Assembly: GCA_947652115.1 (NCBI GenBank)
Contig: OX393561.1
Location: 1,679,172-1,743,171 of the forward strand
DNA: 64,000 bases
Direction: 5' to 3'
Origin: Blastomussa wellsi
Taxonomy: Eukaryota; Cnidaria; Anthozoa; Scleractinia; Plerogyridae
Position numbers and translations under genes: made by a program. The notes below the pieces were generated by a model. It worked only from the letters and a program-made list of their open reading frames with translations. It searched no databases and was not told the origin of the DNA. Positions 1 through 64,000 of the stretch are shown in pieces (positions within the stretch are counted from its first letter, which is position 1; each line of letters starts with the position of its first letter).

Positions 1-3000
1 ATTTGCGCGGAATCGCGCAAGTATATGACATCGAAGGTGGCGCAATTTGTTCTAAAAATAGCAAAATTGTCCCATATCATAGGGGCGCGCGGATCCCACT
101 ACTTACGGTCTCCAACCCCGATTATGGCTCCTGGTTGCATATCAGTTACTAGGCATAATTCCGCGCAAGATCAGCGCGCGCGCATTTAAAATGGCGGCTT
201 TTTCTTATCTCTGGAATGCACCAGATAAGTAAATCGTCATTTTAATTCTCAAAAAACAAGTGCGGTGACCTATCTTGTTTTCTCTTTGTTTGGATTGAGC
301 AATAACGTACTTCCTGTTCAAAAAATATAGACCAATTCCCAGTGTTGAAAAAGTGCTTTTTTCCAGCCAATCATGAGAAAATCCTAATGATATATAAGGA
401 ATTACTGCGTATAAACTAGGCGATGTCGCTCCTGGACGAGCACGGGGATCTCCCTCCCCTATTTTTATTTCAAATTTTAAGTTCACAAACAATCGATAGG
501 CAAAGTTTGAAAAAAATCTCAGTGTTGGTTCTATTTCTGTGGAAATTTATGACCAAACAAGACCGTCAGCGCCCCTTCTTTGATCAGATCGAGATTTTTT
601 CTGTATGCTACTCTGCGGAGGTAAATGTGTGGTTTCTAATTACGGGGCAAACCCAAACTCCTGGAGTGAAGTGCAAATTTAACGAAAATTGAGGATCTAG
701 TTAACGCGGCTGCGAAAGAAACGAAAGGTGGACGATCCATCGAGGTCAAAATACTTTAAAAAACGCAAAAAATTAAACGACCACGAAGGGACTCGAACCC
801 TCAATCTTCTGCGTTCCAAATGCGGGTTCGAGTCCCGACTGGCAAAGTGCGGGTTTGAAAGTTCACCGCGCGCGATAATGAAAATGAAAACAAAATGGCG
901 GACGTCGAGTAGCAGTAAAGAGACACAAAAATGGACGCCTTATCCATTAGGCCACGCGGCCAGCCATGAGAGTGATGACTTAAGGTATCAGTATACCTCT
1001 TCGCTCAAAAATGTAAATTTTGATATTTGGGATGCACTATTAGAAAATTTTATGGTCTTTCTTTTGCCAAAAATTCAAAAAGAAAAGCTTTTTTTGGTTA
1101 CCGAGATAGATAAAAAACAAATTTTATTTTTTTAATTACCGCCAGCTGAGCGTCGACAAGCTCCCGTCATCGCTTACAAAATTCACCGCCAAACGTCGCG
1201 TGAGCGCTCCATAACTGCATACGCTACCGCGCTTTAGTTCTCCGTTCCCTTTGAGAATTTTCAGTAGGTTCTTGCTTTAGACTTTAATTTTGCCGGTTGC
1301 ATTCTTGATGTCCTCAAGGAAACAGAAATTGCCGTTTTGCTTTTGAGGAAACAAGCCGAAACGGCGAAACATTAAGTAGTCGTTTCCCGCCTCGATTGCT
1401 GCCGAATTAGACCTTTTCGCGCGCTTGAAGAATTCATGCTCATCACAGACTGGATCCCAACAAAAATGGCTGCCTTTACATGATTTGTTGTTTGTTTTAG
1501 TTTTTTAAGATTCTAATTTCGACACTTGATAACTAATGGCAGTGGTTTTGGTTTAATGCCTGCAAAGTTGTGACTGATTTAAATATGAGATTTGTATGGA
1601 AAAAGCACCCTGGCTTGCCTAACCTCGTAATTTCAATCTTCCTATAACTTCCCATTAAATAGAAACATAGCCTTAAAACTCCATACATCGGTTTGCTTTG
1701 ACTTATTTTTCAAGAACAAGATAAAGTTTGGCGAAACAGATAGGAATAAAAATCAGCAAAGTTGTGCGATTGCGGTTGGATAACTCCGTATCAAGTTGAT
1801 AAATGAACAAGTCGATTAGATATATATACATGAAGAAAAGGGTGTGAATATATTTGAGTTTAGGTTCAAGAAAACTGGAGGCAAAGTAATGTGGTTCTCT
1901 TGGTAAGTTTTTCTTACAGGGGAAAAAATATCAGCGGCCATATTGGCATAGTGGGGGGGGTGGGGGGTGTAGGGGCTGAAACGCGTGAACCACGTTCCAA
2001 GTTGGGCGGGGGGGAGGAAGCTGAGTGCCCTTCCTGTCCGCATGAAAATAATTAGCGAAAAAAGTCCTTTGATAAAATTTAATATTAACGTTCAAACGCT
2101 TCAAACACAGCTGGTGATGAGGTGATTGTACGACAACGAGCAAAAAGAGGAGGAAAAATTTCACTTTCATTGTTGTGAGAAAAGAACGTACAGTAATCAA
2201 TCACACGACAATGCATGTAACGATTTTCGCGGAGTATCGCCTTATAAACTGAACACATTCATGTGTTCACAACTTATTATTGGCGCTCACAACATGTCAC
2301 AAACAAGATGTGTTATGTTTTCATTAATTTTGTTTCTTATTTTACTTTTTTCTTTTATGACTTTCCTTAATTTTTTTATTCTTTTTTATTGACATTTTTA
2401 CCGTAATAAAGTGAGGGCCTGAAGTCCCCAGCCCCTCCCCTATACGTCAGTCTGTAAGATAACGTCATCAGCACGGCACAGCACGAAACCTACGTCACTA
2501 CTGGAGCTGTACTCAAGAATTGAACTCAGTTTCCTGGCAAAACGACCAGAGACAGTACCGCTTTTGTTATAATAATGAGATAATATATCGCACATTTACA
2601 TTGCCATCTTATGGCTAATCTGTCATAAACACAGGGTGAATGAACGTACACTGTAAAATATTTATGTTAAAGACAAAAGAACACAACAAAAAGATGAGAC
2701 TTGTATCCTATATTTTGGTTTTAGTTTCGTGCAAACTTTTATCGTTTTCTTCTTTTACTCTTATTAATTATTTATACAGATTGTGATTGTGATTTCATTG
2801 ATATCACAAGTAAAAAATCTAAAAAAATTCTGAGACTAAAGCAACTTAAACTGGTGCCAGTGTTAGAGTTTAACAAAATTCGATAAATTCACTGTGGAAA
2901 AAAGATAATCGATTTTTGTAAAAAATTTCAACATGTTAACTAGTGCATGTAGTTAGTTTTTGTTCTTTCAACTTCACGGAAAGCTTTAAACTGAAAGATT

Positions 3001-3158
3001 CGAATTCTAAATAGCGTCACTACTTTGAAACTCATTTTAAATCGCGATTCTCGCGCAATATAAAATCAAACTCGCCGTGTTACTTCAACCACATCTTTCT
3101 CTCGATCTAATGAACGTACATCGTTTATGCGCCGACTAAATATCTTTAAACATTCTTT
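1..3158. other. Noncoding upstream region
   Basis: No convincing gene was found here. Open frames are short and show no recognisable domain. The stretch is AT-rich with homopolymer runs and carries the broken tRNA-Arg relic described separately. The last few hundred bases should hold the promoter of the ankyrin gene that starts at 3159, but no clear TATA box or initiator could be picked out. Confidence 0.5.
778..961 (-). pseudogene. Split tRNA-Arg-like relic
   Basis: On the minus strand, 961-934 reads as the 5' half of a tRNA-Arg (acceptor strand, then the A-box with TGGCCTAATGGATAAGGCG). Positions 811-778 read as the matching 3' half, with an intact T-arm (GGGTTCGAGTCCC) and an acceptor strand that pairs with the 5' half. 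About 120 bp of unrelated DNA separates them near the anticodon loop, so the anticodon is lost. The insert is far longer than usual tRNA introns and contains its own T-arm-like piece (GCGGGTTCGAGTCCCG). A disrupted tRNA gene or tRNA-derived repeat is most likely; a functional tRNA is unlikely. Confidence 0.6.
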
Positions 3159-6100
3159 ATGACGGAAACAAGGGAAGAACAACATCTACAGCGCTTGAAA
3201 GCGTTGAACGCTGCTGGGAGATTTGCTCCGAATATTCTTGACCAACAAGGCATGTGCCATATTCATCACGCTGCTTACCGTGGTTATCTGATGTGTGTAA
3301 AGTGGCTCTTTAAGCGTGGAAGTAGTCTCAGTGCAAGGTAAAGCAATCTTTTTGCTAGTTCTTTTATTTCCTAAATAAAATGACGCGAGTTCATTCTTGG
3401 TATGCATGTATGCATATATGAAATGTATTTAATGGAACATCGTCCGTAGTAGAACGATTCTTTTGAAACATTCGTTTTTTGCGAAAATAAAAATTATACG
3501 CTAAGAAAAGTCTTTGTAGCTTATGATAAGCAGAAAGGAAATCCAGTTTGATTTCAAGCAAATGGAGTACCGAAATTAAAGGACCTTCGTCAGATTGAAA
3601 AAAAGAGCCCATTGCATTCCATCTTAAAGATAAATTCACAGTCCTAGCTTGTTCCTTTTTGATTCTGTTTCAATTTTTGTGACTGTTCAACCCATTTCAA
3701 CTCAGTATAAATTGTGTAAATTATATAAAGACCTTAAAAAGGATCAAAATTATATAAAAACCTAGTGTGCTATAGCAAGGGTCACGCAATACTGCTTCAA
3801 AAACTAGACTAAAACTTCGTCCTAATAATAACTAGTAGTAAAATGTTATTAACGATATGTTAGCAGGATCAGAGGAAGCTTTTTAGTTTGGTGTAACATC
3901 CAGCAGTAAAATATGCTTTCTCCCTCGACTTGATTCAGGTCAGGTGAAGGCTCGGTACCAGCTCACTACGCGGCTGCTGGGGGCCATCTTGAATGTCTCA
4001 AATGGATTTACCGAAAGGCTTCCAAAAGCATCTCTTTGAAGGTTTGTGAGACTCGCATGATATTCAAACACTGTGCCCCATAAATGATTTTCGTTGTGCC
4101 CATGCATTTTCGCCACGAAGTAGCTAGTCTAGTAGTCCGTTAAATGACTTGTGGCAAGTTTAATTACCGACGAAGTAACAGATGTAATATGTACCTCGTC
4201 GATTGCGAAGATAGTCTCCTACGCAGTTATTAGGGGATTGCGTCACACTTACACTCCCCACTGCGACACGTGTAACGCAATCGCCTAATAACGCCTGCGT
4301 AGGAGGCCATTGCGAAGAGTGATTGGGCTATTCCATTTAAAATCCGCACCCCCTCCCCCTTGTTAAGGATAAGTCTTTCAGTTTATCCCTTGAAAACTTC
4401 CTCACGCATAACAAACATAACAAAACAACTTTGACTTTAAAGACTTTTCTGGGTTAACCGCTAACCCCTAAAGAATTCCATAACTTTTTACCGATTCATC
4501 CTAAGAATACCTCTATTACCAATCTTAACCCTTAAGAAATCCGCAATTATCTACGCCCCCCAAAATTCCACTGCTCCTCGACAGGCGCGAGGGGGGGGGG
4601 GGGGGGGCTGGGGTGGGCGGTTCACTTCAGTAATACATGCAATAGCGCGTTACCAGGAACAGGTGCTACAACTGAAGAGTTTTGTCTTTGGCCACCGTAA
4701 AGAGATTCAAGTGCTGACGTTTCGAGCGTTAGCCCTTCGTCGGAGCGAATCAAGGAATTGTGCGTAGTGTGTCTTTATATACAGAAAGATGGAGCTTCGC
4801 TATTGGCTGGTGCCTGGTAACGTGAAAACTTGGGAATAAATTAGTTGAATGAAAAGCGTTCGTTGATACCGTGAGGATTAAGAGTGCCGATTTGAAAAAT
4901 AAATTTTTGTTCTAGAGTTTTACGGCTTTCCGTGTTTCCTTGGTGAAGGGAAAGGCCGCAGACTGCCATATGTTGCTTAGAATGATTTGGGAGATCGAAG
5001 TGTCGCGCGACCGGTTTCGATGCATTTTTGTCGTCTTTCTCTACGTCACGAAGGTGTTCTCGGAATCGGTCGCCAAGTCGTCTCCCTGTTTCGCCGATGT
5101 ATAACTTTTTGCAAAGAGTGCAAGTTATACAGTAGATGGCATTGGCTGAGGTACAGGTGAAATGATCAGTGATTTTGATAGATCGCTTGGGTCCCGATAT
5201 TTTGTCAACGTTGTGAATGAAAGGGCATGTTTTGCATCGTGCGCGAGCGCATTTAAAAGTTCCGGGTTGATCACTAGTTTGGAATGCACTTCTGACTAAA
5301 AAGTTACCTATGTTTTTGTCGCGTTTAAATGAAATTAATGGAGGTTGCGAAAAGATTTTACCAGTGTCGGGATCATTTTGAAGTAATTTAAGGTTTTTGA
5401 GAATGATGGATTTAACTGCGTGGTTGTGAGGGTGAAATGTGAGGGTGAATGGAATTCTATCGTTGTTTTAATCAATGTTAGTTCAAGCCATGTTACTTGA
5501 TTGTTGCATGATCATTATTACTTCACACTGATTTTTAGAAATCCCTAATCTTTGCACATCATAAGATAATAATAATTTCATTTATCTGTGCTTCTCGACA
5601 GGACAATAGTGGAGCTACGCCGCTTTATTTTTCAGGTAAGTAAAGTAAGCTACTATCCAACCACACTTTCAGCCAAACAATCGCCACCACAGTCACTCTC
5701 CTGCAATATAGACCTGAACCTCAGCCCAACAGACATGCAAGAAAATTGTTCTAACTAGTTTGTTTGATATTGCCTTTCTTCAAGCCCAAGAAGGCCACTT
5801 TAACTGTTTAGTGTGGCTTGCAAAGCATTCTGGGACTGTTCACAATGAGATGTCTGTAGATGGTATGACCGCTGTCCATGCTGCGGCTCTTGAAGGTCAT
5901 CTAGAGTGCATGGCATTTCTTGTGACCGCCACCGCCTGTAGTGCGTTGGCTCGAGACAGGGCTGCAAATACGCCCTTGCATTATGGTAGGACAAAAAAGA
6001 TTATTTGACTCAAATTCCAAGATTCAGAACTAGTGTAGAGTAGGAAGACTTGCCAGGACATAAAAATTTGAACCATAAAACAGAAGCTTAAAAATTAAAT

Positions 6101-9100
6101 TATTTTTTTAGAGTTTGATAAAAAATAGAACTTTATTGAAGAATTAAGAGTTACCTTAGGTCTACCATGACGCAAAAAATGATGAACAACCTTATATGGT
6201 GATGTTCGTGTGCACAGGGGTAGAGTCAGGATTTTTCAAGGTGGGGGGCGCACCTACGCCCTTGGTACAAGGAAGACGCAGATAACTTAGATCTTATTTA
6301 CGTTGTTAATGAGTTTGTAAGTGGAATCCCTCACAGGTTGTCAATTTAGCAAATATAGCCTTATACTTTTCTGATGGGAATCATTCTATTAACGACCAGT
6401 GCGATTTGTAATGTTTGGTCTCATCGATCGGTACAGTCTGGCTTCTAATTATACTCGGCTACTCTCTTTTATTCAGACCAGCTATTGTATTTTACACACA
6501 TGTCGGCAAATGGGTTGGCTTCTCTCTCTTGAATTGCGTGATATTATAACCTCAATGTATTTTATGCAAAAATGCAAACTCGAAAAGTGTTCAAGACCAA
6601 ACGGCGGGGGAGAATGCTCCCGGGCCCCTCTACGGGAAATGGGCCTCCGGTCCATTTCAATAAATACCACCGTCAATGATAACCATTGGACCCCCTCAAT
6701 TTCAATTTTTTTCCTATGGGCATGTAGACACGTACACGATACTGACTAAAATATGATCAATAGTAACAATCAGAGACTAGAGGAGTCCGTTCGACCTAAG
6801 TTGGATGCTTTGACACCATCAGGAACAACAAAGCAGTGGTAGTGGCAAGAGCAAAGTCTAAGCATACATTGCCTTATGTCAGCTATATGTCTCACTGCGG
6901 GGCAAAGGGGCCGGATAAGTGAGAGAGGCGTGCTTCATTACACGACTCTCAGGGTTCATTCTTGCTCTACAAACCCCCAATGTACACCATAACTTGTTCT
7001 CTCAGCCTCTTAGTTCTTTTTTGTTTATTGTCCGTCGCTTACGCCGTCAGAATCAGTTTGCCGTATACAGATAACTCGATAGAGCCGCTAAAAACCCAGT
7101 CAATATATCAATAACTCCATCAATCAATCTATCGGTTTTTCTTTCGTTTTAGCGGCAGCATGTGGTCATCGTTCTTGTGTCGAGTGGCTTACGGGTAATA
7201 TCAACAGCGTCGGAAATGAGAGAAATAAACTTGGTTCCACTCCGCTACATGTGGCTGCACAGAACGGTCACTTGGAAGTGGTCAAATTACTTGTGCGAGC
7301 GTGAGTTCTACAGGGTTGATTTATAGCCTTGCATTTGAAATTTGTTTGTTAATGTTGTTTTTAAGTTTCTGGTGTTACTGTTGCCGTTGTCGTCGTCGTT
7401 GTAGTTTGGATTCACAAGCCCTAGGGTCTTTGTTGTGTCTTGTGTTGACGGGTTGTGTTGATTGGCATGACATTCCCTTTTTCTCCACTAAACTGTATAT
7501 CTCCTCTTCTTATTTATTACGCAGAGGTGCGGCGATCAAACTTCGCGACAGACTGGGTAGGACTCCGTTTAATGTGGCCATCGAGAGTGGAAACGAGGCA
7601 TGCGCACATTTCCTTTACCAGGTAAATAGTTTTAAAAAAATTAATTCCAGAGGCGAAATTTTACCCAAATATGTGTAGTTTTTATACTGGTTTTCTCCCT
7701 TTGGTCACTTTCATGCCAGCCAGTGCTACCTATCCGATGTTTCATTGTTCTTCCAGAGTAGACAAAATTAAAACGCGTGCGAGTAGGGCCATGATACCTT
7801 GCAAATTACAAGATTTATGGACTGTGTTTTCGCACCCAGTGTGCAGCTTCATGAATTACTCCCAGAGGAATAAAAGAAATACTCTCCCAGTTTCAATTCA
7901 TCAAGCCACCATTTCAAATGGTGTATGAATTGTCATTTTTTGTAATACAGTTTGGGAAGCAAGTTCAAAGAATTCTCTAGTAGATCGACCGATCAATGCG
8001 ATTCTTGGCTTGGCTAAATAAAACGACTATCTTTCATAGGCGGAGAACTACGACATAGAGGGCGTCAATGGCTTAATCTCAGGAGATCATAGTCTAAAGC
8101 GAGTACGCTTTGAAAGAAAGGCGATCGAGAGAGACTCTGAGCAAGAATCAAGTGATTTCACTCCCTTTGACAGATCAAGAGAGAGGGAACACGCCGTACG
8201 AAAACCTTACTCTTTATACAGGAATAGCGTAGAGAGAGGTGTGTTACTTAATCACCACAACAATCTTCGAGTAGAAAGTGATAGAGACAAATCCCTTTAT
8301 GCAAGGAGCTCACCGGTGGATGGGAAGTATGCGGCCCGGTTATCCCAGGGATTTGATTTGGCTTTCGACGACTTACAGACCAAAAGTCATGCAACGAGCA
8401 GCAGTTTGCTACCATGGTCACGTGTTTATAAAATGACGCAATCGAACGAATCATCACCCAGTCCCTATCAAACAAAGGTTTACGGTTCCTATTCCCCCTC
8501 GGGTATGAATGGCCGCGGTGATGTTTCATCTGAACGACACTTTGCGGACTCGCACCATTACAAGGTGAGTCTTTTTAATGCTTGTTTTCACTCTATCAGT
8601 TATAAACATGGGCTTGGCAAACGCAATACGGACACGTTCGGTAGGCGCTTTATATCCTGGATTGTTGTCGATCATGTTGACCATTTTGGGACGTTAGTTT
8701 ACTGCAGTACTGTATGCAGGCAGATGTAGGGGAGGGATGCAGTGGGTGCGCAACCCCCTCCCCTCCCACCCTTTCGGCCTTTCTGATATAACTAGTATTC
8801 TGCGAAAAAAGAAACTAAACTATGTGGTTACGCCATTCTTTCCTCATTGCACCTCCTCCCTACAAAAATCCTAGATTCGCCCCTACGGCACATATTCCAG
8901 CCAAAGGTCCCCCAAGAATTTTCCAGTACACATTTATACTGCTACATGAAAGAGAAACCGTACGGCATTAACACCCAAGCTCAGGCCAGATGCATTTGAC
9001 CTCGTCTTTAAAGGGCCTATGTCACTTTTCTGCGCATGTGTGACGATTTGATTTCTCGTCCGACGGACCAGAAATCAAAGTTAATTTATGCGATTAAAAT

Positions 9101-10373
9101 CCTCTTCCATCGACCTCGCGAGGCTTCCAAAAAACGGAAAACATTGCTTGTATTTTCTTTTCAACATCACAGGAATGCGGTTCGGGACGAAAATTAAAAC
9201 AAAGGAATGAGGCAAGACAAAGAGGTGTTCGTGCGCACGTGAAAACTCAAAAACAATAGCAGAAGGCCATGGTGGTTCGTAGCAGCGTGCAGTGCGCAAC
9301 CTTGCCAAATGTCTATTGGTTGAAACACTTTCTGTGCAAATAAGGCTCCGCATGCGCGTTATCGTGACAATGGCCCTTTAACAGGACATGTAAAGGAACT
9401 GACTAAATGCAGTGATCAAACTATTAAAATAGGAGCAAAAAGATTTCCACATAGAAACTGGATAAACGAGATTCTATTGCCTTTTGTGCAAATCTTATAA
9501 GTGAAGGAATACAGTGCTTAACATTGAAGTCGCCCCCTCTTTTTCCATCAGGTAACAACTTTTGAAAATCCCTCCCTGGAGAAGCAAACTACATCGTTCC
9601 TTTCCAGATTCATTCCAAGAAGAAAAGATAAGGTACCGTGTTTCGACTCACTATTCGCACCATTTTTTGAGGCATCCTCTCCTTTTAAGCTGATTATCGA
9701 AAGTAAGCCTATTTAAGTTTAGTCAAGTACACAGGTCCCCCAGAAGGGCGGTTGGTCATGAAAGTGACAGAAAATTGATGTTACGAGAAGCGAGATAAAG
9801 CAACTTTGAATATTTTAAAACAGTCAGGTACAGTCCTGAATTAAAGAAAAAATACTAAAAATATGTTTATTTCAGTTTCTCAGAGAAATCTGACGGGGAA
9901 ACCTCCAATCAGAAACCGACTAATTTGTTTTCTTTTTCCAGGAGCTCTTTCCAGCTGAAATTGACAACTTCGATGACATTGTTAACAACGACTCACAAGA
10001 CGGCAATGTTTTTAGGCGACTCTACAAATTCTCCAAACGAAAAGTAACAAGGTCTTCAAGCTTCGCGATAGAGAGTTTGGCGAATGATGTAGTGTTAACG
10101 AGAAAGAATAGTTTGGTAGTTTCAGGAAATGATGATTTCCTCTCAGTAGCAACCAGCAGCCAGGACAAAGATTCAGTTGTGAACCAGGAAAAGGGTGAAA
10201 AGTTGCCACAGCAAAAAAGTCAAATGGAATTTTCGTCCACTGAGATACGGTATGTCCGGGGCGACTTATTTAGAATCGAAGAGAAGTCTACTGGTAGGAA
10301 AAAGACTCGAAAACGCCTTACGAAGGAGGCGAAAGATGCAAGTACTTCACACGAAAATTCACTGATTTGGTGA
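3159..10373 (+). CDS. Ankyrin-repeat protein, nine exons
   Basis: Predicted exons are 3159-3337, 3939-4041, 5602-5635, 5785-5985, 7153-7300, 7525-7621, 8040-8564, 9552-9632 and 9942-10373. All have AG/GT borders and matching phases, giving 1,800 nt or 599 residues. Residues from about 25 to 255 carry six or seven ankyrin repeats (visible cores include GMCHIHHAAYRGYLMCVKWL, PAHYAAAGGHLECLKWIY and STPLHVAAQNGHLEVVKLL), a protein-binding scaffold. The C-terminal 340 residues are charged and Ser-rich, look disordered and show no known domain. The repeat layout recalls espin-type actin-bundling proteins, but no espin C-terminal motif is visible, so that link is tentative. The start is the first ATG of the open frame. 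The product is probably intracellular, since no signal peptide or membrane segment is seen. Confidence 0.8.
4205..4316. repeat. Short foldback element (MITE-like), intron 2
   Basis: Two arms form an inverted repeat around TCCTACGCAGTTATTAGG and CCTAATAACGCCTGCGTAGG, with a short unpaired centre. The arms match the terminal repeats of the 1.76-kb element at 46420-48180, so this looks like a minimal non-autonomous relative made of little more than its two ends. Confidence 0.65.
4690..5467 (-). mobile_element. Penelope-like element 3' fragment (GIY-YIG)
   Basis: On the minus strand an open frame runs from about 5467 to a TAA at 4843-4841. It starts mid-protein. It contains a Cys-rich linker (CARARCKTC) and a GIY-YIG endonuclease core (AIYCITCTLCKKLYIGETGR, followed by RLGDRFREHL). 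This layout is the C-terminal part of Penelope-like retroelements; the reverse transcriptase part is missing, so the copy is 5'-truncated, as is common after target-primed insertion. Downstream (4840-4690) is a tail containing CGACGAAGGGCTAACGCTCG, also present at 10430 in this window. The fragment sits antisense in intron 2 of the ankyrin gene. It starts without an ATG. Confidence 0.8.
9007..9381. repeat. TIR-bearing MITE-like repeat, intron 7
   Basis: The ends are inverted copies of each other: TTTAAAGGGCC at the left and GGCCCTTTAA at the right, each followed inward by a similar GTCAC/GTGAC block and a GCATGCG-type block. The interior has no coding signal. It is about 375 bp and lies in the large intron 7 of the ankyrin gene. 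The transposon superfamily is not clear. Confidence 0.5.
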
Positions 10374-10429
10374 CCGAAATGGATTATGGTTTGACAGTTA
10401 CATTCAGAATGCATTGCGCGTCCAGTATT

Positions 10430-10530
10430 CGCTCCGACGAAGGGCTAACGCTCGAAACGTCAGCTCTTGAATCTCTTTACGGTGGCCAATTGACATTATC
10501 AACCCAGTTGATAAAACCAAATTACCCAGA
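10430..10530 (+). repeat. Penelope-like element tail fragment
   Basis: This carries the same tail as the element in intron 2 (CGACGAAGGGCTAACGCTCG, then TGAATCTCTTTACGGTGGCC and ATTATCAACCCAGTTGATAA), in the opposite orientation. It lies just after the stop codon of the ankyrin gene, so it may lie within that gene's 3' untranslated region. Confidence 0.6.
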
Positions 10531-13080
10531 ATTAGCAAAACCTACTTTCTGCATCATGAAGAAAAATATATCGTTTTCGGTTACTTACTAGTAATAGTTC
10601 TCACTATAGCTGCCCCGCATTAATATAATTTAAATTTTTCGCTAATTTTATCTAAGTTTCACACGAAATCAGAAAATTTTGTTTAAATTTTGGACTTAGA
10701 AAAAGTATTAAAACAAACAAAAGATTGACCCCTCAAATAAAGCGCGTAAGTCCCAAAGGCTCTCCATTGCTCCGCGCGGAAATCCTTGGAAAAAAATCCT
10801 GCGAACCCAAAAGGAATTCTTCAAACAGATGCAAATACAGTAAGAACCTACATTTTTTCCAGCTGTATGGCAAAATAGGTTCTTGTATTTTGGGGTAGTT
10901 GTTGACAATTTAGGCTGAGCAGGTTCTTAATTAGGTTCTTAACTTATTTATATAGGGGAGACAAAGTTGTTGATTACCAGAAAAAAATAATAAAATTGGG
11001 GTTTGTTCCTTCACTATACAGCATTTATTCATAACTGAATTGCCATAACTGACTAAACAATACATATGTAGTACAGTATTACCGGTAAAAATCTTTTCAA
11101 CAAGAGCTGTATATGAAAATGTACTAGAACCCACATATAAGAACCTCCATTGGCTAAAAAGGTTCTTATATTTTGGGGTATTAAAATGGCAAATTTCTGC
11201 CAGCAGGTTCGTAAACCACTAGGTGATTACACGCGGGTTTTTACTGTATCAGACAAATTTGAAAGCAATCAGATACCTGGCGATCACATACTCCAGCTGA
11301 AGCCGCCGTTATACTGTAAAGCTACAATTACTTCGACTCTCATCTGAATAACGACCAACTTTGCTTGTTTGGGCGAACCCTTCGCCTCTTGGCAAAATTA
11401 CCCATTACCACCTTGCGAATGTGTCGCTGATCCTTTGCGAACTGTTCGATCCTTTGCGAGAATTTCGTAGAAACCTTGCGAGCACAGTTCACAAAAATAC
11501 AGATTTTTTCCGGTATCTATCTCTTCTGGAGCATGACACCCTCTTATCACGGGGTAGACTATGATGCCTCCTCGGCTTCCGGCTTCTGGGCTGAAAGCCC
11601 GTGGGGGCAATATGGATTGCTGATCATGAGTCTTATACCTATTGAACAGAATTCACTGAAATCCTTTTTTTTTTAATTCGAGAAATCGAGTGATCAAAAA
11701 ATCCGAAAGAAGGGGGGATTTTAGTGCTTAACAGATGAAGTAAAATCCAAGAAAAACTATTTTCTTGCTATTGGGAATGTCGTGAAATCGAGGGTTCAGG
11801 GAATTGGGATTTCATTGTGTATCCATGCAGAGATGTTAATGACTAAAACATCGCAAAATCATCTCCAAACGACTGTTATGTTTATCTAAACAGATTACTA
11901 TCTATCTCTACTTTTATGTAATGTAACAAACCAAGCGGGATACATTTTCACGCGAAATCTTAGCAGTAATACAACAGATGAAAATAAAAGCTCAAAAACT
12001 TGAGCCCTCACAAAATAAATTATCTCTCCAAGTCAAAGTATTCTGTTAATATAGCTGTCTGTATAATATAACAATACCTACCATCTCGCTTTACTATGAA
12101 CCATTTTCCGTGCACGTGTACGTGAAATATATATCTGAGTAACTGACCTGACGTCTAAGGTATATCGATATCCTTCCTCCCTAAAAGGCTAAAATCTTCA
12201 AGAATTAACCTTGAAAAATCTGGAACTATATTCCCAATTATGTTCTAGGATGTTCTATTCCTGCGAATCTAGTATTTTCCAACAATCCCCAGTTATTTAT
12301 GACTACTTTTAATTTTCCTTTCTGGTGGTAAACGGAAGATATCTAGGGCTGGGGCTTAACAATATAACATTCAAGAGATGTAAAGCTTTAAGACCATGTT
12401 CCTGGGCCTAAAGCAGTTATAACGCAACATTAAGTTACATTAAACCATATTTTAGACTGAAAAAAAGTGAAAATCACAAAAATCTGTCATATTGGATGAC
12501 GTCATAGGCCCCAAGCGGCGCAATTTATATGTAACCCATAATATTAACCTAGTCGTTTAGACGACAAAACAGGCTATCCTCCCGCCCCTCTCCCCCCCCC
12601 CCCTTCCCCCCTGTTGTACCACAGTGGGGGTGTGAGTTTCCTTGTACGTCCGAGGGTTAATAAATCCATGAAGAAGTTTTTCAGCAACAACTCCTATTTA
12701 CCATCAATATAATCTATTTCCGTTTTAGTTAACAAATAAAGAATCCTAAGCCATGTATTATACTGTCATAAAACACGACGGGCATTTGAGAACACATTTC
12801 CCTTAAATTTAAGCGGAATCGGCTTTCAAACCTTCCTGATAAAAAGTTTTTTTTTGAAAATAACACCCCTACCAATATTTTGCCTCATGAATATATTCAT
12901 GAACAAGGTGTATCTCGCGACCTCAAAACTAACATATTAGCCCGAGAAGGGAAGCTTCGAGGGCCAATATTTGTTTAAAGAACATCAAATTTTCACAGGA
13001 CAACTATCTGCCGATATAGTTCCTCGACAGGGAGAAGCATTCAGATTCATGGATTTCCAGTAGAACACAGTTGACTTTCT
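10531..13080. other. Noncoding intergenic region
   Basis: AT-rich sequence with no supported gene. Around 10830-11215 the motif AAGAACCT / AGGTTCTTATATTTTGGGGT recurs in both orientations and looks like decayed repeat ends. A C-rich run lies near 12590-12610. Nothing else recognisable. Confidence 0.4.
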
Positions 13081-13124
13081 AAAACGCGACAGTATCCCGA
13101 TCTCGTTATCTCGTTATCTCATTA

Positions 13125-13405
13125 TCTATTATTCGTAAATGGAATGACCTGCCTGCCAATGTTGTTGAAGTAGGAAATTTGAGATGTTTTAAATTAGCTC
13201 TTAAATCATATATGTGTATTTCTTAGGGTTTTTCTTTTTTTATCCATTTTAGAGTCTACTTATAGATATATATTTTTGATTTTTATTTTGGAAGTTTATT
13301 CACATAGGGTAAACCTCTTAAACTTCCTTTTTAGGGTATTACTGTCTTGTATTTATTTGTTTATAATACCTTAAATAAAGTATGTATGTATGTATGTATC
13401 GTAAA
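13125..13405 (+). mobile_element. LINE 3' end with ATGT microsatellite tail
   Basis: A short frame (IRKWNDLPANVVEVGNLRCF, then KLALKSY and a stop near 13227) resembles the extreme C-terminus of the reverse transcriptase ORF of CR1/L2-like non-LTR retrotransposons. A T-rich 3' UTR follows and ends in (TATG)n at about 13380-13400. The rest is absent, so it is a 5'-truncated insertion. It ends almost exactly where the inverted ABC transporter copy begins. Confidence 0.5.
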
Positions 13406-13409
13406 TATG

Positions 13410-13661
13410 CGTTTACTGTTGCTGTCCCCTATTAGTAAACAACATAAACGGCAAAGCCAACCCGCGGTATGCAAATCTCATGGCAAACAAAACTCCCACG
13501 CATGTGCTGTAGTTATCCAGCGTGTATCCATTCCTTGTGGATAGCCCATGCACGTAGCGCGCTAAGACGTCTGGGTAACGAATAGCTTCCTTTTCAAACA
13601 ACGCCTCCAGATACCAGCGGCAGTAAGACAGATTGTACATTAACGGCCCAAAAAAGGTGTA
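13410..13661 (-). pseudogene. ABCG last-exon copy, inverted, cut by Polinton
   Basis: The minus strand encodes a close copy of the last exon of the ABCG gene at 51940-52220 (shared stretch [20 protein letters not shown]). It ends in the same stop codon, and similarity to the plus-strand copy stops a few bases after it. The exon is cut near its 5' end by the Polinton at 13662, and the missing start of the exon is found on the other side at about 22932-22970. The frame of the surviving part is open. Confidence 0.85.
13656..13661. other. Target-site duplication, left (GGTGTA)
   Basis: GGTGTA sits directly before the left terminal repeat and again directly after the right one (22932-22937). A 6-bp duplication is the known hallmark of Polinton/Maverick integration. 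Confidence 0.9.
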
Positions 13662-13865
13662 ACTACTATAGGACGCTCATAGGGGCAGTAACCAATCAGG
13701 AGCCGAGAAAGACAATAGGCTATTGTTTGGAGAACAATAGACTCTATTGTTTTTCAAATCCAAGATGGCCGCCACAAATTTCAACCAATCACGAGCCGAG
13801 AAAAGACAAATAGGCTATTGTTTCGAGAACAATAGACTCTATTGTTTTCCAAATCCAAGATGGCG
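13662..13865 (+). repeat. Polinton left terminal inverted repeat
   Basis: The 204 bp start with ACTACTATAGGACGCTCAT and are matched by the inverted right end (22728-22931) with one difference (13794 region, GAGCCG against GAACCG). Two tandem subunits of about 95 bp each contain a CCAAT box, the palindromes AATAGGCTATT and AACAATAGACTCTATTGTT, and an AAGATGGC motif. A third partial subunit follows inside the element (13911-13942). Confidence 0.92.
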
Positions 13866-13879
13866 CCGTTAATTTTCGG

Positions 13880-14067
13880 CCAATCAGAAACAAGCATGGG
13901 GATAATTAAATCAAGATGGCCGCCACAAATTTCAACCAATCAACATCCAGTGGGGTGATCTGTGACCTGACCAATCACATCACTTCGTGACCATATAAGG
14001 ATCATGTATTTTGACTTGTAGCCATAAATAGAAAGATTGCTCAATAAAATCTTTCATTTGATTCACC
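13880..14067 (+). promoter_or_regulatory. Putative promoter of first Polinton gene block
   Basis: CCAAT boxes lie at about 13880, 13936 and 13971 (more upstream in the terminal repeat at 13692 and 13785). AAGATGGC, a YY1-like motif, occurs at 13913. A TATA-like CATATAAG sits at about 13992, some 75 bp before the first start codon. This spacing suits a polymerase II promoter with a start near 14020. Motif-based only. Confidence 0.5.
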
Positions 14068-14355
14068 ATGTCTAACTGCGATTATTGGTCTAGTCGCGAG
14101 TATTGGTCGAGGTTTGGCGAAAGATGCGAGCAAGTCGTTAACAAATACGGAAAGGATATAGTCCTTCCTACAGATTCCGTTGATGATCCCCTGAAAGAAT
14201 TCGAAGCCGTTGATGTGAGTAAAAACGTATTCCGTTTCGTGGTCTTTATCTTGTGGTTGAAACATCAATCTCAGTCATTCGAATGGTTTCTCACCATTCG
14301 TGAACGTTACCCAGACCTCTGGAGGCAATGTCTTTACAGAATGGCAAAACTATGA
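14068..14355 (+). CDS. Small Polinton protein, unknown function
   Basis: A 95-residue open frame, the first gene of the first block. It is rich in Trp, Arg and aromatic residues (SREYWSRFGE near the start, FILWLKHQ in the middle) and has no recognised domain, signal peptide or clear membrane helix. Its TGA overlaps the likely ATG of the integrase (ATGA at 14352-14355). The tight coupling and clean frame argue that it is a real gene; its role is unknown. Confidence 0.65.
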   Translation: MSNCDYWSSREYWSRFGERCEQVVNKYGKDIVLPTDSVDDPLKEFEAVDVSKNVFRFVVFILWLKHQSQSFEWFLTIRERYPDLWRQCLYRMAKL

Positions 14356-15434
14356 AGAGTAAAAAGACAAAGAAGAAGAAGGCTTATGCGACTCTGTTGA
14401 CAACCTATCGAGATCCGACCGCACCTGGTAGTTTGGGGGGCGTGGCTCGTTTTGCACGCGCACAAAAATTACCCGTTGGAAAAGTACGAAAGACATTGGA
14501 GCGTGATTTGGGTTATACCTTGCACAAACCCCGAAGACGACATTTTCCTACCCTCCCCGTGATGGTGTTTGGTATCGACGAACAATGGGCAGCAGATCTG
14601 ATCGAAGTGGTCAACATTGCCAAATCCAATCGCGGTTACAGGTATCTATTGACAGTGGTCGACGTGTTTTCCAAGTATGCCTGGGTGGAACCCGTCAAGA
14701 CCAAGACTGGAAAAGATGTGACGACTGCTTTTGAGAAGATTTTGAAACAAAGCCAAGGTCGTCAACCACAGAATCTTCAAACGGATAACGGTAAAGAATT
14801 TTACAACAAACACTTCCAAGCTTTGATGAAACGGAAAAATATCCATCATTTCTCTACCAGTGGAGACACCAAAGCTAGCATCGTAGAACGATTCAATCGC
14901 ACCTTGAAGGAAAGATTGTATCGATATTTTACCATCAAGAATACATTGACCTTCCTACCCGTGTTGCAAGATTTGGTCTTGGGCTACAATCGATCGTATC
15001 ATAGCAGCATCAAGATGGCCCCCAGCAAAGTGACTTCAAGTAATCAAGAAGAAGTATGGAACAACTTGTATGCCAAACGTTTGAATGCCAAACGTCTCAA
15101 GCCAAAGTTTAAAGTAAATGATCGCGTGAGACTCAATAAGAAGTTTAGAACCTTTAAGAAAGGTTACCTACCGGGCTGGACGGAAGAAGTGTTTATAGTA
15201 TCCAGAGTCGTCCCTGGAAGTGTGGTCACTTACAAAATCAAAGAGATGGATGAAACACCTTTGGAAGGCACCTTTTATTCTCAAGACTTACAGAAAGTCA
15301 CTGTATCAGACGACGATCTGTATCGAGTGGAAAAAGTGTTGAAACGAAAAGGGAATAAATTGCTTGTACGTTGGAAAGGTTGGCCAGATAAATACGACAG
15401 TTGGATTGACAAGAGGGACGTGAAAAAGCTTTGA
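14352..15434 (+). CDS. Polinton integrase with chromodomain
   Basis: Retroviral-type DDE integrase that would insert the element and create the 6-bp duplication. Starting at 14352 gives 360 residues; an in-frame ATG at 14328 would add eight. The start at 14352 is preferred because it forms the ATGA overlap seen elsewhere in the element. The catalytic acidic residues are visible as D82 (QWAADLIEV), D145 (QTDNGKEF) and E179 (IVERFNRTLKERL). The C-terminus from about residue 320 is a chromodomain (YRVEKVL, LLVRWKGWPDKYDSWI), which in chromoviral and Polinton integrases is thought to steer integration to modified chromatin. The N-terminus is strongly basic. All key residues are present, so it may be active. 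Confidence 0.93.
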   Translation: MKSKKTKKKKAYATLLTTYRDPTAPGSLGGVARFARAQKLPVGKVRKTLERDLGYTLHKPRRRHFPTLPVMVFGIDEQWAADLIEVVNIAKSNRGYRYLLTVVDVFSKYAWVEPVKTKTGKDVTTAFEKILKQSQGRQPQNLQTDNGKEFYNKHFQALMKRKNIHHFSTSGDTKASIVERFNRTLKERLYRYFTIKNTLTFLPVLQDLVLGYNRSYHSSIKMAPSKVTSSNQEEVWNNLYAKRLNAKRLKPKFKVNDRVRLNKKFRTFKKGYLPGWTEEVFIVSRVVPGSVVTYKIKEMDETPLEGTFYSQDLQKVTVSDDDLYRVEKVLKRKGNKLLVRWKGWPDKYDSWIDKRDVKKL

Positions 15435-15436
15435 GG

Positions 15437-16456
15437 ATGAGCGAGGAGTTTTACATTACCTTACCTAGCCACAGCAACCGGGCAGAGTTTCCCCAGAACC
15501 AAAGCAATTATTTCAAGATTCGATTACCCCATCCCATCAGGTTGCATGGTTCGAGTTGGAAAGTGGGATTGATTAGCATCTCCTTGCCAGACGTGAAAGT
15601 GCATCTCCCCAAGCTGGTCGACGGTAACGAAATCCTGTTTACCATGGATTGGATCATGAAATACCCTTCCGGTGCGTTAAAATTTGGTAGGGCCCACTAT
15701 GACCCGAAAGATCTCCGAACCATGGTAGAGTACATTGATGGTGTTGGCTTCATGAAAAGTATGGTGACATTTTTCGAGCAACGGCGCATCTTGAATTACC
15801 GAGGACCCCATCTTGGTAGCAGCTATACAGCATCCGATGGAAAGAGAATGTACGTGAAATTTCGTTGGGATGGAAACGATCTGCTGACGGATAACAAAGG
15901 GACACACGTACGCGCAATGTACTCACCAGCATTGAAGATCAATAAAATGTTGGCCTTAAAGATGGGGTGGTTGAAGGAGAGAAGCCCTGAAAATTATGAT
16001 TTGGGACCCAATTTACGTCAGGAGTTTTTTACAGACACGGTTCCCAATTTAGACACGATGACACATGATCTGGAAAACGACAAGGGTGAACCTGTGTTTT
16101 GGCTGATAGAAGAAGAAGACCTTTTTCATCTGAGCGTGACTTGTGATTGGCGCTTCACCAATCTCAACAAAGCCTTTCAAAACGTGGTGGGTTCAACATC
16201 ACGTTCCTTGTTCATTTATTCCGACGTGGGAGGTAGTTCAACGGTCGGAAATCAAGTCACGGATCTATTACGAGAGGTCAATTATCGACGCACAGGGGAT
16301 GGAAGTCATTATTTTGAACCGCTTCACATTCAATATATTCCGTTGCGCAAGACCCAGTTGGACATTATTGAGACGCAGGTGTCAGAGACAACCGGTGAAT
16401 TGACCGAATTTGGTGAAGGAAACACGATTGTCACTCTTCACTTTAAACGAGCATGA
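15437..16456 (+). CDS. Polinton structural protein, penton candidate
   Basis: A 339-residue protein starting at the ATG two bases after the integrase stop; a TTG six bases upstream is not needed. The N-terminus (EEFYITLPSHSNRAEF, then KVGLISISLP) and the C-terminus (SLFIYSDVGG, PLHIQYIPL, VTLHFKRA) are beta-rich and match a family I associate with animal Polintons and with neighbours of their capsid genes. Its place beside the major capsid candidate fits a minor capsid (penton) or other virion surface role, but I could not confirm a jelly-roll fold. No membrane segment or signal peptide. Its stop overlaps the next ATG (ATGA at 16453). Confidence 0.75.
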   Translation: MSEEFYITLPSHSNRAEFPQNQSNYFKIRLPHPIRLHGSSWKVGLISISLPDVKVHLPKLVDGNEILFTMDWIMKYPSGALKFGRAHYDPKDLRTMVEYIDGVGFMKSMVTFFEQRRILNYRGPHLGSSYTASDGKRMYVKFRWDGNDLLTDNKGTHVRAMYSPALKINKMLALKMGWLKERSPENYDLGPNLRQEFFTDTVPNLDTMTHDLENDKGEPVFWLIEEEDLFHLSVTCDWRFTNLNKAFQNVVGSTSRSLFIYSDVGGSSTVGNQVTDLLREVNYRRTGDGSHYFEPLHIQYIPLRKTQLDIIETQVSETTGELTEFGEGNTIVTLHFKRA

Positions 16457-16701
16457 AAGGTGGAAGTTTAACACGATTCAAACCTGACCCACAAGACGGA
16501 GGTGGCTTCGTTCAAGAACTGCTGAAAGCGAGTGTTGTGGGAGGTCTGAAAGGATTAAAAAGCGGTCGCGGTGTTCGAGATCGCATTTGGAAGGCAAAAC
16601 AGGGTGCAACTCGGAGCGCTAAACAAGCAGTCAAACGTAAAGCTTACGAAGTCCTAGATAGAAGCATCAAGCGAAAATTCAACGACATCTTCGGCGACTA
16701 A
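16453..16701 (+). CDS. Small basic Polinton protein (82 aa)
   Basis: Basic and Gly-rich, with a MKGG start, an early DGGG and a helical Lys/Arg-rich second half (KRKAYEVLDRSIKRKF). It begins on the ATGA overlap with the previous gene and ends in TAATG shared with the next. Size, charge and position between structural genes suggest a DNA-condensing or minor virion protein. The GG pairs could be cleavage sites for the element's protease. No family recognised. Confidence 0.65.
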   Translation: MKGGSLTRFKPDPQDGGGFVQELLKASVVGGLKGLKSGRGVRDRIWKAKQGATRSAKQAVKRKAYEVLDRSIKRKFNDIFGD

Positions 16702-16901
16702 TGAATCCCATCTACTCCAGAAGCTCGAGACTCGTGAAATCTAGAAAAGGGTTACGTCGTGAAGGATTCCCACTAACCTCGAAACGTCGACGAAAGGTAC
16801 AAAAAGGCGGATGGATTGGTCCTGAGGTCAGTAAACCTGTTGGCTACGATTGGGATCACATCTTAGCGAGAAGACAAAGGAGAAGAATAAGAAAAATATG
16901 A
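16701..16901 (+). CDS. Small basic Polinton protein (66 aa)
   Basis: Strongly Arg/Lys-rich (KRRRKVQKGG in the middle, RRQRRRIRK at the end). The basic-QKGG-hydrophobic pattern recurs in other small proteins of the element and resembles the Gly-Gly sites cut by adenovirus-type proteases. Linked to neighbours by TAATG (start) and ATGA (stop). Likely a nucleoprotein or core component; inferred from composition and context only. Confidence 0.65.
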   Translation: MNPIYSRSSRLVKSRKGLRREGFPLTSKRRRKVQKGGWIGPEVSKPVGYDWDHILARRQRRRIRKI

Positions 16902-18301
16902 CGGATACCTTGATGGACGGTGGGTTGTTACACCCTGCATCCAAATCAGTCCTGAATCCGCAACTGAACCTGTTTACCGTACCACCTACAGATCTCAGCA
17001 TGTCTAGTTATCGCATTGTACCCATTCAGACCTATACGACAGGCATCAATCCCGTGGAATTCCAAGTGGATCCGCAAGAAGATTACGTGGACCTCAGTCG
17101 AAGTTTCTTTGAGATTGAGTTAGCGCTCAAACTGGTGAATGGTGATAACATAGTCGAAGCCACGAGACTCTGGCCAACGAACAATTTGGCCCACACTTTG
17201 TTTAAACAGATCAGTGTGAGACTCAATGGTACCTTGATCAGTCCTCAAACCGACACCTATCATTACAAAGCATACCTGGAAACATTGCTCAACTACAACA
17301 GAGATGATGGAGAAACCGTACTAAGACCTCAAGGTTGGTACAATGCCCTGGACTTTCCAACAGAGTTAACTGCGAACAACACAAACACAGAAGGAGATGG
17401 ACACGAGGCTTTCAAAGAATTGTCCTCCAACCAACAAGCTTCAGTAAAACTGATGAAAGCAGAACAAGACAATTACACGGGTGGAAAAAGACACGTGCTA
17501 AGGTTTACACCCCACATCGAGGTGTTCCACTTGAACAAGTTATTGGTACCTGGTGTGCAGATTGGAATCCAGATGTACTTCAATTCTCCCAATTTGTTCT
17601 TGAATGGTGTGAACGTGGCTGGAAGATTGACGCACGAAGAGGTCAAAGTGAGAATGTACCTGTGTCAAGTAAGGCTTAATCCCAGCATCTACCGAGAGTT
17701 GATGACGAAAATGAACGTCAACCGAGCCATAGTGGCTTACCCTACCGTGAGAAGTGAAATTAGGACCTTCAACATGCAAGGGAACCAGCAAAGATACGAG
17801 TGCAACAATTTATTTCAAGGCCGAATTCCTAACAGAGTCATCGTGGGACTCGTGCATTCAGATGCCTTCAATGGTAATGTGGCACGTGATCCATTCTGTT
17901 TTCAAAAGTTTGGTGTGAGTAACATCAGGCAACTAGTGCGAGGAGAGGAGTACCCTTATGAGACCCTGGAACTAGTGCACAACGACAGTACCCAAGATCT
18001 GAGAGGTTACTATCGCTTCTTACAAGCCACGGGATGTCTGTGCAAACATCAAGGAAACATGGTGAGAAGAGAAGACTGGGGTCAAGGCAAGAATTGCACA
18101 CTGTTTGTATTTGACAATGCAGCCAACGGATGTTTGGACAGTCCTGTGTTGAACCCCAAGCAGTCAGGAGAGTTGCAGATCGTGCTGAACTTCGGTGTAC
18201 CACCGGGTAACAACATCACTGTCATCCTGTACGGAGAGTTTGAGAACCTCTTGGAGATAGACAAGAACAAAGCTGTGCTGTACGACATTTACCAACGCTA
18301 A
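16898..18301 (+). CDS. Polinton major capsid protein candidate
   Basis: A 467-residue protein if started at the ATG overlapping the previous stop (ATGA at 16898-16901). A TTG-less extension from an ATG at 16850 would read through the upstream gene and is less likely. The sequence contains LNPQLNLFTVPPTDLSM, then PVEFQVDPQEDYVDLS, then TLFKQISVRLNGTLI, then YLETLLNYNRDDGET. It matches the protein family annotated in many invertebrates as F54H12.2-like, which I regard as the Polinton double-jelly-roll capsid group. It is by far the largest structural gene and is followed at once by the maturation protease. The N-terminal MDGG-L could be a processing site. Fold assignment rests on motif memory. 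Confidence 0.8.
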   Translation: MTDTLMDGGLLHPASKSVLNPQLNLFTVPPTDLSMSSYRIVPIQTYTTGINPVEFQVDPQEDYVDLSRSFFEIELALKLVNGDNIVEATRLWPTNNLAHTLFKQISVRLNGTLISPQTDTYHYKAYLETLLNYNRDDGETVLRPQGWYNALDFPTELTANNTNTEGDGHEAFKELSSNQQASVKLMKAEQDNYTGGKRHVLRFTPHIEVFHLNKLLVPGVQIGIQMYFNSPNLFLNGVNVAGRLTHEEVKVRMYLCQVRLNPSIYRELMTKMNVNRAIVAYPTVRSEIRTFNMQGNQQRYECNNLFQGRIPNRVIVGLVHSDAFNGNVARDPFCFQKFGVSNIRQLVRGEEYPYETLELVHNDSTQDLRGYYRFLQATGCLCKHQGNMVRREDWGQGKNCTLFVFDNAANGCLDSPVLNPKQSGELQIVLNFGVPPGNNITVILYGEFENLLEIDKNKAVLYDIYQR

Positions 18302-18864
18302 TGGAGAAGGTACCTCTGAATAACGTGCAACTGGATCATTTGGCGAGAGCGGATGCCATCTTGAAACCCTACTTTTACGGGACGGTGGATTGTGATCGAT
18401 TACCACGTGGACCGATCAAGAAAGAACCTCGTGGGTACGTTGTAAACACTGATCCACACGACAAACCGGGCCAACACTGGTTGGCGCTTTGGACCCATAG
18501 TGGGAATGTGTGCGAGGTGATGGACAGCTACGCCCTACCTTTAGAGTCTTACGAGACAACAGAGCCCCTGCAAGACTGGTTAAAAGGTCAATGGAAATAT
18601 GTCATTTACAATGGACAGTCTCTACAATCGATTTACAGTAAAAGCTGTGGTGATTACGCCTTGTTTTATTTAAAAGACAGAGCGAGAGGTCAAAGCATGA
18701 ACGAGTTCTTGAGGCGTTTCTCGAAACATGATTATGTAGACAACGATCACAAAGTAGGCCAGATGTTAAAGAAGGTGGTCGAGAAAGAGTTGGAATGGGA
18801 TAAAGTTTGTAAATTGAAACATCATCAAGGCAGTTCTCGTTGCGGTGTGAGGCATTTAGTGTAA
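18301..18864 (+). CDS. Adenain-type cysteine protease (C5/Ulp1-like)
   Basis: A 187-residue protease expected to mature capsid and core proteins. Catalytic residues are visible: H59 (QHWLALW), D75 (VMDSYA), Q109 and C116 (QSIYSKSCGDYALFYL), with the seven-residue Gln-to-Cys spacing of the adenain family. Its ATG overlaps the capsid stop (TAATG at 18299-18303). It is the last gene of the first block: an AATAAA follows its stop by 16 bases. Length is close to adenovirus proteases. All catalytic positions are present, so it is probably active. Candidate substrates are the GG-containing small proteins of the element. Confidence 0.9.
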   Translation: MEKVPLNNVQLDHLARADAILKPYFYGTVDCDRLPRGPIKKEPRGYVVNTDPHDKPGQHWLALWTHSGNVCEVMDSYALPLESYETTEPLQDWLKGQWKYVIYNGQSLQSIYSKSCGDYALFYLKDRARGQSMNEFLRRFSKHDYVDNDHKVGQMLKKVVEKELEWDKVCKLKHHQGSSRCGVRHLV

Positions 18865-18880
18865 TGATTGTTGGTTTCAC

Positions 18881-18886
18881 AATAAA
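18881..18886 (+). terminator. Polyadenylation signal, first gene block
   Basis: A canonical AATAAA shortly after the protease stop and before the tRNA-like sequence. It fits the 3' end of a polymerase II transcript running from about 14.0 kb. Confidence 0.6.
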
Positions 18887-18914
18887 ATACGATTGAAAAC
18901 ATGTTCTGTGTGGT

Positions 18915-18993
18915 GGTCCTTTAGTACAATAATTAGTATCCTCGACTGCAACTCGAGAGATCGGGGCTCGATTCCCACAGGGTCGATTTTTTT
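18915..18993 (+). tRNA. Degenerate tRNA-Cys(GCA)-like sequence
   Basis: A 71-nt tRNA-shaped sequence (18915-18985) followed by seven T residues (18987-18993), a polymerase III stop. The anticodon stem is perfect (CTCGA/TCGAG) around the loop CTGCAAC, anticodon GCA. The D-arm has a four-pair stem (GTAC/GTAT) inside an A-box-like TAGTACAATAATTAG. The B-box is GGCTCGATTCC, one change from consensus. Weak points are only three pairs in the T-stem, two acceptor mismatches and no GG in the D-loop. It resembles a tRNA-Asp body with a Cys anticodon. It could be a decayed tRNA, a tRNA-like processing signal or a small polymerase III transcript. Confidence 0.5.
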
Positions 18994-19049
18994 CCTTTCA
19001 ATGTGGTATCAAAAGCAGCATACCCTTGCACATTTAGTCATTTGGAGTC

Positions 19050-19709
19050 ATGGAACGACGCGAGGCTTTTCGATTTCACACCCCTTCCAGTCTGTTGTTG
19101 GTGGGTCCTTCAGGGTGTGGCAAGACGGTGTTTACCACCAACCTTTTACTAAACAACCTCGATTTGTTTCATGCCCCACCATCCCAAATACATTATTGCT
19201 ACGGGGTGTGGCAAGAGGGGTTTCAACCCATGAAAGAACGGGGGATCAAGTTTCACGAAGGCGTTCCCGACACAGATCAATTGAAAAAGTGGTTTCCTAA
19301 AGGCGGATTGCTTGTGTTGGACGATTTAATGGCTGAGGGAGGAAACGATAAACGCGTGTTGGATCTGTTTACCAAACATTCTCACCATCAAAACGTCACC
19401 GTGCTCTACTTGTGCCAAGACATGTTTCCGCCCGGAAAATACGCAAAGAGCATTTCTCGTAATGCCCACTACATCGTAGCCTTTAAGAATCCACGAGATC
19501 AATTAGGCATGAGAAATTTACTATTACAGGCGTTTCCCACCCAATGGCAAGTTTTACAAGACACGTTTCAACGTTTGACAGAACGTCCATTTGGATACAT
19601 GGTCTTGGATTTACATCCAGGCAGTTCGGACGATCAAAGGATTCTCAGCCACCTTTTAAAAGACGAAGGATGTATGCGATGTCACAAATTCATCGAGACA
19701 TCAAGATGA
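19050..19709 (+). CDS. Packaging ATPase (FtsK/A32-like)
   Basis: A 219-residue P-loop ATPase expected to pump DNA into preformed capsids. Walker A is VGPSGCGKT (G19-T26). Walker B is GGLLVLDDLM (D91-D92). A conserved Gln follows in a beta-strand (LYLCQDMF), typical of the A32/FtsK packaging group. It ends in HKFIETSR and stops at TGA 19707-19709, overlapping the next ATG (ATGA). It is the first gene of the second block, with no obvious TATA box in front, and lies 56 bp after the tRNA-like sequence. Full length for Polinton ATPases, with all core motifs present. Confidence 0.93.
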   Translation: MERREAFRFHTPSSLLLVGPSGCGKTVFTTNLLLNNLDLFHAPPSQIHYCYGVWQEGFQPMKERGIKFHEGVPDTDQLKKWFPKGGLLVLDDLMAEGGNDKRVLDLFTKHSHHQNVTVLYLCQDMFPPGKYAKSISRNAHYIVAFKNPRDQLGMRNLLLQAFPTQWQVLQDTFQRLTERPFGYMVLDLHPGSSDDQRILSHLLKDEGCMRCHKFIETSR

Positions 19710-20254
19710 GATCTTCCCAAGATTTAATTACTACCGTATCTCTAATGAACGGATCCAGGAAAAGCGCTCAGCTGGTAAACAAAGATCTGCTGTACCGATT
19801 GGATGGGTTGTTTGCCTTCTACCACCGTCAGTGGTGGTGTCATCGTCAAATGTTTTACCACTTTAAGTGGTGCCACGGTTGTTTGAATGCTTTGGCTTTG
19901 ATGATCGTGGCAGCAGGCATCGTGGTAGGATCCGTCTTGGAAAACAGTATCCTGATTGCCTGTTTAACTGCCGCTGGAACTGTGATTAAGGGGTGGAATG
20001 ATTTCAAAAAGTTTTCATTCAAAATCGACATGAGTCGCTTTGCCTACACCACTTACGGCAAAACATTGATCGAATTGAGAACCTACGTGCGAGGACTTCC
20101 GATGGATGAGTTTGAGGGATTTTTGATCAAGATGCAAACCTTGGATGACACAATCACTGATTTCACACCCCCTGTATCTGACAAGTGCGTGCAAGAATAC
20201 CAACAACGATTTCGCTACGACCACGTCGATAAAAGCAGGAGCACTGACGTGTGA
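19706..20254 (+). CDS. Two-helix membrane protein, SLATT-like?
   Basis: A 182-residue protein starting at the ATG that overlaps the ATPase stop. A longer frame exists upstream but lies inside the ATPase gene. It has an aromatic/basic helix (FAFYHRQWWCHRQMFYHF), two adjacent hydrophobic segments near residues 69-105 (ALALMIVAAGIVVG and ILIACLTAAGTVI) and then a helical, polar C-terminal half. This layout recalls SLATT-type two-helix membrane effectors of bacteria, but the match is by eye. In a virion it could instead act in membrane association, entry or exit. A 15-bp gap separates it from the next ATG. Confidence 0.7.
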   Translation: MRSSQDLITTVSLMNGSRKSAQLVNKDLLYRLDGLFAFYHRQWWCHRQMFYHFKWCHGCLNALALMIVAAGIVVGSVLENSILIACLTAAGTVIKGWNDFKKFSFKIDMSRFAYTTYGKTLIELRTYVRGLPMDEFEGFLIKMQTLDDTITDFTPPVSDKCVQEYQQRFRYDHVDKSRSTDV

Positions 20255-20269
20255 GTGCTAGTATGTGTC

Positions 20270-20467
20270 ATGAAGAGAAAGCGAACAGTTCGTAGAAAAC
20301 CAAGGAGGCAAAGGAGGGCACAAAAAGGGGGATTATTACCGTTGGCAGCTCTCATTCCCGCTTTAGTAGCAGCAGGAAAGGCAGCGGCTCTAGGAGGAAT
20401 CTCTAGTGCAGCGGGTTACGGTGTGAAAAAAGGTTTGGAAGCTGCTTCGCGTAAACGTCGACGATGA
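20270..20467 (+). CDS. Basic core protein, pX/mu-like
   Basis: A 65-residue protein starting at the first ATG after the previous stop; the in-frame GTG at 20255 is not needed. The first 20 residues are almost all Arg/Lys (KRKRTVRRKPRRQRR). Then come AQKGG and a hydrophobic stretch (LLPLAALIPALVAAG), then a Gly/Ala region and a basic tail. A basic block, a GG cleavage-like site and a hydrophobic segment are the layout of the adenovirus pX (mu precursor) core protein. A DNA-condensing, protease-processed core protein is therefore the best guess. Stop overlaps the next ATG (ATGA at 20464). Confidence 0.7.
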   Translation: MKRKRTVRRKPRRQRRAQKGGLLPLAALIPALVAAGKAAALGGISSAAGYGVKKGLEAASRKRRR

Positions 20468-20814
20468 AAAACAAACCAAAGACCAAGAAAAGAAGTAAAC
20501 AGCGAGGCGGAGCACTGGCTCGACGTAGACATCGATTGGTAGACAAGATCGCTGAAGGAGCCAGTATGTTCTTATCGGGACCCTCACCTACCTTTGCTAC
20601 TCTGGCTTTGAAATTAGCAGGACAGGCAGCAAAAGGAATCAGAGACAATGTGAATCACTATAACAAGAGGCAACGTGGAGGTGCACTGCTTACTGTTCTC
20701 AAGAACGCGGCCAAGATCGGGTACAAGCTCGGCAAGGACAAGAGGTATAAGAGAATGGGAGCAAAGGGTGTCACAGGCAGTTACAACAGACGTCCTGCAC
20801 CGTGGGAAGTATGA
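20464..20814 (+). CDS. Basic Polinton protein with two GG sites
   Basis: 116 residues, starting on ATGA. Two copies of a QRGGAL motif (SKQRGGALARRR near residue 15 and KRQRGGALLTVLKNAAKIG near residue 75) divide the protein into a short basic leader, a central helical part (KIAEGASMF, ATLALKLAGQAAKGI) and a basic tail. The repeated motif looks like paired protease sites, suggesting a precursor cut into three peptides. Likely a core or minor capsid (pVI/pVII-type) protein; inferred from composition and context. Its stop overlaps the next ATG. Confidence 0.7.
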   Translation: MKNKPKTKKRSKQRGGALARRRHRLVDKIAEGASMFLSGPSPTFATLALKLAGQAAKGIRDNVNHYNKRQRGGALLTVLKNAAKIGYKLGKDKRYKRMGAKGVTGSYNRRPAPWEV

Positions 20815-21140
20815 GTCGTTTACGTAGACAACGCCCTTTCTTGGAGGCTATTCTCAAAGAGGCCAATCGGAACAGGAGACAAGAGATGTTAGAACATGCT
20901 AATGCAGATCAAATCAATACCGTGAGCGAAATGGTTCTCAACCTATTACGAAACAGAATTCCCGTTCACCCAATTACCATGGCTAAGCTGCACCACTATA
21001 AGACAACGCTACGCGAAGTGGGGAAACGTAAAAACTCAGTGAAGAGACGACGAGAACATCTCCAAAAACAAAAGGGTGCTGGATTCTGGCAAGGTTTACA
21101 CGACGTATTCAAGGCATGTCACTGCAAGAGCAGAGGCTGA
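20811..21140 (+). CDS. Conserved small Polinton protein (109 aa)
   Basis: Begins on ATGA with the previous gene. The first part is helical and basic (RRQRPFLEAILKEANRNRRQ); the middle (INTVSEMVLNLLRNRIPVHP) and C-terminal region (SVKRRREHLQKQKGAGFW) match a pattern I recall from many cnidarian and arthropod Polinton-type loci, without known function. KGAGFW again resembles a protease site. The last residues contain two Cys (CHC). The gene overlaps the next one by 25 bp. Confidence 0.7.
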   Translation: MSRLRRQRPFLEAILKEANRNRRQEMLEHANADQINTVSEMVLNLLRNRIPVHPITMAKLHHYKTTLREVGKRKNSVKRRREHLQKQKGAGFWQGLHDVFKACHCKSRG

Positions 21141-21382
21141 AGTTATATAAAGACAGCAACACCAGGCTCGTCCAGTTATTGAAGGAAGCCAACGACAGGA
21201 ACGCCAAATTGGAACAGAGTTCAGACAGATGGCATAAAGCCCACGACAACCTCATGCAAGAGCATTTGGCGCTCAAGTACAACGACGCATCGTGTCTCGC
21301 TTGTCAAGAGATAAGTGCCACCACCCCGCCTGGCAAAACGATCACTCCTTGCGAGCAGTGCATCGTGGCACGACGCAACTAG
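21116..21382 (+). CDS. Coiled-coil protein ended by in-frame TAG
   Basis: An 88-residue frame with a heptad-like first half (LKLYKDSNTRLVQLLKEAND) and a Cys-containing second part (CLACQE, CEQC), suggesting a possible metal-binding pair. It stops at TAG 21380-21382. The same frame then stays open to a TGA at 21503-21505 and still looks coiled-coil in character, so the TAG may be a nonsense mutation or a leaky stop. The base context is TAG-CAA. The downstream gene starts at 21465, inside this continued frame. Function unknown. Confidence 0.6.
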   Translation: MSLQEQRLKLYKDSNTRLVQLLKEANDRNAKLEQSSDRWHKAHDNLMQEHLALKYNDASCLACQEISATTPPGKTITPCEQCIVARRN

Positions 21383-21464
21383 CAAAAAGAAATCAAAGAC
21401 TTGACGGAAGAAGCCCACTATTGGCAAACGTGTTACGAATCGTTACTCGAACAACATTTCGAGC

Positions 21465-22082
21465 ATGACAGAAGAGGTGATGATGGTGCCTACGAGAGAG
21501 TTTGACCAATTGGTTCAGTATTACAAAGGAGAAATCACGGACCATGCCTTGTTGAACAAGGCGGGTCGATTGGCCGCTGAAAGCCATGTGATACTCCACG
21601 ATAAATCGATCCCAGATTCGATTGCCATCAAGAAAATTAAACCTTTAGCTCGTCAGAGAGGTCGTTTAACCAAACGTATCAGACAAATTGGTCCTTTGTC
21701 GAGCAATAGTGTTGATGTCGGTGAAGAGGAGGAGGCCGAGGAGGAAGGAGATTTGGTGAAGGGTCCGTTGGAAACCATGTTCAAACAATTGATCAAGAAT
21801 ACTTCTCGAGCTACGAAGACACCAAAGATCAAGGAAGAAGCTACACCATCTACGTCAGGTGTTAAAAAGAAGCCACCCGCTGCTAAAACACCCATTCCAC
21901 CTGACTCAGAACTGGGAACGCTCCTAAGAAAGGCTGACATTCTCCTGGGAAAAGACAAACGTAAAAGCAAGCGCAAACGTAACAACGAGGCCGAACGCTT
22001 AAAACCTACGAGTGGCTGGGAGGACTGGGCCCAAGGAAAGAAACTGAGACGAAATCTACAACACGATTATGACACGACCTAA
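21465..22082 (+). CDS. Conserved charged Polinton protein (205 aa)
   Basis: The N-terminal 75 residues (REFDQLVQYYKGEITDHALL, then NKAGRLAAESHVIL and KPLARQRGRLTKRIRQ) look like a conserved helical module that I associate with Polinton-type loci. A Glu-rich stretch (EEEEAEEEGD), a Pro/Ser/Thr linker and a Lys/Arg-rich C-terminal part ending in a Trp-containing segment (SGWEDWAQGKK) follow. No enzymatic motif. A scaffold, minor capsid or DNA-binding role is possible. It overlaps the next gene by 14 bp. Confidence 0.75.
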   Translation: MTEEVMMVPTREFDQLVQYYKGEITDHALLNKAGRLAAESHVILHDKSIPDSIAIKKIKPLARQRGRLTKRIRQIGPLSSNSVDVGEEEEAEEEGDLVKGPLETMFKQLIKNTSRATKTPKIKEEATPSTSGVKKKPPAAKTPIPPDSELGTLLRKADILLGKDKRKSKRKRNNEAERLKPTSGWEDWAQGKKLRRNLQHDYDTT

Positions 22083-22419
22083 GACCCGTACGCGGAAGTA
22101 TCGTCAACGTGGTCGTGGTTTAGACATTCAGAAATGGTTGGGCAAGACGGGGATCGAATTTCACTGGCCTGGATACCAGTACATGGGGCCTGGGACCAAG
22201 TTAGCTAAGAGACTGAAGCGTGGAGACCCAGGTATCAATCGACTGGACAAGATTGCCAAACAGCATGACATTGATTACAGTCATGCTAAGAATTTGAGAG
22301 ACAAGTGGAAAGCCGACGCTAAAATGATCAAGGCCATTGATAAGTTACCCGGCAGCAAAACGATGACTGAAAAGATTGTCAAGAGAATCATGCAAGCCAA
22401 GAAAAAGTTAAAATTGTAA
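22069..22419 (+). CDS. Phospholipase A2-like protein (VP1u type)
   Basis: A 116-residue protein with a basic leader and the two signature parts of the secreted phospholipase A2 fold as used in parvovirus VP1 unique regions. These are the calcium loop GYQYMGPGT (YMGPG at residues 38-42) and the active-site helix AKQHDIDYSHA (HD at residues 66-67), followed by an Asp (ADAKM) at the expected distance. In viruses this domain opens endosomal membranes during entry. A QRGRG motif near residue 15 may be a protease site. It is the last gene of the second block, with an AATAAA 35 bp downstream. Short but complete in motifs. Confidence 0.8.
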   Translation: MTRPKTRTRKYRQRGRGLDIQKWLGKTGIEFHWPGYQYMGPGTKLAKRLKRGDPGINRLDKIAKQHDIDYSHAKNLRDKWKADAKMIKAIDKLPGSKTMTEKIVKRIMQAKKKLKL

Positions 22420-22453
22420 TAATCAATTTCTCCTTTTGGAGTTCGTGTTATTC

Positions 22454-22459
22454 AATAAA
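22454..22459 (+). terminator. Polyadenylation signal, second gene block
   Basis: AATAAA 35 bases after the stop of the last Polinton gene. It fits the end of a transcript that covers 19.0-22.4 kb. About 270 bp of noncoding sequence follow before the right terminal repeat. Confidence 0.6.
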
Positions 22460-22727
22460 CGGTATAAATTAAACTTCAGACTCTTTGTTTTGTTTGAAAG
22501 ACAAATGGTACAGCAGGGAGTACCCCCTATCCCTCGTCACCTTGATGGTTGTTAACCACGTGATATTGCGTACCCCCTATCCCGGTCTTTTTATTGCTTC
22601 TTAACCGACCATTGTCTGTTCTTTTGCGCATATCCAAAACAAACTCCTATGGGAACCCGGGACCTAGTTTCCAGGTTTCACTGCTGCTCAGGGAGCCGCT
22701 ACCTCCTGATTGGTTGAAAATAACCTC

Positions 22728-22931
22728 CGCCATCTTGGATTTGGAAAACAATAGAGTCTATTGTTCTCGAAACAATAGCCTATTTGTCTTTTCTCGGTTC
22801 GTGATTGGTTGAAATTTGTGGCGGCCATCTTGGATTTGAAAAACAATAGAGTCTATTGTTCTCCAAACAATAGCCTATTGTCTTTCTCGGCTCCTGATTG
22901 GTTACTGCCCCTATGAGCGTCCTATAGTAGT
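22728..22931 (-). repeat. Polinton right terminal inverted repeat
   Basis: Inverted copy of 13662-13865 with one mismatch, ending in GCGTCCTATAGTAGT. The same CCAAT, palindrome and AAGATGGC units are present, facing inward. Confidence 0.92.
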
Positions 22932-22937
22932 GGTGTA
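22932..22937. other. Target-site duplication, right (GGTGTA)
   Basis: Second copy of the 6-bp target duplication, directly after the right terminal repeat. Confidence 0.9.
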
Positions 22938-25900
22938 GTTGTCCATTTTACACATCGTAGGAGAACTGCCTGCAAATTCATATTGAAACAGAAGTTGTTT
23001 CCAGTAAAACAAGGAAAAAAGCTTTGGACTAAGTTAAGAACGTTTTTTTTCCAAAAAAGCCTTTTCCTCAAGCTAAACAAAAGTCAATTTTAAAAGCTGT
23101 TTCTTCGAATTAATTACACGCAGTGTAGTGGCGAGTTGGTTCTGTACATACCTTGGCTATTGTTATTATGTTAATTAGTGCGGTTTTTTAACAACAGTTT
23201 TTTCATTAGTGCGGTTTTTTAACAGCTTTATTGGGTTACATTACCTATACAAAAAATATTACAACAGAATAAGGAAGAAGAGCAAAAAAAAACATGAATG
23301 AGACCAGCGGTCCCAAGCAAGGTACCGCCCTTATAGATAAAAAAAGCAATAAATTTCACAATTATATCTTTTTTTTGCATCACTCCGCTCAGTGATTGGT
23401 TTAAAAATCCCCCTCAATCATGAACGTTTTCCCGGGCTTTGTGTCGGTTACGTGCAACCGGTTCGCGTGGACTGTCTCCGTCCTTTGTGACTGGCCAAAG
23501 TAATTACTTTCGTTTTCATTTTACGGCACTCAGTTGAAACTCGCTCTAATCCAGCGTGACAAAGGAAAAAAGGATTGTTTAAGCCTAGCGAAAACAACTT
23601 TACTTACCGGACACAAGAGAACAGATCAGCGTGAAAGTGACAGATGAGAAGCCATTTGTGCGCTTTTGCGGTGTTTCATGAGGTCCCTCCCCTCCCTATA
23701 CATTCATTTTCTCGTCCCTCGCCATCCCTCTCTTTATATGTAATATTGTAGACCTTATCTTTACTTACCTGACACAAGAGAACAGATCAGCGTGAAAGTG
23801 ACAGACGCCATCTGTGAGTTCTTGGGGTTGAATATGGCGGATATACAATACCCAATTCCAAAATGAAAACATCAGCCTAAAACAATAGCCATTGCTGTGA
23901 GTCCGAAGAGTAAACTCCATAGTTCTATCCCCGGAACCTCGTGCTGAGGTCTATTGTTTCAGCTTTCATGAGTTTTTCCAGCCTTACTAACCGCATTTGA
24001 GAGTAAAAATTCATTTGCATCAACTCAAAGACGAGGTTAGCGAGGTTAATTGAAATACATTCAAAAGAATTTTAACAATTGGCAGCAACTTATGAAAGGC
24101 TTCTATTCATTCTAAAAATAACCTAAGGTGTAATGATATGTTCCGCAGCTAAGTTACAGTAGTCAAGATGTCGCCCTACTCCTTATTATATGTCACGGTA
24201 ACCTCGTTCTCACGCAACAAGGTTTGAATGTATGCTGGTCTTACCTCGTGGCGCAACCAGTGCGTACAGCAGGCTCAAGTACACGATGGGAGTAACTGAT
24301 ACGAAGTAACTGATTCTGTTAATACCAGAGGCTGCTTCTCTGGAAGAAAAAAAGGTATGGGAAATCATAGCACATATCATAGATAGTATTACAAATACTA
24401 CTAAAACTTTATTTACTTCAAAAAGATAGAACAAAAGATAGCTTTACTTCTGGTAAATGCTAGTACTTTCAACAAATAAGTTTGCATAAGCTTGAAGTAA
24501 CTTGCCAGTTTAATTGAACACTGACTAGTCAGCGATCAGGCGTTATTTTTAATAGACCTTTCTACAAAATGGCGACCGAACATTCAAATAAGTTAAAACT
24601 AAAAACGTATACCAGCACTAGAAAGAACACCTTTTCTTTACTTACTGCAAAGTTTCAGCACTTCAGGTGTAATATCAGCTGAGAAAATGTAATTTGAACA
24701 TTGAAAAATTCACAAACGTTTGTATGACTGGGGGCATGCATTATAAATGAGTAAGTTGCAAAACAGTCCTTTTTCCATTTCAGTGACGATTACATGACGC
24801 CGGAATTTGTGATGAGCGTGAGATAGTCCGCTGACTGCACTTCTTGTGTACTGGTATTCTCTGTATCGAACAGAAGTAAGAGCAATCACTTACCGCCAAA
24901 ACGTTGTCCTGTTGCTACCAAAACACCCCAGAGATGATAACATTGCAGTTAAACCAATCGCTAGTGAACTCAGCGTGACAAGCGTGAAAAACTCGTCAAG
25001 TGGAGCCTGGTGACAAAAAGACAAAACCAGTATTTGAAAAGGCGGTTAAAAACGACTACATCGGGAGACAAAGACCCCTACTGCAAATCCCGGGGGGGAC
25101 TTGCGTTATACATGACGGGGGGTCCGACGGAGCTTCATATTACAAACCAAATAAAAAAATACACGAGCCTGAAATTTAGAAGTTATAAAAGACCTGGAAA
25201 CAAAATTTCCTACTCAAAAAAATACAAGCTTAAATTTCACCGATCACAACAAAAATTTTGCTCAGAGATGTCACCCCAAAAAATACGCGTTTTCTTATAA
25301 CACCTAACACCTAAAAAATGCGTGACAGATCTCTTGACCCAAAAATATACCGAGCGTGTAAATTTTTCAACCTTAAAAATACGTCGGTCCCCCTCGGAGC
25401 TCCTGCGAACTCGTTAAAACGTGTACGGGTATATTGAAGACAAAAAATGAAAAAAAAGAGATGATTAAGCAGAGACAACTAATTATAAGCAAGAACGAGC
25501 GTGCTTAAAATAGAATTAATTTCCAATTTGATAAAATATGATAATATTTGATAAAAATGCTGCAAAAACTACTCTTGAGTGGGTACTATTGTGACATCAT
25601 GTTCAGGAAACACCTCTGCCCTATTTACAATGTCTTCAAGATTGATAGAGGTAATATGGAATTTGACAGTTCACAAATACGAACGGCTAGCCAGCATTTT
25701 CCCTAAGCATTTTCAGAAGTTTTTATTGTGACAAGAAATTCAAGAAGCATATTTTGGATCTTGAAACCCCAGAATCAATTATAACAGCGAAAATGAATCA
25801 TACTATAATTTAGTAACGAAAGCCAATCTAGGCTTCATTATTACTCGCTGGTGAAAACAGTGTTGACTAACCTCTTTTCTAAGGGCCCCCAGGGTACCCA

Positions 25901-26030
25901 CAGCTAGTAACACCAGAAAATAGTCCAGAAGAAGCGAACGGGACAAGCGAAACTGAAGACGAATTTCATGACGAAGAAAAGTGAAGAACTGAATGACGAA
26001 ATTAGGCATCGACCTCTCTTGTTGATCTGA
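22938..26030 (-). pseudogene. Inverted partial copy of ABCG gene, exons 13-17
   Basis: On the minus strand, copies of the last exons of the transporter at 45.3-52.2 kb appear in order: exon 13 near 26025-25870 ([20 protein letters not shown]), exon 14 near 25010-24900, exon 15 near 24350-24245, part of exon 16 near 23870-23770 and the start of exon 17 near 22970. No ATPase exons or N-terminal exons were found further upstream, so only the membrane half was duplicated. Compared with the plus copy, exon 15 lacks 30 bp in frame inside a membrane helix and exon 16 lacks its 5' part. The Polinton then interrupted exon 17. It is therefore a pseudogene. Confidence 0.82.
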
Positions 26031-26724
26031 GTAAGGAATATGAGACAGTAGTTTTAAAACCTTGCTCCTTTAAGAAAAGAAAACTTTGGATAACAATTCC
26101 ATTATAAGCGGAGCTCCAGTGGCCCGAAGGACCGCCAGCGGAGCCCCATAACCATAGAAATTGTAAAAGAACCATCCCGTAGATCGACCACGGTAATGTT
26201 AGACACGTTAATGTTAACGTAAGCATAATCCTTGGCATTGGACATTGATGTTATGATCAATTGACAGCTGTCAAAACAAGGTATCCGCTGAGCCGTACCA
26301 CATGACCACATCGCGGGCTCAATTTTAGAGTTCATTTTTCAGTCAGTCAGTCAGTCATTCAGTAACTGTATTATCGTGTCAAATTCTTCTAGCCTACCAC
26401 AAGTGGTCTACTAAAATCTTAAATTACATTAAGTACTGTTATTATATGGCAAGGAAAATCTTGGTATGGGTATCGCTTCCACAGAAACGGTCCTCATCCG
26501 CGTATTTTTTTGTAAAGTTGGCTAATTTAAATTTTGCAACTATAATTGCGGAAGGAAAACGTTTTAAAATACTTAAATTAAAAAGAAATGTTTTAAAAAT
26601 CGCGGTAGCTTGTTCTTTCGGAGTTGTTCAGTCGTAGTATCAAAACACGTTACCTCGAATTCAAGTCACCGAAAGTGCGTCAGTTTTCAACAAGCATGCA
26701 CAACCCGAGTGCCATAAATATGTA

Positions 26725-26830
26725 TATATGTTGTGGGAGAAAAATCAAATAAACTACTAGGTCATCCCTACAAGCCTGTTTCGCGGTTGCCCATCTAGTA
26801 GTTTATTTTATTTTTCTCCCACAACATATA
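26725..26830. repeat. Foldback repeat
   Basis: Arms of 36 bp (TATATGTTGTGGGAGAAAAA at the left, its inverse at the right) flank a 34-bp spacer. The pairing is almost perfect. MITE-like; superfamily unknown. Confidence 0.65.
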
Positions 26831-28735
26831 CTTCGCTCTGCTTCTATGTATTGAGCACTGTTTTACGAAGATCAAATTTTACACTTTATATATGTATATA
26901 TATATGTTATTGGCCGGCTGGGAGGTCAGTATGGTGAAAACCGAGGTCACAGTTTTTTACCATACGGACCGACCTTAGCCGGAAAATAACTTATTTATTT
27001 TTTTCCTACTTTAATGTTTTGGGGCAAGAAATCATAAAGTGTTTGAAAACCTTTGTTTACGCGCGCATCCAGTTGTGCCGAGCGGCGAAAATCATTTTGT
27101 TTGCACAGTATGCATTTTATACTGCTCAGAATGATTTTACTACAATGAACCATACTCGCCGAAACTTCATCAATAAAGAAAGAAGAATTAAAAAGCACAA
27201 ATGTAGCACCAAAACAGATTATAAAAACTGGAAATACTTTGAACTGAAAATCGATTGCCGTTTGTGACGACATTTTTCAAGCTTCGTTATCTGAATGAAA
27301 AGCACTTCAAGACACATTTTCCAGTTACAGACATTCGCATTTAACGAATTTATACTCATTTGTTTGATTGTAACAGCATTTATTTCGATAGACAGTTAGC
27401 GAATTTCGAAAGAGAAACTCAGCGAACTTCCTGCACGTTTGTAGTAAGTCTTATGCCCGCCTGTGTACTCAAAATATACTGCGAAGATTAATTTCACTGT
27501 TATTTATGAAGACACCTCCTCTTCTTGAATGGTAGAAAATGGAGTTCGGTTTTGACAAAATGTAGCATAGAAACACGGCGTTTTAAATGCTAACTGGAGT
27601 CTGAAAACCGGCAACCTGCATTGAATTACAACTGGCATGAAAATCAGTGCGAACGAACAAACAACGATCGGCAAACGGCCGTGAACTAAAACTTGATTCT
27701 GTAATAAATAAAATGAATACTCGCCTTTTGGAGAACTTCAAGGTCTTTAATTCCACTGCTAATTTTTCCTTTCATTTGCGGCAACAACATCGATTTTTTT
27801 TTTGTGAGCAAAACTCGTCTCGCATCAATTGCCGTGAGCGGGAAAAAATCCGGCCCGTGAGCCGTATCGTAAAAAGCTGGACCGGTCACGTGTGCGTGAT
27901 TAGCCAATTAAATTCGAGGATTTAGGATTCCGGCCCGCTCAGATGCTTGGAAAAGAAATAAAATAAATTACTTCCTAGCGGAGCTCCGGCGGCATGTTAA
28001 AAGAAGGCATCTGCTGACCAGTATCACATGACCACATCACCGGCTCAGATTTAGAACTCATCGAGGCAACGTGTTTTTTGAAGCTTCGTGAAAAGTTGTA
28101 TTTCTAGTAGGAATAATTGGGTACATGTATGGAAGAGCTGGTGGTCACACTAAAGCCATCCTCAAAATAATCTGCCTCTTTCTGAACTCGTAACGCGGTT
28201 GGGAGAGCGACGGGACATCTCGGTTGTGAAGGCGATTGGTCAAAAACCCACGGAACATTGAACAACATGTGTAGGCCTAGCCAAAACACATCCGCCTTAA
28301 GCCCTTCAGACAACTCGTAACGTAATAACGGCCGGCCATTTTCTTTTGAACCGAACAAAACCTTAGCATGTCATTTTCTCATTTAATAGGGTCAGATGTT
28401 TGTGGCCCGTTGGTGACCGAATTAACGTGGTTCCACTGTAACTATTCCAATCACGCGAAACGCAATGAAGCAATCGGAACGCGAAGTTTAACCCTGCAAA
28501 TGGGCACCAACTGCGGGTAGCGTCCAAGCCACGTCTCAATTTTTGTATGCACGGCTGAGGACAAATGGCTCAGATTCCGCCGGAAGTGCCCCTTCCTCTT
28601 CCCAACCCCTCTACTCACCCCCTACTCACCCTCTATCCACCCTCTACCCGCCCTGACCCGCCCTTTTTACGCAAACGTGTCCTACCTTGTTGGTTCATCA
28701 AGGAACAGCAACGTCGGGTCAGCTACCAATTTCAT

Positions 28736-28945
28736 GCCTCGTGATGTAGTGGTACAGATGATGGACTAGTAATCCGACAACGGTATTGACAGTAGGTGAA
28801 TTAAGGCCGGGGGTTCGAGGCTTGCTGGGGTAAAAAAAAAAGAGAAAAGAAGAAAAATTCGAGGGGACAGAGAAATGCAGAGTAGAAGAGAGGGAAATAA
28901 CAAGAAGGAAAGGGGAGAAAGAGAGAGCAGACAAGACCATTTTTA
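28736..28945 (+). repeat. tRNA-derived SINE-like sequence
   Basis: Starts with a tRNA-like head (GTGATGTAGTGGTACAGATG as A-box region, GGACTAGTAATCC as an anticodon arm), then a B-box (GGGGGTTCGAGGC) after a longer than normal variable part. It runs into an A-rich, purine-rich tail. This is the layout of a tRNA-derived SINE rather than a working tRNA gene. Confidence 0.5.
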
Positions 28946-30626
28946 TTCAAACTGTAAGTATCAATTAACGATGTATGTGTGACCAGGTTACGTTCGGTGT
29001 TGTTAAGTAAACAACAGACACAAATTGTAAATTATACACGAACAAATTTATTAAACGAGGAGAAAAAAAAGGGTGAAAGCAACTAAGGGAAATAAAAAAT
29101 TACAATCAAGTTTAAATAAACAGAAAAACCATTTACAAAACAAGAAAAGAAAATAATGCTAAACTGAAAATTACAGTATTTAACTGACAACTCCGTGTGA
29201 GACTGGGAACGAGTCACACAATCAAGCAAACTAACAAATTACACTAAAAACATGCAATAAACAGAATAACCAAAACATATCCTTAATCAACTAAAAGAAA
29301 ACTAACGAATTTGGAACATTGGCAAGACAATAAATGTGGCCAAATAACAGAAAACACACTAAACAAAGTGACTATTGATAACTTGGCTATTAACACTACA
29401 AAGTGATGACAGCTAGGAAGCAATTAACACAATGTAATACTAAACAATTTGGTGAACCAAGATAATTGAAGAGGAATCCAGCTAAATACGACTAGAAACA
29501 TGTGGCCAAAAGGACTGAAATTACTCAAAAACAACTAAACAGGACAATATTCAGGTAAGCTGATTACAGTGAAAAGCTAATCATAACAAATAATTCTAAC
29601 AGAACTAAATGATCAGGCCACAAGTTCAACTTTAATAAACATGTTAACAAGAAACATACCAAAGCACTGAAGATAAACTTGCTTGACCAACTAGAGCGTT
29701 CTAAGGCTGTGTAGTCTGCGAAGGCTTGAATGCAACTGAACTAATTCTAGCTTGTAACTACTAATGAATCTATTTGCTTGGAGACTGGGCTACATCCTGT
29801 TACTAAAGGCATAGGCATGCAGTGATCAACCACAATAATACTAAGCCTAATTTCCTACATGTCCTAGGACAACTATAAAACAAGTAAGCTTTATTCATTT
29901 AAGAGTTCCTGTTTACTAGAGAGGAAATGACTAAACAGAATTTAACTGATATGCCCTGAAACAGGCTAGTAAGTGTGGCAACACGTGGTTCAGTTAACAG
30001 GAACCTGTCAACTCAAGACTACATTCCTGTACATACTGAAAGGTAGCACATGTACTAAAATACTAACTAAAAATAACCTAAATTCCTTGAGTGAAAAATA
30101 GAGTAATTGTGAACTTGGTCACATATGTATTTATTGTTTAATCTATTGTTTAAAAAGACAATAAAGCGCATGCATAATTACATGTAAGCATTCAGCATGC
30201 ATAATAAATGTATGGGGCTGTGCGGAAATTTTTCCGATATATCAAACACTCGAGACAGTGCTTCATCACATTTCCAAACACCTCGAAGTTCGTCAAAAAT
30301 ACTCGGCTGCGCGTCGTATTTTCAACTCTCTTCTCGGTGTTTGGAAATCTGTCTCTCGTGTTTGAGATGTTACGTCTAGGGGTTGCGTGACAGTCTGTGT
30401 GATATGCAAATACCGCTGATTTGATGTTTTCTTTGAGACAAGTTTCTCGGAATTATCAATATTCTAGTATCCTGTTTCAGGCAACACACCATAAGGCTTT
30501 ATATAGCTTCTAGAGAGCTCCGAGTAGCACATTTTTCCTAAATGCCCCTCAGCTTTCAGCAAGACATACGTTCATCTAGACTATTTCGTGAAAAGTTGAA
30601 TGCTGTCGGATCAGGACAGGAATTTA

Positions 30627-33600
30627 ATGGTCATTGCACGAAGATTTCAAACAAAGATGATTACGGTGTGGTTCATGCTCGTTCTAACTGTACGTGTTGT
30701 TTGCGGTGCGAAATGCGGAGGTTTGTGTACTCTTATTGCTTTAGAAATTTTTCTTGCACCGGGAGGTATATGTTTAAAGAATGTCAATTTTTGTTCTGTT
30801 TAGCAGCTGCATCCAAAATATAAAATTTGAAGCGGTTCCAGTGAGGCATCACGTTGGATTCATTTTGGATTTCTATTTGAGCAATATATTAAGATAAAAC
30901 TTGCGAGCGTGGGATTGGTTTGGCATTGTTACAACAGTACGCCGATAATTATTTTAATGCATATTAACAAAATTCGTTTGATATTCAGATTTAGCCGTGG
31001 GACGAAAGACGTTTAAGCAAATCTAGCTATGGTCAGTTACAGAAGCTGCCTGTATGCAGCCGAGTAGATAAAAGTTGAATTTCAACCAGTGCGTGTTTTC
31101 ATCTGCCGTGCGCAATGTTTTAAAGTAGGTTGCCTTAAATCGATCGATTGACGGGACCTTCGGGGGACTGCAGACCCCTCAGTTTCGAAGATTGTCGACA
31201 TTTTTCGGGCAAAACGTTCATGATCCGGGCAACAGCAATTGGAATTTGGGGGGCTTGTATACCAGTTTAATGCTACACATTCGAGGATTGTGTATTTTTT
31301 TTCGGGCCTGTGTCTATCAATAACGTTAAAACTCTACAACTGCATTCAATTTGAAGACCATTGATATTCTCTAGTGTAGAAATGCAGTAAAAAATTACAT
31401 GTAATATGTAAGAGATAAATACCGTTCGAGGTATTTATTTAGACTTATTTCGTGATTCATGAGGTGGATTATTTGAAGCTCGTTTCCAAAAGGGAAAACC
31501 CTGCTTCTTTAGTAGTTTCATCGGCTTCAACCAAAAACATTGTAGTTTTTTATTTGTTTTATGGTTGTCATCGTGCGGTTTTCTGAGAATGGCACGATGG
31601 TGTGATTTCCACGAATTTCGCCATTTATGGTGAATACTCAGATTCCAGAAAAAAAACCGAAGTTACATGCATGCGAGGCTTAAATAGCCCTCCAGCTATT
31701 AACATGGCGGACTCAACATCCGAGGAATCAGGGACAAAGTTGAATGTAATGTAAGTTCAAAACTAACACACTGAAGCAAACGATGAAGAAATTGAAACAC
31801 CAGTGTTGTGCAGCTGCCAAGTGTGCTAATAGAAGCGATAACCGACCTGACCTATCATTCCACGAGTTCCTTCGGATAAGCAGAGAAGGGGAGATGCACG
31901 AAATTTTGCTGTTCTCAACACTTCTTATCGACTGATTTTCAACCGACTCTAACAGGACACAGGCGCTCACTAACGCCAGGAGCGATACCTTCGGTATTTC
32001 AATGGACAGAGGAGGAAGACGAAGAATCGCTGCTTAGAACTAGAAAGCTGAAGTCCAGAATGTAAGGCATCTGAAGTCGCCAAAGCAAAAGTGAATTCCG
32101 ATGAGATTTAAGAGGAAGAAATTGTGGATGGAAGAAGAAGCTGTTGTTTTTTGGCCAACAATTGATGAGTTGATCGGAGAAATGAAGAAGGAAAACGAGA
32201 AACGGCCTAAGGAATTGGAAGAAAACAAGCACAAGGGACAAAATTACAAATTCGGTTTAGAAAGATTTTCAGGTTGCAGTGACGTCATAAAATTTTAAAT
32301 GTGAGATTCTTACTTGTCATAATTACCAAAGTAACTGTACACAAAATATATAATGAGTCACCAGTGATGACCTAATATGTGGTATAATTAAAAATTAACT
32401 GAACATGTATTCCAGTGTTAAATAAAATAGTAGCTTCCCAGTCAATAAGGACACTGTTAAATGACCAGAAAATCCGAGACATGAAATGGCAACATGTTCT
32501 ATTTCTGACCCTGGGTGTAACTGTTGCTGTCGTGAACATATTGCCCAATGCATTAAAAATAACACAGAGGTGGAATTTGGAATTTCCTCACAGAAGAGCT
32601 TCTTTCTTCCCACATGTCTTCTTTTAAACAATTGTTGAATTCAGTCTGTATAATTTACCAGAGTCTGCATTCTTACTACATGCTTGGGATAAAAACTTTC
32701 CCATGCATGATTTTGTCTGGCTTTACTTAAAATCATACGAGTAAGCCCATCTCAGCCTGGGGTATGAGTAGTAAGGGGCGACCGTTTAGGACTCAACCAA
32801 TCAGAAGCCAGGGTTTGGTATCTGTAATCCACCATTTTGTTTTTCTCGTCACGCAAATAAAAATAAAGCAAAATTATAAAAACAAAGATTGTATTCTCAA
32901 TCAAATCCCTTCCTTTATAATTAATCAGAATGTGCGCTTTGATATGTTAATCAATGGTGTACCCCCATGTCCTTTGTCGACATGTTAATAAATGGAATAC
33001 CTCCCACCCCAGGTTTATTCTTGTTGATTCCTAGGAAAGTCAAGGATTTGATTTTTTTCTAATTCTCGAATCGTATTACGCCTGTAATCGTTATTTGAAA
33101 CATTTTTACGCTGCTCTTAATCAAATTGTTGTATGTTCCCATGTTATTCAAAATGCCGCGCGCTTTGAAAGCATTAATGAATAGGTGTACCCCCTGTCCC
33201 ATGTCGACATGTTAAAGAATGGAATAACGCCTATCCCTTGAAGTGTTTTCAGACGTATTCGTATGGTTTATTCTTGTTGATTTGCAAGAGTTTAAAAGGC
33301 AAACAATCGTTTTTCTTACTTATTGAATCGTTTTACGCAGCGCTTAATCAAATTGTTGTATGCTTTGATGTTCCCATGTTATTCAAAATGCCGCGCACTT
33401 TGATATGCTAATGATGAGCTGTACCCCATTTCCCATGTTGCCACGTTGTTTTCCTGAACATGTTAAAAGACTCATTAAGCATTCTATTCAAGCATATGGG
33501 GGGTACAGCTCATCATTAGCATATCAAAGTACGCGGCATTTATTATCATTATCATTCTTTTGGCTTGCAGATGTTTTCCACAAAGTCCCCTCGTCCTGCT

Positions 33601-36600
33601 GCCCCACAAAGCACCTTCATGATTGCTGCCCACCTCCAGTAACTAGACCATGTAACACATCGGTTACAACAACGCCTCCCATGCCACAAAAACATCCCGG
33701 CCAAAAACGCTGGAGAAAACCATTCTGTATGAAACCACAGAATTCATCGGCTTGTGAGGCGGGGTTTTACTACAACACAGTCACAAGAATGGTTGAGCCG
33801 TGCCCAGATGGTTAGAATGTTCAGCAATTGTTTACTTAAGGAGGCTCGAAAGGGTTTTCAGCCGCGCGCGCGCGCTTTCATAGCTCGCGTCAGCTTTGGA
33901 TCCAAATTTACATTAAAGATGCGCGCGCTACATCTGAAATTCGCTAAACCGGACATGAAACGTGCGAAAAACATTTCTTTTTATCTCGAAAATTAACTCG
34001 GTGACCTACCTTGATTTTTGCATGCAATTAACAATCAATATGCTGATTCAAATAGAAAAGTTTGGGCAAAAATTATCTAGTGGAATTTCTTGCAATTTAT
34101 AAAACGCCTTTTTCAATATAATTAAATTTCCACTAGATAATTTTTTTTAATATTGGCAGGCAAGAAGTAGAATTAAATAAGGAAATAAAAATGGCAGGTC
34201 ACCGACTTAGTTTTAAAGACTGAAATTGTGGAGGTCTTTTGTCACTGGCGGGGTGTTGCCATGGTAACTGCTATGACGTCATTAACATTGTTAAAGTATT
34301 CCTACTTTGCCCGAATGATCTCAAGCACTTTTCTGTAATCCTGTATCGTTTTACAAGCACTACACTAGTGAGAAACTCTTTCGAGTCTCCTTAATTAATC
34401 TTTGGAAGCGACTATTTCGCATGATAATTAACAATTATTCTTTGAAATCGAGGTGAATAGTGGCAGAATTCTGCCACTATTCACCACTATTCTGCCACTA
34501 TTCACCGAGATTGAGAAGAATAATTGTTTTAGTATATACACAGGAAGTGATCTCAACAACATTTTCAGAAGGAAACCATTGAAAAATCGATTTAATTGAC
34601 CTCCGAAACACTGGCGAAAAGCGAGTTTACACCCGCCATTTTGTTTTTGTTTGGCTTACGCATTATTCACTCGGTAGGGGGTGAATAATGCTCATTAGCC
34701 AGAGATAGCGAACCAATCAGATTGCTTAAAACACCAAGATCATTGACTGTGTATATACTAATTCCGCATAGTTCATGTACGTAGAAAGAAACAGCTGATC
34801 ATCAGATGACAATTTATACCGGGTTGTTTACCTGTAGAGAAAGCTAGATAACAGCACTCCACTTAGGGTTGGAACTCATTAGAGTAGCGTGGCAGCCGGC
34901 GTGAGTGGGCTGGCGGGCATGATACTCACTATTGAGTACTCCATCGTCCCCGTCACTCGCTTGCCTTTCTTAAGTGTACGATGCATTTGCGAGCCATCAA
35001 AATGAAATTAATAGTCATTTTCTTCGCCTCACTTTAATTTACCCACAGCTCACTTGTCAGAGAATAGTTTATGGTTGCACGTAAAAACTAAGGAGTAATA
35101 TATAAGCTTCATCTGCGCCAAGATTGTTTTACTGTAGGAGTTTTTACCAGAATACCCGTACCTTTTTATAATTTAACCATTTACATTTAAATGGCTTGTA
35201 CTATGGCAATTTGCGTGTATTTGAGAGTAAACATGGTGTTTTGTCGTAAATCTGTACACATATTTTCATATTTCGCAATAGACCTCTCAGCTTCGTTTGT
35301 AAATTGCCCATTTCAGATCATGTGATGCTTTCAAGAGAATTTGTACTTTGTTTATCTGTGAATTATTCATTCATTTTCACGTGGAACTTTTTGAATTTGA
35401 AAGAAATAATTCTCAAGGGTAACATCACGTAGCCTGAAATGGGGCAACAAATAAGCTAAGATAAAGAGGTAAAAAGCGATATTTCTTGTTTACAAACATT
35501 GACGCCACATTTCTTTTGATATTGAAATTTTCTAACCCCGGAACAAAAGAAGTCATTGTTTCAGCAGCCAATTAGGTTCTAGTTGTCATTTTAATAGCAA
35601 TGGGGGACGTCACGAGAAACATCGCTATTTGCTAAAAATATTGGGTTTACCTCATTGTAAGGACCTATGACTTTTTTCTTTGTTTTTGAGCTATTGTTTC
35701 TGTGTTCTGTGTTGTTTCAATGTTCTTTGTTGTCTTTGTTTTACGTCACTGGTGAGTTTAGCAGGTTCTTACACCGAGGATGACTCAAATGTTGACGTTT
35801 GTTCTGTTTTCAGGGTTCTACTGTGCCCAGGACCAACAGTGTATCATCCCATGTCCCATGGGAGCATACTGTGTCAGAGATAAACTGATCAACGCTACAG
35901 TAAGTCTCAACAACGACAATTCTTTATTCCCTCACAATAGTTACAGAACTAAGTTTACGTTTTCATTCAAAGAAGAGAAGGTCTCAAGGGGCACTGTTTG
36001 GAATGGCACAGCAGAGAAGCCTCTGGTATGGGAACCTATCCTTTTGATAATGAGTACGGAAATGTCTCGCTTTGCACGCGAAGGTTCTTAGAAATAAAAC
36101 TTGACAACAAAATGGCGCCGAACTTGTGGAGCAAGAAAATAAGTTGGAAGTTGACAAATTTTGTATTAACGGGGTATAAAAGTAGAGAAAAAACCGTCTG
36201 ATGAAAAGTTATAGTACTGTTCTAGCCGAAATAGTTGGAGTTTTTTACTTAGTATCTTAAGATCCTGCACTCTTCATTGACCCTTCATTGGTTTGTCGTT
36301 GTGGTTTTGCTTATGTTAGAAGATTAGTTGGAGTTACTTGCTGAGGTAATTGCCTCCCGAGACATATAACAACTGCAGGAATTTTAAATGACAATTCTTT
36401 TGGCAGCACTTATGTTTTACTAAGCCTGGTAACAGAGCTATGGGGTAGCATGTAACTGTCGATCCTTCAACTAAAAAACGGCTCTCCGGCCATCAAGCTA
36501 GTTTAGAAAAGTGTTAGCTCGTTGTAAGGAAGCAAACCCGGAGACACGGTGTAATTCCCACATGTGAGGTTTGGGTCCTGTCCTTAAACCTGGACCTCAT

Positions 36601-39600
36601 TTTTTGATTTACCAGAGACAAGTTGTTAAGTAATCTAACAGTTTTATATGAGGCAATTTCCATTCCACCTGTAAATTTTTATCTTTTCTACTACTTACCT
36701 CTTATTTTACTAACATTTGAACCTTGTACTTTGTAGAAGAACTCGCCACAATTATGCCGCGAGAGTGGAAAATGCTGCAGTCCTTCCCAGTCCATTCCTG
36801 TTTTTGATTCCAATTTGCCTGAGAAGTTTATTTGTCCTGGATCCAAGCTCCCAGTCCCCTGTCCAGAAAGGAACTATTGTCCAAAGGTCACTGTTAAGAT
36901 CCCGTGTCCAAAGGGATATTTCTGTCGGAATGGAACTGTAGAACCACAAGAATGCCCGGTAAACTATTCTGTTATTGATCTTCTAGTATAAGCTTTAACC
37001 ATAGCTGTTTGACAGGAAATGTTATTAATCTGCGAGAAAAGAATACTAACACGCATTGCGTGCCTGTTGTTCTTTCAGATATTATCCATATGCAAGGAGG
37101 GCTCTGCAGCTCCAGTCAGTGCAATGGCCGGTGTCGTAGTAATCTTAGCAATCCTTCTTGTGCTTCTGTTGCTGTTGTACTGTTTCAACCACGAAGAACG
37201 ACTCATTTCTCTTTTTCAACGTTATGTGATGCAAGGGTGTTTTGAAAGACAGAAGGCAACTTTGAGAATTAAGGATAATTTTAAGCAAATGATAGCCACA
37301 TGGTTAGCCAAGATGGAAAAGTACCGCGAACATGCGAAGCCCAAGGCGCAGACGATAACCATGCGCTTTGAAAACCTCAGCCTTGTTCTTAAAAAGGTAA
37401 AGTTGTTAGGGACGAGGGGAAGAGAAGTCGTATACTCAGTTTAAAGTTCAGCCAAAGCCTATTCCATTTCAATATGACGATCATTCGTTAATGGCGGTTG
37501 ATGGTTAGTGACCGCAAAGTCTTGAAATCAACTAGTTTGACTAATAGTCGTGTGTAGTGGGTCGTGAGTAGAAACTAGGAGTGTGGGAACATTGCAAAAG
37601 TCAATATATATTCGAAACTTCTTCAGAACTTCCTAAGATAACTTTGATAATAAGATAATTAGATAATTACTTAATTGACCACTCCCCATTGGGGCTTTTC
37701 AGGGCTAATGTAAACAAACAAACAAATATTGCAAATAAACATAACAAGGTAAAGAATCCCAACTGGCAGGAGGCAGAGCAGTTGGCTATTTACAAGCGTA
37801 GCCGAGGAGTTGAACTCGGGGCTACCGAGAACAACACTAGCGCGCTAGTGATCGGAACGGGACATGAACGTGTGACTAACGGATCTCAAGTCTAACGCTC
37901 TAACCACTTGGCCACGCCACCTCCTATAATCTTCGGTAGTCATCAAAACGGTTCGGCAAATGATCGGAAATGATGTTCGGGTTATCGGAACATTGATCGG
38001 AACATTTCTTAATTTTCGTGACAACCAAAAAAGAAAAGAAAGTAAGATGGCAGAATTATTATAATTTGTATTGTAAATAGCAGAAAATATGAAAGATTAA
38101 TTAATCAACATGACACGAGCGTGGGACAAAGAAAAAATTCTGAGTCGCCGACAAGAATCGAACCTCCCGAACACCGGGCGGGCGCTCTATCCGCTGAGCT
38201 GCGAGAACCCCTGGAGAGCTAGGTCATTTTTACTGAGTTCTTATGTGACAAGCGTCCCGCATACTGAATAGGATCAGCAATATCGCTATCATCATGATTT
38301 GTGGAAATGAGAGTGATGGCAAATTTTCAGCTCGGTAAATTCAATGTGAAAGATTAATTAATCAACATGACACGAGCGTGGGACAAAGAAAAAGCAGAAA
38401 ATAGTTTTCTTTTGTTCTTGTTAAACGCGCATTATCACACACAATGTTCTAACATCAAGCGACATGTTTTGTTACTCATTCGAATTCTTTTTAAGTCATT
38501 CATTTTAAGACCAGTTTTAATGCATATTCTTTAGATTATATTTTGCTTTTGCATCACCAGAACCGTTCATTGTAATTAGTTTTGAAGCATCGTTAATTGT
38601 CGCGTAAGTTATTAATAAAGAATAAATCGTAAAAAGGCATTGCCCTGGCGTTTGATAGATCTGATGATAAATTACCACAAGTAGTATAGCAGGGATAAGC
38701 CTTGAAACTGATACCGAGGTGGCTGGAAACGAAACTGAAAACTGTAAACTTTATCCATCCTCAAGCAACAGATAAATTGATGACTTTAGTACCTTGCCAA
38801 TGCAAAAAAATCATTTTACATTTAAATAACATATAGCCAAAAGAGCTCTCTACAACAGCACAGGCAGTTGTATGGGCATAATATCTGTTTTGAAGTTCCG
38901 TCATCGGGGTCATAAATTTCTGTATTTCCATTCAACAGACAAAGAAAGAAGTTCTCCATGGCGTCACGGGTCAGTTGCTTCCCGGTGAGGTAACGGCTGT
39001 TATGGGTCCCTCGGGATCCGGGAAAACGACCCTGCTAAACACACTGAGTGGAAAGGCATATTATGGGGTAAGGTTAACAATGCATGTCACGCTTTGAGTA
39101 AATCGCTACACGCTTTTTCCACGGAGTGGAAACTTTTTGAATGAAACGTTTTGCAAGTTTCAGTAGGGGTATCAAATGCTTTCTGAGAGCATTGCGAGCA
39201 TACCAGCACATGCAGCGTTTATCTTTGCTAGCTCGAGCACTGATAAAGTTTTAGTCTTACGAACGACAAGCACTTTGCAAAAACAACCTCCATGAAAAAC
39301 CGAGGTTATGAGCGCTTGTCGAAATATGCGAGCACAAGCCGGAGCCTAATTTTATGAACACTGCAAAATTTTGAGGGACCATCCATAAACTCTTTCGTTG
39401 TTATTTCACTAGACTTGTTCCAGTTATCTATCCAGATATCGAGAGTTCAAGAAATCGGAATTTTACTGTGTAACCTTTTACACACTTTTCTCACAGGAAT
39501 GCTAAAGCCGACGACATTAGATTTGTTTTTGTTCTTCTTTCCATTGGTGCTTAGTCCTTTCACGGTCAAACCGGTGTTTTGGCTTTGTGTGAGCCAATCA

Positions 39601-42600
39601 GATCACATTCGGGGAAACAAATGCCAGCTTCGGCAAAAGTTCATTGAAGAACTCGAGGAGGTTGCGACTTATCTTTTCCAATCCATGTTGCTTAGCAACG
39701 TCAGGTACGAACACTGCGGGATCAGTCAGGTCTCGGAGATGGGATTTCGTTATTAGCTGGCCCCTGTTCCCTCCAAAAATAGATATACCCGTACTGTGTA
39801 ATATTGACCTGTTGTTGTTGTTCTAATTAGAAGACCTTCACCCCGACTAAAAAATAAGATTATTTTTCTCTTCTTTGCTCGCAATAAAGTGAATTCATCT
39901 GTTTTCAGAAACGCGATGGCCTTCTTTTTATCAACGAGAAAGAAGTCAAAGACCTGGGTGTTTACAGAAACCTTACTGGCTTTGTTCCACAGGTGAGTTT
40001 GTTTTTGAGCGAAGAATTGACATGTGAATGTTAAATCACTTGGGACTTGATTTACTACGTGAGAGAACTTTGAACTTCTAAAGTAATTTATTCCGTGTCC
40101 CAGAGCAGTAGACCAATTCCGATATATTACTATTAATTGTTATATTTCATTGCTTTCTTTAAATATGCATTTTCTATAAATACTGTTAAAGTTATCATTT
40201 CTGTAAATAGTGCAAAATAATAACAAAATTTGAATCTGACTTGGGTTTTATTTTCGATTCGATAGGAAGATGTGATGCATAGAATGCTAACGGTAAAGGA
40301 AGTGTTGACTTACCAAGCAAATCTCAGGCTCCCGTCAACTATTTCCAATACAGAAAAGAAAATAAAAGTTGACGAGGTAAGACATAAAATATTTGTTGTT
40401 AATGCATTTGCGAACATCTTCTTTAACCCCAAATCCCCTTTTGATCCAGGTCTGGGTTCGAGCTGGGTTCTTGGGCAGAGCACTTCTTAATCACAGTGCT
40501 CTCTCAGTGAGCATGCGTACTGCTCGGGATGTTGTGAGTCAGCGAGAGGGTGTTACGAACTAACTTCAACAAAACTCGGGCAACAATGTTACTAGTTTTT
40601 GAATCGCCTTCAAATTTCTGCAACATGTTGCCGCAACAAACCGCTGCGTTAAACTCGTCCACGTACATGTAACATCACCTTAAGGTAACAATGGTTTTGT
40701 CTGTTTTGTGGGTCCCGCGGCTTACCTTGACGGATTATTTCTCTGGCAGGAATATTACGTCTTTTTCTTAAGTCAAGTCGTTACGTTCGTCTCTTAACTC
40801 CAGATGAAGCTGAAGATAAAGACGCTCTCTTCCTTTCGCAGGTCTTGGAACTTCTCGATCTTAAAGGCGTCAAAGATACAATGATCGGTGACGAGGTACC
40901 TTGCACTCTGTGGATGTTACACTAAAGAACGTATATGCCGTTGTTTAAATGCGGAGGACCACTGCCTTGCCAGGAAATCCGAGGATTTGTTTTATTTCTG
41001 CCCACTTTCTTTATTTAGAAGTCAAACTAAAGAAAATATACATGAATTACAATGGTGCTCCCTTTTTGACATGAACGGCTTTAATTGAGTTTACATAAAT
41101 TGATATAATGAACTTATGTTCGCGTTTCTTGATTCCTGACTGGAATACCTCGCTTCGCTTCCTATTTGAGCTTCTTTTTTAACTCAAAACCGCGTGTGCT
41201 GATAAATATTGTTTCAAATATCCCTTAGGGTTAATTAATAACACTTCTTCCATCAAAGGTCCTAAACCTTCTACATGTTAACTTCTTTCTGATACAAGTC
41301 TCACAACGTCATAAAGGCTGCTGGATCTTGCAATGTTCACAGTTAGCTTGGAGATGCACATTCTTGAACTGAATCGATGTGTATAGTACAACGGCACTTG
41401 GTTTTGTACATGTAAACAAGAAGTTCCACTAGCTCCTCCTATATCTCGCACCTTTCGGGCGCGAACTGCAAAGTTGTATTCCTGCATTCAGCACATATTG
41501 AGTCAAGCGTCCACGCTTTAAAATCTCACCAAACTAAAAGATAACCTGGACAAAAATAAGATATCGCTTGCTTATGTTCAATACAACATTCTAAGAAAAA
41601 ATGAAGTGTCTTCGCTTTGATGGTTGACTGACAACTGGCCATGAGAATGGCCAGGCCAGGTCCCTTTTATACCGGAACTTCTTGTTTAACTGGTATTGGC
41701 CAAAAAAGGGATAGTTGACGTCTCACGGTCACCGCGCTGTCACTTGGCCGCAGGAAAACATTTACATGTATTGAAGAAAAGCCCTAAACACACTGATCCC
41801 TAAGTGAACCTTGATAATGGAATACTTTATTGACAACTCCTCAAAGAGGTTTTGTCAGTGACAATTAACAATAATAATGATAATTAATTAATATAAGCAA
41901 TTAAAATCTGGCTAAAAATGGTGACAAAATAGCTCATCATAAAAAGTCTTTTAAAATATGCCTTCTTAAATTGCGCTTAAAAGGTCTTAAAATTATTTAA
42001 ACATTGGCTAAGCTTGATTTCATGCGGTTAATTGTTCCATGCACTAACGATTCTAAAAGAAAAGGATCGCTGCCGGTTTTGAAGTTAAACATGATTTGTT
42101 ATGTTTCCAGGAATCAAGAGGCGTTTCTGGAGGACAAAGGAAGCGCGTCAACATAGGCATGGAATTGGTGACTGATCCGACATTGCTGTTCCTTGATGAA
42201 CCAACAAGGTAGGGCACATTATGAGGAACAGCGGGATAAGATGTTATTTGGTGGAATGAGAATTGATCTTCCCGTGGGTTTACAGAAACACTTTCATTGG
42301 ATATTGTATCCACGTTTATAAGAGTTTGGACTAGCGAAAATGGATAAGACGTTTGCAGGAAAAAAAAGCGTAAAAAAATACAGTAGCAAACAATATTAAG
42401 AGAGGTATGGTTTTTATGCGAATGCAGCCATAACACTACTGGAACAAAGACCTGAAAAGAAAATTTCAGGCTTTAAAGCCTGCGTTCAAAGCCTGAAAAT
42501 TTCTTTTCAGGTCTTTGTTCCAGTGGTGTTATGGCTGCATTCGCATAAAAACCATACCTACTTAATTGCTACTGTTGGACATTCATTAAAATATTAAGAG

Positions 42601-45600
42601 AGCTGATAGCCAAGGTCAGCCAAGGCAGGTGGATATCAATTATTAAATTTTGCAATTATATGCTGTGCAATGTTATGTTTTTAGCAACTGTCTTCTCTTT
42701 GACCTCTTTCGCTTGAGAGTTTAGGATTTCAAAAAAATGAGTAGTTTCATTAAATTTGATTGCTCTCCTTACAATCTGCGAAGGTCCGAATTTACTTTAC
42801 CCAGATTCAACTCTGTTACCTATGGGAAAAATTCCCTTCTCTTGGCGCAAAACTGTCAGAAAACGTTAGAAAGCTTCCCTCTATTCACACTTTTAAAAGG
42901 CAGATGCGTATGTATGAGTTTGAGTCGCTACTGAACACACGGCTGACAAAACTGTTGCTCTCTATGCAATAATTAAACTTTATGATTCAGGCGAGTGGCA
43001 ATTATGTTAGTCTAAGCTGATCCAAACAATGTTGTAAATAGATCCAGACCTTATGTTTGTTTTTAACAGTTTTAAATAGAGCTTGGGTTTTAATTTTTAA
43101 TGTTGTAAACGGATCCTTAATCTTAATCTTAATCATAATTCTAAAGTGTCCCCAATTTGAAGAGGGTTCTACCCTCGGCTATTTTATTAGACACATAACC
43201 AAATAAAGTTGTTATTATTGCAATTACACGTGGCAGTTCGACGGGCTCTAACCCTAACATGCTATTCTGGAACCTATGCTTTACCTTCACATGCTATGCT
43301 AGAGCATTTTTCTCCTTTTTGTGTCGGCAAAAATATCAGTTTCTCTCAATCTCAGCATGTTTTCTCGAATACCGTTTTCCTTATAGTGGCCTGGACAGTA
43401 CTTCAAGTTTAATGGTTGTCGATGCATTGAAGGCCGTCGCTGAAGAAAGAAACTTGACGATTGTCTGTGTCATTCACCAGCCAAGATACGAGATATTCAG
43501 TGAGTATATTTTATTTTTGGCTTGCTGTACGAAGACACCATCGCTACACCACACTGGATTTGTGCTTACCACTGAGGAAAAAATTATGTTTTTCGCATGT
43601 TCGAACTAGCTATCTTTATCTAGACGTTTCCAACATCAGCTAAATCTGTGTGTCTTTACTTTGTAGGTAAATTTCACAAAGTTCTCTTTCTTGCCCCGGG
43701 CGGAAAAACCGTCTTTCAAGGAACGGTGCCCGAAGCAGAGAACTACTTTGAAAACCTTGGCTTTGAAAAGCCGGCGAAAGTGAACCCAGCGGATTTTTAC
43801 ATGGATGTGATCGGTGGAATGTGCGAGAGCAATCAATCAGACATTGCCTCCTTACCCGAACAGTGGCAGCAGTACACGTCTGGAAATAACGCGGGAGCAG
43901 GAGAAATTGAAAGCGCTTCTGGAGATTCCAGTAATCAAGCTGACGTTGTAGAACTAGAGCCAGCTTCGATTCACAAATCTTATGAACGACTGGTGATCAA
44001 AGACGGCCAAGGTACTATAATACAACAGTAGTGTTTCCAGTTAACCAGGCAAAATTTTAAGGGGGCCCAGGTCTCTTCTACTCCCCTTGGATGGGATGTT
44101 GGTCCATGGTCCATTAAACTCGCCGGTACCCGTTTATTTATTCTTTATACTCCTGGGTGAAGTGAGGCACTATGGGAGTTTCTTACCCAGGGACACAATG
44201 CTGCAATGCCTCGGCCATGGCTCGAACCCGACTGTTCGATCCGGAGTTCAGCGAACTAACCATTAGGCCACCGCCCCTACCCTAAGGTAATGACTAAAAT
44301 TCATTAAATAGCATATATTCTCAATGGTATTTGTATAGATTCAGCGGATTGGGTAATTACAATCGAGAACTTGTTTGATACCGTATATTTGCTGAATCTA
44401 GAATTGAGTCAAATAGGTTAACAGTAATTCTTGAATCATTTCACTGTACGAGAAAACGCAATTCAGGCAACTCTCTCTAAGACAGGCGCCATCACTACCG
44501 GCACCAACTGTCTGTCTCAGAGAGGTGGCCGGCTTATAGAGAGTTTAGATACAGTAAAATGACTGAAAAATGACGGCGTGTAGGGACCAACACCAGTTGT
44601 CCGTCTTAGAGAGGTCTGGCTTATACAGAGTTTTGACACAGCAAAATGACTGAAAACGGACGGCGTGCAGGGACCAACACCAGTTGTCCATCTTAAAGAA
44701 GTGTCCGGCTTATAGAGAGTTTAGATACAGTAAAATGACTGAAAAACGGCGCATAGGGACCAACTCCAGTTGTCCATTTTAAAGAAGTGTCCGGCTTATA
44801 CAGAGTTTTGATACAGTAAAATGACTGAAAAACGGCGCACAGGGATCAACACCAGTTGTCCATCTTAAAGAAGTGTCCGGCTTATAGAGAGTTTAGATAC
44901 AGTAAAATGAACGCAAAACGGCGCACAGGGACCAACGTCAGTTTTCCGTCTTAGGGAGGTGACCGGCTTATAGAGAGTTTAGATACAGTAAAATGACTGA
45001 AAAACGGCGAGTAGAGACCAACACCAGTTGTCCGTCTTAGAGAGGTATCCGGCTTCAGTATAGAGAGTTTAGATACAGTAAAATGACTGAAAAACGGCGC
45101 ACATAGACCAACACCAGTTGTCCGTCTTAGAGTGGTGGCCGGCAGTAAAATAACTAAAATTCTGCAGGCAGGGACAAATACAGGTTGCCTTTCTTACAGA
45201 GGTGTACGGTAAGAAAGAGTTGAATGTAGACATAGGAGCTAACTATCACATTATCTCATTTCTCAGATCAGCAGCGCAGATCGATGCCAAATTTCATGAT
45301 TCAGTTCTTCACTTTTCTTCGTCGTGAAATTCGTCTTCAGTTGCGTCTGTCCCGGTCTCTTTTGTTGGATCAGTTTCTGGTGTTACTTGCTGGTGGTACC
45401 CTGGGGGCCCTCAGAAAACAGGTTAGTAACCTACGGTTCTTAAATTCAGTAAATGTAGTTTAAAACTGCGCCTGCTGCCGTTCTATCATGCTTCGAAGTA
45501 CAGGTTGAAGAGATTCTGGTTGTGCACGTTTCTTGTCACAATTCCAACTTCTGTATGCACCTCATCTATAAAGCGTTGACCCATGAAAAACATGTTTTTT

Positions 45601-48600
45601 TTTTTCTGTGAAGTAGGAAAAATTCATCATCCTTTGTTGCAGAATACACACTATCATAAGACAGCTTGTATAAACGAATTATTGACAAGCTTACCAATTC
45701 TATCTACCCAGGCTCCCTTTGGGTCTTATCGCTCAAGAATAATATGCATGGCAGTTGGTGGAATGTCCTTCCCTGAGCCCGCAAAATTCGTACGCTGTTC
45801 GTGTCTATGGCCCGTTGAGGGCAGATACGTGATGTATAGGGAAATTATTATGTACCCATTATGTACCCAACACATATATATCTAAAGATATATTTCAATC
45901 GCTTTAGACTACATAACAGATTATATGGGTTAGGGTAAAGTTGCAGATTGATTATATAATAATATATTGGGTACATGAAAATTTCCCCATACATAACTTT
46001 CCAACCCCTCTTTAGCCCCACAGACCTGACCACAGAATCTTCGAAAGCAATTGCTTCTCTGTATTTTCGTCACCAGGCTCCACTTAACGACTTTTTCGCG
46101 CTTGTCACGCTGAGTTCACTAGCAATTGGTTTGACCGCCATGTTATCATCTCTGAGGTGTTTTGGCAACAACAGGGCCACGTTTTGGCGGTAGGTGAAGG
46201 CTCTTGCTTTTTGTTTAGAGCTCTTTAGAAAACTCGGCTCTTCTCAACTCTCAACAGCCAAAAACTTCTGAGAAGCAAGTTGACGTGAGAAATCATAATT
46301 TCATATACTTTAAGTCAAACAAGTTGAATTTTGCCGATTTTAAAATATAAATCCTCGTCCGTCCCTTCTATCCGTTCGTCGGTCTGTCGTTCGTCAATCC
46401 AAATACATCCCGCTCATACGCAAAGTTAGCCTCCTGCGCAGGCGTTATTAGGGGATTGCGTTACCACTCGTCCTCACTAACGCCTGCTTAACCGCGACCA
46501 ACATTCCTTTCCCATTGTCTCTCGCCAGACAAACTAACCAATCAGCATTGTCAAAACGATCGTTATAAAATTTCCCGCGAATCCGTTCTTCGCCGGCGCT
46601 GTTGGATATAGGGCGCGATCCATTGGGCCAAAAATTCCGGTTTGAATTTCCGAAATTTCCGCGTGCCGAAAGGAACGGTATTTTCCCATTGAACGAACAG
46701 GTCACGTCAAAATGGCGGGTTTGTAGTCCGACTCTTGCTTGCCTCTTACAAGTTACGGTAATAGAAAATATCCTGTAGAACAACCAGGGCAGAGTAAAAC
46801 TAGCGAGCTGCTTCAATCGTTCGAAATATGAACAGAATAAACGAACGAACTCTCTCCGTTAAAAAGTTATCGCCACAGAGATCAAAACATGTCAAGGAAA
46901 TAATTTTTAGTCGCGTGAGACGAAGAAACATACGCCACGTTGGGTAAAAGCCTCTCACCATCATCTTTTGTGACTTTAGGGTCTTGAGGAGAGCTCTATA
47001 TCTGGCAGCTTGAGAAACGAAACTGAGTTTAAGTGTCAAATGGAACAGACAATTTCCGGAATTTCCAATTTTCCGGAAAAGTGGACAACCTCTAGAGCGT
47101 TTCGAAAATGACCGTTCCATTTGATTCTGTACCTGAATTTCCGGAAATTTTGGTCCAATGGATCGCGCCCATAATACTCTGGTGTATTTCGATGGTTGAA
47201 ACACCAAAATATCATTTATTGTGACTACAAGAGGTAAGCGTGCGAGTCTGATTCTGTCATAAGTTGGAAGGGTTAATATTTTGGGAAAGATGAAATATTT
47301 ATTTCAACGCTATAAAATGCTACAACAGACTTCGCCAACTCGAAAACGCAAAGCGGAATTAAGTTAGTACACATCCGTGGTATTTACGAGCGAACAAATA
47401 GAAGGGATTCACCGCGCTGAATCATTCATTCGACAAACTTGCCACAGAACGATTTAAACGTCCAGCGCTACGTACTGGGTTAAAAGGCTGGCTTGAAAAT
47501 ATGTTCAACTTCTCCTTTCGATAGGTCATTGGCCCTTTGATTTGAGGCCTCAATTTGCTTAAAATTGGGTTTGAACAACCGACGATTATGAACGGCGCAC
47601 ACACTTGAAATAATATTTTCCGAACACCAAAATCGCTACGCAGTCGTTTAGAGTCTGAAACGTGGAAACTTTGACCCATAGGCTAGCTTTTCATTTGGCT
47701 GAACTTCAGTAATTCATTGCTGGATTGTACGTCTTTTTGCGGAGCTGTGAGGAAAAATATGAAAACTGAAAATCAATGAGACTGTCGAACACACTGAAGG
47801 CAAAGCTTGATAACAAACGACTTACCGTAGCCAGTTGATAAATTAAGGAGCGTATCTCTCTTCCCTTCAGTAAATAAGTTTCCCTTCGCAAATTCAGAAC
47901 TTGCTTTCATCCAAAATGAATTTACCAGAGAAATCTCTGACTTGGAGCAAAATCAATCGTCCCTGGGATCGCGGCGGGAGAAGCGTCGTGGGGATTTTAG
48001 TTTGTAAAATCTGATTGGCTAATCGGCGGTCAAGGTGAAGGTCGGCTTTCCGGATTTTAGTAGGTAAATTCTGATTGGCGAAGCGGCGGAAAGAAATGTT
48101 GGCCTCGGTTAAGTAGGCGTTAGTGGGGACGAGTGTAACGCAATCCCCTAATAACGGCTTCGTAGGAGACTAACGCAAAGTATGTATGTATCTATGTATG
48201 TATAATTAACTCAATATTTTTCCCCTTTTATCCGAAGAAGTGATTATTTTGCATTTTTTCTTTCCTGAGGGGCGTCATATTAATTTGAGTTGAACAAATT
48301 TGGTTTGTCGTTATCTTGAATAACTATTACAATTTCTTGAATCAGTGAAGTGCTTGAAATCTTTTAACAATTAATGCAGTACTATTTCCCTTTCCAGAGA
48401 AGCAGCTTCTGGTGTCAACAGAGTCAGCTACTTTGTGGCTGTCAATGTCGCTCAGATTCCCATAATCCTTATCACTCCCATTGTGTACCTGAGCCTGCTG
48501 TACCCACTGGTTGCGCCAAGAGGTAGGAAAAAGCTAGGTAGCCTAGTACAAACCAGTAGACACCTGGGACTAGAAAGACTATGTATGCGAAAACGAAAAC

Positions 48601-51600
48601 GAGAACAAGATTTGACTTCAATTTTTTGTCGCGTATACTAAAAAACTAAATACTCCGGAAACCTTTATTTTGCTTTTTGTTAGCAGCAATGTGGTATGTG
48701 CCGCGGGATAGGGTGTGGCTTTTTGAAGTTCTCGTTCCTGAAATAGGGTATCATTTTTGCCGCTTTTGGCATTGTTCCTTGTGTGATCGAATCCTTAGAT
48801 AGGGTATCAACATTGCAGTACGTAAACGGCAAGTGAAACGAAAAGAAACGATCTATTTACACTGAACAGTCCGTTAAGAGTATTAACGTTTCAGGAACGA
48901 AATAAGGTTGACCTGTTCATACATGTCTTCCGTTTTCTTTATCCTTAAATAGGTTCAGGGTTTCAGAACCTTCGCGGCACACACTTATCCGAAATTTAAG
49001 GTAGTACCCCCTACCCGGGTTCATACCCCTTTCCCAAATAACAATAAAGCTCCTAATATTTATAGATAACTTGTATTTGCAACTACGACATTTTTGCTTA
49101 AAAGTATACAGAATGACCTCGGCTATGCACGTGTCCGTTTCGTAAACGGTCAATGCCATTTTTTTCGACACTTAAAATTTTTTGGCTATCATAGAATTTT
49201 TTCACACAAAAGAGAAAGTAAAATTGTTCGTCAATGACCAGAATCGAACCCTGAACCTCTGACATGCCAATATCCCTGTCACTACACTACCAGGCTGATC
49301 CGCGAATTAGCCACAAAATTTCATTATAGATGATGACTTTCTTCGTCTATTTCACTTACATAGTATTGCCTACCAAACAAATAAAGCCAACCGCAATCAC
49401 ACTAGAGGAACGCGATATTAAGTGTGTATTACAAGATAATTTGCTTTTATCAACTGGGTTGATAATGTGAATTGGCCACCGTAAAGAGATTCGAGCTCTT
49501 TACGGTGGCCAATTGACATTATCAACCCAGTTGATAAAACTAAATTATCTTGTTATACTTCCCACCGACGCAGCACCACAATCTCTTCAGAAACTGACCC
49601 CCTCGTAAGTGTGTATTAGTCTATCACCAAATTATAACCAGTTTCGACCTAGTCTAGGCCTAAACTAGAACAGATGTAGCATCGTCCATTCCGAAAAGCT
49701 TGGTTACCAATTATGGCATCGACCGTTTACGAAACGGAGATCAGTTTCGGCTATCGCGTTTTTCCGCCGAAATGACGTCCGCTGGTTATAAGAAATCCTA
49801 CCAAGTTGAAATGTCTTCAGCTGAGAGGTAGCCAAGTGGCAGTGAAATAAGTATTGTACGAATTCTTATTCTGTAATTTTATAGCCTTTCTATCAGATCA
49901 TTGCAAGCTATTTTATTTCTTTTAGATATTTCAAAATTTGTTATGTTAGTTCCTAATACTCTCAAACTTGCAATGCTGCTTATATCCTGGTTATCTTTCA
50001 TTTGAATGTCTCAGCTTGTGCAGCAAATATCCAAAAACTGTCTGATAATAGACCCTTTTCGCTTGGGCGGTTTGTTGCCCCATTACATACCATGTGATGA
50101 TACTCTTCAAATGGTTGAGTGTATATGAATAAATAATGCTTGGATGGGTAAAATAAAACGGTTATCTTGAGAATGTCACATGGTTTGTAATGGGGCTACA
50201 AACACGCCCAAGCGAAAAAGGTCTATTAGCTAGGGGACCGTGTTATACATGCAGACAGAAAAAAGGGTCCCTTCAGTCAGTCAATCTAGCTAGGTGCATC
50301 CGAGCTAAGTTAATTGTAAAATGATACCCGCTAAAAGACAATTTATAGTGAATTTAGTGTTGACAATTAACAAAATATTGTTGTCTTATGCTACATTTTT
50401 CAAGTTTGTCCATTCCAATCTTTGTCGTTGTGTTTTCTTAGTTTTTAGTATATTCTCAGCTCCGACTATTGCATTTCTAGCTTTTTGATTGGCTAAAAAA
50501 CTCCGACTATGAGCCAATAGTCGGAGTTTTACGTCATATGGAAAATAGTGCGCCAAAGTTTTTATTTTACGCTTTGTAAAATTGTGGAAATAAAAATCGG
50601 CGGCAAAACCCGGTTTGAGAATTTACTAAAACAATCATTCCATTCGCCCTTGTTGGATATGAAGTGATTATAACCAACTCGCGCTACGCGCTCGTTGGTT
50701 ATTTTATCACTTCATATCCAACGCGGGCTCATGGAATAATTTTTATATAGCTCCCTCTTTGGCATTTTCCTACCTTACTAAACTATTATTTCATTTTGAT
50801 TGGAAGTCCTTTAAAACACGCTAATCTATAACTTCTTGACGCGATGTTTACAGGTTATTTTCGTTATTACTATTACGCCACACTCGGAGCTCAGTTTGCT
50901 TGCACTGGAATTGGGTATTGTATATCCGCCATATTCAACCCCAAGAACTCACAAATGGCGTCTGTCACTTTCGCACTGATCTCTTCTCTTGTGTCCGGTA
51001 AGTAAAGATAAGGTCTACAATATTACATATAAAGAGAGGGATGGCGAGGGACGAGAAAATGAATGTATAGGGAGGGGAGGGACCTCATGAAACACCGCAA
51101 AAGCGCACAAATGGCTTCTCATCTGTCACTTTCACACTGATCTGTTCTCTTGTGTCAGGTAAGCAAAGATAAAGCCTACAGTAACAAATGTGTTGACAGG
51201 GGAGGGGAGGGACGACGTAATGAATGGGTAAGGAGGGGAAGGAAAGGACAACATGAATCGTCCTCCCAAAACACACAAAGATAAGGCGTGAGGGAATATA
51301 TGGTTAGCGAGGGGACGGGTGGGACAACATAATGAATGTGGAGGTAAGGGAGGGGAAGGAAAGTATGAATAACCCCCAAAATGCACAAATGGCTAGCGTA
51401 CCGTTTTACTTCCGCGTTTAACAACCAATCCGAGTCACTACAAGATCACTGCAGAGCTACACCATCATCGTTTTGGACCCCACGCAAAAATCAGACACCA
51501 TTGGCCTGTTCTGAGGGAATTTAGACAAGGTCTTCGTTTCGTTTCGTTTGGAGGCGCGGTGACCTAATGTTTAGTATGCTCGGCGCCGGATCAGGAAAAC

Positions 51601-52220
51601 TGGGTTCGAGCCTCGGCCGGGCACTGCGTTGTGTTCTTGGGCAAGACACTTGCTCTCACAGTGCCTCTCTTCACACAGGTGTTTAAGTGGGTACCGACAG
51701 ATTTAAAATGCTGAGGGGTAACCCTGCGATGATCTGACACCCTATCCAGGGGGAGGAGTACAAATACTCCCAGTCGTCTGCTAACTTTCGTTTCAAACAA
51801 GTGTTTTTGGAACACTGCCATTCCCTGGGCGGTTTTGTTTTTTAGTCTTTTCCTAGTCTTGCGGAGCCAGTTAACCTTGCTCTGTTAGCTGATAGAAAAA
51901 GACGCATCGTTTTATTCCTGTTTCGTTTTGAATTTGCAGGCAGTTCTCCTACTCTGTGTAAGATGAACGGCTATAAATTTTTTGGGCGGTTGATGTACAA
52001 TCTGTCTTACTGCCGCTGGTATCTGGAGGCGTTGTTTGAAAAGGAAGCTATTCGTTTCCCAGAGGTCTTAGCGGCCTACGTGCATGGGGTATCCACAAGG
52101 AATGGATACACGCTGGATAACTACAGCACGTGCGTGGGAGTTTTGTTTGCCATGGGATTTGCATACCGCGGGTTGGCTTTGTTGTTTATGTTGTTTACAA
52201 ATAGGGGACAGCAACAGTAA
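30627..52220 (+). CDS. ABCG half-transporter (ABCG24/28-like), 17 exons
   Basis: Predicted exons: 30627-30720, 33571-33810, 35814-35899, 36737-36958, 37079-37396, 38939-39067, 39909-39992, 40266-40376, 40842-40895, 42111-42208, 43387-43499, 43667-44011, 45267-45421, 46077-46189, 48398-48522, 50854-50997 and 51940-52220. Phases match throughout, giving 903 residues. Order: signal peptide (exon 1, least certain), Cys-rich ectodomain (CPDGFYC, CPMGAYC, CPKGYFC), membrane helix ([18 protein letters not shown]), ABC domain with Walker [10 protein letters not shown], signature VSGGQRKRV, Walker B LLFLDEPT and switch His (CVIHQP), then the membrane domain ([21 protein letters not shown]). The ectodomain and C-terminus resemble plant ABCG24/28 and their animal relatives. 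It is expected to work as a dimer exporting lipid-like substrates; the substrate is unknown. Confidence 0.85.
31783..32300 (+). mobile_element. Decayed THAP-type DNA transposon fragment
   Basis: Reading frames broken by stops and shifts still show the start of a THAP zinc finger ([20 protein letters not shown] at about 31804), a typical THAP end ([12 protein letters not shown]) and then [15 protein letters not shown] near 32255, as seen before the DDE_Tnp_4 domain in THAP-bearing transposases. The catalytic part is not seen. It is a relic in the presumed first intron of the ABCG gene. THAP-derived host genes exist, but the stops argue against one here. Confidence 0.55.
33393..33536. repeat. 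Foldback repeat beside ABCG exon 2
   Basis: Arms containing TTGATATGCTAATGATGAGC and its inverse (GCTCATCATTAGCATATCAA) bracket about 70 bp. The right arm ends about 35 bp before the exon 2 splice acceptor. Related words (GTGTACCCCCTGTCCCATGT and variants) recur at about 32925-33005 and 33145-33225, so this belongs to a local repeat family. Confidence 0.6.
34075..34145. repeat. Small inverted repeat
   Basis: AATTATCTAGTGGAATTT and its inverse AAATTTCCACTAGATAATT flank about 35 bp in intron 2 of the ABCG gene. A short tandem CACTATTCTGCCACTATTCA pattern lies nearby at 34460-34505. Confidence 0.5.
37700..37925 (-). repeat. tRNA-Ser-like SINE
   Basis: On the minus strand the head GGTGGCGTGGCCAAGTGGTT and the arm GTTAGACTTGAGATC resemble a tRNA-Ser(TGA). 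A longer insert and a T-arm-like CCGAGTTCAACTCCTCGG follow, then an unrelated tail towards 37700. A head plus tail of this type points to a tRNA-derived SINE in intron 5 of the ABCG gene. Confidence 0.55.
38090..38393. repeat. 47-bp direct repeats around a tRNA-like sequence
   Basis: A 47-bp block (begins TGAAAGATTAATTAATCAAC, ends GTGGGACAAAGAAAAA) occurs at 38090-38136 and again at 38347-38393, identical by eye. Between them, at about 38142-38209 on the minus strand, lies a tRNA-like sequence (GCAGCTCAGCGGATAGAGCG, then GGGAGGTTCGATTCTTG). The anticodon loop can be read as GGT (Thr), but the stem has a mismatch. A repeat unit or a segmental duplication is possible. Confidence 0.5.
42381..42577. 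repeat. Long foldback in ABCG intron 10
   Basis: Arms of about 75-90 bp are nearly perfect inverses. The left arm contains GGTATGGTTTTTATGCGAAT, the right arm ends in ATTCGCATAAAAACCATACC. The loop is only about 13 bp. A transcript of the intron would fold into a very stable hairpin. No coding content. Confidence 0.8.
42737..43225 (+). mobile_element. LINE (CR1/L2-like) 3' fragment
   Basis: A frame with [20 protein letters not shown] matches the C-terminal end of the reverse transcriptase ORF of CR1/L2-type elements; a frameshift leads to [14 protein letters not shown] in another frame. The 3' UTR ends near AATAAAGTTGTTATTATTG, a short tandem tail typical of these elements. It is 5'-truncated and decayed, in intron 10 of the ABCG gene. 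Confidence 0.6.
44100..44281 (-). repeat. tRNA-derived SINE-like sequence
   Basis: On the minus strand the head GGGGCGGTGGCCTAATGGTT starts near 44278 and a B-box (GTCGGGTTCGAGCC) follows. The body continues into intron 12 of the ABCG gene. It resembles the SINE at 51549. Confidence 0.55.
44480..45230 (+). repeat. Minisatellite, about 85-90 bp unit, 8 copies
   Basis: A unit containing CCGGCTTATAGAGAGTTTAG, ATACAGTAAAATGACTGAAA, a CGGCG block and ACCAACACCAGTTGTCC repeats about eight times with modest divergence. The last copies decay towards 45230, just before exon 13 of the ABCG gene. Confidence 0.8.
46420..48180. mobile_element. DNA transposon with 65-bp TIRs, intron 14
   Basis: The left end (CAAAGTTAGCCTCCTGCGCA, then GGCGTTATTAGGGGATTGCG) is the inverse of the right end (CGCAATCCCCTAATAACGGC, then TTCGTAGGAGACTAACGC). 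The ends define an element of about 1.76 kb. Its interior holds short minus-strand frames with no recognised transposase, so it is probably non-autonomous. A second inverted-repeat element is nested inside (46611-47170). The small foldback at 4205 shares its ends. A TATG microsatellite follows the right end. Confidence 0.7.
46611..47170. mobile_element. Nested element with 30-bp TIRs
   Basis: GGGCGCGATCCATTGGGCCA at 46611 and its inverse at 47151-47170 (the pairing extends inward to 30 bp with two mismatches) bound 560 bp within the larger transposon. The subterminal regions are rich in TTTCCGGAAA-type words. No coding signal. A nested MITE is the likely explanation. Confidence 0.65.
49236..49305 (-). 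repeat. tRNA-like repeat fragment
   Basis: On the minus strand a tRNA-like shape can be traced (GCCTGGTAGTGTAGTGACAG as A-box region and GGTTCAGGGTTCGATTCTGG as B-box region). The stems do not pair well. Probably a tRNA-derived repeat in intron 15 of the ABCG gene. Confidence 0.4.
49434..49549. repeat. Penelope-like tail in head-to-head hairpin
   Basis: Two copies of the tail seen at 4690 and 10430 stand head to head: TTTATCAACTGGGTTGATAA to the left and TTATCAACCCAGTTGATAAA to the right, meeting at a 7-bp spacer after CTTTACGGTGGCC. The arms are about 54 bp each. Confidence 0.7.
50048..50228. repeat. MITE-like foldback, 181 bp
   Basis: TAATAGACCCTTTTCGCTTG at the left and CAAGCGAAAAAGGTCTATTA at the right form terminal repeats, extended inward by a CCCCATTAC / GTAATGGGG match. 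A similar but decayed relative lies at about 35275-35470. No coding content. Confidence 0.65.
50652..50722. repeat. Near-perfect palindrome
   Basis: GTTGGATATGAAGTGATTAT and AACCAAC pair with the inverse arm after the self-complementary loop region TCGCGCTACGCGCTC. Outer sequences (ATTCCAT / ATGGAAT) add more pairing. A companion inverted repeat around CTCCGACTATTG / CAATAGTCGGAG lies just upstream at 50457-50526. Confidence 0.65.
51095..51165 (+). pseudogene. Duplicated end of ABCG exon 16 with donor site
   Basis: About 55 bp after the true exon 16 end, a second copy of its last part appears (GTCACTTTCACACTGATCTG, then TTCTCTTGTGTCAG) followed by its own GTAAGC. It has no acceptor of its own that I can see. 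The inverted copy at 23.6-23.8 kb carries the same doubling, so the duplication predates the inverted copy. It could act as an alternative or decoy splice donor. Confidence 0.65.
51549..51830 (+). repeat. tRNA-derived SINE, intron 16
   Basis: The head (GGAGGCGCGGTGACCTAATG, B-box CTGGGTTCGAGCCTC) leads into a body with TGTTCTTGGGCAAGACACTT and CAGTGCCTCTCTTCACACAG, motifs widely seen in metazoan SINE bodies. It ends near 51830, about 110 bp before the last exon of the ABCG gene. Confidence 0.7.
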
Positions 52221-52527
52221 ACCGCTTTCCTAAACCTCTGGATAACGAGCTGCCCGGGCTTTATCTCGGAAGTGAACGCATGAGCAGAGTATCATTCGCA
52301 GTAAATGATTAACAATTATCCTGCGAAATAGCCCGGATTATCGCCTGATACTTAGCCGACGAGGCCGTAGGCCGAGTTGGCTAAAATCAGGCAATATTCC
52401 GCAAGATTGAGCAGGATCATTGTTTTTATTACTCAACAAATTTTCAACGAAGTGCCTTTACCAGCTAGAAAAGTTGCCGTTATGCGACGCTTTGCAAGAC
52501 TTTGACCGAATTATCGTAACTTACGTA

Positions 52528-53697
52528 CAGTCGAATCTCGATAACTCGAACCTTCAGGGGAAATAGAGAAAGGTTCGAGTTATCGGGAGTTGAGAAAAAA
52601 TGACCGGAAATAAGGAAAAACGATGATCATATGCACTTCTATTCACCACAGATTATCCCCCGAGATGAGGTTATTGGCAAACAAAATACTCTTGTTAACG
52701 TTAATTAAACTCGTGCTCAGTAGTTATTTGAGAAAAGACGTGAAATACATAGCGCACTAACCAGATGAAAGAAGTGCTTGAACCCTACTTGCTTCATTTA
52801 GCGACGAGAATTTACAAAGCTACAACCTTGTTCAAAACCTGTCGGAAACTTTTCGTGTTTACAAATTTCCTTACGCGCATCCTTTCCATATACGGGGAGC
52901 TTGTGTAAAAGCCCAGGTTAGTGCACTAAAGCCGGGATATATCGTGGAAGGCTGAAAAATATGTATAAGGCTTACAAAATTTCCAAAATATTGCTGTAGA
53001 ACAAAAAGTACCTGTCATTTTACACTTATCCAGGTTGTCTTTTTTATGAATTATATCATAGAGAACGTTGAAAATACCATTTCCGAGCCTCTAGATTTCA
53101 AACTTTTCAGGGGTAGGACCCCCAGAACACCCCCCCCCCTACAACTCGCGCCCCTGGCGCTCGTTTTCAAGCCCCCCCCCCCCCCCCCCCACTTTCAAAT
53201 ACGCTCCGCCGTCCCTGAATTCATACCATGGACATTTTAATTCAATTTAATTTAATTATGTCTGTATGGGGAAGGTATGCAAGTGCCATGCACACTGCAC
53301 TTCAAGGGACACCAAAAAATTATTGACATTTTAAAGAAAGAGTTAAGCGGCAAAGCTTGAAGAAGTGAGGATGAAATGTAAACGATCCTCAACTGGACTA
53401 ACTGGAAGAATACTGTCTCGCGATCGATTGCTTTAAAATAAATTTAATTTTTTGATCTACAGTTACATTATATTTTTTCTTGTCACGTCTTGAAAAACGT
53501 GGTTCGAGTTATAGAGGGTAAAATTATATAGAAAATGACCTGAAGGGAAATGAAAATTGGTTCGAGTTAGCGGGAGGTTCGAGTTATCGAGAGTTCGAAT
53601 TACCGAGGGTAAAATTACAGTAAATGTACGAACGAAATCCACGGGAAATCGATGTTGGTTCGAGTTAGCGAGGGTTCGAGTTATCGGGATTGGACTG
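52528..53697. mobile_element. Pogo/Tigger-like non-autonomous element
   Basis: CAGTCGAATCTCGATAACTC at the left and GAGTTATCGGGATTGGACTG at the right are imperfect inverted ends flanked by TA on both sides, as in Tc1/mariner-pogo elements. Many internal GGTTCGAGTTA motifs near both ends repeat the terminal sequence. No transposase frame. A C-rich run at 53165-53190 lies inside. Confidence 0.65.
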
Positions 53698-54299
53698 TAT
53701 ATCGCAGAATATCCGTCAGCAGCAGTTGACGGATATTGAGAGCATAAGGACCACATATGGGCAACGTGACAATTTGTTGAATAATAATGCATGATGCAGG
53801 TAGTGATTTGTGGGTCATGTGTAAAGAACTGAGCCAATGAAAAGGTAGAAGAAAATGAATCTAACGGTAATTAATAATTATTGGAGGAGGTTGAGCATGT
53901 TAGCGACAATTATCAAGGCGAGGTTTGTGTCCGCCGAAGCCAAAGGCGCATATCGCCGGCGTGTGTTCAACTTTGGCTAATAAGTGATCATTTCACCTCA
54001 ACACACTTCGCACCTAAAATTTTGTTTATGGTTTATCTCATCGAAACATCAAGTGGATTTTAAAGTGTCTATTAAGTCCAAATCTGATGCTGTTCAGTGT
54101 GTTCATGAAATAAGAAATTCGCCCAGTGTTTCTCTCTTGCTAGAAAGACAAACTCTTGCAAGGCGGAAAAGACTATTTGCACAATAATGTTATAATCTGT
54201 ACCCTATTATCCGTAAAAATGCCATTAGTTTTGCATGCATAGTTCTCTTGTCTGTATATTATGACGTCAAAATTCTATGCCACCGTGAATTAACTGTGT

Positions 54300-54836
54300 C
54301 GGGGGCACCCAACGACCTAATCCTTCCAAACGCGTCAGGAGTTCCTAAAATGGATTTCTCTATGTTCTAGAAGCCTGTTTAGTTAATTTGGAAAAAAAAA
54401 TATTTAACTGTTCGGATATTTCAGGGGAACTTTGGTCTTTTCGAAAGTCCTAGGGTCCTTTTTTGTCTCATCCGAAAGTTTTAGCCATCCTGATGGGTCT
54501 TGTCGAAAGCTCGGGAACATGGAGAAGCCATATTTTCACTACAAAATGTTAGGGGAAGTTTTTTCTTTACACTTGTGCCTATCGAAATTTTGCGGAAATA
54601 CTAGCCGATGTAAATGTTCTTATATTTTTAGCAGCTTTAAGAATAATTACGACAGACGAACATTTTAGCGAACAATTTTAGCGAGCACTTCAATTCCGAA
54701 AATTCTAGGAAAACGTTTTGGTTTTCCGAAAAAATTCGAAAAGTCTAGGGGATCGCTCGGCAAAAAATATCGAACTTATTAGGCAAACTTCCATCCGAAC
54801 ATATATTTTACCGAAATATTCCGTTGGGTGCCCCCG
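54300..54836. mobile_element. 537-bp MITE with 15-bp TIRs and 6-bp TSD
   Basis: CGGGGGCACCCAACG at the left and CGTTGGGTGCCCCCG at the right are perfect inverses. CTGTGT flanks the element on both sides (54294-54299 and 54837-54842), which looks like a 6-bp target duplication. The interior is rich in TCCGAAAG/TTTCGG-type words and noncoding. The superfamily is not assigned. Confidence 0.7.
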
Positions 54837-54842
54837 CTGTGT

Positions 54843-55432
54843 GCTCTCAACCAATTAATGAAAATAGAGATAGTGGTTACAACGTATAATAATGTAATTT
54901 GCTTGTTTGTTTCTGTTTGTTCCTTTCTAATAGATTGAGCTAATAAATTTATTTAATTGTTCCAGCTGTTCTGTAAAGGTTTGCTTCTTTTTTAAACAAA
55001 GCTTGCCTTGGGTTCGAACGGGAATACATTCGGATGGCTAATCGGAAAAGTAAAACATAGATTATATAAAAATAAAATTCATTACGGTGACATGATCAAG
55101 ATTTTAATGCCTCGTAACGTAAAAAAAACATGATGAATAGTTCATAACTAGACTACTCGCCCTCGTTTGCTATGAGAGGTTATAGTTCACCACTAAATAT
55201 TCTCCGATTCTCATTGGTTTAAATTGATCATTGATTTATACTACACTTCTATCCTCGCAACTTTCCATCCTTTTCTTTGGAATCAATGAATCACATCAAC
55301 GCATGTAAGGAAAAAAACTTGATTCGCCCACGGAACTTGTAGTCGATCACCCGTTAAAAATTTGAATAGAGGAGTTCCTAAGACACACAAATCATCCCAA
55401 AATCACCATTCCTTAGTTGTGGTGGAAATACG
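54843..55432. other. Noncoding region after MITE
   Basis: AT-rich sequence without a supported gene. It presumably includes the 3' end of the minus-strand repeat-domain gene, but no certain polyadenylation site could be chosen. Confidence 0.35.
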
Positions 55433-58400
55433 TTAACCCTGGTAGAGAACTTCGTTGTTAAGAGACCTGAATGGTGTCTTCATATAAACTGCCTTGGAGC
55501 AACTGAATGTGTCGTTCACCTGTGATGTAATAGACTTGATTAGCCCATGGTCCGCCTTTACCATCCGACTTGCAAGCAGACGATTTTCCATATTTGTTGA
55601 AGGTCTTGGTGGAAAATGGCAACCTACTCTGATTCTCATTAAAGCCACATGAGAAAATTGAAATCTCTAAACGAAGGATAGAGAACTTCTCAGATCTGTA
55701 AAGAGTTCGTGACAAAATGGACATTTCGTGGTTGTTTAATTAAAATAGACACAATTTTAAACACTCATTAGGCTAACCTTTAGATAGCCACAGCAACAAG
55801 TTGTAGGCATGCATTTGACTCATTTACCTTTGACAAAATAGACCTGATTCGCCCACCCTCCACCTTCGCCATCAGCCTCACAAGCTATAGATTTTCCATA
55901 CTTGTCGTACGTCTGTAGCGCTGTAGCACTAGCTGCACACCAGCCGCCATTCTGAACTGCAAACATGTTGTAGCCCGCTCTCATTGCAGCCACGGCGCAC
56001 TTTGCAATGGGGTTCGTTCGGGAACGATAAGCTCCATCCAAGATAGAATCCTCTCCTTCCAATGTTTGGATTGCGCGACTCGAAGTATCTTTATAGCAGC
56101 CAACAGTTTTATAACCTGGATAAAGAGACACACAAAATTCAAACTACAACATAATCTGAACGATATAAGGATATATTAGGCATTATATCATTTACAAGGA
56201 AACGATCTGCCACGATGGCACCCGAACATTAACCGCCGACACATCGTTGCTCCATCCAAAGTATTGGTAAACTTCTCCGATAATAGTAAGTTATGGCCTT
56301 ACACAGCCTAGTCGCTTAGTCGACCCCTCACGGTAGGATGCAGGTTTGACCGAGCCAGGACGCCTAGTGACTAGGCTGGGCATTACGTTATCCTTCTACG
56401 AAATCACAACAACATGCCAGTCACTTGCAAATATATATAACAATGATTTTCGCGAACTTGTAGTCGATCACCCGTTAAAAATTTGAATAGAGGAGTTCCT
56501 AAGACACACAAATCAGACCAAAATCACCATTCCTTAGTTGTGGTGGAAATACGTTAACCCTGGTAGAGAACTTCGTTGTTAAGAGACCTGAAAGGTGTCT
56601 TCATATAAACTGCTTTGGGTCAACTGAATGTGTCGCTCACCTGTGATGTAATAAACTTGATTAGCCCATGGTCCGCCTTTACCATCCGACTTGCAAGCAG
56701 ACGATTTTCCATATTTGTTGAAGGTCTTGGCAGCAGAAGCACTGCTTGCACACCATCCACCATCTTGAACTGCGAAAACTTGGAATCCACGTTTCTTGGC
56801 TGCACGATAGCATTTCTCGATAGCGTCAATTCTTGCCTGATAACCGCCATCCAAGATGGAATCTTGTCCTTCTATCGTTGGAACGGCGCGGCTACCGCGA
56901 TCTTGGAAACATCCGATCGTCTCGTATGGTCGAGCGGAATCTGTGAAGGTAGGTTTGCCAATGTTATTTCAATGTACGGCTTACATTGATGTGCACTAAG
57001 GAAAATACAAGCACGTCCATTTTAACAATTCCCTGGAATCTCTCTTAAATTGCCTTTTCAGGCAGGCTTTTTATACCATTTCTGCATTTGTGGAAAATGG
57101 CAACCTACTCTGATTCTCATGAAAGCCACATGAGAAAATTGAAATCTCTAAACGAAGGATAGAGAACTTCTCAGATCTGTAAAGAGTTCGTGACAAAATG
57201 GACATTTCGTGGTTGTTTAATTAAAATAGACACAATTTAAACACTCATTAGGCTAACTTTTAGATAGCCACAGCAACAAGTTGTAGGCATGTATTTGACT
57301 CATTTACCTTTGACAAAATAGACCTGATTCGCCCACCCTCCACCTTCGCCATCAGCCTCACAAGCTATAGATTTTCCATACTTGTCGTACGTCCGTAGCG
57401 CTGTAGCACTAGCTGCACACCAGCCGCCATTCTGAACTGCAAACATGTTGTAGCCCGCTCTAATTGCAGCCACGGCGCACTTTGCAATGGGGTTCGTTCG
57501 GGAACGATAAGCTCCATCCAAGATAGAATCCTCTCCTTCCAATGTTTGGATTGCGCGACTCGAAGTATCTTTATAGCAGCCAACAGTTTTATAACCTGGA
57601 TAAAGAGACACACAAAATTCAAACTACAACATAATCTGAACGATATAAGGATATATTAGGTATTATATCATTTACAAGGAAACGATCTGCCACGATGGCA
57701 CCCGAACATTAACCGCCGACACATCGTTGCTCCATCCAAAGTATTGGTAAACTTCTCCGATAACAAGTAAGTTATGGCCTTACACAGCCTAGTCGCTTAG
57801 TCGACCCCTCACGGTAGGATGCAGGTTTGACCGAGCCGGGCATTACGTTATCCTTCTACGAAATCACAACAACATGCCAGTCACTTGCAAATATATATAA
57901 CAATGATTTTCGCGAACTTGTAGTCGATCACCCGTTAAAAATTTGAATAGAAGTGTTCCTAAGACACAAATCAGCCCAAAATCACCATTCCTTAGTTGTG
58001 GTGGAAATACGTTAACCCTGGTAGAGAACTTCGTTGTTAAGAGACCTGAAAGGTGTCTTTATATAAACTGCTTTGGGTCAACTGAATGTGTCGCTCACCT
58101 GTGATGGAATAAACTTGATTAGCCCATGGTCCGCCTTTACCATCCGACTTGCAAGCAGACGATTTTCCATATTTGTTGAAGGTCTTGGCAGCAGAAGCAC
58201 TGCTTGCACACCATCCACCATCTTGAACTGCGAAAACTTGGAATCCACGTTTCTTGGCTGCACGATAGCATTTCTCGATAGCGTCAATTCTTTCCTGATA
58301 ACCGCCATCCAAGATGGAATCTTGTCCTTCTATCGTTGGAACGGCGCGGCTACCGCGATCTTGGAAACATCCGATCGTCTCGTATAGTCGAGTGGAATCT

Positions 58401-61400
58401 GTGAAGGTAGGTTTGCCAATGTTATTTCAATGTACGGCTTACATTGATGTGCACTAAGGAAAATACAAGCACGTCCATTTTAACAATTCCCTGGAATCTC
58501 TCTTAAATTGCCTTTTCAGGCAGGCTTTTTATACCATTTCTGCATTTGTGGAAAATGGCAACCTACTCTGATTCTCATGAAAGCCACATGAGAAAATTGA
58601 AATCTCTAAACGAAGGATAGAGAACTTCTCAGATCTGTAAAGAGTTCGTGACAAAATGGACATTTCGTGGTTGTTTAATTAAAATAGACACAATTTAAAC
58701 ACTCATTAGGCTAACTTTTAGATAGCCACAGCAACAAGTTGTAGGCATGTATTTGACTCATTTACCTTTGACAAAATAGACCTGATTCGCCCACCCTCCA
58801 CCTTCGCCATCAGCCTCACAAGCTATAGATTTTCCATACTTGTCGTACGTCTGTAGCGCTGTAGCACTAGTTGCACACCAGCCACCATTCTGAACTGCAA
58901 ACATGTTGTAGCCCGCTCTCATTGCAGCCACGGCGCACTTTGCAATGGGGTTCGTTCGGGAACGATAAGCTCCATCCAAGATAGAATCCTCTCCTTCCAA
59001 TGTTTGGATTGCGCGACTCGAAGTATCTTTATAGCAGCCAACAGTTTTATAACCTGGATAAAGAGACACACAAAATTCAAATTACAACATCATTTGAACG
59101 ATATAAGGATATATTAGGCATTATATAATTTACAAGGAAACGATCTGCCACGATGGCACCCGAACATTAACCGCCGACACATCGTTGCTCCATCCAAAGT
59201 ATTGGTAAACTTCTCCGATAACAAGTAAGTTATGGCCTTACACAGCCTAGTCGCTTAGTCGCCTCCTCCCGGTAGAATCCAGGTTTGACCGAGCCAAGAC
59301 GCCTAGTGACTAGGCTGGGCCTTACGTTATGCTTCTACGAAATCACAACAAAATGCCAGTCACTAGCAAATATATATAACAATGATTTTCGCGAACTTGT
59401 AGTCGATCACCCGTTAAAAATTTGAATAGAGGAGTTCCTAAGACACACAAATCAGACCAAAATCACCATTCCTTAGTTGTGGTGGAAATACGTTAACCCT
59501 GGTAGAGAACTTCGTTGTTAAGAGACCTGAAAGGTGTCTTCATATAAACTGCTTTGGGTCAACTGAATGTGTCGCTCACCTGTGATGTAATAAACTTGAT
59601 TAGCCCATGGTCCGCCTTTACCATCCGACTTGCAAGCAGACGATTTTCCATATTTGTTGAAGGTCTTGGCAGCAGAAGCACTGCTTGCACACCATCCACC
59701 ATCTTGAACTGCGAAAACTTGGAATCCACGTTTCTTGGCTGCACGATAGCATTTCTCGATAGCGTCAATTCTTGCCTGATAACCGCCATCCAAGATGGAA
59801 TCTTGTCCTTCTATCGTTGGAACGGCGCGGCTACCGCGATCTTGGAAACATCCGATCGTCTCGTATAGTCGAGTGGAATCTGTGAAGGTAGGTTTGCCAA
59901 TGTTATTTCAATGCATTGCACTTGTTTTTCGGATGCCTTATTCATGTACGGCTTACATTGATGTGCACTAAGGAAAATACAAGCACGTCCATTTTAACAA
60001 TTCCCTGAAATCTCTCTTAAATTGCCTTTTCAGGCAGGCTTTTTATACCATTTCTGCATTTGTGGAAAATGGCAACCTACTCTGATTCTCATTAAAGCCA
60101 CATGAGAAAATTGAAATCTCTAAACGAAGGATAGAGAACTTCTCAGATCTGTAAAGAGTTCGTGACAAAATGAACATTTCGTGGTTGTTTAATTAAAATA
60201 GACACAATTTAAACACTCATTAGGCTAACTTTTAGATAGCCACAGCACCAAGTTGTAGGCGTGCATTTGACTCATTTACCTTTGACAAAATAGACCTGAT
60301 TCGCCCACCCTCCACCTTCGCCATCAGCCTCACAAGCTATAGATTTTCCATACTTGTCGTACGTCTGTAGCGCTGTAGCACTAGCTGCACACCAGCCGCC
60401 ATTCTGAACTGCAAACATGTTGTAGCCCGCTCTCATTGCAGCCACGGCGCACTTTGCAATGGGGTTCGTTCGGGAACGATAAGCTCCATCCAAGATAGAA
60501 TCCTCTCCTTCCAATGTTTGGATTGCGCGACTCGAAGTATCTTTATAGCAGCCAACAGTTTTATAACCTGGATAAAGAGACACACAAAATTCAAACTACA
60601 ACATCATCTGAACGATATAAGGATATATTAGGCATTATATCATTTACAAGGAAACGATCTGCCACGATGGCACCCGAACATTAACCGCCGACACATCGTT
60701 GCTCCATCCAAAGTATTGGTAAACTTCTCCGATAACAAGTAAGTTATGGCCTTACACAGCCTAGTCGCTTAGTCGCCTCCTCCCGGTAGAATCCAGGTTT
60801 GACCGAGCCAAGACGCCTAGTGACTAGGCTGGGCCTTACGTTATGCTTCTACGAAATCACAACAAAATGCCAGTCACTAGCAAATATATATAACAATGAT
60901 TTTCGCGAACTTGTAGTCGATCACCCGTTAAAAATTTGAATAGAGGAGTTCCTAAGACACACAAATCAGACCAAAATCACCATTCCTTAGTTGTGGTGGA
61001 AATACGTTAACCCTGGTAGAGAACTTCGTTGTTAAGAGACCTGAAAGGTGTCTTCATATAAACTGCTTTGGGTCAACTGAATGTGTCGCTCACCTGTGAT
61101 GTAATAAACTTGATTAGCCCATGGTCCGCCTTTACCATCCGACTTGCAAGCAGACGATTTTCCATATTTGTTGAAGGTCTTGGCAGCAGAAGCACTGCTT
61201 GCACACCATCCACCATCTTGAACTGCGAAAACTTGGAATCCTCGTTTCTTAGCTGCTCGATAGCATTTCTCGATAGCGTCAATTCTTTCCTGATAACCGC
61301 CATCCAAGATGGAATCTTGTCCTTCTATCGTTGGAACGGCGCGGCTACCGCGATCTTGGAAACATCCGATCGTCTCGTATGCTTGGTATTGAGGAGTTGC
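55433..61400 (-). repeat. Tandem array, 1.46-1.51 kb unit, four copies
   Basis: Equivalent exon starts are spaced 1480, 1458 and 1514 bp (first domain type) and 1458, 1481 and 1514 bp (second type). Length differences come from small indels: for example about 20 bp around the GCCTAGTGACTAGGC palindrome is missing near 57840, and about 34 bp is gained near 59915-59945. Exons and introns are both highly conserved between units. Confidence 0.85.
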
Positions 61401-61683
61401 ATCTATACAGTGTGTTCACACAGAAAGTTTGTCAATGTTCGCAGTAACTCGATAAGTTTTTTATCGTTATGCCATTCCATGCGAATTTCAAGCCGAAGAA
61501 TCTCCGCATGTACATTATATGGAAAAAGGCAAAGATCCTCGCTGAGGATCTTTGGTGTAACTTGCATGGAATACAGCCTGAACGTTATATAGCACATTAA
61601 TACTTACCGCATTGTAGAAGGTCAAACAGAGCAGTGCAGAGAAGGACATTGATAAAGAAACTTTTATTCTTTGCGCGATGCAT
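55433..61683 (-). CDS. Secreted protein of eight alternating 4-Cys domains
   Basis: Minus-strand exons: 61683-61608 (signal peptide, MHRAKNKSFFINVLLC and on), then 61402-61094, 60567-60280, 59879-59580, 59053-58766, 58398-58099, 57595-57308, 56940-56641 and 56115-55828. The first exon ends in phase 1, and every domain exon is a multiple of 3 starting and ending in phase 1. Two domain types of 96-103 residues alternate. Both have GC(Y/F), a central KC, FAVQ(N/D)GGWC and YGKS.AC..DG.GG.WANQVY. The four-cysteine pattern faintly recalls WSC/PAN-type lectin domains, but I do not recognise the family with certainty. Introns are also nearly identical between units, so the array is recent or homogenised. 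The terminal exon is unclear; a truncated domain remains at 55606-55520. Confidence 0.75.
55520..55735 (-). pseudogene. Truncated repeat-domain exon
   Basis: Only the last part of the second domain type remains (TFNKYGKSSACKSDGKGG, then PWANQVYYITG). Immediately upstream on the minus strand it joins sequence that in full units lies in the intron some 200 bp away, so a deletion removed the first two thirds of the exon. Reading past the donor gives a stop shortly after (SLYEDTIQVS), which could serve as the gene's end. Confidence 0.65.
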
Positions 61684-64000
61684 TCTTCAATGGACAAGTC
61701 TGAAAAATAGATACGGAATATCACTGGTTTGATTTCTAAATTGGTCATTGTCTATTGGCATGATGGCATGATGGCATGATACTCATTATATTAAATTACT
61801 GAATACCAGTCACGTTCCAAGTTGATAACTTGGCAAGAAATCTATTAATCTATATTTATGTACCAAACTTTCTAGAACCTTCCAGGACTTTCATTGAAAC
61901 AACTGAGACACATGAATTGTAAATGTTACAAGTTACTTTCATTATTTATGGAGCTGATGGAATAATTAATCAGAGAGCCTAATCTGATTTACATTTCCGA
62001 TTTACAAGCCATATTCATGTATCCGATTTCTTAGTTCCCTCCTCCCCTCCCCCCTCATTCAATGCAAAATCACGTCATATGACTAAACATAATGTACAGC
62101 AAAACTTCAGCAGTGATATGGGGGAAGGGGGGAGGTGGGCTCATGACAACAGCAGGAGCCGTGCTAACAGCGATAGTTTAGATCCATGTTGAAATCAACT
62201 GAATTCTCAGCACCTTCCCAACTACTTTTGTCTGTGCTTGTAGGTGCAAGAAGAATATTAAAGCAGCGTCAAGGGTTAGTTCTGTGTCAAAAGCTTTTAG
62301 TTTGTCCGAAATTCAGTTACCGCAGATTCCCGGTATCCAGAAATTAGTGACGGATTTCTGCCTCATCACACTTGTTAAACACGAAAAGGTTAAGCTTAAA
62401 TAATAAAGAGGTAGGAGATGAAAGTTGAAGGGAGCTTTTCAAAACCGCCGAGAATTGTCCTTTGCATTCCTCCACATTTTAAGGTCGTTTTATAACGCCG
62501 GGGGTGTACTTGACCCATGTTTTATAGGGGTGCTGCTGGGGGTTTGAAATCCTGTGAGTGGAGTGCAATTCGGTCTGCAATCATACGAGTGAGTGATTAA
62601 CAGAGGGTCCTGAAGGGGTAGAATGGGAACTGGGATTGGCCTGTTTTTGCACTGGGAAAATGGGATTTGGGTGACTGGGACTGGGATTTGGTCACTTGGA
62701 ATGGGAAAAATTGTGAACAATGAGAATGGGCTAATGGGATAAATATCTTTTACCCATGACCAGGCGAGACATCACTTATTTCCTGGATTGAGAAACGCCA
62801 GAAAATTGTCCAAGCGCCTTGTTCGTATCAATTTTTAGCATGTTTAGCGAGCACGTTATATAAGTGTGTAAGTGAGTAAAAGCATCCGTATTACAAAGCA
62901 TCCGTATTTTTATGAAAATGGCGGAAGCATAGTTCTAATGCCAGAATCCCTGGTGACAGTGACTCTGAGGAAGAGGTAGAATGCATTCTTACATTAAACA
63001 ACATTGAGCCAGGATTGGAAGAATAAGCAAACTTACAAGTCGAGAATACGTTCTAGTTCGCAAAGTATTCTCTTGGCCAGAAAACAGACTTCCTATAGGC
63101 AGGAATGTGAAATGTCCTTAACCTGTAACCTAAATAATCGATATCATTATACATTGCTGTAACTATATGACCTATCTGTCTTCTTACTGGCCGAGAGCCT
63201 ATAGTTGATCGCAACCTACATATAGATTATTCATTAAACACTCTGTAGGTTGTGCGCACAGTGTGGTCAATCTCGAGGGACAAAGTTGCGAAGGAACTGT
63301 ACGAATACTTTAAGGAACTGGAGTTTTTTTTTCTCCAATAGTTTTATTATGCCGTAACTTTTTCACTTGCACGTTTCGTTACAGTCTAAAAGCATCCTAC
63401 ATTGTTTTGTTATTTAAATTGCAGCAAGTTAAACAAATTAGAGCTGTTTGTTTCACACCAGGCAATAGTTTTCTGGTTGGCACATTAATAACAATGGGTG
63501 ACGTCACTGATATCTCCCCCAATTGTCTTCAGAACATATTCACAAATCATCGTGAATTTTTGCGTCTTTGTTGTAGCGTATTTGGATGTCGTAATTTGGA
63601 AGCGATAAGAAGTATGCATAACACTGGGATTTTTTCTGAATTCTGCTAGTGGAGGTGGGATTTTACGCACTTTTACCAATTAATCATGCTATAATATAAC
63701 AAAATTCGAGAAAAACTTCGCAAAGCAAAACATTTTGAAGATTTATCACCACTCTGATAAAAAGGCGATGTTTGAAAATGGAAGTTCTAGGAATATCAAG
63801 GAGTTTCAGTCGAAGAAAGATCGCGCGCATGTGCAGCACACAACCTTGTTATTGTACACTTTGTTATTTGACACTTTAGCTGCGCGCGCTCCAATTTGGT
63901 CAAAAATAGGTAGGGCGGGCTAAGAACCAATCAGATTCGAGAATTTTGTTATAGCTATGATTAGGACAAAAATAACATTAAATACCCACCCTGTTTTGTT
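61684..64000. other. Noncoding region upstream of repeat-domain gene
   Basis: Nothing coding is supported. It includes a short (GGCATGAT)n run at 61758-61780, a G-rich TGGGA/CTGGGATTTGG low-complexity stretch at 62600-62740 and AT-rich DNA to the end. The promoter of the minus-strand gene should lie in the first few hundred bases. Confidence 0.4.

What the first reader, a model, noticed from the sequence alone, without database searches (positions are those of the whole stretch)
13662..22931. Complete 9.3-kb Polinton with capsid and integration genes but no DNA polymerase
Both ends, the 6-bp duplication and every morphogenesis gene are present, yet the polymerase B that defines most Polintons is absent and no coding space is left for it. 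One explanation is a satellite lifestyle: the element encodes its own particle and integrase but borrows replication from the host, a full Polinton or a large virus. The alternative is a recent internal deletion derivative. Compact overlaps and lack of debris favour a streamlined lineage over a random deletion.
Basis: partly seen in the sequence, partly recalled or inferred. Interest (0 to 1): 0.88.

Follow-up and report, generated by a model that had tools for sequence, protein, structure and literature searches.

The report
Coral Polinton lineage without DNA polymerase
A 9.3-kb virus-like mobile element in what looks like a coral genome carries capsid and integration genes but no DNA polymerase, and has spread to many places in that genome in this stripped form, probably by borrowing the polymerase of fuller relatives.

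Summary
Window 13662-22931 is a complete 9,270-bp element with 226-nt inverted ends, a 6-bp target duplication (GGTGTA) and 13 packed ORFs: integrase, penton, double-jelly-roll capsid, probable protease, packaging ATPase, PLA2 and others. No polymerase was recognised and there is no room for one. It is not a one-off deletion. The host genome holds 15 capsid loci at 95% identity or more. I read 14: none has a polymerase between its ends, and 6 of 9 insertion sites checked show their own 6-bp duplication. Silent changes predominate between copies (dN/dS 0.16-0.52 for this copy against ten others), so the genes were kept under selection while the polymerase-less form spread. The genome has at least 74 family-B polymerase loci. 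Of three capsid relatives at 90% identity, two have a polymerase 7.6-7.7 kb downstream on the same strand. Elements with other genes share similar ends (86-96%). Best reading: a polymerase-less Polinton lineage, descended from a polymerase-bearing one, that now replicates in trans on polymerases of other Polintons. The helper step is inferred, not shown. Host replication and a multipartite genome are not excluded.

The parts
13656..13661 (.). target-site duplication GGTGTA, left
   Evidence: direct reading
13662..13887 (.). left terminal inverted repeat, with tandem 95-bp units carrying AAGATGGC, CCAATCA and AACAATAG motifs
14068..14355 (+). orf1, 95 aa, unknown; 18 homologues in the protein database; fast-evolving between copies
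14328..15434 (+). retroviral-type (rve) integrase with C-terminal chromodomain (chromodomain below Pfam cut-off)
   Evidence: rve 5e-16, Chromo 7e-5
15431..16456 (+). penton (minor capsid) protein
16453..16701 (+). 82-aa basic protein, unknown (position of Maverick PW; inference)
16910..18301 (+). major capsid protein, double jelly-roll
18301..18864 (+). probable adenain-like maturation protease (weak profile match; catalytic-motif resemblance is recalled)
   Evidence: Peptidase_C5 E 0.11, below cut-off
19050..19709 (+). genome-packaging ATPase, A32/FtsK type
   Evidence: Pox_A32 5e-5, above cut-off
19703..20254 (+). predicted membrane protein, weakly SLATT-like
   Evidence: SLATT_1 E 0.019, below cut-off
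20464..20814 (+). 116-aa basic protein, unknown
20802..21140 (+). 112-aa protein, unknown
21116..21382 (+). 88-aa protein, unknown
21465..22082 (+). 205-aa charged protein, unknown
22069..22419 (+). phospholipase A2-like protein (Phospholip_A2_4)
   Evidence: E 4e-12
22420..22705 (.). non-coding right subterminal region
22706..22931 (.). right terminal inverted repeat
22932..22937 (.). target-site duplication GGTGTA, right
   Evidence: direct reading

Best explanation
The element is an integrated copy of a polymerase-less Polinton (Maverick/adintovirus-type) lineage. Shown: complete ends, own integrase, capsid set, packaging ATPase, repeated insertion as a unit of about 9.2 kb, and selection on its genes between insertions. 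Inferred: its ancestor carried a polymerase B, probably at the right end as in its 90% capsid relatives, and lost it. It now replicates when the protein-primed polymerase of another Polinton (resident or infecting) starts DNA synthesis at its ends. It then packages itself in its own capsid and integrates with its own integrase. It would thus be a satellite for replication only.
For: 15 of 92 capsid matches in the genome are at 95% or more. 14 were read and none has a polymerase between its ends. Six of nine sites checked carry distinct 6-bp duplications: GGTGTA, TCCACG, CCAGTC, CTTACA, AAAGCG, CCCCTC. dN/dS of this copy against ten others is 0.16-0.52; in four pairs picked for a binomial test (window-C8, window-C1a, window-C2b, C8-C2b) silent changes are in excess at P 7e-13, 5e-11, 5e-22 and 5e-22. 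At least 74 polymerase loci, many in open frames of over 1,300 codons. Two of three capsid loci at 90% identity have a polymerase 7.6-7.7 kb downstream, same strand. Elements of other gene content share the ends: L015 282 nt at 96.5%, L017 299 nt at 94%, although L017's integrase is only 68% identical in aa. Polymerase-bearing elements on C4 and C1 10.7 Mb share 66-90 nt of end sequence at 84-91%. Termini are AGTAGT at 5 of the 9 sites, the commonest Maverick motif in PMC8097293 section 7.
Against: No helper has been seen to act. The two polymerase-bearing elements whose ends resemble these have a polymerase split over several frames (C4) or only partly present (C1 10.7 Mb). The 90% relatives were not among the 52 end matches (which scored 40 of 87 candidates), so the likeliest helpers may not share the ends; I could not read them. 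Tandem arrays with end-joined junctions also fit replication by host enzymes. Termini at 4 of the 9 sites, this one included, read ACTACT, not AGTAGT. Some pairs of broken copies give dN/dS up to 0.79; integrase summed 0.66, orf1 1.39; C2a-C2c 1.63 on seven changes.
Confidence: 0.6

Rival explanations
1. Deletion derivative only: one polymerase-bearing Polinton lost its polymerase and the copies spread passively with the full element (in trans for integrase and capsid too), like an oversized non-autonomous transposon.
For: 90% capsid relatives with a downstream polymerase exist; other Polinton capsid loci are abundant in the genome.
Against: Purifying selection on capsid, ATPase, protease and PLA2 between copies (0.26, 0.08, 0.23, 0.10) suggests that its own genes matter for spread; integrase is weaker (0.66).
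Confidence: 0.15
2. Host-replicated virus: after excision the DNA is copied by host polymerases as circles or concatemers, without any helper.
For: C2 holds three head-to-tail units of 9,242 bp with identical junctions that lack about 14 bp of each end, bounded by one 6-bp repeat; C22 holds a second, rearranged array.
Against: The inverted ends with tandem motifs look like a protein-primed origin, and copies with one end replaced by the other (C1a) fit panhandle repair (both inferences); tandem arrays can also arise after insertion by unequal crossing-over.
Confidence: 0.17
3. Multipartite genome: this is the capsid/integrase segment, and another element class with the same ends carries the replication genes.
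For: L015 (C5, 9,168 bp, duplication TATCAG) has ends 94.7-96.5% identical to this element but other genes (GRF zinc finger and unknowns).
Against: No polymerase was found in L015, L017 or L029 with two polymerase queries; L017 and L029 carry their own integrase, so they look like a separate lineage. L015 has a 200-N gap at the centre of a palindrome and may be a defective form.
Confidence: 0.08

Closest known systems
Polinton/Maverick (adintovirus-type) elements
   Same: rve integrase with chromodomain, double-jelly-roll capsid, penton, probable protease, ATPase, inverted ends, 6-bp duplication; AGTAGT termini at 5 of 9 sites read (motif in PMC8097293 section 7)
   Different: no polymerase B; 9.3 kb against 12.7-24.6 kb for intact vertebrate Mavericks (PMC8097293 section 7); all genes on one strand; ACTACT termini at 4 of 9 sites
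Virophages (mavirus, Sputnik)
   Same: would work alike if helper-dependent; capsid and penton models match mavirus
   Different: mavirus has its own polymerase B (PMC11071308, passages) and depends on a giant virus (abstract of PMC8547959 in listing); here the polymerase itself is missing and the presumed helper is a Polinton
Meldviruses without polymerase and integrase
   Same: adenovirus-class virion proteins without polymerase B (PMC11071296 section 16)
   Different: those lack integrase as well, and the example shown (Meld19810, figure legend) carries a primase-helicase and tyrosine recombinase; this one keeps the rve integrase and shows no recognisable replicase
Polintons that lost the capsid module
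   Same: module loss in Polintons is known: nine elements without capsid also lacked protease and ATPase (PMC4028283, passages)
   Different: the mirror image: here the polymerase is lost and the capsid module kept

Membership tests
Polinton/Maverick | protein-primed polymerase B | tested here: not met
   window; no hit of polymerase queries in the 13 further copies read
Polinton/Maverick | rve-type integrase | tested here: met
Polinton/Maverick | double-jelly-roll major capsid protein | tested here: met
Polinton/Maverick | penton (minor capsid) protein | tested here: met
Polinton/Maverick | packaging ATPase | tested here: met
   Pox_A32 23.3 bits against cut-off 22.8
Polinton/Maverick | adenoviral-type protease | tested here: inconclusive
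   Peptidase_C5 E 0.11
Polinton/Maverick | inverted ends and 6-bp target duplication | tested here: met
Adintovirus (definition in PMC11071296 section 16) | polymerase B with N-terminal OTU-like domain | tested here: not met
   no polymerase
Adintovirus (definition in PMC11071296 section 16) | rve integrase with C-terminal chromodomain | tested here: met
   (chromodomain 23.2 bits, just under the cut-off 25.1)
Adintovirus (definition in PMC11071296 section 16) | hexon recognisable by BLASTp to reference adintovirus hexons | not tested
   no reference adintovirus hexon was compared by sequence
Satellite virus / virophage-like | replication depends on a helper | not testable with these tools
   needs experiment
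Satellite virus / virophage-like | lacks a replicase of its own | tested here: met
   none recognised; a wholly unknown replicase among the small ORFs is not excluded

The most novel reading that the evidence does not exclude
A two-component animal DNA virus system: a capsid-and-integrase element and separate replication-gene elements that share the same ends, so that the virus genome is divided among independently integrating DNAs.
Probability: 0.08. Interest if true: 0.9.

Novelty: new variant of a known kind. Interest (0 to 1): 0.64.

Why it matters
If right, animals host a helper-satellite relation among Polintons themselves, in which the satellite keeps its own capsid and integrase and borrows only the polymerase. 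That would be a missing step between autonomous Polintons and virophage-like parasites, in a genome where satellite and possible helpers can be compared side by side.

Tried and rejected
Relatives in viral contigs and genome contigs: capsid (both collections), capsid alignment, polymerase and integrase queries (viral contigs) gave no confirmed locus, so no outside copies with context were obtained. The 14.7-kb copy (C1, 15.157 Mb) was checked for a polymerase in its extra 5.4 kb: it is a retrotransposon with reverse-transcriptase- and tyrosine-recombinase-like ORFs (DIRS-like by eye; no profile search run). The 38.9-kb C22 stretch is an array of rearranged units plus an LTR retrotransposon (BEL/Pao-like by eye), with no polymerase hit. 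The polymerase beside the C1 44.38-Mb copy lies outside that copy's end, in its own stretch bounded by inverted repeats, and its 1,446-codon frame holds one stop. The idea that L015 is the replication segment was not borne out: no polymerase found. The protein database gives no genome context, so public capsid relatives at 88-94% could not be scored for polymerase. The 9.9 kb read at the C12 888.9-kb end match (L028) showed end sequence but no hit of the 13 proteins. Six single-end places or their flanks were asked for and never read.

Full report

It is a lineage. The ends give 52 matches in the 367.8-Mb host genome. The capsid search gives 92 matches, 15 at 95% or more. I read 14 of these 15: the window copy; C1 15.16, 44.38, 26.39 and 2.75 Mb; C9 18.99; C8 19.27 and 18.87; C12 11.83; C16 6.65; C22 8.63; and three in a C2 array. 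The fifteenth (C1:2759164) was not read. The copies carry the same gene set, most genes at 95-100% aa identity to the window's and lower (down to about 74%) where a gene is broken or partly lost. C16 lacks ATPase, SLATT and part of the protease; C12 lacks one small gene and parts of others; several copies have stops or frameshifts; in 6 of 14 the match to orf1 lacks the first 30 residues. No polymerase query hit inside any of the 13 copies outside the window. Of nine sites checked for target duplications, six match (this one, C1 15.16, C9, C8 19.27, C12, C2 array; the C2 one lies in a C-rich run); C1 44.38, C1 26.39 and C16 do not, the last two with a damaged end. C22, C8 18.87 and C1 2.75 were not checked.

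Selection. Gene-by-gene comparison of 11 copies (55 pairs; C22, C8 18.87 and C1 2.75 not included) gives, for this copy against the ten others, dN/dS 0.16-0.52 (0.16 C8, 0.16-0.17 the C2 three, 0.19 C1a, 0.26 C1c, 0.30 C1b, 0.32 C9, 0.34 C12, 0.52 C16). In four pairs picked for a test the silent excess has P 7e-13 to 5e-22. Pairs of broken copies reach 0.79, as expected from decay after insertion, and two nearly identical C2 units give 1.63 on seven changes. Summed by gene: ATPase 0.08, PLA2 0.10, protease and the 112-aa protein 0.23, capsid 0.26, 205-aa protein 0.28, penton 0.35, SLATT 0.50, 88-aa protein 0.60, integrase 0.66, 82-aa protein 0.69, 116-aa protein 0.81, orf1 1.39. Pairs share copies, so they are not independent.

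Possible helpers. Pfam DNA_pol_B_2 rings at 74 merged places, many in open frames of over 1,300 codons; only 74 of 1,043 candidates were scored, so this is a lower bound. Within 20 kb of a listed polymerase lie 1 of 15 window-lineage capsid loci (C1 44.38 Mb, where it lies outside the element's end), 2 of 3 loci at 90%, 0 of 1 at 79%, and 30 of 73 at 66-70%. In the two 90% relatives the polymerase is 7.6-7.7 kb downstream of the capsid start on the same strand; by this element's spacing that is to the right of PLA2 (inferred; PLA2 was not mapped there), where this element has only its 286-bp right leader. In 26 of the 30 at 66-70% it is 9.3-13.6 kb away on the opposite strand. So this lineage most likely lost a right-end polymerase.

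Ends. At 5 of 9 sites at least one end reads AGTAGT (C1 15.16, C1 44.38, C9, C12, C16), the commonest motif of vertebrate Mavericks (PMC8097293, section 7 read); at 4 of 9, this one included, it reads ACTACT. The ends hold 12 of the window's 18 AACAATAG, 5 of 10 AAGATGGC and 7 of 24 CCAATCA sites in about 540 bp (no meaning was tested). Polymerase-bearing elements on C4 and C1 10.7 Mb share 66-90 nt of this at 84-91% and some of the same motifs. A second class with other genes (L015, L017, L029) has ends 86-96% identical to these over 225-300 nt, although the integrases of L017 and L029 are only 65-68% identical in aa. Such likeness of non-coding ends across diverged elements suggests exchange of ends or a shared replication machine; this is inference.

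Literature. In the papers listed (titles and abstract starts), and in the passages or sections seen of PMC11071296, PMC4028283, PMC8097293 and PMC11071308, I saw no animal Polinton with capsid and integrase but no replicase described as a lineage. This is limited to open-access papers and those search terms. Starrett et al. 2021 was seen only as cited there.

Mechanism. Shown: structure, repeated insertion, selection, no recognisable polymerase, presence of family-B polymerase loci beside other Polinton capsid genes in the same genome. Inferred: ancestral loss, replication in trans by another Polinton's polymerase, packaging in its own capsid.

Noticed in passing
L015 (G000:C5:18719400-18728950): 9,168-bp insertion (duplication TATCAG) with ends like this element's, built as a palindrome of two 4.4-kb arms 99.5% alike around a 200-N stretch, with a GRF zinc-finger gene; recalls the symmetric defective genomes of adenoviruses (recalled).
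   Followed up: partly
L024-L026 (G000:C2:34542992-34570723): Three head-to-tail units at 9,242-bp steps with identical junctions, about 14 bp of each end lost, one 6-bp repeat outside the whole array.
   Followed up: yes
L027, L031-L033 (G000:C22:8630871-8669782): Second array of internally rearranged units interrupted by retrotransposon sequence.
   Followed up: partly
L038 (G000:C1:18703900-18713300): Five polymerase-B frames of about 1,434 codons repeat at about 8.9-kb steps; the unit read has no hit of this element's 13 proteins. Nature unknown.
   Followed up: partly
L036-L037 (G000:C1:44389845-44399505): Polymerase-B stretch of about 9.7 kb bounded by 211-nt inverted repeats (95%) right beside a copy of this lineage, with few other ORFs; possibly a polymerase-only element.
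   Followed up: partly
G000, capsid loci at 66-70%: 43 of 73 have no listed polymerase within 20 kb, including loci with identical capsid scores; there may be further polymerase-less families, or the polymerase listing is incomplete.
   Followed up: no
L009-L010, L018, L020-L022, L027: In these copies (6 of 14) the match to orf1 lacks its first 30 residues; in L009 and L027 the left end is replaced by right-end sequence, as if one end had been copied onto the other.
   Followed up: partly
window 56579-61592: Repeated WSC-domain-like host ORFs on the minus strand at about 1.5-kb steps (Pfam WSC 3e-5, just under cut-off, for the one tested).
   Followed up: no
window 4841-5467: GIY-YIG-domain ORF on the minus strand, possibly a Penelope-type retroelement remnant (recalled).
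   Followed up: no
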